Of a stretch of 45,367 nucleotides of DNA, positions 1 to 45,367 are shown piece by piece; position 1 is the stretch's first letter; each line of letters opens with the position of its first letter. Under the pieces are notes generated by a model, which worked only from the letters and a program-made list of their open reading frames with translations, was not told where the DNA came from and ran no database searches. The position numbers were made by a program, and so were the translations under genes. Source of the stretch: Desulfitibacter sp. BRH_c19 (GTDB lineage: Bacteria; Bacillota; DSM-16504; Desulfitibacterales; Desulfitibacteraceae); NCBI GenBank assembly GCA_001515945.1, contig LOER01000012.1, forward strand, positions 1-45,367. The letters run 5' to 3'.

Positions 1-108
1 TTCATTGGTATTCTTTAATTCATTGGTATTCTTCGATTCATTGGTATTCTTTAATTCATTGGTATTCTTCGATTCATTGGTATTCTTCGATTCATTGGTA
101 TTCTTTGG
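1..108 (-). repeat. 18-bp in-frame tandem repeat inside fliK
   Basis: Six uninterrupted 18-bp copies (1-18, 19-36, 37-54, 55-72, 73-90, 91-108) that continue off the window. Units are identical except for positions 16-18, which alternate between TAA, CGA and TGG on the plus strand. On the coding strand each unit encodes a hexapeptide of the type S/L/P-K-N-T-N-E. Because 18 is a multiple of 3, copy-number change would lengthen or shorten the protein without a frameshift. Confidence 0.95.
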
Positions 109-567
109 TTCATCTGTAGCCCTTAGTTGATTATGTTTGACGAATTGATTAGTTAATCGCTTATCTATACTTTCCTTCTTATTTACCTGATGTCCATTCT
201 GGTCAGCCATTGCATGCCTTAAGTTAGATGTTTTCATTGTTCTTAAAGGTTTAGTCTTGTCAGGAAAATCTTTACTTAACTGATATCCTATCTGACCATG
301 GTCATCATCTGTCAATTTTTCGTTGTCGTTACCTATCTCATCCTCATCGCTTTCAACTTTTTCCTGGTTCTTAGTAGCATCATTGGCCTTCACCTTAAGA
401 GTACCTTTTGGCACCTCAGCTTTAGAAGTCTGGTCTTCATTTACTTTTGAGGAAAGCACCTCTGCAAACTCACCCTTGTGTGGATTATCAATTTTCATGC
501 TTTCATGTGAGTTTCCAGTTTGAGGTGTTTGAACTAGGCTATCAATAACGCAAATCATATTCTGCAT
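1..567 (-). CDS. fliK: FliK-like flagellar hook-length control protein, N-terminal part (cut by window edge)
   Basis: Open frame of 189 codons running off the left edge, so it is partial at its C-terminus. The ATG at 567 sits 3 nt from a strong AGGAGGTGAA ribosome site (571-580), with a second ATG three codons on. The visible part is hydrophilic, rich in K, D, E, N and S, and ends in a hexapeptide tandem repeat (E-S/L-K-N-T-N). No catalytic domain is expected here. FliK proteins have a poorly conserved, low-complexity N-terminal ruler region and a conserved C-terminal domain that interacts with FlhB; the latter would lie outside the window. The assignment rests mainly on position: last in flgB-flgC-fliE-F-G-H-I-J, where Firmicutes carry fliK (sometimes after ylxF). 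A YlxF/MotE-type protein is less likely because no membrane segment or coiled coil is seen. Confidence 0.7.
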   Translation of the reverse strand, partial: MQNMICVIDSLVQTPQTGNSHESMKIDNPHKGEFAEVLSSKVNEDQTSKAEVPKGTLKVKANDATKNQEKVESDEDEIGNDNEKLTDDDHGQIGYQLSKDFPDKTKPLRTMKTSNLRHAMADQNGHQVNKKESIDKRLTNQFVKHNQLRATDEPKNTNESKNTNESKNTNELKNTNESKNTNELKNTNE

Positions 568-611
568 TTTTTCACCTCCTCTCAATATCAACATTCTTAA
601 ACAACAATTCT

Positions 612-1052
612 TTAATTTTTCTTATTTTCCTCAAAAAACTTGTTTAATGCCATTTCATTTAATTCCATTAGCTCTTTGCGATCCATTTCTTTATAATAAA
701 TATTTTCCTGTTTACCCTTTAGCTTTTCAATAACCTTTCGGTCTCTACTTGCCTCAACAACCTCTACACGGCACTTATCAACTGTAAAAGATGCCTCTTT
801 TACAGCACTTGCTTGTTCATCAATGATTCCATCTAAATACTCCATGTAAGCTAGTTGATGGCCAAACATCAAAATGTTTACCTTCTTAGCAGGAGTGTTA
901 ATTGTACACAGCTTGTGCCGCCTTTGAGTAACTAACAGTTCTTCTTCTAAAATTCTTCTCTTATCCTGTACATGCGCTAATTTTTCTTTCTTTTTCTCTT
1001 CGATATTTTCTTTGTAGTTTAATAATTTTTGTAACGGAAATTGAAAATCCAT
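612..1052 (-). CDS. fliJ: FliJ, flagellar export chaperone/stalk protein
   Basis: 146 aa, almost entirely charged alpha-helix with heptad-like spacing, as expected for the antiparallel coiled coil of FliJ, which inserts into the FliI ATPase ring and links it to FlhA. The N-terminus M-D-F-Q-F-P-L-Q-K-L-L-N-Y-K is the usual FliJ opening (F-x-L-x-x-L-L-x-x-R/K). Preceded by GAGGAG 7 nt before the ATG. It follows fliI by 13 nt and precedes fliK by 44 nt, the normal Firmicute order. Sequence conservation in this family is low, so position carries part of the weight. Confidence 0.88.
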   Translation of the reverse strand: MDFQFPLQKLLNYKENIEEKKKEKLAHVQDKRRILEEELLVTQRRHKLCTINTPAKKVNILMFGHQLAYMEYLDGIIDEQASAVKEASFTVDKCRVEVVEASRDRKVIEKLKGKQENIYYKEMDRKELMELNEMALNKFFEENKKN

Positions 1053-1065
1053 TTTTTGTTCTCCT

Positions 1066-2382
1066 CTACCCTTGATTAATTAGCCCTGTCATTAAATTCC
1101 TTGTCTCATTATAAGGGTAAACCTCATTAATATCCTGGCAAAGAAGCTGGTTAATCTTATCATTCAATGCTATTGCTTTGTCTATTTTCGGATTAGAACC
1201 CTTCACATAGGCACCTATGCTTATTAAATCTTCATTTTGTCTATATACTGCAAGATTAGTCCTGATTTCACCAGCAGTGGATTGCTGTGTGTCATCAACA
1301 ATGTTGACCATGAGGCGACTAATGCTATCAAGAACGTCTATTGCTGGGAAGTGGTTTCTTGCTGCTAGTTCCCGAGACAGTACAATATGTCCATCTAATA
1401 TACCTCTTACAGCATCAGCTATTGGTTCATTAAAATCGTCACCATCTACTAGCACATTATAAAGTGCGGTAATTGAACCCTTCTTGGTGTTACCTGACCT
1501 TTCAAGAAGCTTCGGCAAAAGCGCAAAAACTGATGGAGTGTAGCCTTTAGTTGTTGGTGGTTCCCCAACAGCCAGCCCTACTTCCCTCTGGGCCATAGCA
1601 AATCTAGTAACTGAATCCATCATAAGCATTACCTTTTTCCCTTGATCTCTAAAGTACTCTGCAATCGCATGGACAATAAAGGACCCTTTAATTCTCAACA
1701 AAGCAGGTTGGTCTGATGTAACTACTACAACTACAGACCTTTGCAAGCCTTCCTTACCAAGATCCTTTTCAATAAATTCAAGTACCTCCCTTCCTCTTTC
1801 TCCTATTAGACCAATAACATTTATATCTGCAGAGCTCTTTCTGGCAATCATCCCCATTAGAGTACTCTTACCAACACCACTACCTGAAAATATACCAATT
1901 CTTTGACCTTCTCCTAGCGTAAGAAATCCATCTATTGCCTTGATGCCTGTAGTAAGTATGCTACTGATAGCTTTTCTGTCCAATGGATTTGGTGGTTTAG
2001 CAATAACAGGATAGAAGTCATTAATTCCATTTAATGAGCTTGCATCTAATGTATTACCAAGACCATCCAATACTTTGCCTAAGAGACCATCCCCAACAGG
2101 TATTCTGTGGTTTTTTCCTGTAGAGTAAACCCGGCATCCAGGCGATATCCCTTTAAAGTCTCCTAGTGGCATCAATAGTGTGTAATAATCTTTAAAACCA
2201 ACCACTTCTGTAAGAACACTCTCATCGAGTACCATTACATGACAAATCTCACCAATAAATGCTTTAATGCCTTTGACTTCTATGGTCAATCCTATTACTC
2301 TTGCAACCTTGCCAATAAAAGAGTATGGAGTAATACCAGATATTTTATTAATCTGCTTTTGTAGATTGACTGAACTACCCAA
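1066..2382 (-). CDS. fliI: FliI, flagellum-specific export ATPase
   Basis: ATPase of the flagellar type III export apparatus, homologous to the F1 beta subunit. Walker A GSGVGKST lies near residue 170, followed by GLIGERGREV (catalytic Glu region) and VMLMMDSVTRFAMAQRE containing the Walker B aspartate. The longest frame begins with a TTG at 2421 inside fliH. I prefer the TTG at 2382, which has GGGAG 8 nt upstream, starts 1 nt after the fliH stop, and gives 438 aa, the usual FliI length. The near-abutting stop and start suggest translational coupling to fliH. The C-terminal region corresponds to the export-substrate-binding domain. Confidence 0.95.
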   Translation of the reverse strand: MGSSVNLQKQINKISGITPYSFIGKVARVIGLTIEVKGIKAFIGEICHVMVLDESVLTEVVGFKDYYTLLMPLGDFKGISPGCRVYSTGKNHRIPVGDGLLGKVLDGLGNTLDASSLNGINDFYPVIAKPPNPLDRKAISSILTTGIKAIDGFLTLGEGQRIGIFSGSGVGKSTLMGMIARKSSADINVIGLIGERGREVLEFIEKDLGKEGLQRSVVVVVTSDQPALLRIKGSFIVHAIAEYFRDQGKKVMLMMDSVTRFAMAQREVGLAVGEPPTTKGYTPSVFALLPKLLERSGNTKKGSITALYNVLVDGDDFNEPIADAVRGILDGHIVLSRELAARNHFPAIDVLDSISRLMVNIVDDTQQSTAGEIRTNLAVYRQNEDLISIGAYVKGSNPKIDKAIALNDKINQLLCQDINEVYPYNETRNLMTGLINQG

Positions 2383-2383
2383 A

Positions 2384-3082
2384 TCATTCAGCTCCCAATA
2401 TGGCAATGCCCATATTTTCAAGTTGTGCCTTTAACCCTGCATCTATCAGGCCATTTTCACTTTCAAGCATGCAGCTGCCCTGGGATAAACCACTTTCATC
2501 AATGATATACACTCTGCAGTATTCACCTAAAGCTTCCTGGATCTCAGTTTTTCTTTGTCGTAATAAATATCCATCTTCAGGGTTAACAAATATAGTAATC
2601 TGATCAGCCTGTCTAAAATGGCTACATGCTTCTTTAACAATATCAACAATGGTTTCAGGTGCAAGCGAAAGCTGTTTAACTATAATTTTTTCTGCTATTG
2701 AAATAGCAAGTCTTGATAAATCCTTTTCTAAATCCTTGATAATTGTTTCTCGCATTTCATATGTTTCCAAAAGCGCTTTTTTGATCTCTTCATATCTTAT
2801 TAGAGCCTCTAATCTAGCCTTTTCCATCCCTTCGTGGTAACCTTGTTGCTGTCCAATTTCATAACCTTCATCCAGCTTATTCTTTAACTGTTCTTCAGCA
2901 CTTTGCAATATCTCTTGCGCTTTGTTTTTTGCATCTTCTATTACTGTTGAAGCTTCTTTTTCAGCAGTATTTAAGACTGGGTCTATGTCTATAGCCTTTC
3001 GTTCATCAAGATAACTTTCTCTTGATGAAGCTTCAATTAACACTTCATTATTTATACAGGGTGTCTTAAGTAATTTAGACAA
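2384..3082 (-). CDS. fliH: FliH, negative regulator/stator of the export ATPase
   Basis: About 232 aa. Central residues 45-130 are a charged helical segment (EKEASTVIEDAKNKAQEIL type) like the FliH/F-ATPase b-subunit stalk. The C-terminal part (ISIAEKIIVKQL...) matches the FliH/YscL globular domain that binds the FliI N-terminus. The longest frame starts at a GTG at 3100 with no usable ribosome site. ATG 3091 is also possible, but the TTG at 3082 (M-S-K-L-L-K) has AGAGG about 9 nt upstream and a typical FliH beginning. It overlaps the end of fliG by 8 nt, so coupling is likely. Confidence 0.88.
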   Translation of the reverse strand: MSKLLKTPCINNEVLIEASSRESYLDERKAIDIDPVLNTAEKEASTVIEDAKNKAQEILQSAEEQLKNKLDEGYEIGQQQGYHEGMEKARLEALIRYEEIKKALLETYEMRETIIKDLEKDLSRLAISIAEKIIVKQLSLAPETIVDIVKEACSHFRQADQITIFVNPEDGYLLRQRKTEIQEALGEYCRVYIIDESGLSQGSCMLESENGLIDAGLKAQLENMGIAILGAE

Positions 3083-4085
3083 CGATAGCATCCTCTCCAC
3101 CGCGGGATATAATTATTTCTCCTGCTTCGTCCAGCCTTCTGATAACCTGAACAATTTTCTGCTGAGCCTCTTCCACTTCTCTTAACCTAACAGGCCCTAA
3201 CATTTCTATGTCCTCGGCAAGCATTTCCCCGGCCCTCTTTGATAGATTCTTAAGTACCCTATCAGTAACTTCTGTGCTCGACCCTTTAAGGGCATAGGCC
3301 AAATCTTTAAAGTCAATTTCTCGAAGAACTCTACGAATTGATTGATCATCTAGGGTAATAATATCTTCAAATACAAACATCCTTTTTCGAATTTCTTCAA
3401 CTAACTCCTGATCTTCTCTTTCAAGCTCTTCCAGAATACTCTTTTCTGTACCTCTATCAACCCTGTTTAAAATATCTACAAGGGTATCAATGCCACCAGC
3501 TACTGTAAAATCTTGATTTACTACAGAAGATAATTTCTTTTCCAATACTCCTTCTACTTCTTTTAGCATTTCCGGAGAGGTCCTCTCCATAGTGGCAATT
3601 CTTCTTGTAATATCTGTTTGCATTTCTTCTGGAAGTGAACTTAAAACTATTGCGGCTTGATCAGGTTGTAAATATGAAAGTATTAGTGAAATAGTTTGTG
3701 GGTGTTCATTATTTATAAAGTTTACAAGCTGTTTTGGATCGGTCTTTCTCAATAGATTAAAGGGTTTTATTCTAGATGCTTCTGTTAACCTTTTTATCAA
3801 CTCAGTAGCCTTTTGAGGTCCAAGCGCCTTCTCCAAAACCTCTCTAGCATATTTAATTCCGCCGGAAGCAATATAGGTCTGGGCCTCATGAAGTACTAGG
3901 AACTCTTCAAAAATTTTCTTCTTCACTTCAGGATCCACATTAGTTATATTTGCAATCTCTGAACCGATTCTCTCGATATCCTCTTCTCTGAAATTTTTGA
4001 GTACTTTTGAGGATACATCAGGGCCCAGAGCAATTAGTAAAATAGCTATTTTTTTTATTCCTGTTAACTTACCTTCCTTACTCAC
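3075..4085 (-). CDS. fliG: FliG, flagellar motor switch protein
   Basis: Rotor/switch protein of the C-ring; its C-terminal domain meets the MotA stator and it binds FliF and FliM. About 336 aa, standard length. The N-terminus K-K-I-A-I-L-L-I-A-L-G is typical. The EHPQT motif (middle domain, about residue 125) and the charged C-terminal motor domain (DLAYALKGSS..DRVLKNLSKRA) are both present. The start chosen is GTG at 4085, 6 nt after AGGTAGGTG; the longer frame begins at GTG 4094. Sits 31 nt after fliF. Confidence 0.96.
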   Translation of the reverse strand: MSKEGKLTGIKKIAILLIALGPDVSSKVLKNFREEDIERIGSEIANITNVDPEVKKKIFEEFLVLHEAQTYIASGGIKYAREVLEKALGPQKATELIKRLTEASRIKPFNLLRKTDPKQLVNFINNEHPQTISLILSYLQPDQAAIVLSSLPEEMQTDITRRIATMERTSPEMLKEVEGVLEKKLSSVVNQDFTVAGGIDTLVDILNRVDRGTEKSILEELEREDQELVEEIRKRMFVFEDIITLDDQSIRRVLREIDFKDLAYALKGSSTEVTDRVLKNLSKRAGEMLAEDIEMLGPVRLREVEEAQQKIVQVIRRLDEAGEIIISRGGEDAIVV

Positions 4086-4116
4086 CAAATACACCTACCT
4101 AAACTCGTAAAATAAT

Positions 4117-5646
4117 TTAGTCTTCCATAAGCCATTGTCTCAATAGCGCTGCTGTTTCTTCTGGTTTGTCTTTTGCTACCTTCTGTACCTTTTCCTGTTT
4201 TTTGACTGATTCTTCCTTTGGTTTAGGAGGCTCAATTTCCTCTTCCATTTGTCCTACTGGAATTGGTCTTTGCAAAACCGGGTCCGTCTTAAATGCTTCT
4301 CCAAGGGTTTTAACAATTATTACTAATAATATGAAACCTAATATTGCAGCTAAAGCTCTAAACCCCCAGCCTATATATGTTTTCATCTGTTCTTCTTTCC
4401 TCTGTTGCAAAGAGGTTACTGTCATCTGCGCCTCAGCTTCCTGTAATGCTGTTTTATCAAACTCCATGCTCATTACTGCAATCTGGTCTCCCCGTTCAGG
4501 ATTAAAACCTATTGCAGCACCAACAACTTGACGGATTGATTCAACCATTTCATCTGTAAGTGTACCGTCAATGGCAACTGCAGTTGATAAGGAAATAAGT
4601 CTACCTGGTGCATAAACAACAGTTTCCTGAAGCTGATCCAACTCATAGTTGGTGACTCTTTCAGATATAGTACTACCACTATCACCGCTTTCCAATTCAG
4701 GATAAGTTGTACCCAAATCTTGAAGGTTATCCTCTCCTACAACTCCACCTTCAGCATTGTTAATATGTTGTTCATCAATTATTTCTTCACTTCTAATATG
4801 TGATTCGCCAAACTCAATTCTAGTAACTTCACGCCGATCATAATCAAGCTCTGCTGTCACCATGGTAACAGCTTGACCATTACCCAGCATCGGCCGCAAA
4901 AGATTTTCTACTTTCTGTTCTAAATCTTTTTCAAATTTTCTTTTTTGCTCAAACTGTTTTCCTTGTGAAACCATTAAACTTCCACTATCATCAAACAGCC
5001 CTTCACTTAGGATAATTCCTTGTGTATCAATAATATTTACGTTCTCGACTGCTAACCTCTCTACACTTCCTGAAACAAGATTTACTATGGCCATTACCTG
5101 GTCTGGGCGTAAAGTAGCCATTGGAGCAAGCTTTACAACTATAGAAGCAGATGCTTTTCCCTGGTCTCTAATAAATAGACTCTGTTCGGGAATAACTAGA
5201 TGAACCCTCGCTTGTTCTACTGCCTCAAGCTGTATAACTGTCCTTCTAAGCTCCTCCTGTAGTGCTCTCTGATAATTAAGCTGCCTTTCAAAATCAGTAA
5301 TTCCCAATTTACTCTCGTCAAATAGCTCAAAACCTGTACCACCAGAAGCAATTACCCCTGAAGCAGCTAATTGTAGACGCAAATCATAGACTTGATTTGC
5401 AGGAACCAAGATAGTAGTACCTTGATTCGCTAATTGATAAGGGACACCCATCTCTTGTATTTTATTCACAACTTCCCCTGCTGCCGTTGGTTCCATGCCA
5501 GTAAACAGTTCAGCATATTCAACCTTTGTAAACCACTGTACAAAAAAACCAGCAGATAGAAATACTGCTATGGTCATAACAATAAAGATAGTCTTTTGTG
5601 TTTTTGTTAAGGCTTTCCATTTTGCACTAATAACTGATAAATTCAT
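4117..5646 (-). CDS. fliF: FliF, MS-ring protein
   Basis: Forms the membrane MS-ring, the base of the flagellar basal body. 509 aa with one transmembrane helix near residues 21-40 and a second near 425-450, and ring-building motifs between them (QVRVHLVIP-type segment; periplasmic low-complexity loop rich in D/E/G/S). The charged C-terminus ending in LLRQWLMED is the FliG-binding tail. The longest frame begins at TTG 5667, only 2 nt from GGAG, so the ATG at 5646 with GGGGG 11 nt upstream is preferred. It is 61 nt downstream of fliE. Confidence 0.96.
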   Translation of the reverse strand: MNLSVISAKWKALTKTQKTIFIVMTIAVFLSAGFFVQWFTKVEYAELFTGMEPTAAGEVVNKIQEMGVPYQLANQGTTILVPANQVYDLRLQLAASGVIASGGTGFELFDESKLGITDFERQLNYQRALQEELRRTVIQLEAVEQARVHLVIPEQSLFIRDQGKASASIVVKLAPMATLRPDQVMAIVNLVSGSVERLAVENVNIIDTQGIILSEGLFDDSGSLMVSQGKQFEQKRKFEKDLEQKVENLLRPMLGNGQAVTMVTAELDYDRREVTRIEFGESHIRSEEIIDEQHINNAEGGVVGEDNLQDLGTTYPELESGDSGSTISERVTNYELDQLQETVVYAPGRLISLSTAVAIDGTLTDEMVESIRQVVGAAIGFNPERGDQIAVMSMEFDKTALQEAEAQMTVTSLQQRKEEQMKTYIGWGFRALAAILGFILLVIIVKTLGEAFKTDPVLQRPIPVGQMEEEIEPPKPKEESVKKQEKVQKVAKDKPEETAALLRQWLMED

Positions 5647-5707
5647 TGCTATTCTAACCCCCAACAAATCTCCATTGTTAACGAATATATATGGAAAGTA
5701 TTAATCA

Positions 5708-6004
5708 TTATATCTGCATCTTACTTATTTCCTGATATGCTTCAATTAGCTTATTTCTTATTTGTAATGTAAGCTGCATTGCTAGTTCTGCCTTTTCAGT
5801 TGCTATCATAACTTCATGTAACTCCACATCATCACCTACTGCCATTCTCTGTGTCAATACATCAGCTTCTATCTGTAATTCATTGGTTTTATTTAAATTT
5901 TCCTTTAAAAAGCTAGCAAAACTACCTAGTTCAACCTTAGGTTTATTATTAGTTGCTACATTAGGTAAGCTCAATGGTTGTACTTGAAATAATGAAACTT
6001 TCAT
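5708..6004 (-). CDS. fliE: FliE, hook-basal body junction protein
   Basis: 98 aa. FliE joins the MS-ring to the proximal rod and is an early export substrate. The conserved segment F-A-S-F-L-K-E-N-L (about 27-36) and the C-terminal helix with HEVMIATEKAELAMQLTLQIRNKLIEAYQEI are the family signature, including the ending Y-Q-E-I-S/M-x-M-Q-I. Directly follows flgC by 8 nt, the invariant order flgB-flgC-fliE. Confidence 0.95.
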   Translation of the reverse strand: MKVSLFQVQPLSLPNVATNNKPKVELGSFASFLKENLNKTNELQIEADVLTQRMAVGDDVELHEVMIATEKAELAMQLTLQIRNKLIEAYQEISKMQI

Positions 6005-6012
6005 TTACTTTT

Positions 6013-6441
6013 TTAGCCCCTTCCTATTTCCAAGGCCTTTAAGGCCATGGCTTTTGTAGCATTTAAAACTGTAACATTCGCTTCATAACCTCTTGTTGCT
6101 GTAATCATGTCTGCCATTTCTATTACTAAGTCAACATTGGGCATTGCAACAAAGCCTTTTTCATCGGCATCAGGATGGTTCGGATTATATACCATTTTGG
6201 GAGGGGATTGGTCTCTAACAATAGCTCCAACTTCTACGCCTTTTGTTTCATAAGTTCTACCGTTACTATTCAACTCCCTAGATAGTTTTTCTTTAAATAC
6301 TGCTGCTCTTTTTTGATAAGGTCCACCGTCAGGAGATCTAGTTGTGCTTGCATTTGCAATGTTGTTAGCCACTATATCTAATCTAAGCCTTTCAGCTGTG
6401 AGTCCGCTTGCACTAATATTTAGAGTATTAAACAATTTCAT
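6013..6441 (-). CDS. flgC: FlgC, proximal rod protein
   Basis: 142 aa rod protein with the N-terminal flg_bb_rod motif (ISASGLTAERLRLDIVANNIANAST) and the C-terminal motif ending EANVTVLNATKAMALKALEIGRG, both used for helical packing in the axial structure. Normal length for FlgC. Starts at ATG 6441 with AGAAGG upstream; only 2 nt separate it from flgB. No signal peptide, as expected for a type III export substrate. Confidence 0.96.
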   Translation of the reverse strand: MKLFNTLNISASGLTAERLRLDIVANNIANASTTRSPDGGPYQKRAAVFKEKLSRELNSNGRTYETKGVEVGAIVRDQSPPKMVYNPNHPDADEKGFVAMPNVDLVIEMADMITATRGYEANVTVLNATKAMALKALEIGRG

Positions 6442-6443
6442 CT

Positions 6444-6854
6444 TTACCTTCTCCCTTCAGAAATTGTATGTTTTAATAAGCTTATTCTTTTATTCAATTG
6501 AGAAATAAGACTGTTATAGTAAAGTGAATTAGCAGCCATTTTAGTCATTTCTTGATCCAAGTCAACGTTATTCCTATCCATTCTCATGCTTTGGAATTCA
6601 TTTCGAAGTACTCTTGGCTCAACTTTCAATAAGGTAGGATATTTAAGTATATGGTCAGGATGGGTTCTAGACATCTGAACTTTGTCGGACTTAACTAGTG
6701 CAGCTCTCAACTCATTCTCAAAGCTAACCTCTTTCTTCTTATAACCTGGTGTATTAACGTTAGCAATATTGTTGGCAATGGTATTTTGCCTAGCTGAAGA
6801 ACCATCAAGACCCTTTTGCAAAGTAACTAAAACATCACTCTTAAAAACATCCAT
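6444..6854 (-). CDS. flgB: FlgB, proximal rod protein; first gene of the early flagellar operon
   Basis: 136 aa rod protein with the motif QNTIANNIANVNTPGYKKKEVSFENEL near residues 22-48. The open frame extends upstream to 6890, but ATG 6854 has a strong GGGAGGAAG 4 nt before it and gives the usual N-terminus (M-D-V-F-K-S-D-V). It is the first gene after the c-di-GMP-I riboswitch and terminator at 7001-7145. Its transcription, and that of the fli genes behind it, therefore probably depends on read-through. Confidence 0.95.
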   Translation of the reverse strand: MDVFKSDVLVTLQKGLDGSSARQNTIANNIANVNTPGYKKKEVSFENELRAALVKSDKVQMSRTHPDHILKYPTLLKVEPRVLRNEFQSMRMDRNNVDLDQEMTKMAANSLYYNSLISQLNKRISLLKHTISEGRR

Positions 6855-7000
6855 TAAACTTCCTCCCATATAACAGTTTTTGCAAACCATAAACTGTCAG
6901 GATAGGCACAAAAACGCCTTAAAAACCAATTATGTCCAATAGAGATAAATTCAACAAATTTAACAAATTTCCTGCAAAATCTGACATCTTTTTTTCAAAC

Positions 7001-7046
7001 AAAAAAACCTACCAATTGCTAGATAAAGCAAAGGCAGGATAGGTTT
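7001..7046 (-). terminator. Intrinsic terminator of the flgB-operon riboswitch (expression platform)
   Basis: On the minus strand AAACCTATCC (7037-7046) pairs with GGTAGGTTT (7005-7013), one bulged base, with an inner TTGC/GCAA stem, followed by a run of seven T. It lies between the c-di-GMP aptamer and flgB. Two parts of its left arm can pair with the aptamer instead: AACCT with AGGTT at the aptamer 3' end, and CTTTGC with the conserved GCAAAG. Confidence 0.85.
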
Positions 7047-7057
7047 ATTCAACCCAC

Positions 7058-7145
7058 ACTTTGCAACCTGGCAATCATGGTTCATAAATTAGAACGTTAG
7101 ACCCAAGGCTTTGCGTCACCACCTTTCAATGGTTTTGCCCTCAAT
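7058..7145 (-). promoter_or_regulatory. c-di-GMP-I (GEMM) riboswitch aptamer upstream of flgB
   Basis: The minus strand contains the hallmark GEMM-I string: GGGCAAA, a CC...GAAA...GG hairpin with the GAAA tetraloop, then GACGCAAAGCC, GGGTCTAA, a variable hairpin and GATTGCCAGGTTGC at the 3' end. This is the same arrangement as the Vc2-type aptamer that binds cyclic di-GMP. It is followed by a terminator and then flgB, the arrangement described for the flagellar operon of Clostridioides difficile, where c-di-GMP causes termination. The off-switch polarity here is inference from the expression platform. I could not identify a clear promoter between 7146 and 7230. Confidence 0.93.
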
Positions 7146-7230
7146 ATTCAATATTTTACAGACAGTATTCTACATTAAACTTCATATTCCTTTTAATTTA
7201 TACCACATTTTGTAAAAAGATCTAAGAAAT

Positions 7231-7254
7231 ATAAAAAGTGGCTTTTAGCCACTT
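7231..7254 (-). terminator. Terminator after the FlgN-like gene
   Basis: Perfect 8-bp stem AAGTGGCT/AGCCACTT (7236-7243 with 7247-7254), 3-nt loop, followed on the minus strand by TTTTTAT. It closes the upstream transcription unit (7283-8326) and so separates it from the riboswitch-controlled flgB operon. Confidence 0.85.
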
Positions 7255-7282
7255 CCCTTAAAAATTACCGTGGATCTGAATT

Positions 7283-7693
7283 CTACACAGTTCCAAGCAA
7301 TCCTTTATTACTATCTATTTTTGCCTGAAGCATATCTACATTATCATAAGTTATCTGCTTCCCATTTTCCAGATTCGAACGCATGTTATTAATTTCCGTC
7401 AAAATGCTAAACAGGCTACTATTTGGAATTCTATCAACTATCTGCTTATCAAATCGTTCTATACCTAATATTTTAACAATATCTTCTTTAAACTCTTCAG
7501 ATTGATCTCCTAATCGCTCCCTTAATTCAATTAAGTCATTTATTTCACTTAATAAAAGATTGAGCTCATTCCATTTTTCAGATTGTATTAGATCCTGTTG
7601 CCTAGTAAGAGCCTGATTTATTTGCTTTAAAATGTCATTTTGTCTATAAAGAATTTGTAAATACTGTTGTAATATGTTATTTAAGGTAGTCAT
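7283..7693 (-). CDS. Small coiled-coil protein, possible FlgN/FliT-type flagellar chaperone
   Basis: 136 aa, soluble, no signal peptide or membrane segment. It is predicted to be almost all helix with many Q, N, E, L and I residues. The pattern ILYRQNDILKQINQALTRQQDLIQSEKWNELNLLLSEINDLI resembles the first helices of FlgN-family chaperones, which protect hook-associated proteins before export, but no residue is diagnostic. AGGTGG lies 7 nt before the ATG. It is about 100 nt downstream of the sigma-D-driven gene 7796-8326 and probably co-transcribed, which supports a late flagellar role. A true flgN lies at 20321-20818. Confidence 0.55.
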   Translation of the reverse strand: MTTLNNILQQYLQILYRQNDILKQINQALTRQQDLIQSEKWNELNLLLSEINDLIELRERLGDQSEEFKEDIVKILGIERFDKQIVDRIPNSSLFSILTEINNMRSNLENGKQITYDNVDMLQAKIDSNKGLLGTV

Positions 7694-7795
7694 AACTAGA
7701 CCACCTTTTCATCTGCAAGCAATAAAGCATACAACCCTTCCTCCTCATCTCAGCCAGGATTCCACTTACACAATTAATATAATGTAAATCAATTA

Positions 7796-8326
7796 TTATA
7801 TATCCTTTTCCCACTTGTCAAGCTTTTCTATAATTAAATCATAGGTTTTTTGTGAGACTTCCGGTAACTCACCAAGGATATCTTTTGCTTGCTTAAATCC
7901 CTCTTCTATGGCGCCCCTTAACACTTCAATTTTTGATTTATCACCACCACTAATCGCAATAGCAAAGTCTACAATGCGATTACTAACAGCTTCTGCTCCT
8001 AAAGGTCCATCGTCGTGGATGAGCTTTGAGGCTTCCATCCTTAGACTTTCTTCATGGGCACTTTTTTTCTGTCCATCGACTCGTCCTTGATTATCTATAA
8101 GTTCCATGACAATTCTTAGTAGGGTTTCATAAGCCTTTTCACTTTCATTCCTTAATATCTCTATTGAGATCTGATCACTCTTTGTAACCTTTCCGTATGT
8201 AACATTTTGATTAGTTGCTGAAACATATTTTTTCTGATTTCCATTTTTACTTTCAGTCTTATTTTTTGGAACAGCATCTTTACTAGAAGAGTAAATATTT
8301 GTAGGGTAAGCTGATTGAATCTTCAT
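7796..8326 (-). CDS. Uncharacterised protein under a sigma-D promoter, likely flagellar-regulon member
   Basis: 176 aa, no membrane segment. The first 60 residues are polar and probably disordered. The C-terminal part holds what looks like a conserved module: DGPLGAEAVSNRIVDFAIAI, GGDKSKIEVLRGAIEEGF, then L-P-E-V-S-Q-K-T-Y-D. I recall similar C-terminal modules in uncharacterised clostridial proteins but cannot name the family with certainty. ATG 8326 is preferred over 8344 because GGAG lies 8 nt upstream. A perfect sigma-D promoter (8350-8376) ends 24 nt before the start, so it is probably expressed with flagellin and the hook-filament genes. Confidence 0.75.
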   Translation of the reverse strand: MKIQSAYPTNIYSSSKDAVPKNKTESKNGNQKKYVSATNQNVTYGKVTKSDQISIEILRNESEKAYETLLRIVMELIDNQGRVDGQKKSAHEESLRMEASKLIHDDGPLGAEAVSNRIVDFAIAISGGDKSKIEVLRGAIEEGFKQAKDILGELPEVSQKTYDLIIEKLDKWEKDI

Positions 8327-8349
8327 ATTCCCATCTCCATTCAAAATAT

Positions 8350-8376
8350 ATATCGGCTAAAATACATTACACTTTA
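8350..8376 (-). promoter_or_regulatory. Sigma-D (sigma-28) promoter for 7796-8326
   Basis: Minus strand TAAA (8373-8376), 15-nt spacer, GCCGATAT (8350-8357): an exact match to the sigma-D flagellar consensus TAAA-N15-GCCGATAT. Predicted transcription start near 8343, giving a leader of about 17 nt. Confidence 0.88.
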
Positions 8377-8455
8377 ACATGATTTTACTGGAACTAAAAA
8401 GTGAATTATGCTACAATTCTTGAAAACACACTAGTAATAATTGGAGGATGATACA

Positions 8456-8713
8456 ATGCAAAGTATAACCATTTATAGCACCATGAACTGCCCTTACTGT
8501 GTTGCGGCAAAATCTTTATGTGTTTCTAAAGGATTTGATTATGAAGAAATTGATTTAACAAATGATCCTGACTCTCTTGCTGAAATTAAAGATAAAACTG
8601 GAATGTTAACAGTTCCGCAGATTTTTATAGGCGAAGAGTTTATTGGAGGATTTACTGAATTAAGGGAACTCAATAACTCTGGAGAATTAGAAAAGAAAAT
8701 ACAAAAGAATTAA
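8456..8713 (+). CDS. Glutaredoxin-family thiol-disulfide protein
   Basis: 85 aa with a single thioredoxin fold: the dithiol CPYC active site at about residues 13-16, the cis-proline motif T-V-P-Q-I-F-I-G near 52-59 and the G-G-F motif after it. These are the glutathione- or thiol-binding positions of glutaredoxins. In Firmicutes without glutathione, such NrdH/Grx-like proteins reduce ribonucleotide reductase or other disulfides; the partner here is unknown. ATG 8456 has GGAGG 8 nt upstream and is preferred over ATG 8441. It stands alone on the plus strand between minus-strand motility genes, with its own terminator. Confidence 0.92.
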   Translation: MQSITIYSTMNCPYCVAAKSLCVSKGFDYEEIDLTNDPDSLAEIKDKTGMLTVPQIFIGEEFIGGFTELRELNNSGELEKKIQKN

Positions 8714-8731
8714 TAAATTAAGATCTAGTTT

Positions 8732-8756
8732 AAGGTGCCTTTAGGGGCACCTTTTG
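8732..8756 (+). terminator. Terminator after the glutaredoxin gene
   Basis: Stem AAGGTGCC/GGCACCTT (8732-8739 with 8746-8753) followed by TTTTG, 19 nt after the stop codon. Confidence 0.85.
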
Positions 8757-8805
8757 TAATTAATTTATTGATATCACCCAAGAGTATAATAATATAGGAG
8801 CAAGC

Positions 8806-10053
8806 TTAGCTATCAAGCAGTGGAAGAACTTCCACTATTTTAAAATCTCTTTCTTTTGCAAGATTAACAAAGGAATCTTCTGTTTTAACCATAGGTTTTG
8901 ATATAAACTCTCTACTGTTAACAAGAATGACTGTTGCCTTTTCCCCGTTACTGAGAATTACATTATTACCAATATAACTACTAGCTATGTTATATAAAAA
9001 AGGTCTTAAATAGGTTAAATCAAACTGCTCCGCACATTCATTCTCGAGGTAATCCATAATTACAAACGGACACCCTTTCTTTGCATATGGACGTTCTGAA
9101 ACCATTGCCGCATAAACATCAGCAATCGCTACAATCTTACCAAACACACTTATTTTCTCACCCTTTATGGCCATTGGATATCCAGCACCATCAAATCTTT
9201 CATGATGCATTAAAACCCCAAGAACCACTTCTCGCTCTATGTCAGGAATATTTTTCAATATTTCATAACCATACTCGCTATGTTTTTTCACCAGGCTGTA
9301 TTCTTTTGTAGTTAAGGCACCCTGTTTATCTAATAGGTTCTTATCTATCTTTGATTTTCCAATATCATGAAGCACGCCTGTTTTTGCTAAAAGGGAAACA
9401 TTCTTATCATCTAGACCAACCCATTTTCCCAAGAGAGAAGCTAACAGAGCCACCTTTAATGAATGGGTATAGAGATAATCATCTTTACTAATAGTTTTCT
9501 CAAGTATCTTCAATGGTAAATTTGTGTTGGCCTGTCGTGCGATTGATCCAGTTACTGCCTCAACATACTCCACATCTAATGGATTTCCATTACCAACTTC
9601 TTGGATAAGTTTTTTAATCTTATCTTTATCTACCTCATAGCCCTTATCGACATAGTTATTTATATGAGTTTCGGATTTTAACTGCTCATCCTGGGGCACC
9701 TCACTTTTATATACTAGAACTTCCTCATAGTTAAGTTTCTGAAGGACTTCAATGAAGTGGTCATTTAATATACTGCCCTTTGAAATTAGTTCTGTTCCAT
9801 ATGTAGATACAATGTCCATGGCTAAAACCATTCCAGTAATTAAATCCTTTACGCTTATGTACTCAGTATTTCTATTTAAAAGACTCATGAAGTACTCTCC
9901 TTCATTACATATTATGGTATAGCTTAGCATACAATCCCTGTGAAGTACTTTTTCAAGTTCCAATCTTTCCTGGGGACTTAGGATATCACCACTATTGTAA
10001 AAGGTTATTAAGTCCTCAATTAAATCATCATCTATTTTAAAAGTTTCATCCAT
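8806..10053 (-). CDS. HD-GYP domain protein, probable c-di-GMP phosphodiesterase
   Basis: 415 aa, cytoplasmic. Residues about 190-340 form an HD-GYP domain. H197 comes first, then H229-D230 in the HDIGKSKID motif, the signature HHERFDGAGYP at 283-293, and A-D-V-Y-A-A-M at about 311. All metal-binding and GYP residues needed to hydrolyse c-di-GMP to pGpG or GMP are visible. The N-terminal 130 residues contain a segment (VKDLITGMVLAMDIVSTYGTELISKGSILN) often found before HD-GYP domains; no receiver or membrane segment is seen. It is the second gene after a c-di-GMP-I riboswitch (33 nt after the FliL-like gene), so the enzyme probably sits under control of its own substrate. Confidence 0.9.
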   Translation of the reverse strand: MDETFKIDDDLIEDLITFYNSGDILSPQERLELEKVLHRDCMLSYTIICNEGEYFMSLLNRNTEYISVKDLITGMVLAMDIVSTYGTELISKGSILNDHFIEVLQKLNYEEVLVYKSEVPQDEQLKSETHINNYVDKGYEVDKDKIKKLIQEVGNGNPLDVEYVEAVTGSIARQANTNLPLKILEKTISKDDYLYTHSLKVALLASLLGKWVGLDDKNVSLLAKTGVLHDIGKSKIDKNLLDKQGALTTKEYSLVKKHSEYGYEILKNIPDIEREVVLGVLMHHERFDGAGYPMAIKGEKISVFGKIVAIADVYAAMVSERPYAKKGCPFVIMDYLENECAEQFDLTYLRPFLYNIASSYIGNNVILSNGEKATVILVNSREFISKPMVKTEDSFVNLAKERDFKIVEVLPLLDS

Positions 10054-10086
10054 ATCAAAGGCTTCCTATTAGTTCGTATCCCCCCT

Positions 10087-10503
10087 TTAATTAGTCAGTA
10101 TTTCTTGAAAATATACCCCTGTAGTCTCGGTGTTCAAGTTGTTATCAATTTTCAACTGTAACATATCCTTTAATTCATTCTCCTTCATTAAATCATTTAC
10201 CTGCTTTTCAGTAAGTTCATTAAAAAAATTTATACAAATTTCTTGAAGCTTAGGCTGATTCTGACTCAAAATCTCATATGTATTCCTTCCAGCTGTACCC
10301 ACAACAATAACTGCCTTTATATGATTTAGTTTTCCATCTGCTTCATCAGGCTTTAAATGGGTAGTGATTTCAACTGGTTCAGTAAAATATTCATCTAAAT
10401 CGATAGAAGTTTTACTTTGTACCATTACAGTAGCAATAACTACACTAATACTAATGAAAATAATTAAGACAAGAACAATTAATTTAAAATTTGAATTCTT
10501 CAT
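10087..10503 (-). CDS. FliL-like membrane protein
   Basis: 138 aa. One N-terminal transmembrane helix (about 8-28, short cytoplasmic N-terminus) is followed by an extracytoplasmic domain with the FliL pattern. That pattern is a beta-strand near I-K-A-V-I-V-V-G-T-A, then Q-P-K-L-Q-E-I-C-I-N-F-F-N-E-L (equivalent to the P-x-I-R-D-x-I-I segment), K-D-M-L-Q-L-K-I-D-N-N-L-N and a final V-Y-F-Q-E-I-L. FliL surrounds the stator and modulates torque or swarming. Conservation is weak and no other stator gene is nearby, so this may be a divergent paralogue. GGGGTG lies 5 nt before ATG 10503. It is the first gene behind riboswitch 2. Confidence 0.7.
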   Translation of the reverse strand: MKNSNFKLIVLVLIIFISISVVIATVMVQSKTSIDLDEYFTEPVEITTHLKPDEADGKLNHIKAVIVVGTAGRNTYEILSQNQPKLQEICINFFNELTEKQVNDLMKENELKDMLQLKIDNNLNTETTGVYFQEILTN

Positions 10504-10541
10504 TATAGCACCCCACTAATGTAAGTTTATAATTGGCAAAC

Positions 10542-10584
10542 AAAAAACTTAGTCTGCACACAAATAAAAAGGGCAAACTAAGTT
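10542..10584 (-). terminator. Intrinsic terminator of the FliL-like/HD-GYP riboswitch
   Basis: Minus strand AACTTAGTTTGC (10573-10584) pairs over 12 bp, one G-U, with GCAGACTAAGTT (10546-10557), followed by TTTTTTG. The left arm includes part of TTTGCCCT, which is perfectly complementary (8 bp) to AGGGCAAA at the 5' edge of the aptamer core. This gives a ready antiterminator that is exclusive with both ligand-bound aptamer and terminator. Confidence 0.9.
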
Positions 10585-10603
10585 AACCTAAATTAACCGA
10601 TAG

Positions 10604-10678
10604 TTGCAGCCTGGCAATCATAGCACATTGCTTTAGACCCATGGCTTTGCGTCACCATCTTTCAATGGTTTTGCCCTA
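10604..10678 (-). promoter_or_regulatory. c-di-GMP-I (GEMM) riboswitch aptamer upstream of the FliL-like and HD-GYP genes
   Basis: Minus strand carries AGGGCAAA, a CCATTGAAAGATGG tetraloop hairpin, GACGCAAAGCC, GGGTCTAA, a short variable hairpin and GATTGCCAGGCTGC. The core is nearly identical to the aptamer before flgB. The 3' side runs into the terminator at 10542-10584 and then the gene start at 10503. The expected effect of c-di-GMP is premature termination, by analogy and from the overlapping pairings. Confidence 0.93.
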
Positions 10679-10696
10679 ATGTAATTTTATATTATA

Positions 10697-10725
10697 GTTA
10701 TAATAATTCGATTTATATATGACAA
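10697..10725 (-). promoter_or_regulatory. Candidate sigma-A promoter for riboswitch 2
   Basis: Minus strand TTGTCA (10720-10725), 17-nt spacer, TATAAC (10697-10702), which would start RNA about 12-15 nt before the aptamer. An overlapping TATAAT a few bases downstream is an alternative -10 but has no good -35. Confidence 0.45.
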
Positions 10726-10768
10726 TTCCTTCCTAGAAGTAAATCAACTTCCATATTTATCCGCCAAC

Positions 10769-11023
10769 CTATAATTTTCTATAAATCCAAAAAGCTAAAA
10801 TAAGTCCAATAACACTTGCCAGGTTAACACTAACCAAAAGGTCTATATCCCAAACAATAATCATAAAGTCTCCTGATGGACTCCAGCGTATCTGCTGACT
10901 TTCATACATATATGGAACCCCAATTTTACCCAAGATATCTCCAATAATCCCACCTAACAACAAGCCTATAACCAACAACACTAACAGTATCAATATAGAT
11001 GCTCCTGAAGCTGATTTTTTCAT
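10769..11023 (-). CDS. DUF4321-type small membrane protein
   Basis: 84 aa with two predicted membrane helices, about residues 9-30 (LILLVLLVIGLLLGGIIGDIL) and 58-80, separated by a short extracytoplasmic loop, and a basic C-terminus (I-Y-R-K-L). This layout, with the G-rich first helix and the ending N-L-A-S-V-I-G-L-I-L-A-F-W-I-Y, fits the DUF4321 family of Firmicute membrane proteins of unknown function. ATG 11023 with GGAG 10 nt upstream is preferred over the GTG at 11032, which is only 1 nt from that site. Encoded alone between the riboswitch-2 operon and the chemoreceptor. Confidence 0.75.
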   Translation of the reverse strand: MKKSASGASILILLVLLVIGLLLGGIIGDILGKIGVPYMYESQQIRWSPSGDFMIIVWDIDLLVSVNLASVIGLILAFWIYRKL

Positions 11024-11196
11024 TTTGCACACTCTCCAATTAAATTAATGCATATATATACTCATATAGATTAATTTAACAATTTCCTCAAAAGTCCTCT
11101 TATTAAAATAAAAAAAATCTGAATTGGGATTTTGCCCCTTAGGCGAAACTGGAAAGATTGCTTTAGGTAGATCGTGAAATGTCAATTTGTCAGGCC

Positions 11197-11230
11197 TGAC
11201 CCTAGAAGCTCTATGACCCTAGAAGCTCTA
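11197..11230. repeat. 17-bp direct tandem duplication
   Basis: Two exact adjacent copies of TGACCCTAGAAGCTCTA (11197-11213 and 11214-11230), 70 nt before the chemoreceptor start. A short palindrome TCAGGCCTGA directly precedes the first copy. Function unknown; it could be a slippage product or a paired protein-binding site. Confidence 0.9.
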
Positions 11231-11299
11231 TAAATTTAGCAAGATATATGATATTATAACAATTAATCTACTTTTTAAAATATGTTTGGGGTGAAAAAC

Positions 11300-12130
11300 A
11301 TGGAAATTAAAACGAATGAAGAAATAATCTGCGCCCTTTCTTATAGTGCCAGATATTTAAACCAGCTTTTTCCTCTAGATTGTATGGTAGCAGTTACCGA
11401 TGGAGAAAAGTTTTTGGCTTACTACCCAGGTGATAAAATTGACGTTAAGGCACAGACAGGGGACACTATTGCGGGGACAAGCAACAAAGAAGTCATGCAG
11501 ACAGGTAAAAAGATAGTATCAGAGGTTCCAGCTGAGGCTTACGGGTTTTCCTTTAAATCCATAGTGGTACCTGTTTTTAACCATACTGGTAACGTTATTG
11601 GCACATTTGACATTGGGGTAGATTTATCTACCCAAAACGAACTTTTAGAAACTGCCGAATTTCTAGCCTCTTCCTTTGAAGAAGTCTCAGCTAGTACAGA
11701 AGAAATCGCAGCCTTAGCTGGAGACTTAAGTAGCTTACAAAAAAATCTTTTGGATATCTCTTCCAAGGCGCAGGTTCAATTGAAAAAAACTGATGAAATA
11801 TTAAGCCTAATTTCTAGTGTAGCTTCCCAAACTAACTTGCTAGGCCTAAATGCCGCCATTGAAGCTGCCCGAGCCGGGGAACATGGAAGAGGTTTTACTG
11901 TAGTAGCTGAAGAAATGCGCAAGCTCTCCAGCAAAACAACAAAATCTGCCGAAGATGCAGCCTTAATCATTCAGGAGATTAATAGTATTATCAATGATAT
12001 TTCTAGCAATATTAAGCAAATCGAGGAGGTTGGAAGCACTCAAGCTGCAACTACCGAAGAAATAGCGACCAATATGGAACAGACAGCAGTAGTAGCCGAA
12101 AAAATTGTAGCTTTTGCGAAGATAATGTAA
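11300..12130 (+). CDS. Soluble methyl-accepting chemotaxis protein (YfmS-like)
   Basis: 276 aa chemoreceptor with no membrane helix. Residues about 1-115 are a small sensory domain ([24 protein letters not shown]...), then a coiled coil. The signalling tip [31 protein letters not shown], about 175-205, binds CheA and CheW. The return helix is short and ends soon after the [13 protein letters not shown] segment. Soluble receptors of this size are known in Bacillus (YfmS), so this is probably complete rather than truncated. ATG 11300, 6 nt after GGGGTG, is preferred over ATG 11282. Faces the flagellin gene convergently. Confidence 0.88.
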
Positions 12131-12190
12131 ACCCATTGTCAAGGGTTCATTTACACTATTGTTTGACATTTTTATTCTATTTTTTATAAG

Positions 12191-12220
12191 AAGGGTCAGG
12201 GGAATTGTCCCCTGACCCTT
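12191..12220. terminator. Perfect 13-bp hairpin between chemoreceptor and flagellin genes
   Basis: AAGGGTCAGGGGA (12191-12203) and its exact complement TCCCCTGACCCTT (12208-12220) with a 4-nt loop, between two convergent genes. Neither side has a long T run, so it may act as a weak bidirectional terminator or mRNA 3' stabiliser. GGGTCAGGGGA-type palindromes look like dispersed intergenic repeats. Confidence 0.6.
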
Positions 12221-12254
12221 TGTTGAGTATATGCACCTTATTGTATTTTTATAC

Positions 12255-13487
12255 TTATCCAAGAAGTTGCAGTACTGATTGAGGAGCCATATTAGCTTGG
12301 GCTAGCATTGCTGTTGCTGCTTGCTGTAGGATGTTGTTCTTAGTGAACTCCATCATTTCCTTAGCCATGTCTACGTCTCTAATTCTAGATTCAGCAGCTT
12401 GTAAGTTTTCGGCTGATGCATCTAAGTTTTTGATTGTGTGTTCTAATCTGTTTTGACTAGCACCTAAGTTTGCTCTTCCAGCGGATACTTTTTGAATTGC
12501 TTCATCTAATACTTTAATTGCTGTAGCAGCCTGAGATTTAGTACCAACTTGTAGTTCTCTAACACCTAAACTATCTGCACTCATTTCATCAATAGAAAGA
12601 TTTAATGATTGCCCTTGATTTGCCCCAATTTGGAAATCGGCACTTCCATCTGCCCGATCATCTGCTGCTGCTGTTGTTGTTGAGAAGTTTGACAAAGCAT
12701 TTGAAGCTGCTTCCTTTCGAACTCCATCTGCAGTTTTAACTTCTATAGAGAATCCATTGATTTGCCCAGCAGTACCAGCAGTAGCTGATGTAATAGCAAA
12801 GTCAGCAGTACCACCCGCTGCTGCTGATGCAATAGTTGCATCTGTAGCTATCTGAGTTCCAAGTGCGTCTAAATCACTTGCAGCACCTACCGTAAGAGAC
12901 TGAGAATATTGTTGCCCTCCAACTGACCAAGTAGCAGTAATTATATCTGTTTCAGCAATTCCTGCATCATTACCATCTTTATCAACTAATGCAGTTAATA
13001 AAGTTGCTCCAGTATTTCCAGTTAATGAATTTGTTGTAACATGTGTAGCTGAAGTTGTTGCACCACCCATGTCACCAGTTAAAAGTTTCTTTGAATTGAA
13101 TTCGGTTTGTTCAGCAATACGTTGTATTTCCTCACCTAACTGCTTAACTTCTTTTTGAATATTTTCACGATCTTGTAAAGTATTTGTATCATTAGCTGAT
13201 TGTACTGACAATTCTCTCATTCTTTGAAGAATAGCTTGAGTTTCATTTAATGCACCTTCAGCAGTTTGAATTAGTGAAATGCCATCCTGAGAGTTTCTAG
13301 ATGCTTGACTTAATCCTCTAATTTGTCCTCTCATTTTTTCAGAAATCGCTAAACCTGCTGCATCGTCACCGGCTCTATTAATTCTGTACCCTGAAGATAA
13401 TTTTTCCATTGATTTAGCACCTGCTGTGTTACCAAGTCCCAATTGACGATGGGTGTTCATTGCCATAATGTTATTATTAATTCTCAT
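12255..13487 (-). CDS. hag: Flagellin (filament protein)
   Basis: 410 aa. The N-terminal D0/D1 domain (MRINNNIMAMNTHRQLG..., LSSGYRINRAGDDAAGLAISEKMR) and the C-terminal D1/D0 domain (LGASQNRLEHTIKNL..., ending ANMAPQSVLQLLG) are fully conserved. Residues about 140-310 form a shorter variable D2-like region rich in A, T, S and D. Starts at ATG 13487 with AGGAGG upstream; the longer frame to 13526 is a leader artefact that runs through the CsrA hairpin. Transcribed from its own sigma-D promoter, and probably controlled in translation by CsrA, whose gene and FliW antagonist are at 17031-17719. FliS at 13721-14146 is its chaperone. Confidence 0.97.
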   Translation of the reverse strand: MRINNNIMAMNTHRQLGLGNTAGAKSMEKLSSGYRINRAGDDAAGLAISEKMRGQIRGLSQASRNSQDGISLIQTAEGALNETQAILQRMRELSVQSANDTNTLQDRENIQKEVKQLGEEIQRIAEQTEFNSKKLLTGDMGGATTSATHVTTNSLTGNTGATLLTALVDKDGNDAGIAETDIITATWSVGGQQYSQSLTVGAASDLDALGTQIATDATIASAAAGGTADFAITSATAGTAGQINGFSIEVKTADGVRKEAASNALSNFSTTTAAADDRADGSADFQIGANQGQSLNLSIDEMSADSLGVRELQVGTKSQAATAIKVLDEAIQKVSAGRANLGASQNRLEHTIKNLDASAENLQAAESRIRDVDMAKEMMEFTKNNILQQAATAMLAQANMAPQSVLQLLG

Positions 13488-13498
13488 AATAAAATCAA

Positions 13499-13531
13499 CC
13501 TCCTTGTTTTTGCAAACGGCCTCCATGCCGT
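13499..13531 (-). promoter_or_regulatory. Predicted CsrA-binding sites in the flagellin leader
   Basis: On the minus strand ACGGC (13527-13531) and GCCGT (13516-13520) form a perfect 5-bp hairpin whose 6-nt loop ATGGAG holds the CsrA core A-N-GGA. A second A-A-GGA overlaps the Shine-Dalgarno sequence AAGGAGG (13499-13505). A hairpin site plus a site on the ribosome-binding sequence is the arrangement known for Bacillus subtilis hag. The csrA and fliW genes are in the same cluster. Confidence 0.7.
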
Positions 13532-13604
13532 CTGTTAATTTTATTACATGTCAGCTCTTCTTTTGGGCCCTAAAAGAAAAACTGAGCATATAACCTTATA
13601 ATAT

Positions 13605-13631
13605 ATATCGGATATTGCTCAGGGGAGTTTA
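13605..13631 (-). promoter_or_regulatory. Sigma-D promoter of the flagellin gene
   Basis: Minus strand TAAA (13628-13631), 15-nt spacer, TCCGATAT (13605-13612), one mismatch from TAAA-N15-GCCGATAT. The predicted start near 13598 gives a leader of about 110 nt containing the CsrA hairpin. Confidence 0.88.
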
Positions 13632-13720
13632 GGGTTATTTAAAATAATTTTTGAATAAAATTATTCTATGAATTCAGGAGTCAGTATACAGAATTCAGAA
13701 TAAGTGTTATTCTATCCTAA

Positions 13721-14146
13721 TTATTGGTTTATGGCTACTGTTGCAGGAGCTTCCCTATCCTGATAGGGTTTTGGTTGGAGTTTTTGGGTTCCGATGATTT
13801 GTACCCAGGCCTCTCTTAGCTCCTTGACCATATTTAGTACCTCTTCTACTATGTCCTTGTCCTTTGTCGTGTTGGCTTCTACAAGTCTATGGTGCATATA
13901 CTCATAAAGGTTGAAAAGATCTTCGCCTAGCTTGCCTACCTCAAAGTTAATCCCTGACATTAGGCCAATAATAATGTCCTGAGAACTGATTAGATGGTTA
14001 TGTGCTTCGCTAGGATTATTATTATCAATTACTTCTAATGACTTGTTCAAATATTTGATAGCACCATCATATAGCATTAGGACCAACTTTTCTTTGGAAA
14101 CTGTGTTGACCTGATTTTTTTTGTAAGCGTTTAATTTTGCATTCAT
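13721..14146 (-). CDS. fliS: FliS, flagellin export chaperone
   Basis: 141 aa, all-helical. Conserved FliS landmarks are Y-K-K-N-Q-V-N-T-V-S-K-E-K-L-V-L-M-L-Y-D-G-A-I-K (residues 8-31), I-I-G-L-M-S-G-I-N-F-E-V-G, L-Y-E-Y-M-H-H-R-L and the later E-A-W region. FliS wraps the flagellin C-terminal helix until export, and in Bacillus it also enhances FliW release. AAAGGAG lies 5 nt before the ATG. It follows the FlaG-like gene by 14 nt. Confidence 0.95.
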   Translation of the reverse strand: MNAKLNAYKKNQVNTVSKEKLVLMLYDGAIKYLNKSLEVIDNNNPSEAHNHLISSQDIIIGLMSGINFEVGKLGEDLFNLYEYMHHRLVEANTTKDKDIVEEVLNMVKELREAWVQIIGTQKLQPKPYQDREAPATVAINQ

Positions 14147-14160
14147 TTTAGTCTCCTTTC

Positions 14161-14529
14161 TTAGAATGAGTCGTCAATTATGAATCCTTTGGGGTCATCT
14201 ATGTTTTTCATGAGTTGAAATACTCTTTCTGGAAAAATCTTTGTAAGAACCTTTTGGGTATGAATGTCTATTACTAAAACATATAGCTCTTCCTTGACAT
14301 TTATCTTCTCAAAACGAATGGGGGCATCTATTTCCTGTAATAGTTCATTAAGCCTTTCAATTGAATGCTTAAGAGTTCTTTTATGCTGCTGACCTTTTTG
14401 ATCCTTCTTATGATCCTTTTCGCTGTTTGATACAACCTTTGTTTGCTCAGATTCGTATATTAGTTTTTTGCGGTTTTTATCCCTGATGCGTTCTACTATT
14501 ACAGGGTCAACGCCTTGAATTTTAACCAT
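14161..14529 (-). CDS. Divergent FlaG-like protein
   Basis: 122 aa. The N-terminal half is basic and polar. Residues about 56-122 match the FlaG pattern: I-E-R-L-N-E-L-L, then R-F-E, then V-L-V-I-D-I-H-T-Q-K-V-L-T-K-I-F-P-E-R-V (compare D-x-E-T-x-E-V-I-R-x-I-P-P-E) and an ending G-F-I-I-D. The IPPE-like box is altered to IFPE. FlaG proteins affect filament length in several bacteria. A clearer FlaG lies at 16632-17018, so this is a second, diverged member. GGGTGG lies 6 nt before ATG. Confidence 0.6.
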   Translation of the reverse strand: MVKIQGVDPVIVERIRDKNRKKLIYESEQTKVVSNSEKDHKKDQKGQQHKRTLKHSIERLNELLQEIDAPIRFEKINVKEELYVLVIDIHTQKVLTKIFPERVFQLMKNIDDPKGFIIDDSF

Positions 14530-14552
14530 AAACTACCACCCCTCATTTAGGG

Positions 14553-14960
14553 CTACTTTATTTTATCTAGCATTATGCCTTCCAAGGATATTTCCTCTCC
14601 CCTATAAACAGAATGAGTCCTTTTATTCTTTCTTGCCGTTTTTAACATCTGGGCTGATTCTTCCTGAGAGTTATTTATTAGTGCTGTATTTTCCTCGTCA
14701 ATTATCATGGCTTTTTCTATTGTCTGTTTAATCTTACTTTTTTGATCTAGTATATCTTTTGAAGTTTCATTTGTGAATTCTTTTAACTCCATTTCAACTT
14801 GATTACTTTTATCTATTATAGACTGCTTCTGTGAAACTAGATCATTAAGCCTTTCATATTTCTGGGATTTTATGACCTCATTTTGTTTAACGGTAAGCTC
14901 TAAAAAATCATTAAAAAGTTCTTGTTTTTGATATAATAATTCCATTAGTCTTTCATTCAT
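14553..14960 (-). CDS. Putative flagellar chaperone (FliT/FlgN-like coiled coil)
   Basis: 135 aa, soluble, long amphipathic helices with many E, K, Q and N. It opens M-N-E-R-L-M-E-L-L-Y-Q-K-Q-E-L-F-N-D-F-L-E-L-T. The position between fliD and fliS is where fliT lies in many genomes, and size and helical content suit the FliT/FlgN chaperone class. No motif decides the matter. GGGGGTGA stands 3-4 nt before ATG. Separated by 13 nt from fliD and 23 nt from the FlaG-like gene, so it is part of the same operon. Confidence 0.6.
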   Translation of the reverse strand: MNERLMELLYQKQELFNDFLELTVKQNEVIKSQKYERLNDLVSQKQSIIDKSNQVEMELKEFTNETSKDILDQKSKIKQTIEKAMIIDEENTALINNSQEESAQMLKTARKNKRTHSVYRGEEISLEGIMLDKIK

Positions 14961-14973
14961 ATTTCACCCCCTA

Positions 14974-16539
14974 TTATAAATTAGCAAACTGCTGTGCCAT
15001 CCAATCGCTCTGATTGTACATCTTATTCAGTACCTGTTCCATTCTTGTAAATTGGGACCAGTACCTTTCTTCTATTCTGATTAGTCTATCCTCCCAGGAA
15101 TTAATGCTGGTGTTTATATTTTTTAGTCTTCTCCCTATAAAGCTATCATCTATAGCCTGAAGAGTACTGTCTCTGCCTGCTCTTACTGTAATTATCTTTG
15201 TTACGGCTACAGCTTGATCGTATAAGCTACGAGCTATCCCTGCTTCCTTTGGATCTTCACTTGAATTAGTAAAAAGTCTTTTAATTCCTTCTATATCGTC
15301 ACTTAGTGCACTTCTAAGCTTTGCCTCATCTATATGAAGCTTACCACCTTCATCCCTAAGCTTTGCATCAATAAGTTTACCATCTTCACCAGTCCAAGAG
15401 CTTGTAGATATGCCTATTTGTGAAAGAGAATTGTATTTTGTATCTATATTTTCAACTAACGAAGAAATGGCTATTCTCATACTAGAGGTAAAGTTCATTA
15501 AGGCTGACTCTCCTCTAAACAAACCACTTTGGGCCTTTTTCTCCCATAGTTCTATTTCTTCATCTGACATTTGCTCCTTTTCTTCTTTACTTAAAGGGTG
15601 AAAATCCCTATATCTTTTTTCTGCTAGCTTACTGTTTATGTTTTCGATTAAGGAGTTATACTCATCGACGAATTCTTTAATCTTATTCACTATGGCATCT
15701 ATATCAGCACTTACTGTTACAGTTGATGATCCTTCTGACATCAAATTAAAATTTAAACCGTCTAATGAAAATATGTTTAAAGATTTAGTAAGCTCAGTAC
15801 CATTAAAATTAAATACTGCATCCTGACCAGTAGACACGTTGTCAGCATTTCCAAGCTTTAGGCCATGAGAACCTAATAAAATTGCACCATTTGTACTAGA
15901 CATAGTACCTGATATATCTATCTTTGCATCTGCTCCTGTACTTGTGGTGGATAAGAAAAAACGACTTACACCGGAATCATAATTTGCCCTTACACCAGTT
16001 TCTCCTGACTGAGCGTTTATTCTGTTTACAATATCGTAAATTGTGTCGTCAGAGATATCAAATTCAAAATCTACACCATTTATGTTAAATGCTCCTGTGT
16101 CTCCTTCTCCCGGTGATAAGGTTCCCCACAGGTCTGTAGAAAACTGCTCTTTCAATGTCATTTTTGTTTTACCATCAGCAATTTGATAGGATGCTAGATC
16201 AGCGGTACTAGTTTTAAAAGCGCCCTTGGCTAGTTGGGTTACTTCCAAGTTGTAGGTTCCTTCTGCTGCTATGCCAGTAGCAGTTACACCAATAGCAGAA
16301 GTGTTTGAAGAACTAGCATTTTTAGAATTAAAAGTACTCTCGAGTCTAACATCAAAGACTTTATCACGCATAGAAAATAGCTTTTGATTTAGCTCTCTGT
16401 AGCCTTCCTGCTGCCATTCTAGTACTTGCCTTTGCTGTAAAAGCCTTTCCATAGGCATCCTTTCAGCCTTCATAAGGTCCATAACCATTTGGTTTGTATC
16501 AAAACCTGATGCAAGGCCTCCTATTCTCATATTGGACAT
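14974..16539 (-). CDS. fliD: FliD, filament cap protein
   Basis: 521 aa hook-associated protein 2, which caps the filament and aids flagellin folding. The N-terminus RIGGLASGFDTNQMVMDLMKAE is the family signature. FliD_C signatures follow: D-G-L-N-F-N-L at about 265 and KEFVDEYNSLIENINSKL at about 285-305. The C-terminal coiled coil (I-N-S-W-E-D-R-L..., Y-W-S-Q-F-T-R-M-E) is present. ATG 16539 has AAGGAG 9 nt upstream; the TTG at 16548 abuts that site and is rejected. Confidence 0.96.
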   Translation of the reverse strand: MSNMRIGGLASGFDTNQMVMDLMKAERMPMERLLQQRQVLEWQQEGYRELNQKLFSMRDKVFDVRLESTFNSKNASSSNTSAIGVTATGIAAEGTYNLEVTQLAKGAFKTSTADLASYQIADGKTKMTLKEQFSTDLWGTLSPGEGDTGAFNINGVDFEFDISDDTIYDIVNRINAQSGETGVRANYDSGVSRFFLSTTSTGADAKIDISGTMSSTNGAILLGSHGLKLGNADNVSTGQDAVFNFNGTELTKSLNIFSLDGLNFNLMSEGSSTVTVSADIDAIVNKIKEFVDEYNSLIENINSKLAEKRYRDFHPLSKEEKEQMSDEEIELWEKKAQSGLFRGESALMNFTSSMRIAISSLVENIDTKYNSLSQIGISTSSWTGEDGKLIDAKLRDEGGKLHIDEAKLRSALSDDIEGIKRLFTNSSEDPKEAGIARSLYDQAVAVTKIITVRAGRDSTLQAIDDSFIGRRLKNINTSINSWEDRLIRIEERYWSQFTRMEQVLNKMYNQSDWMAQQFANL

Positions 16540-16579
16540 TATAATCAACTCCTTTCAAGATAAAGCAGGTATAAGGTTT

Positions 16580-16630
16580 GGGGACACACCTCTCTTTGAA
16601 GCTATACTTTGTCCTCGAGGAATGTCCCGG
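16580..16630. repeat. Dispersed intergenic repeat, GGGACA...TGTCCC type (copy 1)
   Basis: About 50-bp element with inverted ends GGGACA (16581-16586) and TGTCCC (16623-16628). Its right half, with TTTGTCCTCGAGGAATG, is shared with the copy at 17746-17793. A third copy with the same ends is at 21195-21245. It fills the gap between fliD and flaG. Confidence 0.75.
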
Positions 16631-16631
16631 A

Positions 16632-17018
16632 TTAAACTTTGTCGTCTACTAATATGCCAGCTAATTCCCACATTTTAGCTACCATGTCAAGTATTTTCTC
16701 TGGTGGTATTTCTCTAATCAATTCATCGGTTTCTTTGTCATAAACTTTAACTGTAATATGCTTTGTCTGTTCATGAACTCCAAACTCTAGTCTTGTATAT
16801 TTGCTAACATAAGATTTATTTGCCATCTCTATAGCATTAATAACCTGATGGCTACCTATTTCATAAGTTTGCTTGTCTTGATCTGTTTGTAAAAATTCGT
16901 TAATCTTATTTTTGTTCTCTTGCAAGCTGTGATTATCACTTCTTACTGGTGAAGAATTATCTCTAAGTGTTTGTTTTTCCTTGGGTATATTTATGCTTTC
17001 AACTCCTCCTAATCTCAA
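16632..17018 (-). CDS. flaG: FlaG, flagellar protein
   Basis: 128 aa. The FlaG domain (about 60-125) has R-L-E-F-G-V-H-E-Q-T, V-K-V-Y-D-K-E-T-D-E-L-I-R-E-I-P-P-E-K-I and an ending A-G-I-L-V-D. The D-x-E-T...I-P-P-E box is intact. FlaG influences filament length or flexibility; exact biochemistry is unknown. The longest frame starts at GTG 17027 directly on its ribosome site. The TTG at 17018, 8 nt after AGGAGG, gives an N-terminus M-R-L-G-G-V-E and is preferred. Starts 12 nt after the csrA stop. Confidence 0.88.
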   Translation of the reverse strand: MRLGGVESINIPKEKQTLRDNSSPVRSDNHSLQENKNKINEFLQTDQDKQTYEIGSHQVINAIEMANKSYVSKYTRLEFGVHEQTKHITVKVYDKETDELIREIPPEKILDMVAKMWELAGILVDDKV

Positions 17019-17030
17019 CCCTGCCACCTC

Positions 17031-17261
17031 CTATTTTTTAGGTGCCTTAAATTTTGAAAAATCTATTTCAGTTACAGCAGTTTCTCCTGCTAATATATTT
17101 TCATTTTTAACTAGCTCTACCAATTCTTCTCTTAGAACCCCAATATGCTTTGGTGCTTTAATTCCAAGTTTTACCTTGTTTCCTTCTACTGCAACCACCA
17201 CTATCTTAATATCACCGTCTAGAACAATACCCTCGTTTACCTTTCTAGATATTATAAGCAT
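17031..17261 (-). CDS. csrA: CsrA, global translational regulator
   Basis: 76 aa RNA-binding dimer. The family sequence is clear: M-L-I-I-S-R-K-V-N-E-G-I, then V-V-A-V-E-G-N-K-V-K-L-G-I-K-A-P-K and H-I-G-V-L-R-E-E-L. The R44-equivalent V-x-R-x-E region that contacts GGA is present. In Gram-positive flagellates CsrA represses flagellin translation until FliW titrates it. ATG 17261 follows the fliW stop by 2 nt; a TTG at 17267 overlapping that stop is an alternative. Likely targets in the window are the flagellin leader sites at 13499-13531. Confidence 0.96.
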   Translation of the reverse strand: MLIISRKVNEGIVLDGDIKIVVVAVEGNKVKLGIKAPKHIGVLREELVELVKNENILAGETAVTEIDFSKFKAPKK

Positions 17262-17263
17262 AT

Positions 17264-17719
17264 TCAACCGCCACTTACCTTTCTATTGTCTTGTGATGGA
17301 AAGAGTGGCTCTTTCACCTGACCTCTGGTTTCATCTAGTAGTACCTGCTTGGCTTTTTTGCCAGATAGGTTTATGACTAGAGGTGCAAGTAGATTGGTGC
17401 TTGATTTTTGAAAGTCTCCTTCTGGTAATGTGACTATAGTATATACAACTACATCCTCTTGTTTACTAATACCTAGCTCTTCTTTAAGAGAGTCATCCAA
17501 TTCCACATAGTAATTTTCTCTAATTACAAATGGGTCAATTAATAGGAATGATATTTTTGGTTCATCAACACATTGGAGCCATCTAAAAAACGGGTTGTCA
17601 TTTACTGGGACCAATATGTACTTTTTATGCTCTTCAAAAGCAAATAGACCTTGGGGAAATTGTAGGATATCATCTTCTTTAATATCTATTTCACCAAACC
17701 TAAGGGTTTTTAAAATCAT
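17264..17719 (-). CDS. fliW: FliW, CsrA antagonist and flagellin-binding assembly factor
   Basis: 151 aa beta-barrel protein with the FliW opening (T-L-R-F-G-E-I-D-I...I-L-Q-F-P-Q-G-L-F-A-F-E), W-L-Q-C-V-D-E-P-K-I-S-F-L-L-I-D-P at about 48-64 and T-N-L-L-A-P-L-V-I-N at about 110. FliW binds either flagellin or CsrA. When flagellin is exported, freed FliW sequesters CsrA and flagellin synthesis resumes. AGAGAGGTG lies 6 nt before ATG 17719. Directly upstream of csrA, as in Bacillus. Confidence 0.95.
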   Translation of the reverse strand: MILKTLRFGEIDIKEDDILQFPQGLFAFEEHKKYILVPVNDNPFFRWLQCVDEPKISFLLIDPFVIRENYYVELDDSLKEELGISKQEDVVVYTIVTLPEGDFQKSSTNLLAPLVINLSGKKAKQVLLDETRGQVKEPLFPSQDNRKVSGG

Positions 17720-17745
17720 AAGTTACACCTCTCTATTAGGGCACT

Positions 17746-17793
17746 GGGACACATCTCTGATTTAGCAGTCTTTGTCCTCGAGGAATGCCCCCG
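17746..17793. repeat. Dispersed intergenic repeat, GGGACA type (copy 2)
   Basis: Begins GGGACACATCTC and ends TTTGTCCTCGAGGAATGCCC, clearly related to copy 1 at 16580-16630. The right terminal TGTCCC is changed to TGCCCC. Followed by AGAGTCAGAATTC, a fragment of the second repeat family (GTCAGAA type). Lies between flgL and fliW. Confidence 0.7.
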
Positions 17794-17825
17794 GTTATCT
17801 TCAAGAGTCAGAATTCAAAAGAGTT

Positions 17826-18734
17826 TTATCTTAGAAAGTCAAGCAAAGTCGGCTGCAGTATCTGAGATCCAGATTTTATTGCTGCATGGTAAGCTGCTTC
17901 TTGAACGGAAAAATCAATCATTGCACGTGCATAATCTGTATCCTCTATACGACTTAGTATTTTAGAAAATTCTACTTGAGAATCAAGGCTTCTTTCTAAA
18001 GCAGTATCCATCCTGTTACTTTTTGCTCCTAATGAAGCTCGTTCAGAAAGAACATGGTCAATTTTATCATCTATATTACTAAGAAAATTTGAAGCCGCCT
18101 CAGCATCTCCATTCCTAAGAAGCTGTTCCAATTCAATTAGTGTTTCAAAAACCTCAGATTTCATTTCACCTTCATTCAACTGCCAGGCACTTTTTGATGC
18201 ATTTATAGTCATCTGTACGCCTGGAGAAACCTCATAGTTAATGTCTTTAAAATCTCCTCTATATTCTACAGATATACCACCATCATCCTTGTTAAATATA
18301 AATGGAGGATGGGTTGTAAATGTTCCTCCAAAAATATAGGCATCACCGTATGCACTATTTGCAGTCTGGATAGATTCTTCGATAAGCTGTTCTACCTCAT
18401 CAGCCAACCCTTCCATTGCTTCGGTCGTAAGAGTTCCCCCTGCTCCATAAACTGCTAACTCACGAGCCCTTTGTAGTACATCTGTAAGATTACTTAGGGA
18501 GTTTTCTGAGACTTCCAGCCAACTGCCGGCGTCTCTCATGTTCTTGTCAAACTGTTCCATTTCTTCAAGGGTACTTCGTATACTCATAACTCTAGACACT
18601 ACCACCGGGTCATCTGACGGGCGATTCACCATCTTTCCTGAGGCAATTCTGTTATGAATTTTTTCTAAATAAAATTTATTTCTATCTAGGTTTTGCATAA
18701 AGTTTGATTGCAGCATTTTATTAGTAATTCTCAT
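17826..18734 (-). CDS. flgL: FlgL, hook-filament junction protein (HAP3)
   Basis: 302 aa. The flagellin-like N-terminus (MRITNKMLQSNFMQNLDRNKFYLEKIHNRIASGKMVNRPSDDP) and C-terminus (RIEDTDYARAMIDFSVQEAAYHAAIKSGSQIL) show an axial protein that polymerises between FlgK and flagellin. Length is typical for Firmicute FlgL. GGAGG lies 7 nt before the ATG. It follows flgK by 15 nt. Confidence 0.95.
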   Translation of the reverse strand: MRITNKMLQSNFMQNLDRNKFYLEKIHNRIASGKMVNRPSDDPVVVSRVMSIRSTLEEMEQFDKNMRDAGSWLEVSENSLSNLTDVLQRARELAVYGAGGTLTTEAMEGLADEVEQLIEESIQTANSAYGDAYIFGGTFTTHPPFIFNKDDGGISVEYRGDFKDINYEVSPGVQMTINASKSAWQLNEGEMKSEVFETLIELEQLLRNGDAEAASNFLSNIDDKIDHVLSERASLGAKSNRMDTALERSLDSQVEFSKILSRIEDTDYARAMIDFSVQEAAYHAAIKSGSQILQPTLLDFLR

Positions 18735-18749
18735 ACCTTAAACCTCCAA

Positions 18750-20309
18750 TTAAGCTTTTAATCCATTTACTACTGTAGCAGCAAGTTCATCTAGAACCTG
18801 TATATATCTTGAAGCTGCCTGAAAAGCTCTTTGATAGGAAATCATATTAGCAGTTTCCTCATCTATTGATACTCCTGCAACACTTTCTTTTCTATTACTG
18901 AGCTGGTTTACAAGTGTAGACTGATTTTGTACCATTCTTTCTGCTTCCTTAGTAGCTACCCCCACCTCTGAAACAAAGTTCTGGTAAAAGGTTTCAAATT
19001 TAAGGTCTCCCATAGTATTACTTTGAAGTTTTCCATCACCATCGAGCGAAAACCTTGCATTTCTTAACTGTGCTATCAATAGGGCATTTTCCCTATTTCC
19101 TGGGTTGAAGTCGTCTACATCATCCACATATCCAGCTGCAATAAAACCAACATCTTCTATTTGAGGGTTTATGTATAGGTGTTTTGCAGAATAATTGTCA
19201 GGGTCAGTAATGATGTTTCCCTCTTCATCCTTAAAAGCAAAAAAGTCTATTCCAGTATTATCCGGAGGATCTTTTAAATTAATTCCAGAAGCATGGATTT
19301 CATTTAATATTCTTGACATCCCCTCAGCAAATGTGTCCAATTTATTTTTGTAATAAGCAACAGATGTACTATCTGGATTAGTATCATTGCCTGCCTTTTG
19401 TATTCCAAAAACTTCTCCAGTTTTAGCTGCAAGGGTATGACTTTCATTTTCACTATCAACTAATGTAACATCTAAATCATCTCTCCCAAATTCTAAGTGA
19501 CCAGAATCCAGACTAGGGTCTATTATATTTACAATAGCTGGGTCACCATTTGTATCCGTTGTTTTGACTGCAACTGTTATCTCACCTGTGGCTATTGTTT
19601 TACCTGCAACTGTAGCGAACACATGATTAACTTCAGTATCCATAAGCTCAGCAAGATTATCAACAAGTAAATCTCGTTTATCCATTAAATCATTGGGGTT
19701 ATCCCCACCTGTTTTAATGAATTTTATTTGCTCATTTAGACTCCCAATCTGCCTTAAAAGAGCGTTAGCTTCATCAACGGCTATCTCCATCTGCCTATCT
19801 AAACCTTCTTCTATGTTTTCAAGCCGTTCATAGCTATGGCGAAAAGCTTCTGCCAAAGCTTTTCCTGTATCTTTTACTGTAGTTCTTACTGGTGAAATCT
19901 CTGGATACTTAATTAGTTCCTGCCAACTGTCCCAAAACTCACCCATCAAAGAGCTAAGTCCAGTATCTGATGGCTCTAAGAATACTGTTTCTATCTGACT
20001 TATAGTATCATGGCGGGTTTCCCATTCACTCAACTTACCATCTTCTGCTCTTATCTGCCAATCAATGAACTGATCTCGAATCCTTTTTACCTCTGATATC
20101 TCAACACCAGTACCAATTTGACCTGCACCAGCCCAACGGTTATTTGATGGAACTGGTAAGGCAAATCCCGTGTGCATATTGGCAACTTGGCGTGAGTATC
20201 CAGGGGTATTTGCATTGGCAATATTATGTCCTGTAACAGATATAGCAGTTTGTTGTGCTCTTAATGCCTTTAGACCTATATTGATACCAAAAAATATTCC
20301 ACTGCTCAT
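18750..20309 (-). CDS. flgK: FlgK, hook-filament junction protein (HAP1)
   Basis: 519 aa. The N-terminal rod motif (GLKALRAQQTAISVTGHNIANANTPGYSRQ) and the C-terminal D0 helix (SYQRAFQAASRYIQVLDELAATVVNGL) are clear. The middle carries the FlgK-specific segment with INEQIKFI and NDLMDKRDLLVDNLAEL near 180-215. Preceded by TAAGGAGG. Co-transcribed with flgN (11 nt gap) and flgL. Confidence 0.96.
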   Translation of the reverse strand: MSSGIFFGINIGLKALRAQQTAISVTGHNIANANTPGYSRQVANMHTGFALPVPSNNRWAGAGQIGTGVEISEVKRIRDQFIDWQIRAEDGKLSEWETRHDTISQIETVFLEPSDTGLSSLMGEFWDSWQELIKYPEISPVRTTVKDTGKALAEAFRHSYERLENIEEGLDRQMEIAVDEANALLRQIGSLNEQIKFIKTGGDNPNDLMDKRDLLVDNLAELMDTEVNHVFATVAGKTIATGEITVAVKTTDTNGDPAIVNIIDPSLDSGHLEFGRDDLDVTLVDSENESHTLAAKTGEVFGIQKAGNDTNPDSTSVAYYKNKLDTFAEGMSRILNEIHASGINLKDPPDNTGIDFFAFKDEEGNIITDPDNYSAKHLYINPQIEDVGFIAAGYVDDVDDFNPGNRENALLIAQLRNARFSLDGDGKLQSNTMGDLKFETFYQNFVSEVGVATKEAERMVQNQSTLVNQLSNRKESVAGVSIDEETANMISYQRAFQAASRYIQVLDELAATVVNGLKA

Positions 20310-20320
20310 GTTCTGCCTCC

Positions 20321-20818
20321 TTATACGCTACGATTTATAGCATTAGATATTTCTGTTCGGTCAACCTGTCCTGAAGACCCATAGGTTTTTAACCTATTTG
20401 GTTCAATGCAATCCATCATCTTCTGTACATACTGAATTGATTGCTTTAAGAGCATTCTAGAAAGTTCATGGGTTTCCTGAAGCTTTAGCTGGTTTAATAC
20501 TAGACTCTCAGTTAAATCCTGCAGTTTTACTCTATCATTATTTGAAGATGCTGTTATGACATCTGACATCTTAATGTCTTCTTTGCCTATGATTGGAACC
20601 ATCTTACGCACTAGCTCTCGCCGTTTCTTTTCTTGTAGTGCAAGGCTTCTTCCAAGCCTCTCCTGAACTATAGCAATATCATTTAATTCTTGTATATTAT
20701 CAACCTTTAAGGCTTCAACTTGATTTTGGCTGATTTTTACAAGCTCTATAATCAAGCTATTTTGTTCTATCAGGCATACAATTATATCTTGGATGCAGCT
20801 ATTAAAATCCTTGGTCAT
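20321..20818 (-). CDS. flgN: FlgN, export chaperone for FlgK and FlgL
   Basis: 165 aa all-helical protein in the standard flgM-flgN-flgK-flgL order. Typical FlgN patterns are L-I-E-L-V-K-I-S-Q-N-Q-V-E-A-L-K near the start and a later Q-E-T-H-E-L-S-R-M-L-L-K-Q-S-I-Q-Y segment before the variable tail. FlgN proteins bind the C-terminal helices of FlgK and FlgL. GGGAGTGG is upstream of ATG 20818. Confidence 0.9.
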   Translation of the reverse strand: MTKDFNSCIQDIIVCLIEQNSLIIELVKISQNQVEALKVDNIQELNDIAIVQERLGRSLALQEKKRRELVRKMVPIIGKEDIKMSDVITASSNNDRVKLQDLTESLVLNQLKLQETHELSRMLLKQSIQYVQKMMDCIEPNRLKTYGSSGQVDRTEISNAINRSV

Positions 20819-20835
20819 ATGGTTCCACTCCCAGC

Positions 20836-21108
20836 CTATATATTTTCCAGCATACTCTTTGCAATATCTTCAGAGGTTACCTTGTAGTCTCCTTGGTCTA
20901 TCTTTTGCTTTAAGTCATCAACTACTCCGCTTCTTATATCAGGTAGCGACGTGGTTTTCTTAACAAGTTCCTTAATCTTTTTTGCTTCCTTAGATATTTC
21001 AATCTTGTCACCTTGAGTACCCTTAGCAGCCTTAATCTCTTTCGCAGCCTTTTGTTGTGACTGATATAGTTGTCCTGGATTTACGTTTAAAGGCCTATTT
21101 ATTTTCAT
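20836..21108 (-). CDS. flgM: FlgM, anti-sigma-D factor
   Basis: 90 aa with the FlgM features: N-terminal M-K-I-N-R, then D-K-I-E-I-S-K-E-A-K-K-I-K (about 34-46), R-S-G-V-V-D-D-L-K-Q-K-I and G-D-Y-K-V-T-S-E-D-I-A-K-S-M-L. It holds sigma-D inactive until export through the finished hook. ATG 21108 is preferred, with GGGCGGTGA upstream; the frame extends to a GTG at 21117. First gene of flgM-flgN-flgK-flgL-fliW-csrA-flaG, behind a sigma-D promoter at 21261-21287, giving negative feedback. Confidence 0.93.
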   Translation of the reverse strand: MKINRPLNVNPGQLYQSQQKAAKEIKAAKGTQGDKIEISKEAKKIKELVKKTTSLPDIRSGVVDDLKQKIDQGDYKVTSEDIAKSMLENI

Positions 21109-21123
21109 CAAGTTCACCGCCCT

Positions 21124-21245
21124 AATTCAGAAGTCAGAAGACAGAATACAGGAGTCAGAATAACACCTGAATGTCCTCAATTAACTAATGTATTGGGGAC
21201 ACACCTGCTAAAGTATGAGATATTCCCCTAGGCAGGAATGTCCCC
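21124..21245. repeat. Composite intergenic repeat block upstream of flgM
   Basis: Two repeat types lie side by side. At 21124-21163 is a run of GTCAG/ACAGAA units (AGAAGTCAGAAGACAGAATAC and CAGGAGTCAGAATAAC parts). Then at 21195-21245 comes a third copy of the GGGGACACACC...GGAATGTCCCC element, with 7-bp inverted ends GGGGACA/TGTCCCC. Both would be transcribed in the leader of the flgM operon. The remaining bases of 21109-21531 hold the sigma-D promoter and the hairpins listed separately. Confidence 0.7.
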
Positions 21246-21260
21246 AATTTTATACTACTA

Positions 21261-21287
21261 GTATCGGTAACTTTTAAAAAAACTTTA
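21261..21287 (-). promoter_or_regulatory. Sigma-D promoter of the flgM operon
   Basis: Minus strand TAAA (21284-21287), 15-nt spacer, ACCGATAC (21261-21268): two mismatches to GCCGATAT with exact spacing. It lies directly downstream of the terminator that closes the cheA operon and 150 nt before flgM. Confidence 0.72.
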
Positions 21288-21304
21288 GCTTTTAAGATGA
21301 ATAG

Positions 21305-21344
21305 AAAAAAGACCCCTAAACCTTTTAGTTTAAGAGTCTTTTTG
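21305..21344 (-). terminator. Terminator-like hairpin downstream of cheB
   Basis: AAAAAGAC/GTCTTTTT outer stem and TAAAC/GTTTA inner stem with a 3-nt internal loop on each side. On the minus strand it ends in TTTTTTCT. Lies about 190 nt beyond the cheB stop and just ahead of the flgM promoter. Confidence 0.7.
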
Positions 21345-21408
21345 GGCGAAGACATGTTATGTGAGTAAACATTAATTAAATGTTGTATTAATTCTTGGCA
21401 AGTGAAAT

Positions 21409-21468
21409 AAAAATCCGTAATGATTTGCTTGTCTGAGCGAAGCGAGTTTGTAAACCGAAGGATTTTTT
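21409..21468. terminator. Long hairpin with AAAAATCC/GGATTTTT ends
   Basis: AAAAATCC (21409-21416) pairs with GGATTTTT (21460-21467), enclosing a GAGCGAAGCGAG palindrome. T runs on both strands make it a possible bidirectional terminator. The internal palindrome suggests a dispersed repeat. Between cheB and the terminator at 21305. Confidence 0.45.
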
Positions 21469-21531
21469 ATGTAACGAGCCTTAGAATTACAGACATTTTA
21501 TTCTGGAAAGCGAACATAACAAATGTAGTTA

Positions 21532-22671
21532 CTACTTAGTAACTATATTTGTTATTTCATTAGCCAGTTGATTAAGGGGTAGCACCTTGTCAACTATTCC
21601 TGCTTCTACTGCAGCCTTTGGCATGCCGTAGACAATACAGGTTTCTTCATTCTGTGCTAGTATTAATCCCTTTTGTATTTTTAAGCTTTTCAGCCCCTCA
21701 AGGCCATCACTTCCCATTCCAGTCATTATTACCCCTAAGACTCTTGAACCTAAAGTTTCAACAGCAGATAGCATCATTACACTTACAGAGGGTTTAAAAA
21801 GGGTCTTTATGGGGGACTGGTCACTAAGGCTGATTTGCAGGGAACCAGACTTTCTAGTAAATGTCAGTTGGTGCCCAGCTGGTGCAATAATTGCCCTGCC
21901 GGGTAATATCATGTCTCCATCTTCTGCTTCTTTTACCTCTATTTCACATAAATCGTTTAATCTTTTTGCTAGAGGACCAGTAAATCCTTTTGGCATATGC
22001 TGAACTACAACTATGCCACATGGAATGGTTTTGGGGATTTTGGTCAGTAAAACCTGAAGTGCAGTAGGTCCCCCTGTAGATGTACCTATTGCTATTAGGT
22101 CCACAGGACTAATGGGCTGGAGTGTTACTGCAGACTGGGATGTTTTTAATGTTACAGGCACGGGTGTATTTAGATCCGGAGCAATCTTTTGAGCTAGTGG
22201 AACTGGTGTGGCTGGTGGTGCAGGTGGTCTAGTTGAAATTGAGCCTTTGATTGAACAAACTTTTTTTACTGAAACCCCTGCAGCAGTTTTTACTACTTCT
22301 ATAAGCTCAGAAGCAAGCGTTGAAAGCTCATGTCTATTGGCTGGTTTAGCTACAAAGTCGACGGCACCTAGAGAAAGTGCCTCAATTGTCTGTCTAGCAC
22401 CAGCAGTTGTAACAGAACTTAACATTACCACAGGTAATGGATGTTCACACATAATCAATTTCAGCGTAGAAAGACCATCTAATCCAGGCATTTCTACATC
22501 CATGGTTACTACGTCTGGTTTGTATCTTTCAATTTTTACTAAAGCGTCTTCTCCATCCCTTGCATAGGTTATAACCTTTAGCGATGGATCGCTCTCTAGC
22601 ATTGTAGTAATGACCCGGCGCATAAAAGCCGAGTCATCTACAATCAATACATTGATTTTCTTTGTAGTCAT
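21532..22671 (-). CDS. cheB: CheB, chemoreceptor glutamate methylesterase
   Basis: 379 aa. The N-terminal receiver (NVLIVDDSAFMRR) has acidic pair D12-D13 and phospho-acceptor Asp in V-T-M-D-V-E-M-P-G-L-D-G. A linker rich in P, A and T follows. The C-terminal methylesterase has the serine motif I-G-T-S-T-G-G-P-T, the H-M-P-K-G-F-T histidine region and the final G-M-G-S-D-G aspartate. It removes methyl groups from chemoreceptors for adaptation. ATG overlaps the cheA stop (TAATG), so translation is coupled. No cheR is in the window. Confidence 0.96.
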   Translation of the reverse strand: MTTKKINVLIVDDSAFMRRVITTMLESDPSLKVITYARDGEDALVKIERYKPDVVTMDVEMPGLDGLSTLKLIMCEHPLPVVMLSSVTTAGARQTIEALSLGAVDFVAKPANRHELSTLASELIEVVKTAAGVSVKKVCSIKGSISTRPPAPPATPVPLAQKIAPDLNTPVPVTLKTSQSAVTLQPISPVDLIAIGTSTGGPTALQVLLTKIPKTIPCGIVVVQHMPKGFTGPLAKRLNDLCEIEVKEAEDGDMILPGRAIIAPAGHQLTFTRKSGSLQISLSDQSPIKTLFKPSVSVMMLSAVETLGSRVLGVIMTGMGSDGLEGLKSLKIQKGLILAQNEETCIVYGMPKAAVEAGIVDKVLPLNQLANEITNIVTK

Positions 22672-24788
22672 TACTCACCCATCCTTGTATGCTCCATCAT
22701 TCCCCTAATGTCAAGAATTAATGCAACGGTTCCGTCACCCATTATAGTTGCTCCTGCAAGACCAGGTATCTTACCTAAATAATCCCCTAAAGTTTTTATC
22801 ACTATTTCCTGTTCCCCAATAAGATCATCTACTATAATTCCTAGACGCTTTTCGGAAAGGCCTACTACTACTACGGAATATTTTTCTTTTTCTTGTTTCT
22901 CTTTTTTTAATTCCAATAGACCCTGAAGGCTGTACAGCGGGAGAACATCTCCTCTTATAACAGCAACTTCTTGTTTAGAAACAGTTTTCACTTCGTTTAT
23001 TGGGATATCCACTATTTCTACAACATTAGCTAACGGGAATGCATAAACCTGTTTGTCAAGCTTAACCAGCAATGATCTGTTAATCGCTAATGTTAATGGA
23101 AGACGTATAGTGAACTTGGTCCCCTTGCCCAAATTAGTATTGATTTCAACCATACCATTTATTTTCTCAATATGGTTTCTTACTATATCCATACCTACAC
23201 CTCTACCTGAAACACTACTAACAGTTTCAGCAGTAGAAAAGCCTGGTATAAATATAAGGTTTAATGCTTCTTTTTGAGTCAAGCGCTCTGCTTTTTCTTC
23301 TGTAATTAAGCCCTTAGAAAGTGCTTTTATAATTATTTTATCTGAATCTATCCCCTTACCATCATCCTCAACGGTTATAATTATTTGATTTTCTTGATGA
23401 ACTGCCTTTAGTTTAACAACTCCATTGGTAGGTTTACCTGCTTTTTTCCTAGCCTCTGGGGATTCAATTCCATGGTCTATAGCATTTCTTAATAAATGAA
23501 TGAGGGGATCTCCAATTTCCTCTATTACAGTTCTGTCAAGTTCAGTCTCTTTACCTTCTACTACAAAATCAATCTCTTTATTTGCTTTTTGTGCTAGGTC
23601 TCTAACCATGCGCGGAAAGCGATTAAATACCTGCTCAATGGGAAACATCCGCGCCTTCATTATTTCCTCTTGAAGGTCACCAGATATTCTTCCTATATGT
23701 AATGATATTTCTTCTAGTATCTCTAGCCCTTCTGTACCATATCTATTACGTAAGCCTTCCTCAACATCTGCTAATCTAATTCTATCAATGACTAGTTCTC
23801 CTACAAGATTCATAAGGTTTTCTAATCTCTGAACATCTACTCTTACTGTTTGGTTAGTTTTAAAAGCTTCTTTCTTTACATCTGCCTTTTTTTCTGTAAA
23901 AAGTTTTGCAACCATATTATTTGCTTTATCTACATTAACTATTTCGTCCTTTGTCTCAACCCCGTAATTCAATTCAACTTCCTTAACCTTTACCCTATCT
24001 ATTTCACTAACGAATTTTACTATGTTTTCTACTCTATCCTTGTCCTCTTTGGTGACAATAACCATCTGAAATTCTAAGTCGAATTTCTCTGACTCAATAT
24101 CTTCTATTGATGGATATGTTTTAATTATTTCTCCTAAATCTTTTAAGTTATTATATACTATATATGCCCTGGCAGCCTTCATAAGACAATCTGGTACAAG
24201 TGCAACGACTACCTGCCACACCTTATAGCCCTTTATTTCTGCTACTCTAATAAGGTTTTCTTCTATATCGTCAAACTTAATAGCTATCTCCGTCTGCCAC
24301 TTTTCGTGCTTGTTAGTAATAGCTTCATCTGAGGTTACTTCGATCTTTTGATCTTCTTGATCTTCTTGATCTTCAAATTCTTGATCTTTTTCGCCTTTGC
24401 CATCAAGTAAAGTTTTTAACTTCTCAATTAATATTGCTATATTTACGTTAGAATCCTTCCCGCTAACGATGTCCTCTTTTAATTCCTTTATAGTATCTAA
24501 GCCTTCTAAAAGCATATCAATAATTTCAGTAGTTACACTAAGTCTACCCTGTCGTAACAAATCAAGTACATTTTCCAAGGAATGTGTTACCTCTGCCATT
24601 TTTTCAAATCCCATGGATGCAGAAGCTCCCTTTATTGTGTGAGCAGCTCGAAAAATATTGTTGAGCATATCCAGATCATCTCTATTTTTCTCAAGGAGCA
24701 AAATATTTTCATCCATTAATTGTATCTGTTCATCAGCTTCATCTAAAAAAATATTCATATATTGTGACATATCAAAATCCGAGGTCAT
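22671..24788 (-). CDS. cheA: CheA, chemotaxis histidine kinase
   Basis: 705 aa in the usual order: HPt domain with phospho-accepting His50 in R-A-A-H-T-I-K-G-A-S; an acidic Q/D/E linker near 135-150; P2-like CheY/CheB-binding region; dimerisation helices (about 325-400, VDVQRLENLMNLVGELVIDR); ATPase with N-box (H-L-L-R-N-A-I-D-H-G-I-E) and G-boxes (DDGKGID; GRGVGMDIV); and a C-terminal CheW-like domain. Phosphorylates CheY and CheB in response to receptors. TAAGGAGG precedes the ATG, 12 nt after cheW. Confidence 0.97.
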   Translation of the reverse strand: MTSDFDMSQYMNIFLDEADEQIQLMDENILLLEKNRDDLDMLNNIFRAAHTIKGASASMGFEKMAEVTHSLENVLDLLRQGRLSVTTEIIDMLLEGLDTIKELKEDIVSGKDSNVNIAILIEKLKTLLDGKGEKDQEFEDQEDQEDQKIEVTSDEAITNKHEKWQTEIAIKFDDIEENLIRVAEIKGYKVWQVVVALVPDCLMKAARAYIVYNNLKDLGEIIKTYPSIEDIESEKFDLEFQMVIVTKEDKDRVENIVKFVSEIDRVKVKEVELNYGVETKDEIVNVDKANNMVAKLFTEKKADVKKEAFKTNQTVRVDVQRLENLMNLVGELVIDRIRLADVEEGLRNRYGTEGLEILEEISLHIGRISGDLQEEIMKARMFPIEQVFNRFPRMVRDLAQKANKEIDFVVEGKETELDRTVIEEIGDPLIHLLRNAIDHGIESPEARKKAGKPTNGVVKLKAVHQENQIIITVEDDGKGIDSDKIIIKALSKGLITEEKAERLTQKEALNLIFIPGFSTAETVSSVSGRGVGMDIVRNHIEKINGMVEINTNLGKGTKFTIRLPLTLAINRSLLVKLDKQVYAFPLANVVEIVDIPINEVKTVSKQEVAVIRGDVLPLYSLQGLLELKKEKQEKEKYSVVVVGLSEKRLGIIVDDLIGEQEIVIKTLGDYLGKIPGLAGATIMGDGTVALILDIRGMMEHTRMGE

Positions 24789-24800
24789 ACTGTTACCTCC

Positions 24801-25292
24801 TTAAGCTTCTTGAGCTACAGCTACATTTTCAAGAGTTTCTTTCTCTTTTTCATGTAGAACCTGATTTAGATCAAGTAGTATAATCAATCTGTTTTCTAGT
24901 TTCCCGACTCCTCTTAGATAAGCTGAATCGACCCCTGAAATTACTGGTGGGGGTGGGTCTATGTTGTCTTTTGGTATACGTAAAACTTCAGAAACAGAGT
25001 CCACTATCATACCGACAGTAATGTTTTCTACCTCAACTACCATAATTCTGGATTGGGAAGTTTCTTCCACTAGTCGTAAGTCAAACCTCTTATGTAGGTC
25101 TATTACTGGAATTACCTTACCCCTCAAATTTATTACTCCCTCCACAAAATCTGGGGTTCTGGGAACCTCGGTAATTATTTGCATACGAATAATTTCTCTT
25201 ACAGTAGAAATATCTACCCCATAAGTTTCACCTGACAGGTTGAAAACAACCAATTGTTCTTCTTCTCTTCTGACATTTTCAGTTGTACTCAT
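24801..25292 (-). CDS. cheW: CheW, receptor-kinase coupling protein
   Basis: 163 aa single CheW domain: V-V-F-N-L-S-G-E-T-Y-G-V-D-I, R-E-I-I-R-M, I-T-E-V-P-R-T-P-D-F-V-E-G-V-I-N-L-R-G-K-V-I-P-V-I-D-L. These are the positions that contact CheA P5 and the receptor tip. ATG 25292 with GGGAGGAA upstream is chosen over the frame start at 25316. First gene of cheW-cheA-cheB. Confidence 0.95.
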   Translation of the reverse strand: MSTTENVRREEEQLVVFNLSGETYGVDISTVREIIRMQIITEVPRTPDFVEGVINLRGKVIPVIDLHKRFDLRLVEETSQSRIMVVEVENITVGMIVDSVSEVLRIPKDNIDPPPPVISGVDSAYLRGVGKLENRLIILLDLNQVLHEKEKETLENVAVAQEA

Positions 25293-25465
25293 AAAAGTTC
25301 CTCCCTTCGTCTTCATCCTATTTATATAGTTGTATGTATGTACTGGTAATACGGACTACCTCAGCCTTTTATTTCTATAATTAGTTATTTTCAATAAAAA
25401 TGCCATAATTCCTCTATGTATTGATAAAAAATAAATATTTTGTCACTTTTTTGCTGAAAATAATT

Positions 25466-25503
25466 AAAACCCAGCACCTTTTTAAGATGCCGGGTTAGGT
25501 TTT
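25466..25503 (-). terminator. Terminator after the D,D-carboxypeptidase gene
   Basis: AACCC-A-GCA (25468-25476) pairs with TGC-C-GGGTT (25488-25496) with one mismatch. On the minus strand it is followed by TTTTAATTATTTTC. It begins at the stop codon of the gene at 25502. Confidence 0.75.
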
Positions 25504-26719
25504 AATACATGCGCGAACTCCCATACCTGGGCTTGCTAACTTTATTCATATACTTACTTCTTCTCTTTCGAAGCATTATAAGTACCTTTAAAAGAAGTGC
25601 AATGACTACAAGTCCAAGCAAAATTAATGTTATTTTCACATAAACATCAACCCACGTTGTTGGTCTCTTGACATTGGTACCAGCAACCAAAGGAATACTT
25701 TCAATCACTTCTTCACCATATACAAATTGCAGATTTCCTATTACCTCTCCCATTTCCAACGGTAGATCAAGATTTTGCATTTTTATTTTCCATGTAGGAA
25801 TTATATCCGAATTCTTATTGGTTAAATACTCAACAGCTTGTTCTGATAAAACTGGGACTGCTGTTCCTCCCATCTCAATTTGGAGTATTTCATCATCCTT
25901 ATCCACTAGTTTCAATTTATGGAAATTGTCATAACCATAATCTAGCACTCTTGTGGAATCACTCCAAATTCTTTGGGAGGTGCTCCCTAAAACCACACTT
26001 ATAAATTTCATTCCATCTCTCTCTGCGGCAGTAACAAGACATCTCCCAGCTTCACTAGTATAACCTGTCTTACCACCTAATGACCCTTCGTACTGCCAAA
26101 GCAGTTGATTGAGGTTAACAAGCTGACTTTGCCAGTCCGTACCATTCCACTCTCTTGTTTTAGTTGCTAAAATTTCTTTCAATACAGGATCTGCTAAGGC
26201 TTCCTTCATAATTAAAGCCACATCATATGCTGTGGAATAATGACCCTCAGCTGGGAGTCCATTAGGATTCATAAAATTAGTAGAGTTAGCACCCAAATCC
26301 TTAACTTTTTCATTCATCATTTCAGCAAAAGATTCTACAGAACCTCCTATATGATACGCAATAGCTAAGGCAGCATCATTACCAGAATTGAGCATAGTTG
26401 CATAAAGTAGATTTTCTAGAGTTTGAGTTTCCTCTGCACGTAGCCATACTATACTACCACTTGTTTTCACAGCCTCTGGACTAATTATCACTTCATCCTG
26501 CAGGTTGCCTTTCTCAATTGCCACAAGGGCGGTAACCAATTTAGTTATGCTAGCAGGCGCTCTTTGTTCTGTTTCATTTTTACCCCAAAGAATCTTACCC
26601 GTTTCTGCATCCATTAATACAGCTGATTCTGCAGCAATCTCGGGTTCAGCCATTACACTAGAACTAAATAGTAGAATTACTATTAAATTCAATACAATAA
26701 ATGATATACATTTTTTCAT
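25502..26719 (-). CDS. D-alanyl-D-alanine carboxypeptidase (DacF/PBP5 family)
   Basis: 405 aa membrane-anchored peptidase that trims the terminal D-Ala of peptidoglycan stem peptides. A signal peptide occupies residues 1-24 (ending V-M-A-E). The active-site motifs are S57-I-T-K60, S112-G-N114 and K217-T-G219. A PBP5 C-terminal beta-domain follows, and one transmembrane helix (about 355-378) with a basic cytoplasmic tail anchors it. Among Firmicutes it resembles DacF/DacB types; which one cannot be told by eye. AGGGAGGA precedes the ATG. Monocistronic, unrelated to its motility neighbours. Confidence 0.92.
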   Translation of the reverse strand: MKKCISFIVLNLIVILLFSSSVMAEPEIAAESAVLMDAETGKILWGKNETEQRAPASITKLVTALVAIEKGNLQDEVIISPEAVKTSGSIVWLRAEETQTLENLLYATMLNSGNDAALAIAYHIGGSVESFAEMMNEKVKDLGANSTNFMNPNGLPAEGHYSTAYDVALIMKEALADPVLKEILATKTREWNGTDWQSQLVNLNQLLWQYEGSLGGKTGYTSEAGRCLVTAAERDGMKFISVVLGSTSQRIWSDSTRVLDYGYDNFHKLKLVDKDDEILQIEMGGTAVPVLSEQAVEYLTNKNSDIIPTWKIKMQNLDLPLEMGEVIGNLQFVYGEEVIESIPLVAGTNVKRPTTWVDVYVKITLILLGLVVIALLLKVLIMLRKRRSKYMNKVSKPRYGSSRMY

Positions 26720-26800
26720 AGATGTCCTCCCTTTATTAATTCTACCAAATAATTATACCACTATATTTGAGAGGAGTTGACAGTCATTTTTTGGTTTATT

Positions 26801-28576
26801 TTAAGCTTCAAAATAAAGGGAGCTTTGTTGGTCAGAAACTTTCTCTATCCTTGGACCACACTTTAATATAGTACCAGGGTGTACTATAGATGCCTTTATA
26901 TACCGTTCTTTATCAACTTGAATGAAGGTAGGAATTTCAGCACTACTCCCCATTTCTACTGCTTTAACCCATCCTTTAGCAGTAATGGAACCTCCTTTAA
27001 AAACACCTGGACTTCCTGTAATTTCTACATTGCCCTTTGCAAAAATCTTAGTATTGTAGCATCCCTTTCCTTTTACTATTACATCACCAGTTGTTTGAAT
27101 ATCACAGTTTTGGATATATGGGCATTTTACATGGGCTTGTTGCGAATTAGATTCGCTAATTTCCCCAATAAACTTTTTAATATCTGTAAAAGTAATCGCC
27201 AAGGAATAGTCAAGTTCGCTCAGATTTTTCACCTGTAGTGGCCCCATACCACTTATTCTTCCATTCCAGACTTTTACATGTTCAATAGTTCTTAATAGTC
27301 CAGTTTTATCAATTTTTTCGGTATCCATTAATTTTTCCAGATCAGAAAGAGTTCTCAAAACACCAGCAATCATATTTTGTAGACCTGAAAACTTTTGTTC
27401 CAGTAAAATTTTAAGAATAGCTCCATCTGGAGTAGACTGCTCCTTCTGCTGCACAGAAATTTTCAAGCTTTTTGCAGCTTTAATAAACTTTTTAAGACTA
27501 TCTTCCATATTATCCAAATCTTCTTTCGCTTTTTGGAAGGTTAGGTCATTTCCACCAGCTTGTACTACACAGCCAACCAAATTATTATGGACGTGAACCT
27601 CTCCTCCAGCAATCAATGTCGAGTTGGCAGCAAAGCCGAAAATTTCAATTTTACCCCTAGCTTGTACCTTCATCCCATCCATTACATTGCCCCTGATTAG
27701 AACGTCTCCATTAAATTTAATGTATCCTTCCTTTGCACCCGCATCTCCTTCCACAGCATAAACAGGTAACACGGTATACTTGTTATTCTTTTTCCCAAGT
27801 CGCCCTTCAATGGCAGAAATAAGGATCATTCCAGAGTTTTCATATTTAGTTCCTGGACCTGCTATTAATCTGGCTTCCTTTGACTTAGGAGGGGAAACCT
27901 CTACTCCATGAACATTAATACCAGGTTCGCCTTCTTCAGACAGATGCAGCCTTGCAATTTTTTGATGTTCCTTAACGATTCTTATTGAGCGGTCTCGTAT
28001 TATACCTTCTCCTTCATCGGGAATACCTGCATCATCGTCCACACCTACTAAGTCCTCAACCCAACCATCCTTACCAGGTACAAACGGTTTTCCCTTTGCT
28101 ATTATATATTCTTTACCTACTGCTTCAATGGCCATTTCAACCATTTCTCTATCTATACCATATACTACCTTTTGAGAGTTCATGTAATCTAGAATTTCCT
28201 GAATAGTATACGGTTCTTCAATGGGTTTTGAGCTAAGACAGTTTACAACAACCCTTTTATTATCTGACACATCTTCAATGTAGTAATTTTCCCCAGGTTT
28301 ATAGTTAATCAGTAAAGTTGCAGTCATCTTATCAGGTGACACAGTCAATTCTAGTTCTCGAACAGGTTCAACCTTACGGGGAATCAGGATAATTATATTT
28401 TTGCTATTTACAGTAGTAGAATCTTCAATAGTATTGTCGTCCACCATGATGGTAACATTCTTTCCTGGAATAATGACAGCCTCTTCCATACTATTTATAG
28501 GATCTGACACTTGAATCTTTCCGTCTTTTATTGAAATAGTTCCACTTTTGACTTCCGCATTAGTATCATCTGTCAT
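26801..28576 (-). CDS. FapA family protein (DUF342)
   Basis: 591 aa cytoplasmic protein. The N-terminal part (about 100-200: Y-T-I-Q-E-I-L-D-Y-M-N...Y-G-I-D...V-P-G-K-D-G-W-V) matches the FapA N-terminal domain. The rest has the repetitive G-rich beta-helix of DUF342: I-K-F-N-G-D-V-L-I-R-G-N-V, I-E-I-F-G-F-A-A-N-S-T-L-I-A-G-G-E-V, K-G-C-Y-N-T-K-I-F-A-K-G-N. FapA-like proteins are involved in flagellar assembly or polar targeting in some bacteria, but in Firmicutes the role is undefined. The extra first 90 residues are unlike typical FapA and may be a separate domain. Transcribed away from the LysR gene. Confidence 0.85.
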   Translation of the reverse strand: MTDDTNAEVKSGTISIKDGKIQVSDPINSMEEAVIIPGKNVTIMVDDNTIEDSTTVNSKNIIILIPRKVEPVRELELTVSPDKMTATLLINYKPGENYYIEDVSDNKRVVVNCLSSKPIEEPYTIQEILDYMNSQKVVYGIDREMVEMAIEAVGKEYIIAKGKPFVPGKDGWVEDLVGVDDDAGIPDEGEGIIRDRSIRIVKEHQKIARLHLSEEGEPGINVHGVEVSPPKSKEARLIAGPGTKYENSGMILISAIEGRLGKKNNKYTVLPVYAVEGDAGAKEGYIKFNGDVLIRGNVMDGMKVQARGKIEIFGFAANSTLIAGGEVHVHNNLVGCVVQAGGNDLTFQKAKEDLDNMEDSLKKFIKAAKSLKISVQQKEQSTPDGAILKILLEQKFSGLQNMIAGVLRTLSDLEKLMDTEKIDKTGLLRTIEHVKVWNGRISGMGPLQVKNLSELDYSLAITFTDIKKFIGEISESNSQQAHVKCPYIQNCDIQTTGDVIVKGKGCYNTKIFAKGNVEITGSPGVFKGGSITAKGWVKAVEMGSSAEIPTFIQVDKERYIKASIVHPGTILKCGPRIEKVSDQQSSLYFEA

Positions 28577-28832
28577 TTGGTCACCGCCTTAGTCTAGTAG
28601 CATATACTTAAATATTTCGTCATAATATGATATTTTCCTTTTATGTAAAAAAAAAACTTCAAATATGGTTTTCATGAAACTTGTTTGGAAATAATAAGTA
28701 GTACAGGCTAATTCCTATCTGTTACTGGATTGGAATTATAGGGGATTAGAATGCTATATTGCTTTTTTATATCAAGTAAAGTAAACTTATTATAAGATAT
28801 GTAAATTTATGCAACGAAAGTAGGTGAAGGAA

Positions 28833-29744
28833 TTGGATCCTCATCTGGCGGTATTTAAGGCTGTAGCAGATAAAAGGAGTTTTTCACAGGCGGCAAAATC
28901 ATTGCACATTAGCCAGCCTGCAATTAGTCTGCAAATTCAGTCTTTAGAGGAAAACTTAGGAGCTCGCGTTTTTGATAGAAATAATAAGAGAGTTGTTTTA
29001 ACACAAGCAGGTAAAACTTTTTACAAATATGTTACGCAGATAATCGAGCTTTATGATCAAGCGCAAAAGGAAATAGCTGAACTGACTGGACTTGTTAAAG
29101 GTAAAATTAAAATCGGGGCCAGTTTAACCATTGGAGAGTATGTTATACCAAGGATTGCAGGGCATTTTTGTAAAGACCATCCTGAAGTTAACTTAACAAT
29201 AAACATTGCCAATACTGAAGAAATTACAAAACACCTGTTAACAAATACACTTGATATAGGTGTAGTCGAGGGACCTATTAAACACTCCGATTTGGTTCTG
29301 GAAAAATTTATGGATGATGAGCTTGTAGTTATTGTTCCAGTTGATCATCCATGGGCAAAAAAAGATACCATTGAAATGGATAGTCTCTTATCCCAACCAT
29401 TTGTTCTGAGGGAGTCTGGTTCTGGAACAAGACAAATAATGGAGAATAGGCTTAAGCAATTTGGTGTTTCCCCAGATGATTTACAAATAACCATGGAACT
29501 TGGAAGTACTCAAGCTATAAAGGAAGCTGTGGAAGTAGGCTTAGGTGTTTCAATAATCTCTAAGTGGGCACTTAAAAAGGATCTGAAATTTAATTATCTT
29601 GGGATGACAAGAATAGATAATTGTACATTTGATAGAGGCTTCTATCTCGTATATAACAAACATCATTTTCTAACCCAGGCCACAGAAACATTTATAAAAC
29701 TACTAAAAAGTGATAGCTTAACAGATATTCTGATAGAAAGATAA
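28833..29744 (+). CDS. LysR-family regulator, CysL-like
   Basis: 303 aa. N-terminal winged HTH (F-K-A-V-A-D-K-R-S-F-S-Q-A-A-K-S-L-H-I-S-Q-P-A-I-S-L-Q-I-Q) and a periplasmic-binding-like effector domain (K-I-K-I-G-A-S-L-T-I-G-E-Y-V-I-P). The effector domain pattern is like CysL/YwfK, which in Bacillus activates the assimilatory sulfite reductase genes, so a sulfur-related role is plausible next to dsr; this is inference. Two starts are possible: GTG 28824 and TTG 28833. The latter has AGGTGA 5 nt upstream and the usual short LysR N-terminus. No divergent dsr promoter is seen next to it; its neighbour across the gap is FapA. Confidence 0.88.
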   Translation: MDPHLAVFKAVADKRSFSQAAKSLHISQPAISLQIQSLEENLGARVFDRNNKRVVLTQAGKTFYKYVTQIIELYDQAQKEIAELTGLVKGKIKIGASLTIGEYVIPRIAGHFCKDHPEVNLTINIANTEEITKHLLTNTLDIGVVEGPIKHSDLVLEKFMDDELVVIVPVDHPWAKKDTIEMDSLLSQPFVLRESGSGTRQIMENRLKQFGVSPDDLQITMELGSTQAIKEAVEVGLGVSIISKWALKKDLKFNYLGMTRIDNCTFDRGFYLVYNKHHFLTQATETFIKLLKSDSLTDILIER

Positions 29745-29779
29745 AAAGATAACCAGCTCTAAAGCTGGTTATCTTTTTT
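29743..29779. terminator. Bidirectional terminator between the LysR gene and dsrN
   Basis: Perfect 16-bp stem AAAAAGATAACCAGCT/AGCTGGTTATCTTTTT with a 4-nt loop and T runs on both strands, placed over the stop codons of two convergent genes. Confidence 0.92.
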
Positions 29780-31159
29780 GTTACCTTTTATTAAACTAAT
29801 AAAACCTTGCGCCCATTGTGGTACCGCTAGAGAGTGAATATGATTATATGTAGCAAGTACATTTTTATAGGTTATACCATCTGAAGAACCATCAATACCT
29901 GAGCCCCGTTCTACATTAAATGCAAAAGTGGCGATAGTGGAATCCAGATTTAATATTTTGGAGTTATGAAATTCATGTCCTCTTATAATTGTATTTGCAT
30001 TATTAAAAAATGGATTTGCATTTTTAACCTTTAATCTTGTATAGCCATGTCCTTGAGGTTTGTTCTCCATCTTGACAGTGAAATTGAAAATGCCAACCAT
30101 GTTATACTTTTTTTCATCTATAATAATCTTTTGTGCTAGGTACATTAGTCCGCCACATTCTGCATATATTGGCAATCCATTTTCTGCTTTATTTTTAATA
30201 TCTTTGCGAAGACTAGTGTTTTTCTCAAGCTCTTCAGCAAATACTTCTGGAAAACCTCCACCTATATATAATCCATCTATATCTGGAAGGGAACCGTCAT
30301 TTAAAGAATTTATGTATACAAGCTCTGCCCCTTGCTCTTCCAATGCCTCAAGGTTTTCAGGATAATAAAAGGAAAAAACTCTATCCCTAATAACTCCAAT
30401 TTTAATAGGTCTACTCGATATATCTTTTCTATTTGTAGGCATTTCATATTCAAGAGGTTGAGCACCTTTTGCTATAGAAATTAGTAATTTTAAATCAATG
30501 TTTTTTTGAATTGACTTAGTAATGTATTCAATTGCATTATGATACTTATCATTTTCCTGTGCAGGAATAAGTCCTAAATGCCTATCCGGTATAGATAATT
30601 TACTATCCTTTGGTATAGAGCCGATAACTGGTATCCCGCAGTATTTCTCTATTGCTCCCCTAAGAATGGTTTCATGACGTACTCTGGCAACTTGATTTAA
30701 GATAACACCAGCTATCTCCACATCCTTATCAAAATTTTGAAACCCCATAACTAGAGCAGCAACACTCCTGGTCATTCTCCTGGTGTCAACAACAAATATA
30801 ACAGGAGCTTTGATGATTTTTGCAACTTGGGCTGTACTACCTGTTCCATCTAAATCAAAACCATCATGTAAACCCATTGCACCCTCAACTATACTAATAT
30901 TTGAGTTTTGGGAACCTTTGATAAAAGATTCTCTCAAAATATTATCATCCATCATATAGCAGTCTAAATTACGACAATTGATGCCTGTTACCTCTGTATG
31001 CCAACTAGGGTCTATGTAATCAGGTCCCTTTTTAAAAGGTTGCACCCTTACACCATTTTTTGTAAATGCACTTAAAAGTCCAAGGGTAATGGTTGTTTTA
31101 CCAGATCGACCATGAGGTGCTGATATTACTATTCGAGGTATATCATATTTCTCAGTCAT
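29759..31159 (-). CDS. dsrN: DsrN-type amidase (cobyrinate a,c-diamide synthase family), probable siroheme amidase
   Basis: 466 aa, glutamine-dependent. The P-loop-type S-A-P-H-G-R-S-G-K-T-T (about 14-24) opens the ATP-binding half. The C-terminal class I glutaminase has L-Y-I-G-G-G-F-P-E and the nucleophile Cys335 in Y-A-E-C-G-G-L-M-Y-L. By sequence this is the CobB/CbiA family. Such a gene next to dsrAB and dsrC in sulfur bacteria is named dsrN, and its product is thought to amidate siroheme for the reductase. No other cobalamin genes are nearby, which favours DsrN; a real CbiA cannot be excluded. ATG 31159 has AAGGTGGA 7 nt upstream and is preferred to 31201. Confidence 0.85.
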   Translation of the reverse strand: MTEKYDIPRIVISAPHGRSGKTTITLGLLSAFTKNGVRVQPFKKGPDYIDPSWHTEVTGINCRNLDCYMMDDNILRESFIKGSQNSNISIVEGAMGLHDGFDLDGTGSTAQVAKIIKAPVIFVVDTRRMTRSVAALVMGFQNFDKDVEIAGVILNQVARVRHETILRGAIEKYCGIPVIGSIPKDSKLSIPDRHLGLIPAQENDKYHNAIEYITKSIQKNIDLKLLISIAKGAQPLEYEMPTNRKDISSRPIKIGVIRDRVFSFYYPENLEALEEQGAELVYINSLNDGSLPDIDGLYIGGGFPEVFAEELEKNTSLRKDIKNKAENGLPIYAECGGLMYLAQKIIIDEKKYNMVGIFNFTVKMENKPQGHGYTRLKVKNANPFFNNANTIIRGHEFHNSKILNLDSTIATFAFNVERGSGIDGSSDGITYKNVLATYNHIHSLAVPQWAQGFISLIKGNKKDNQL

Positions 31160-31253
31160 GTGGTATTCCACCTTTAGTAATTGGTTATAAATAATTTTCA
31201 CCTTTACTATTAGTTTGTGCGTGTAACTGGTTTAGTATAGATATTACTACTAT

Positions 31254-31280
31254 AGAACAAAACTTGGCTTCTGCCAAGTC
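31254..31280 (-). terminator. Hairpin in the dsrC-dsrN gap
   Basis: Perfect 7-bp stem ACTTGGC/GCCAAGT (31262-31268 with 31273-31279). On the minus strand it is followed by TTTGTTC. Second of two terminator-like hairpins between dsrC and dsrN. Confidence 0.6.
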
Positions 31281-31318
31281 CATCACGTAATTAGAATGTG
31301 ATTTTTGATTGTGAAATA

Positions 31319-31352
31319 AAACAGTACCGGACTTACAAGCTCCGGTACTGTT
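31319..31352 (-). terminator. Terminator downstream of dsrC
   Basis: Perfect 12-bp stem AACAGTACCGGA/TCCGGTACTGTT (31320-31331 with 31341-31352). On the minus strand it is followed by TTATTTC. A further 7-bp inverted repeat CGTCCGT/ACGGACG lies at 31381-31410, nearer to dsrC. Confidence 0.8.
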
Positions 31353-31460
31353 AAAATAATATTTTTATCACGCAGCCAACCGTCCGTAAATAGCTTTGTA
31401 TAAACGGACGCTAACTTCCTGAATTAGTTCAGCTAAGCCAAAGAATTGGCAAGCTTCACT

Positions 31461-31778
31461 CTATACACAACCTGTTGGCTTTGGTAAACCTGCAGCCTTA
31501 CAAGCACCTTTTGCAGGACCAGTTGGGAAAAGCTCATAAACTTTGTTTAACTTGAAACCTGATTCTTTGCAAAGTTTTCTAACCATTGGTGCAATACCAA
31601 ACTCTTTGAAATAATTTCTTAAATAATTGATAAGATGCCAATGCTCTTCTGTTAGTTCATCTACTTCCTCTGCTTTAGCAAGAAGAATAGCAACTTCCTC
31701 ATTCCACTGATCTGGATCAACTAAAAAACCATCCTCATCTAATTCAATTTCCACGCCATTAACGTTTAATGAAGACAT
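31461..31778 (-). CDS. dsrC: DsrC, sulfur-carrier protein of sulfite reduction
   Basis: 105 aa. The C-terminal arm has both redox cysteines, Cys93 (G-A-C-K-A-A-G) and penultimate Cys104 (T-G-C-V), with the spacing of true DsrC. The body shows the family pattern D-P-D-Q-W-N-E-E-V-A, L-T-E-E-H-W-H-L-I-N-Y-L-R-N-Y. DsrAB loads sulfite-derived sulfur between the two cysteines as a trisulfide, which the DsrMKJOP complex is thought to reduce. GGAGGTG lies 8 nt upstream. It is 72 nt after the ferredoxin gene and has its own strong terminator. Confidence 0.97.
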   Translation of the reverse strand: MSSLNVNGVEIELDEDGFLVDPDQWNEEVAILLAKAEEVDELTEEHWHLINYLRNYFKEFGIAPMVRKLCKESGFKLNKVYELFPTGPAKGACKAAGLPKPTGCV

Positions 31779-31850
31779 TATGGCAACACCTCCGTCTTTA
31801 TAGTTTTATTTTTAAATTAACCAAAATTCTTCTTAGCATAATAATGCTAA

Positions 31851-32036
31851 CTACAGTTCTTGAAACTTAACAGCTTCGTTTGGACACACAGACACACAGC
31901 TTTCACAGCCCATGCACTCGCTAGCGTCTTCACAAATAGCCTTGCCATCCACTAGTTCAATAATGCTAACTGGACAAGCATCTACGCATTCACTACAACC
32001 ATCACATTTATCCTGATCGATAGTTATTAAATACAT
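31851..32036 (-). CDS. 2[4Fe-4S] ferredoxin
   Basis: 61 aa with two complete cluster motifs: C-D-G-C-S-E-C-V-D-A-C-P and C-M-G-C-E-S-C-V-S-V-C-P. It resembles the small ferredoxins found beside dsr genes and is a likely electron donor or acceptor for DsrAB; this partner is inference. GGGAGGGG is upstream of the ATG. Lies between the 60-aa unknown and dsrC. Confidence 0.95.
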   Translation of the reverse strand: MYLITIDQDKCDGCSECVDACPVSIIELVDGKAICEDASECMGCESCVSVCPNEAVKFQEL

Positions 32037-32171
32037 TATACAGCCCCTCCCTGAGTTTGCTAGTAGTTAAAACACGCACACTCTTATTAATTCTATTTAT
32101 GCGATGAAAACCCTTTTTGCAACTAATTTGATCTTATTATTCTAATTATAAGGACTCTAAATATGATATTC

Positions 32172-32354
32172 TTATTTATCAAAAATTACTTCGTCTTCAC
32201 ACTCATCTGCTAAATATGCTATCAATGATTGAATTACTACTTCCATACCGTCTGCAAAGCCAGTTTTGTATTCTGTAGACTTGTAATTTCTAATTTCCTC
32301 AATAATTTCCATATTTTCTTTTTCCCATTTTAGAACAATTTCTTGGAATTTCAT
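32172..32354 (-). CDS. Small unknown protein of the dsr cluster
   Basis: 60 aa, acidic, no membrane segment or cysteine motif (one Cys near the end). Helical, with K-T-G-F-A-D-G-M-E-V-V-I-Q-S-L-I-A-Y-L-A-D-E-C-E-D-E in the second half. A very strong GGAGGAG sits 6 nt before the ATG, and the frame follows dsrD on the same strand after a hairpin, so it is very likely translated. I do not recognise a family. Confidence 0.7.
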   Translation of the reverse strand: MKFQEIVLKWEKENMEIIEEIRNYKSTEYKTGFADGMEVVIQSLIAYLADECEDEVIFDK

Positions 32355-32452
32355 TAAAACTCCTCCACTATAAAATATTTTAATACTATACCTATTATTC
32401 CATATATGGGAGGATTAACATAGCAAAAAACTAAAATAATTAATTTAATTAA

Positions 32453-32503
32453 AGCCACCGCCAGTCCCTTAAGTAATTAAATAATTAAGTACGGGCGATG
32501 GCT
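32453..32503 (-). terminator. Hairpin after dsrD, likely partial terminator
   Basis: AGCCATCGCC (32494-32503, minus) pairs with GGCGGTGGCT (32453-32462) over 10 bp including one G-U, with an inner CTTAA/TTAAG stem. Followed on the minus strand by TTTAATTAAATT, a weak T-rich tail. It starts 8 nt after the dsrD stop and could set the ratio of dsrABD to the small genes downstream. Confidence 0.65.
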
Positions 32504-32510
32504 AAAATCG

Positions 32511-32720
32511 TTACTTACCTTTAATTTTTACAAAGGATGTTCCAAGGTACAAAAACTCTAGAACGTCTTGTTTTGCAAGTTCGTTGATTTGCTTATCTAC
32601 TAGTTTCTTTGGAACTCCAATAGCTTTAGCAACATCTCTATTCTTTGATTTATCTACGGTATTTAAATACGCCAATACTTTTTCCTGAATCTCTTCAGGT
32701 GTGAAATTATCTTCACTCAT
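32511..32720 (-). CDS. dsrD: DsrD, activator of dissimilatory sulfite reductase
   Basis: 69 aa winged-helix protein: P-E-E-I-Q-E-K-V-L-A-Y-L, K-N-R-D-V-A-K-A-I-G-V-P-K-K-L-V-D-K-Q-I-N-E-L-A-K-Q and the final L-Y-L-G-T-S-F-V-K-I-K-G-K. DsrD is found in sulfite-reducing (not sulfur-oxidising) organisms and is reported to stimulate DsrAB. Its presence argues that this dsr system runs in the reductive direction. GAGGTG is upstream; the gene is 46 nt after dsrB. Confidence 0.95.
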   Translation of the reverse strand: MSEDNFTPEEIQEKVLAYLNTVDKSKNRDVAKAIGVPKKLVDKQINELAKQDVLEFLYLGTSFVKIKGK

Positions 32721-32766
32721 TTATTTACACCTCACTAAGTTTGGGGACATTCAATGTCGCCCTTCC

Positions 32767-33840
32767 TTAAAACTTAAAGTTAGAGCTGGTTCTAAATGTT
32801 GGTAATGAGAAAACAAAATCGTCAATATGCTTATCTGTAAATGGAAGTTGTGCAATATCAAAGAATTTCTCCCAACCAATTCTTTCGATCCATTCGCCAT
32901 ATCTTTCGCCAGGCTGAGCATGTTTAACCCAAATTTCGGTTAGATTTACAACAGCTTCTACCAATTCTGGCCATCTTGGAGGAGTGTTTGGTATCCAAGG
33001 AATAGCTAAACGTGAGAATGCTGGACCACTTCTTGCATTTGCAACTTTACCACCGACAAAGATTGCAATACCGTCATTCTTTGGATCCACAATGGGTAAT
33101 GATGGACATACTGTATAGCAGTTACCACAGTACATACATTTCTCCTCATTAATAGTAACACTTTTAGCCTTTGGATTTGGCCTAATAGCTCCAGTTGGAC
33201 AACTAGCAATAACGTTTGGAATTTCACAACCTTTTGCTACACCTTCATCGTTAATTTTAGGAATTGTTCTATGAATACCAACAAATGCTATATCTGAACA
33301 GTGAACTGCTCCACACATGTTTAAGCAACAAGCCATTGAAATTTTTAGCTTAGCTGGTAGTTTGTCATACTTGAAATAATCATATAACTCATCCATAACT
33401 GACTTAACAGTACCAGATGCATCTGTAGCAGCACTATGGCAGTGAATCCAGCCTTGAGTGTGAATAATGTTGTTTAAAGAATTGCCTGTACCGCCTACTG
33501 GCCATCCCATTCCTTCAACTTCTTCAATTAAAGGCTGTACTTTGCTTTCATCTGATAGTAGAAACTCAACATTGTGTCTACTAGTAAAACGTAGGTGACC
33601 ATCGCAATACTTGTCTGCTATATCAGCAAATTCTCTCAATGTTACTATAGATAACAAACGTGGGGAACCTATTCTTACTGAATATAATGCTTCACCAGTT
33701 TCTGAAACGTGCTTTAAAACACCTGGTCTAACATTCTCGTGATATTTCCATTTTCCATAGTTGTCCTTGATAATCTGTGGCAACTGATCCTCATAGTGTG
33801 GAGGACCTATATCAGTTTTTGGCTTAAAAACTTGTGTCAT
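32767..33840 (-). CDS. dsrB: DsrB, dissimilatory sulfite reductase beta subunit
   Basis: 357 aa. The siroheme-[4Fe-4S] ligands are in [14 protein letters not shown] (about 180-193). The inserted ferredoxin domain has [12 protein letters not shown] (about 240). R-F-T-S-R-H-N-V-E contributes to substrate-binding arginines. With DsrA it forms the alpha2beta2 enzyme that reduces sulfite with DsrC as co-substrate. GGAGGTGA precedes ATG 33840, and the start is 2 nt after the dsrA stop, so coupling is likely. Confidence 0.97.
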
Positions 33841-33842
33841 GA

Positions 33843-35084
33843 TTACTTCACCTCCGCGTCTGAAGCTGCTTGCTTAAATGTATGATTGTTCATTTCTTCA
33901 AGTTCTTCTGGCCACCAGAAGAAGTATGGGTTAGCTCTTGGATGCTTAACCATTTGCGGCTTAGGTTCTAGGCCAACTTCTTTCAAGAAGGTTCTCATTC
34001 CTTTTCTGTAAATCAATTCGCCAACTCTTTCTCTAACTTTGGCGTTTTCATCCCACCAGTCCCAAATTCTTTCAAATAAATCTTTAAGTTCCGCATAACC
34101 ATCTTCTTTGTTAACCTTCATGAATGGTACAAGAACCCATGATAAGAAAGCTGACTGAACAAGTGTAGCTTTACCACCAATTAGAATTGTAACTCCTGTA
34201 TCTTTACCAATTCTTAATCCTTTTGGCATCTTGTTAATACAATGCATACATCTTACACAGTTCTCATCATCAACCTTAAACTCAAAAGTTTCTTGATTGA
34301 AGCTAATACACTTAGATGGGCACTTCTTGACAACAAGATTTAAAATATCATAACCACTCTTACCATATTCTGTAATCTGCTCTTGGTCTATTCTGATGTT
34401 ATCTCTCCATGTTCCAATTAGAGAAAGGTCTGCACGTGCAATAGATGACACACAATCATTAGCACAACCAGAAATTTTTATTTTTGACTTGTATGGCCAC
34501 ATTGGTCTGTGGAGATAATCCTGAAACTCGTTAGTTAAGTCATGGCATAAATCCATAGTATCAATGCATGCGTTTTCGCAACGAGCCATACCTGCACAAC
34601 AACTTGGACTTCTTAAGTTTGAACCTGATCCACCAAGGTCAAATCCACTATTTGAAAGTTCGTTAAAGCATGGTTGTAAGTGTGGAGTTGTTGTTCCTAA
34701 AAGGATAGCATCACCAGTTGCACCATGCATATTTGTTAAACCACTTCCATGTTTTTCCCAAATATCACATAGATTTCTTAATGTCTCACTTGAGTAAAAC
34801 CACCCACTTGGCTGATTAACTCTCATTGTGTGAAACTCAGCAACACTAGGATATTTGTCCCCTAGATCTGAGTATCTACCAATTACTCCTCCACCATAGC
34901 CTGTAACACCAACGATACCTCCGTGTTTCCAGTGAACACTATTATCTTCAAATGATGTTTCCAGAAGACCTAATAGGTCTTTTGTTGCTGCATTCTTGTC
35001 TTCCATTTTTTCAATTTCTTTTACAAAGCTTGGCCATTTGCCTTTTTTAAGCTCATCTAACATCGGCCTTTTGTTCTCTGTCAC
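33843..35084 (-). CDS. dsrA: DsrA, dissimilatory sulfite reductase alpha subunit
   Basis: 413 aa. Siroheme-cluster ligands are [12 protein letters not shown] and I-S-G-C-A-N-D-C (about 165-215). The ferredoxin domain has [12 protein letters not shown] (about 275). Length is normal for bacterial DsrA. The open frame reaches 35132, but GTG 35084 has GGAGGTGG 7 nt upstream and yields the usual [12 protein letters not shown] beginning. First gene after a leader of roughly 250 nt that contains a structured segment. Followed by dsrB and dsrD. Confidence 0.97.
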
Positions 35085-35192
35085 TAAACATCCACCTCCA
35101 GATAGTTTTTTTCTTTTTCTTTCTAACACCAACTCAATACTAAGTCTCCTTAGGGCCCCTCAGATATAATCTTTTATAACATAATAATTCCA

Positions 35193-35273
35193 AAAGTCGT
35201 GACTGTTAGCCTAATCATAATTGTTCAGGGCTAAATACCTCCGTCAAGCACTTGATATTTGGCTTTCGACTTT
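35193..35273 (-). promoter_or_regulatory. Structured leader segment upstream of dsrA (candidate cis-regulatory RNA)
   Basis: On the minus strand a 7-bp closing stem AAAGTCG/CGACTTT (35267-35273 with 35193-35199) encloses two hairpins. One has AAATA-TCAA, loop GTGC, TTGA, a 6-nt bulge CGGAGG and TATTT (35233-35260). The other is a 6-bp TTAGCC/GGCTAA stem (35206-35234). This is a three-way-junction-like layout. An additional 6-bp hairpin AAACCC/GGGTTT lies upstream at 35302-35316. It matches no riboswitch class I can recall. Pairings are visible; a regulatory role is inference. Confidence 0.4.
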
Positions 35274-35348
35274 GATTAGTATTGCTAAATGACCTCTGGG
35301 GTAAACCCTCTGGGTTTAATTGCAAAACTTTGAAGGAGAGTTTAATAA

Positions 35349-35377
35349 ATATTAGGTTCAATATTGTTTTTGCCCAA
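35349..35377 (-). promoter_or_regulatory. Candidate promoter of dsrA
   Basis: Minus strand TTGGGC (35372-35377), 17-nt spacer, TAATAT (35349-35354). It overlaps an 8-bp inverted repeat TCAATATT/AATATTGA. Lies about 62 bp downstream of the CRP/FNR-like palindrome, almost the same distance as for resB. The start would be near 35342. Confidence 0.45.
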
Positions 35378-35405
35378 TAATATTGAGTTGAATAGTTACG
35401 AAATA

Positions 35406-35425
35406 CTTTGTGCCATTTGTCACAG
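35406..35425. promoter_or_regulatory. CRP/FNR-family operator upstream of dsrA
   Basis: TTTGTGCCATTTGTCACAG: dyad TGTG-N8-CACA (35409-35424) close to the CRP/FNR consensus TGTGA-N6-TCACA. It shares 17 of 19 positions with the site at 43301-43319 upstream of resB. The rest of 35426-35574 holds two plain inverted repeats (35535-35562 region and ATCTG/CAGAT near 35561-35574) and no gene. Confidence 0.65.
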
Positions 35426-35574
35426 GTACTAACATGACATATTGAACACGCTTACTTAACCTTTATTAGACTTTCGGATCTAAAAATCCTGCATGTTTAT
35501 TATTGCGATTTCTGATTACAATGATAGTTTTTTTATATAACAAGGTGACTCCTTGATTATATCTGTTATCAGAT

Positions 35575-36576
35575 CTACTCTTTGTCGACAGGTAAGCCAA
35601 CGCCTTTCATCTTGTCTCGGTACTCATCTTCATATTCTTCATAGGTATGGACAGCCACAGGATAATTCCATGGATTAACATGTCTTTGAGCTCTGTTGTT
35701 ATTAACCATATTACGTGTTGGGCTCATAAATATACCTGCCATGTGTGTTAGCTTACTAAATGGGAAGTAAGTGAGTAGTGTGCTAACCAAGAAAAGGTGA
35801 ATATAAAAGATTACTCCAATATCACCAGGAACTGTTGGGTTAAATGTCACAAGGCCCATAGCCAATTCTTTAACACGGATTATGTCTACCCTGAAAAAAT
35901 ATTTCATTAATATCCCAGAAGAGGCTATTCCAAAGATCAATAATAGCGGAAAATAGTCAGCAGGTAGCGATATATATTTTACATGTGGAATAAGTACCCT
36001 TCTAATAAATAGGTATGTCACAGCAACTAAAAGTGCAATACCAGTTAAATACAGAGCTTCCAAATTCACCTGAAAAGCTCCATCTATACTTTGAAGAAAT
36101 TGGACAAAGCCCGGCACTGGTTCTGTAAAAAATCTAAGATGCCTTACAACAACTATCAAAAACGACCAGTGGAATACCAGACCTGCCAACCAAAGCCACT
36201 TTTCCCAATGATATACAACCTTTTTGCCATTATTTCCATCAACTAGTTGAGCTTTGGTATTTCTAAACAATGATCTAAAAAATACTACTTCGAAAAACAT
36301 TCTTATTATAACCCCTGCTTTTGTAGAAGGGTTATCGATTTTATTTTGTTTAAACCATGGTAATGACCTTTGCTGGCCACATGTTGTAGGTATGCGAAAT
36401 GGAACAGGAGATCGTGACCATTTTACAATACGATAAACAAGACCAAACACGAAAGCTGCAAAGGCTATATAGGGGATTAACACCCCAAAGAGGAACTGCA
36501 TTCCTATAACCTCTACTCCCAGGTAAACACCCAAAATGAGTGCAACAACCATGAGTAAAGAAACTTGTATACCCAT
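35575..36576 (-). CDS. dsrM: DsrM, membrane cytochrome b subunit
   Basis: 333 aa integral membrane protein with about six helices (residues 5-30, 30-48, 125-145, 172-192, 205-225, 255-275) and a NarI-like core. Histidines placed for heme b ligation include H134 (F-H-W-S-F) and the H-L-F-L-V-S-T-L-L-T-Y-F-P-F-S-K-L-T-H-M region near 258-280. In Dsr complexes DsrM oxidises menaquinol and passes electrons to DsrK. Here the gene is last, 24 nt after dsrP, instead of first as in the canonical dsrMKJOP order. Confidence 0.93.
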   Translation of the reverse strand: MGIQVSLLMVVALILGVYLGVEVIGMQFLFGVLIPYIAFAAFVFGLVYRIVKWSRSPVPFRIPTTCGQQRSLPWFKQNKIDNPSTKAGVIIRMFFEVVFFRSLFRNTKAQLVDGNNGKKVVYHWEKWLWLAGLVFHWSFLIVVVRHLRFFTEPVPGFVQFLQSIDGAFQVNLEALYLTGIALLVAVTYLFIRRVLIPHVKYISLPADYFPLLLIFGIASSGILMKYFFRVDIIRVKELAMGLVTFNPTVPGDIGVIFYIHLFLVSTLLTYFPFSKLTHMAGIFMSPTRNMVNNNRAQRHVNPWNYPVAVHTYEEYEDEYRDKMKGVGLPVDKE

Positions 36577-36600
36577 TCATATCCCTCATTTCATGTATTT

Positions 36601-37761
36601 TTAAATCCCCGTATTTTCCTTTACTGAAATAACTATTCTGTAAAAGATACTAATTATGAAAATGCCTATTGCCCAAATTCCTAAGGTAATGAAAAGTTCA
36701 TTTATAGTTGGTAAATACTCAGTTATTCTACCAAACGGATTAACTACTAGTCCTGCAACTACAAAAGCTAATCCCTTTTCAATAAGCATTGCCAGGAAAA
36801 CTGCTATACAGGCAATTATCAATGTGCCATCTTTTGATCTTGTTTTGGGGTTAATCAAAAGATACAATGCAATAACTGCTAGTATTGCAAAAATCCACAT
36901 GAATGGAACCATGGCATTGTGACCATGTGATCCCATAAACAGGTATTGTAAACTATGCATATGACCAGGTACCTGGCTAAAGAAAGCAACAAAGAATTCT
37001 ACACCAAGTAAAAAGATAGTTATGGAAAATGCATAAGTTACTATTATTGATAACTTCCTAATTGCTTCTTTTCCTGCATCAAAATTTGCAAATTTCTTTA
37101 ATGCAAAGCATATAAGAATCAAAAGGGCAGGACCAGTAGCAAATGCACCCACTAAAAATTTTGGTGCAATTAGAGCTGTTAACCAGTAATGACGTCCAGG
37201 AAGACCTGAGTATAAAAATGCAGTAACTGTATGAATACTCACAGCCCACGGAATAGAAACATACGTCAATGTTTTTACCCATTTAGGGGCAGAAATTGCT
37301 TTGCGCTCTGCCTCTAAAACATTCCAAGCAATTAAAATATTTAATAATAGGTAGCCAGTTAAAACCATGAAATCCCAAAACATAGGTGAATTTGGTGTTG
37401 GAAATAGGATCATATTGAGAACTCTCATAGGCATACCCATATCTACAACAATGAATAACATGCACATTATTACTGAAGCAACAGCCAGAAACTCACCAAC
37501 AACAGTTATTCGGCCAAACTCTTTAACATTATGGAGATAATATGGTAACACAACCATTACAGCTGATGCTGCAACTCCAACAAAAAAAGTAAATTGAGCT
37601 ATATAAAGCCCCCAGGATACATCCCTGCTCATTCCTGTAACTGTAAGTCCTTGATTTAGTTGAACTAAATAAAAGCCAAAACCTGTTCCAATCAAAACAA
37701 GTAAAAATAATAGCCATCCATAATAGTATTTTGAAGCTTCCTTAAAAGCTTTTTCTATCAT
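36601..37761 (-). CDS. dsrP: DsrP, NrfD-like membrane subunit
   Basis: 386 aa with about ten transmembrane helices, NrfD/PsrC family. It opens I-E-K-A-F-K-E-A-S-K-Y-Y-Y-G-W-L and holds conserved stretches such as D-M-G-M-P-M-R-V-L-N-M-I and S-I-H-T-V-T-A-F-L-Y-S-G-L-P-G-R. It is the quinone-interacting anchor that works with the DsrO iron-sulfur protein. ATG 37761, 9 nt after GGGAGGGG, is preferred to the upstream TTG at 37770. Starts 18 nt after dsrO. Confidence 0.94.
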   Translation of the reverse strand: MIEKAFKEASKYYYGWLLFLLVLIGTGFGFYLVQLNQGLTVTGMSRDVSWGLYIAQFTFFVGVAASAVMVVLPYYLHNVKEFGRITVVGEFLAVASVIMCMLFIVVDMGMPMRVLNMILFPTPNSPMFWDFMVLTGYLLLNILIAWNVLEAERKAISAPKWVKTLTYVSIPWAVSIHTVTAFLYSGLPGRHYWLTALIAPKFLVGAFATGPALLILICFALKKFANFDAGKEAIRKLSIIVTYAFSITIFLLGVEFFVAFFSQVPGHMHSLQYLFMGSHGHNAMVPFMWIFAILAVIALYLLINPKTRSKDGTLIIACIAVFLAMLIEKGLAFVVAGLVVNPFGRITEYLPTINELFITLGIWAIGIFIISIFYRIVISVKENTGI

Positions 37762-37779
37762 GTACACCAACCCCTCCCT

Positions 37780-38541
37780 CTACACTATATAGTAAATCTT
37801 AGGCTTTGTACCATAAGAAATTTTTCGCTGGATATTATAACTGGATGCTAACAGCTTACGAACATCGGAATTTGGGTCATCCAAATCCCCAAAGGTAAAT
37901 ACTCCATTTGGACAAGCCTCCACACAAGCTGGTGGCAAACCTACTGATAACCTTTCGTCACATAAGTTGCACTTTTCAACAACACCCTTGGTTCTGGTTG
38001 GAAATTCCTTATTCACTTCTTCAATATGGGGTCTAGGATCGCTAAAGTTAAAACTTCTTGCTCCATAGGGGCAAGCAGCCATACAATAGCGGCACCCTAT
38101 ACACCTATGATAATCCATCATCACTACTCCGTCTTTTCTTTTAAAGGTAGCTTGAGTAGGGCAAACCCTTACACAGGAGGGGTTTTCACAATGGTTGCAC
38201 AGTACTAAAACATCTCTATTCTTTGTAGATTCATCCACATAATCATGGCTTTGGTAAGGGAGAGCATTTTCATGTGGTTCAGTCCAGAGCCATTTTACTT
38301 CTTCTTTTGTATTGCCTATGCTAGGAACATTGTGGGCCAGATGACATGCATCAATACAATCATTGCAGTAATCACATTTACTCATATCTATCGCCATGCC
38401 CCACTTGTTACCAGCTAATGCTTTAGAGCTTGGGAGAAATTTTGGATTGTTGCTGGCGACAACATTGACAAGAGGCATTACTCCTAACCCAAGGGCACAG
38501 GCTCCACCAAACTTGATAAATTTTCTTCTATTTATATCCAT
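37780..38541 (-). CDS. dsrO: DsrO, exported iron-sulfur subunit
   Basis: 253 aa. The N-terminus N-R-R-K-F-I-K-F-G-G-A-C-A-L-G-L-G is a Tat signal, so the protein acts outside the membrane. Four [4Fe-4S] motifs follow: C-D-Y-C-N-D-C-I-D-A-C, C-N-H-C...C-V-R-V-C-P, C-I-G-C-R-Y-C-M-A-A-C-P, and C-N-L-C...C-V-E-A-C-P. It carries electrons between DsrJ and DsrP. ATG 38541 with AAAGGAGGAG upstream is chosen over 38565. Confidence 0.94.
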   Translation of the reverse strand: MDINRRKFIKFGGACALGLGVMPLVNVVASNNPKFLPSSKALAGNKWGMAIDMSKCDYCNDCIDACHLAHNVPSIGNTKEEVKWLWTEPHENALPYQSHDYVDESTKNRDVLVLCNHCENPSCVRVCPTQATFKRKDGVVMMDYHRCIGCRYCMAACPYGARSFNFSDPRPHIEEVNKEFPTRTKGVVEKCNLCDERLSVGLPPACVEACPNGVFTFGDLDDPNSDVRKLLASSYNIQRKISYGTKPKIYYIV

Positions 38542-38554
38542 TACTTCTCCTCCT

Positions 38555-38938
38555 TTATTCAACATGACAAGTCCAGCAGGTGGGATCTACGTCAGCAAAA
38601 TCATGACATGCATCACAAAACTGGTCCTTGTTGGAGTGACATTCTAAACATGTATTTTGCAAACTCATGTTATATTCCTCACCATTGGCTTCCGACACAT
38701 ACACTCTATTGCCTTCACGTACAACAGACACCTTCCAGTCACTTAACAACTGCATATGATTACCTCTCATAAATTCAGCATCCTCAATACATTGCGCCTC
38801 TGCAAGAGACTGTATCTCTGGTGTGTTAAAGCTTATGTCGGGAGCTGCAGCAGATTTCCCAAAACTACCCCAAAATGGATAGCTAAATAGGATAACTAAT
38901 ACTGCAATTCCAATAATAATATTACGGGAGTTATTCAT
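38555..38938 (-). CDS. dsrJ: DsrJ, triheme cytochrome c
   Basis: 127 aa. An uncleaved N-terminal helix (about 7-25) anchors it outside the membrane. Three C-x-x-C-H heme c sites lie in the last 40 residues: C-L-E-C-H, C-D-A-C-H and C-W-T-C-H. DsrJ is the periplasmic-side cytochrome of the DsrMKJOP complex. ATG 38938 has GGAGGAGG 6 nt upstream; ATG 38944 abuts that site. The start overlaps the end of dsrK by 8 nt. Heme attachment would need the ResB/ResC genes encoded just upstream. Confidence 0.95.
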   Translation of the reverse strand: MNNSRNIIIGIAVLVILFSYPFWGSFGKSAAAPDISFNTPEIQSLAEAQCIEDAEFMRGNHMQLLSDWKVSVVREGNRVYVSEANGEEYNMSLQNTCLECHSNKDQFCDACHDFADVDPTCWTCHVE

Positions 38939-40544
38939 CGTCATCCTCCTCCGTTCCTAGAGGTTCAAAACGTAAATTCTCAGTTCTTTTCTTTTCACCC
39001 TCCATAACAAGGGCATTACCAACTAGCTCGTGAACACTACATACATCCACCTGTGGGTTCCAATATCTCATTAACGGTGGCAGAGTTGCCCTATCAATGG
39101 CACAAACACATGAAAGCATATTCACGCCATGTTTTTCGTGAACATAGTTTACTGCATTGGCTCTTGGGAAGCCTCCACGCATCCTCATTTCCATGTTCTC
39201 ATCTGAACCAAGACCTGCACCCCCACCGCAACAGAAGGTGTGTTCTCTAATTGTGTCATCAGGCATTTCATAGAAGTTATTACAAACGTGCTTGAGAATA
39301 TACCTAGGTTCCTCAAGGAGTCCCATAGCCCTAGATGGGTTACATGAATCGTGATAGGTAACCTTCAACTCGTCATTTCTGCTAGGATCTAGCTTGAGTT
39401 TGTTATGATACAGAAGGTCAGAAGTAAATTCTGTAATATGAACCAACTTTGTGGATTTCGTATTTTCAAATTTTGTTCCAGTTATAGGTGAAACAGGGAC
39501 TTCTAGAAAATCAGCAGGTCCATTCATGGTATCCATGTACTGATGGACCACCCTCCACATATGACCACATTCCCCACCAAGTATCCATTTGACACCTAGT
39601 CTTTTGGCCTCGGCATATATTTTAGCATTTAATCTTTTTGCCATTTCCATAGAAGCAAATGAACCAAAGTTTCCTCCTTCTGAAGCGTAAGTACTCAAAG
39701 TATAGTCCAGTCCAATTTCATGCATTACCATTAGCTGACCCATAATTCCAAATGTACCTGGATCAGCAAAAAGGTCTCCTGATGGAGGAACATATAAAAT
39801 TTCCGCACCTTTTCTATTCCAAGAAGGATCAATTTTTATTTCTGTAAGGTCTTCAATGTTTTCTACTAAAAAGTCCATTGAATCTACCAAACCATGTGGC
39901 TGTATTCCCAAGTGATTACCCTTCATATAACAGTTAGCTACAGGTGTGATTACCCAATCTGTATTGCAGCCAATTAGATTAAGTAGTTCTCTACCTATCA
40001 TGGTTATCTCAGCAGTATCAATGCCATATGGGCAGTATACTGAACAGCGCCTGCACTCTGTACATTGGAAGAAATAATAAAACCATTCCTTTATTACATC
40101 CTCAGTTAAATCTCTTGCCCCAACCATTTTACCCATGATTTTGCCGGCAGTAGTATACTCTTTTCTATATACAGATCTTAATAGTTCAGCTCTTAAAACT
40201 GGCATGTTTTTGGGATCACCGGATCCTATAAAAAAGTGACATTTATCTGCACAAGCACCACACCTTACACAGATATCCATAAATAATTTTAAGGAGCGAA
40301 ATCTTTCAAGTCTTTCTCTAAGACCATCAAAAATTATTTGTTTCCAGTTCTCAGGGAGTTTCCAATCTTCATCTTCTGGAGACCACTTCCTGGGGTTAGG
40401 AAAATCAATAATTTCTAGGCTCTCTGCTTTACCTGGATAACACCAAGTCCCAGGTTTAAAATCAACTGGTGTATCCATCCACCCTGTTTTAGGGGGATTA
40501 TAATCTATGCTGAGCAGTTGATCTCGCTTTGGAGTTTTTGCCAT
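38931..40544 (-). CDS. dsrK: DsrK, HdrD-like iron-sulfur catalytic subunit
   Basis: 537 aa. Two [4Fe-4S] motifs (C-V-R-C-G-A-C-A-D-K-C near 92 and C-T-E-C-R-R-C-S-V-Y-C-P near 165) are followed by CCG-type domains (H-D-S-C-N-P-S-R and F-C-C-G-G-G-A-G-L near 440). These bind the noncubane cluster that cleaves disulfides or trisulfides in heterodisulfide reductase. DsrK is proposed to reduce the DsrC trisulfide. GAGAGGGTGA is upstream of the ATG. First dsr gene of the membrane-complex operon here. Confidence 0.96.
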   Translation of the reverse strand: MAKTPKRDQLLSIDYNPPKTGWMDTPVDFKPGTWCYPGKAESLEIIDFPNPRKWSPEDEDWKLPENWKQIIFDGLRERLERFRSLKLFMDICVRCGACADKCHFFIGSGDPKNMPVLRAELLRSVYRKEYTTAGKIMGKMVGARDLTEDVIKEWFYYFFQCTECRRCSVYCPYGIDTAEITMIGRELLNLIGCNTDWVITPVANCYMKGNHLGIQPHGLVDSMDFLVENIEDLTEIKIDPSWNRKGAEILYVPPSGDLFADPGTFGIMGQLMVMHEIGLDYTLSTYASEGGNFGSFASMEMAKRLNAKIYAEAKRLGVKWILGGECGHMWRVVHQYMDTMNGPADFLEVPVSPITGTKFENTKSTKLVHITEFTSDLLYHNKLKLDPSRNDELKVTYHDSCNPSRAMGLLEEPRYILKHVCNNFYEMPDDTIREHTFCCGGGAGLGSDENMEMRMRGGFPRANAVNYVHEKHGVNMLSCVCAIDRATLPPLMRYWNPQVDVCSVHELVGNALVMEGEKKRTENLRFEPLGTEEDDDE

Positions 40545-40622
40545 TGTATCACCCTCTCACTAGTTTTAAATTCACAATTCATTATTGCCTCGGTGGGTTT
40601 TATATCCTTTCGTATAAGTCCC

Positions 40623-41138
40623 TTACTGGTTTAAAGTATTGATCCTTTCTGAAATATCACACCTTTTTTTCACTTCATCTATTCTTATTTGATAAATAGT
40701 TTCTCTGCACTTAGAATAAACTTCAAAGGCTACAAGGGCAATATCATCAATTCTTTTTTCAATAACAGCCAATTCCTTATACATTACCTCCTCTCCCAAT
40801 TGACTATGAAGTTCTTCTCTTATTACCCTCTTTAATATAAAAATAAATGCAATTGCCTTAGATGGCGAAAAATCCTGTACTGCTTTAATTCTAATAATTT
40901 TGTCTAGATAAATGTGCATTTTTTCAAAACCCATATCTTGTAACAGTTCTTCAAAAATGCCTTGTAGTCCGTCATGCATGTTACTACCAACTGGATTAGC
41001 GAATTGACTTTTATCACTTTTTAGGAGTTCTACTGTTTTATCCGGATACTCATGACATAAATAATTGAACCATTTTGTTATAATTATGGACTTCTTATCT
41101 AAAAGTAAGGTCTTTAAACTTTCTGGGATTTGTATCAT
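40623..41138 (-). CDS. RsbRD N-terminal-domain protein preceding dsrK
   Basis: 171 aa, soluble and helical. It has the RsbRD N-terminal-domain signature: W-F-N-Y-L, F-A-N-P-V-G-S-N-M (about 52-60), I-I-R-I-K-A-V-Q-D-F-S-P-S-K-A-I-A-F-I-F-I-L-K and C-R-E-T-I-Y-Q-I-R-I-D-E. In stressosome proteins this fold senses signals and resembles a globin-like bundle. Single-domain copies occur before dsr membrane-complex genes in sulfate reducers; their role is not known. ATG 41138 has GGGGGTGA 9 nt upstream and is preferred to 41234, because the upstream stretch is a purine-rich intergenic repeat (AAGAGGCATGAGGCAAG). Confidence 0.8.
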   Translation of the reverse strand: MIQIPESLKTLLLDKKSIIITKWFNYLCHEYPDKTVELLKSDKSQFANPVGSNMHDGLQGIFEELLQDMGFEKMHIYLDKIIRIKAVQDFSPSKAIAFIFILKRVIREELHSQLGEEVMYKELAVIEKRIDDIALVAFEVYSKCRETIYQIRIDEVKKRCDISERINTLNQ

Positions 41139-41226
41139 CGGAGATTCACCCCCTTTCAGGATACGTGCAGGAGGTAGGATGCTAAGATGCATTCTTGCCT
41201 CATGCCTCTTGTTTCTTATCTCTTGT

Positions 41227-42051
41227 TTAGGCATAGCTGTGTATTCCAGGAAGCAAATAGCTTACTCCAAGAAAAGTAAAGAGTACTGCACCAAAACCAA
41301 TGATTGATAAGACAGCTGCTTTTTTTCCTCTCCAGTTTCTCATAAGCCTAACATGGAGATATGCAGCATATATAAGCCAAGTAATTAAAGCCCATGTTTC
41401 CTTTGGATCCCATGACCAATACGATCCCCATGAAAACTCTGCCCAAATAGCTCCTGTAACAAGCATTATTGTTAAAAAAGGCATGCCGATAAAAACTACT
41501 TTATAGGATATCTCATCTATTAGTTCCAAACTAGGAAGGGTTCCTATTATTTTGTTATTTGCATTTTGAGATAACAACCAGTCTTTTAGAAGATACATTA
41601 TCGATAAGGCAAAGGAAACTGCAAAAGCTCCATATGCTACAGCAGCACTAAGGACATGCACAAATAGCCAGTTGCTTCGTAATGCTGGCATCATGGGTCT
41701 TACAGAAGTATCTAAGGTAAATAGCCATATCAACAATACTATTGCTATAGGAAGTACAAATATACCTGTAGTCCATAGGTCATACTTATAGTCAATGATA
41801 ATAAATACAGCAGCTATTCCCCACACAAAAAATAAGCCAAATTCAAAAAGATTAGTTAGAGGAAGTGTTCCGGTTAATACTGTCCTAATACCTAATAATA
41901 CAGTAGTCATTACAAAGGCGCCTATTGTACAAATTCTTGCTAATTTCTTCAAATAAGCCTTTGACAAAATAAAGCATAAAACATATATTAATAAGGCTAA
42001 TGTATAGCCAATAATAGATATTGTCATAATGGGTGTTTGCAGACTTTCCAT
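41227..42051 (-). CDS. resC: ResC/CcsA-type cytochrome c synthase subunit
   Basis: 274 aa, about eight transmembrane helices. It holds the heme-handling tryptophan-rich motif W-G-S-Y-W-S-W-D-P-K-E-T-W-A-L-I-T-W near residues 205-222, and histidines in V-H-V-L-S-A and Y-L-H-V-R-L-M for external heme ligation. With ResB it forms system II, which exports heme and attaches it to C-x-x-C-H sites, here presumably those of DsrJ. The ATG directly follows the resB stop (TAAATG). Confidence 0.93.
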   Translation of the reverse strand: MESLQTPIMTISIIGYTLALLIYVLCFILSKAYLKKLARICTIGAFVMTTVLLGIRTVLTGTLPLTNLFEFGLFFVWGIAAVFIIIDYKYDLWTTGIFVLPIAIVLLIWLFTLDTSVRPMMPALRSNWLFVHVLSAAVAYGAFAVSFALSIMYLLKDWLLSQNANNKIIGTLPSLELIDEISYKVVFIGMPFLTIMLVTGAIWAEFSWGSYWSWDPKETWALITWLIYAAYLHVRLMRNWRGKKAAVLSIIGFGAVLFTFLGVSYLLPGIHSYA

Positions 42052-43191
42052 TTATTGTTTCCCCCCGACCCTTTTTGCTAATTGATTATTGACGTCCTGC
42101 TTTATATCTTCGTTTTTACATCTTATATTTACATATAGCTTGTTCTCTGTTTTAGCTAAAACTGCATTGACTTCTCTGTATCTTCCACTCCAAAACATTG
42201 TAGATGATACAATCATTAATAAAAATCCTAGCATTACTATATTAGTTCCCGGGTCAACTTTTACTGCCAAAACCGTATATGGGTTAAGTTCTACATATAC
42301 CAGGGTTTCACCACCTGGGAAATCTATAGTCTCGCCTTCTTGAAGATATTTGGCATCTATAACTGATCGCCCTTCATACAGTTTGATTAAAATCCCTTCT
42401 TTTAGATGCAGAATATTAAAAAATGTATCCCCGATACTAAATTTCTGTCCATCTGGAATTGCATAAAACTCATCTTGCTCACCCTTTACTTCTATTAAAT
42501 GATTATACCCATAAGAACTTTGATAAAAGACAATGCCCTTGTGCTTAAATGGATTGTTAACTCTTGTTGTCCCACTAGAAGCCTCATTATCATTGACATA
42601 AATTGTGATATCTGTCACCCAGTTATCAATAGATCCATCACTATCATATAAAGTTTGAAAATCATTTACTTGGATTGCCATATTCTGAGCTATTTCAGAA
42701 GGAATATCCACCTGGTCTCCCACAAAACCCATAACCCTATCATTAGTTCCAAAGGAGCCTATAAAAGCCCCCAACAAAACCACAATCAAAGAAATATGAA
42801 GTAAATGGGGAGCTATTAGATTCAAAGAACCTTTTTTTGCTAGGAAAAATAATTTATTAGGATTGTTGACCTCCTGTATCTTAAATCCTTTTTCTTTTAA
42901 AAAGCTTCTTAATTGGGCTTCACCAGTTGCAACATCTTCAATTGAATACTGTTTTTCAAAGTTCTTAATATCACAATTAGTATCAATATTTTTGCGCAAC
43001 TTAGCTAGCATGCCGGGTATTCTATTAATAGTACATACAAAGAGATTAAGGGCAAACAGTAGAAGCAAGCCCCTAAACCATATAGATTTGTAAACAGTTA
43101 CACTTGGGTACATGGTTGCAAAAATAGATGCAACCACTAAAGCCGCAATTATTACTACCGCAAGCTTTATTGAAGATAAGAGTTTTGTCAT
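42052..43191 (-). CDS. resB: ResB/Ccs1-type cytochrome c synthase subunit
   Basis: 379 aa. Three N-terminal helices (about 5-25, 42-60, 130-155) and one near the C-terminus (about 320-340) flank a large external domain; the segment M-Y-P-S-V-T-V-Y-K-S-I-W-F and D-F-Q-T-L-Y-D-S-D-G are ResB-like. It presents apocytochrome for heme attachment. ATG 43191 with AAGGA upstream is preferred to the frame start 43236. First gene of a probable resB-resC-RsbRD-dsrKJOPM operon, with a CRP/FNR-like site 110 nt upstream. Confidence 0.9.
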   Translation of the reverse strand: MTKLLSSIKLAVVIIAALVVASIFATMYPSVTVYKSIWFRGLLLLFALNLFVCTINRIPGMLAKLRKNIDTNCDIKNFEKQYSIEDVATGEAQLRSFLKEKGFKIQEVNNPNKLFFLAKKGSLNLIAPHLLHISLIVVLLGAFIGSFGTNDRVMGFVGDQVDIPSEIAQNMAIQVNDFQTLYDSDGSIDNWVTDITIYVNDNEASSGTTRVNNPFKHKGIVFYQSSYGYNHLIEVKGEQDEFYAIPDGQKFSIGDTFFNILHLKEGILIKLYEGRSVIDAKYLQEGETIDFPGGETLVYVELNPYTVLAVKVDPGTNIVMLGFLLMIVSSTMFWSGRYREVNAVLAKTENKLYVNIRCKNEDIKQDVNNQLAKRVGGKQ

Positions 43192-43300
43192 TACAGTATT
43201 CCTTTCAAAATATAGAGTTAATTTCAATACTAACACACCGCATCAGTATATACCTATTCGTGAATATTGTATATGCTGTATTCGCTCCTCGTACTGAAAC

Positions 43301-43320
43301 TTTGTGCTATTTATCACAGC
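43301..43320. promoter_or_regulatory. CRP/FNR-family operator upstream of resB
   Basis: TTTGTGCTATTTATCACAG with dyad TGTG-N8-CACA (43303-43318), nearly identical to the site before dsrA. A candidate promoter (TATACA, 17 nt, TATACT at 43245-43250) lies about 60 bp downstream on the minus strand. This places the site near -72, a usual class I activator distance. The remaining gap up to 43643 is AT-rich, and I see nothing else in it beyond the likely promoter of the plus-strand gene. Confidence 0.65.
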
Positions 43321-43643
43321 CTTGTACGAAAATCGGCTAACTGATATTCCCATCATTAAAACATTTGATTAATTATCTAAAAGTCCTGCATTCCTTTAAT
43401 TGCAATTCTTAATGATTGCTATAAGATTTGTTGTATGCACTAAATTCCTCGTGAAATTCATATCAATCCAAAAGGCCCGGTCTTTATCTGATCAATGTTT
43501 ATTTATTTGAATTATTTAGAATATAAAGGGGAAATTGATTGTATTTCGTTTATAAATGATTTAAAATGTTTATGTATGAAACAGCTATTTTTAATTTTTC
43601 CTTCAAAACTCGCACATTTTGTTAAAAATTTAGGGGGTTAGAA

Positions 43644-43976
43644 ATGTCACATTCTGCAACAAAGGGGATTCTCTTTGAGAATTCTGAGGAAGCGAAAAAA
43701 TTTTTAGATGATATACTGAGGGTTTTAAGTATAAAAGTGGATGATTTAGGTGATATCTATGGATTAAATGAAGACATTGGTGAACAGATTAAAGAGAACA
43801 GAAAACCTCTGCCTTTTAGATTTTTTGAAACTATTTGTGGCCATACAGAGTTAACCATGGATAATTATACCTACAAAATTGTGCCCCTACATCTTGATAA
43901 ATGTTCAGTATGTCAAACTCCAACAGTAGGCGCTGGCTCTCTTTTTTGTCATAAATGTGGTTTCAGGTTTAAATGA
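43644..43976 (+). CDS. Small protein with C-terminal zinc ribbon, unknown function
   Basis: 110 aa. The C-terminal 25 residues form a CxxC...CxxC zinc ribbon (C-S-V-C-Q-T-P...F-C-H-K-C-G-F). The N-terminal part is mixed helix with E-I-A-K-K-F-L-D-D-I-L-like amphipathic stretches (EEAKKFLDDILRVLSIKVDDLGDIYGL) and no known motif. AGGGGG stands 6 nt before the ATG. Divergent from resB and convergent with the ArsR-type gene. I do not recognise the family; a regulator or adaptor role is possible but unsupported. Confidence 0.7.
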   Translation: MSHSATKGILFENSEEAKKFLDDILRVLSIKVDDLGDIYGLNEDIGEQIKENRKPLPFRFFETICGHTELTMDNYTYKIVPLHLDKCSVCQTPTVGAGSLFCHKCGFRFK

Positions 43977-43988
43977 ATTTAATATGTT

Positions 43989-44017
43989 AAAAACCGAACC
44001 CGGTAGGATCGGTTTTT
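43989..44017. terminator. Bidirectional terminator between the zinc-ribbon and ArsR genes
   Basis: AAAAACCGA (43989-43997) pairs with TCGGTTTTT (44009-44017), loop ACCCGGTAGGA, T runs on both strands. Confidence 0.85.
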
Positions 44018-44021
44018 CTTA

Positions 44022-44327
44022 TTAAGAACTCAATGTTTTCAATTCCTGGTTGTCTTGATACCATTCTATTAACTTCAAGAAATCCCTCTTGTTGTCGTTA
44101 ATAGAGTATAATACCCATTTACCTTTTTTGCGCCCCACTATCAAACCGGCCTGTTTAAGAATCTTCAAATGATGTGATACAGCAGGTTGACTGATGTTTA
44201 ATTTCTGAAAGATGTCATATACACACATTTCCTTTTCCGATACCATTTCAACAATTTTTAACCTGGTAACATCTGATAAAGCTTTAAACACTTGCTCTAA
44301 CTCTTTAATTCTAGATAAATCATTCAT
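44022..44327 (-). CDS. ArsR/SmtB-family transcriptional regulator
   Basis: 101 aa winged-helix repressor: F-K-A-L-S-D-V-T-R-L-K-I-V-E-M, recognition helix N-I-S-Q-P-A-V-S-H-H-L-K-I-L-K-Q-A-G-L-I and wing R-K-K-G-K-W-V-L-Y-S-I. The metal-site box E-L-C-V-C-D of ArsR is changed to E-M-C-V-Y-D, leaving one Cys, so the classical arsenite/cadmium site is not intact. It may sense another signal. No partner gene is adjacent on its strand. Target unknown. Confidence 0.9.
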   Translation of the reverse strand: MNDLSRIKELEQVFKALSDVTRLKIVEMVSEKEMCVYDIFQKLNISQPAVSHHLKILKQAGLIVGRKKGKWVLYSINDNKRDFLKLIEWYQDNQELKTLSS

Positions 44328-44522
44328 GGGGCTTCACTCCACACTTTTATACTTCTTAATTTGTTTATACTACTTATCTATAAGAATAACCGGAAACTGT
44401 TGATTTGACAAGATTTATTTATAGAACTTTGCAAATTCTTTAAATTTTGTAACTATACTGTTAGCTTGTTCCGATTCTAAACCTATGAATGCGAATGAAA
44501 AGCTATTTCCATTTAAATACTT

Positions 44523-44552
44523 TTGACAAACCACATACATATATGTTACGAT
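44523..44552 (+). promoter_or_regulatory. Candidate promoter of the RNase P RNA gene
   Basis: TTGACA (44523-44528), 18-nt spacer, TACGAT (44547-44552). It would start about 30 nt before the mature RNA. The gap 44328-44522 is AT-rich and shows no gene. Confidence 0.45.
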
Positions 44553-44591
44553 AATAATCCAGCAAAAAACAAAAAAGTCTATAAATGTGCT

Positions 44592-45024
44592 TTGAGTAAG
44601 CTAGATGATCGCATGCATTAGCATGAGGAAAGTCCGAGCTCCATAGGGCAGGGTGCTGGGTAATACCCAGTAGAGGCGACTCTAAGGAAAGTGCCACAGA
44701 AACAGACCGCCATAACCAGAGGTCAGAAGTCCGAGGTCAGAAGTTGGGATAAAAGAAATCGGCAAACCGATTGTTCACAAGTACTGACATCCGACTTCCG
44801 ATTTCTGACTTCCGTTATGGTAAGGGTGGAAAGGTGAGGTAAGAGCTCACCAGCAGCCAGGGTGACTTGGTTGGCTCGGTAAACCCCACTTGGAGCAAGA
44901 CCGAATAGAGGAACATAGGAACTGCCCGTTCCGTTCCCGGGTAAGGTCGCTTGAGCCTACTGGCAACAGTAGGCCTAGATAGATGATCATCCTAGACAGA
45001 ACTCGGCTTATGGTTTACTCGAAG
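44592..45024 (+). ncRNA. rnpB: RNase P RNA, bacterial type A-like
   Basis: Catalytic RNA that removes 5' leaders from tRNA precursors. The conserved core is complete: GAGGAAAGTCCGAGCTCC and CATAGGGCAGGGTGCTGGGTAA at the 5' side, ACAGAAACAGACCGCC, TAAGGGTGGAAAGGTGAGGTAAGAGCTCACC, GGTAAACCCCACTTGGAGCAAGACC, and the 3' ACAGAACTCGGCTTAT. P1 is formed by GAGTAAGCT and GGTTTACTC. It has the type A arrangement, which is less common among Firmicutes than type B but found in several clostridial groups. About 433 nt, longer than usual because P12 carries a 97-nt extension (44717-44813). Followed by a terminator at 45114-45155. Confidence 0.95.
44717..44813 (+). repeat. Repeat-like insertion forming an extended P12 helix in RNase P RNA
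   Basis: Lies between the P12 base strands CCATAAC (44710-44716) and GTTATGG (44814-44820). The left side holds two copies of GAGGTCAGAAGT 14 nt apart (44719-44730, 44733-44744). The right side (44791-44813) is their imperfect complement, giving a stem of roughly 25 bp with a few mismatches and G-U pairs. The tip has an AATCGG/CCGATT hairpin with a CAAA loop. The GTCAGAAG units match the intergenic repeat family seen at 13673-13705, 17805-17815 and 21124-21163. Confidence 0.75.
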
Positions 45025-45113
45025 CAAAAATTGCCATAAACACCACAAAAATGGAGGCTACTGAAAAAGTATTGCTTTTTCTACCTCTAAACTAAAATTT
45101 TCTCAGAAATTAA

Positions 45114-45155
45114 AAAAGAACTAGAACTTTTTCATTAAAAGTCTCTAGTTCTTTT
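45114..45155. terminator. Terminator downstream of rnpB
   Basis: Perfect 12-bp stem AAAAGAACTAGA (45114-45125) with TCTAGTTCTTTT (45144-45155) and an inner ACTTTT/AAAAGT stem. T run on the right, A run on the left, so it can serve both strands. Confidence 0.88.
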
Positions 45156-45367
45156 CATTATCTCTAGGAATAATGGAAAAAGTTATAAGGTCTGACTTAA
45201 GAATGAAAAGTTCCTTGTTTTGTATAATCTATCTATTGCGCCGCATCATGTAGTTACTGCGGCTTAATTGAACAATTAATTTATCCGATGACTATCACCG
45301 CTAGCCTTGCATGGGTTCAGCTATGTCAACAAGTTGACAAGTTTCACTCCAAGACTCCCATCTTCTA
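45156..45367. other. Right-end stretch without a supported gene
   Basis: Contains a 6-bp inverted repeat GCCGCA/TGCGGC near 45242-45264. A minus-strand open frame of 22 codons enters from the right edge and stops at 45301-45303 (W-E-S-W-S-E-T-C-Q-L-V-D...). It could be the end of a gene outside the window, but nothing identifies it. Confidence 0.3.

Follow-up and report, generated by a model that had tools for sequence, protein, structure and literature searches.

A c-di-GMP-I riboswitch predicted to act as an OFF switch ahead of an operon for a FliL-like protein and a putative HD-GYP phosphodiesterase in Desulfitibacter sp. BRH_c19

The targets of c-di-GMP-I (GEMM-I) riboswitches are mostly motility and surface genes, and in Clostridioides difficile the riboswitch Cd1 precedes flgB and is an OFF switch, at which c-di-GMP stops transcription of motility genes (PMC6366702). 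Transcription of flgB in C. difficile starts from a SigA promoter (PMC7438776). The triple-tandem Bc3-5 of Bacillus thuringiensis, in contrast, consists of ON switches in which the terminator uses aptamer bases (PMC4759541). The leader described here resembles Cd1 in having a class I aptamer with an intrinsic terminator downstream, and differs from it in the operon that follows, which encodes a putative c-di-GMP phosphodiesterase together with a FliL paralog and would thus close a feedback loop, as well as in its predicted sigma-H-type promoter. With Bc3-5 it shares the aptamer class and control by transcription termination, but the terminator is separate from the aptamer, whereas the Bc3-5 terminator takes aptamer bases and so gives ON behavior.

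The window, that is, the whole 45,367-nt stretch of Desulfitibacter sp. BRH_c19 DNA analysed, had been proposed in the earlier note to hold an aptamer and a terminator ahead of a two-gene unit, a layout to be checked by an Rfam RF01051 scan. The scan returns a full-length aptamer at 10602–10685 on the minus strand (model positions 1–87, 76.5 bits with the gathering threshold at 35, window-wide E 2e-13), and a terminator hairpin and two minus-strand open reading frames 33 nt apart (10087–10503 and 8806–10053) follow it as proposed. The ligand-contact positions of the Vc2 aptamer are G20, A47 and C92 (PMC4744006). In the alignment, the GNRA-type tetraloop, the GACGCAAAGCC block and the ligand-contact positions, the latter matched by eye, are all found in the aptamer, and its P1 stem is weak. 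This RNA is a canonical GEMM-I aptamer, and a response to c-di-GMP is predicted. At the other end of the operon, a palindromic terminator-like hairpin, scored on the plus strand only, lies at 8732–8753 between the converging glutaredoxin and HD-GYP genes. The window also carries, at positions 31461–43236, dsrC-like and dsrAB-like genes together with electron-transfer genes of the DsrK/NrfD type, which makes a Gram-positive sulfite or sulfate reducer the probable host.

Among 60 searched relatives, a single genome of the same genus (G002) carries both proteins, at 62% and 77% identity. There too, the FliL-like gene comes first and the HD-GYP gene second, downstream of a GEMM-I aptamer scoring 73.1 bits, and the flgB riboswitch unit lies farther downstream. 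The pair is absent from a second relative, the 85% complete genome G001, and searches of named genome contigs and of viral contigs gave no relatives of the HD-GYP or the FliL-like protein. G002 supplies the ortholog to which the features of the leader and of its proteins can be compared.

The expression platform contains an intrinsic terminator hairpin at 10546–10584 on the minus strand, with a 12-bp stem of −13.5 kcal/mol and a T-run at 10545–10540. The distance from the end of the aptamer match to the start of the terminator is 17 nt in both species (the G002 hairpin has −16.7 kcal/mol), and the two elements do not overlap, so that aptamer and terminator can coexist. The terminator also offers a partner for the aptamer. 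The element TTTGCCCT in its 5′ arm and loop (10570–10577, minus strand) provides an 8-bp complement to the aptamer 5′ strand, and UUUGCCCU in the 5′ arm is the exact complement of AGGGCAAA, the 5′ strand of the ligand-contact region at 10670–10677 (minus strand), which is the predicted antiterminator partner. A complement of 8 bp was reached by 72 of 2000 shuffles (3.6%), while none of 2000 shuffles reached the 11 bp of the G002 ortholog. The linker between aptamer and terminator has diverged between the species, but the block AACTTAGTTTGCCCT is identical in both.

Folding of the apo RNA is consistent with this pairing. In RNA truncated inside the terminator loop, 58% and 67% of the 5′ arm of the terminator is paired with the aptamer in the two species, and the best apo fold uses a GGGCAAA:UUUGCCC helix. 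At full length, the terminator is thermodynamically favoured even without ligand, and switching must therefore be kinetic. Both species thus have the elements of an OFF-type layout, with the terminator lying clear of the aptamer and a predicted antiterminator drawing on aptamer bases. Since these bases are also needed for ligand binding, c-di-GMP is expected to cause termination at the FliL-like/HD-GYP operon. The earlier note had left both polarities open; the position of the terminator and the antiterminator kept in the ortholog now favour OFF, and with it the positive-feedback branch of that proposal.

The opposite polarity would make c-di-GMP promote read-through, so that the phosphodiesterase is induced by its own substrate in a homeostatic negative feedback. 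Riboswitches on metabolic genes usually serve homeostasis, and ON layouts do occur among the GEMM-I riboswitches of this genome, as at a pilus-gene riboswitch (L010) whose terminator overlaps the aptamer by 15 nt, in the manner of the ON switches Bc3-5 (PMC4759541). At the operon studied here, by contrast, the terminator uses no aptamer bases and both elements can be present at once; the conserved complement would tie the aptamer to the terminator arm in the manner of an antiterminator. The homeostatic ON switch was rejected on this layout, and we consider it improbable.

The preferred OFF reading gives the following sequence of events. Transcription would begin at a sigma-H-type promoter and produce a leader with the GEMM-I aptamer. 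Without c-di-GMP, AGGGCAAA would pair with UUUGCCCU, no terminator would form, and the FliL-like protein and the HD-GYP phosphodiesterase would be made. With c-di-GMP, the AGGGCAAA strand would be held in the ligand-bound aptamer, the terminator would form and the operon would be off. High c-di-GMP would in this way lower one route of its own degradation, a positive feedback favouring either a low, motile or a high, sessile state. We put the probability of this proposal as a whole, an OFF switch through which c-di-GMP represses its own degradation by way of the FliL-like/HD-GYP operon, at roughly two in three.

The second gene of the operon (8806–10053, minus strand) encodes a 415-aa HD-GYP domain protein, P0001, a putative c-di-GMP phosphodiesterase with a domain match to HD_5 (4e-26). 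Its best PDB match and best solved relative is PmGH (4mcw, E 1e-31), from which it differs by an extra N-terminal region of about 65 residues that is kept in the ortholog; an AlphaFold model of the protein alone reached a pLDDT of 35 and was left out of the analysis. The motifs HDIGK and HHERFDGAGYP provide the HD and HHExxDGxGYP signatures. PmGH residues H189, H221, D222, H250, H276, H277 and D305 are retained as H197, H229, D230, H258, H283, H284 and D312, and the D183 and K225 pair as D191 and K233. Two positions have changed. E185 is replaced by Tyr193, a residue common in the subfamily, and D308 by Ala315, with Ser in the G002 ortholog and Asp in most relatives. The claim that all catalytic residues are present thus stands for the HD, K, H, HH, D and GYP residues that P0001 has in common with PmGH, and falls at E185 and D308.

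These replacements bear on activity, as in PmGH the D308A mutation is as damaging as mutations of metal ligands, while E185A kept some activity (PMC4159591). An OFF riboswitch could accordingly control a degenerate HD-GYP protein that binds c-di-GMP and cleaves it inefficiently, serving as a motor-associated effector, or one that cleaves another cyclic dinucleotide. The Ala or Ser at the D308 position in both orthologs, the Tyr at E185 and the pairing of the gene with one for a FliL-fold protein all fit such a protein. However, P0001 retains seven of the eight metal ligands, the D183/K225 pair and the HHExxDGxGYP motif in its entirety, and the role of D308 in PmGH depends on R192, which is absent here too, so the D308 position may matter less in P0001. 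A degenerate protein is therefore unlikely in our view, and P0001 is likely, though not certain, to be active as a c-di-GMP phosphodiesterase.

The first gene of the operon (10087–10503, minus strand) encodes a FliL-like protein of 138 aa with a single transmembrane segment, P0002, a paralog of canonical FliL. It passes the Pfam FliL cut-off narrowly (PF03748, 26.6 bits against 24.6; the ortholog scores 26.1), and its single-sequence structure model (pLDDT 78) has FliL proteins as all of its top Foldseek matches, with probability 1.00 (9hmf_O, E 2.8e-5; 7sgn; 6ahp; 6ahq). The FliL-like identity first read from the sequence is thereby upheld by both the family score and the predicted structure. 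P0002 shares its predicted fold, an N-terminal transmembrane helix and a periplasmic domain with FliL of Campylobacter (9hmf), Helicobacter (7sgn) and Vibrio (6ahp). Unlike canonical fliL, which the genome search places at C16 between motB and fliM among MotB-like, FliM-like and FliP-like frames (73.7 bits), the P0002 gene is not located with motAB/fliM; this diverged second copy lies apart from the motB-fliL-fliM cluster and is paired with the HD-GYP gene. Co-transcription with a FliL paralog makes a motor-local action of c-di-GMP conceivable, as a speculation.

Sigma-H promoters follow the consensus RNAGGAWWW-N11-RNNGAAT. The window holds only three matches to this motif, all of them in two riboswitch leaders, where 0.21 would be expected and none of 100 shuffles reaches three. 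One match, GAAGGAATT-N11-ATCGAAT, lies just upstream of the FliL-like/HD-GYP riboswitch (10706–10732, minus strand). The other two belong to the flgB leader, which contains a second GEMM-I aptamer (7059–7149, minus strand, 74.4 bits) and a terminator (7008–7046, minus strand; the core hairpin 7008–7038 was computed and the outer pairs were read by eye) ahead of flgB-flgC-fliE-fliF. Here, one site precedes the aptamer (7167–7193, minus strand) and one lies between the terminator and flgB (6949–6975, minus strand). All three have counterparts in G002, and both flgB sites are conserved in G001 as well. The genome encodes sigma-H (378.6 bits), and the motif matches 42 times genome-wide against 8 for the reversed pattern. 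These matches suggest that the FliL-like/HD-GYP leader is transcribed from a sigma-H-type promoter, and sigma-H appears to drive the motility-linked GEMM-I units of this order. Read-through from an upstream gene was set aside as a source of operon transcription, being unneeded with a promoter-like site just upstream. A sigma-H-like motif also lies 42–43 nt upstream of the aptamer at two G003 riboswitches, one preceding an MCP gene and the other a cheW-cheA operon (L049 and L052).

The inner site at 6949–6975 sets the two units apart. If transcription starts there, the flgB operon would no longer be subject to its riboswitch, while the FliL-like/HD-GYP unit would stay under the control of its own. 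The earlier note had suggested that the motile and sessile states could become bistable through this operon together with the flgB riboswitch. The positive feedback in that suggestion is favoured, but the flagellar coupling is weakened by the conserved sigma-H-like site past the flgB terminator, from which transcription would avoid the flgB riboswitch.

The genome has 10 RF01051 matches above the cut-off. Two of the aptamers (L008 and L009) precede two near-identical stand-alone EAL genes (on L073 at 5061–5756, minus strand; on L074 at 5707–6426, minus strand) in which the EAL, N, E, DD, K and E motif residues are present, and G002 has one corresponding EAL unit behind a GEMM-I aptamer (L065, L083). 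The terminators of the two EAL units start 20 nt past the aptamer, with −18.9 and −18.4 kcal/mol. A shuffle test gave no significant Watson-Crick complement to the aptamer in the EAL leaders of this genome; from the terminator position and G-U pairs only, OFF polarity may be assigned to these units too. A conserved ORF of about 45 codons, with an M/V-A-K-I-E-V-H-L-S-E-E-E-K-like start, directly follows the GEMM-I element in L073, L074, L083 and L071.

Beyond the genus, an HD-GYP gene is first or second behind 14 of 80 GEMM-I sites sampled across the phylum, a sample biased to high scores, and these 14 sites (L144, L149, L156, L158, L166, L167, L169, L175, L179, L187, L198, L202, L213 and L219) carry 11 family labels. 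Their terminators lie mostly beyond the aptamer; for L149, L156, L158 and L169, where the folding scan merged aptamer and terminator into one hairpin, compact downstream terminators were read by eye and are a matter of judgement. Some of the HD-GYP proteins in the survey are multidomain, with a GGDEF domain. Other GEMM-I aptamers stand before an agr-like operon with AgrB-like, sensor-like and LytTR-type response regulator genes (L070 on G000:C11, L077 and L087); here short direct repeats (TTTTAGACATTAAAA), spaced by about 20 bp, lie between the terminator and the first gene. Tandem aptamers (L042/L050 and L045/L060, in G001 and G002) precede putative secreted-protein genes.

How much the feedback matters depends on the other enzymes of the cell. 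OFF polarity implies positive feedback on c-di-GMP, and in a minimal model with non-cooperative repression a fold appears across almost the entire parameter sample when Km is lower than the riboswitch K and unregulated phosphodiesterase makes up a small share, and almost never when Km is at least ten times the riboswitch K. True bistability of the motile and sessile states is possible in this model and does not follow from positive feedback alone; as a claim about the cell it is speculative. The operon may instead be a plain member of the motility regulon, with a riboswitch that merely co-regulates it with flagellar genes and a phosphodiesterase share too small for feedback. Several observations fit such a role: the genome holds 15 GGDEF and 6 EAL matches besides many HD-GYP candidates, bistability disappears from the minimal model once unregulated enzyme predominates and the enzyme works unsaturated, and motility and surface genes are the main GEMM-I targets (PMC6366702). 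Against it, two more phosphodiesterase units of the genome stand behind switches of this type, and GEMM-I aptamers precede HD-GYP genes repeatedly across the phylum. Simple regulon membership is thus a real but lesser possibility, and we retain the OFF switch with feedback on c-di-GMP degradation as the preferred reading.

Each part of this arrangement is of a known kind; what is modestly new is that the parts are combined and that the combination recurs. A literature search, with the earliest GEMM papers, which may mention it, outside its scope, gave no report of phosphodiesterase control by GEMM-I recurring in this way. The arrangement has been reported as rare, yet one genome holds three phosphodiesterase units of this type, and a sizeable share of the sampled GEMM-I sites of the phylum has it, mostly in OFF layout. 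A broader picture can be offered tentatively, and with less confidence than the local proposal: in this lineage, c-di-GMP riboswitches may repress several phosphodiesterase operons (the HD-GYP/FliL-like and two EAL units) along with a flagellar regulon under sigma-H, giving an RNA-based, self-reinforcing, low-c-di-GMP motile state tied to a sporulation sigma factor; the control of phosphodiesterases by OFF GEMM-I riboswitches would extend phylum-wide. If the switches behave as predicted, RNA alone would close a positive feedback loop on c-di-GMP, and the sigma-H link would join motility, c-di-GMP and entry into sporulation.
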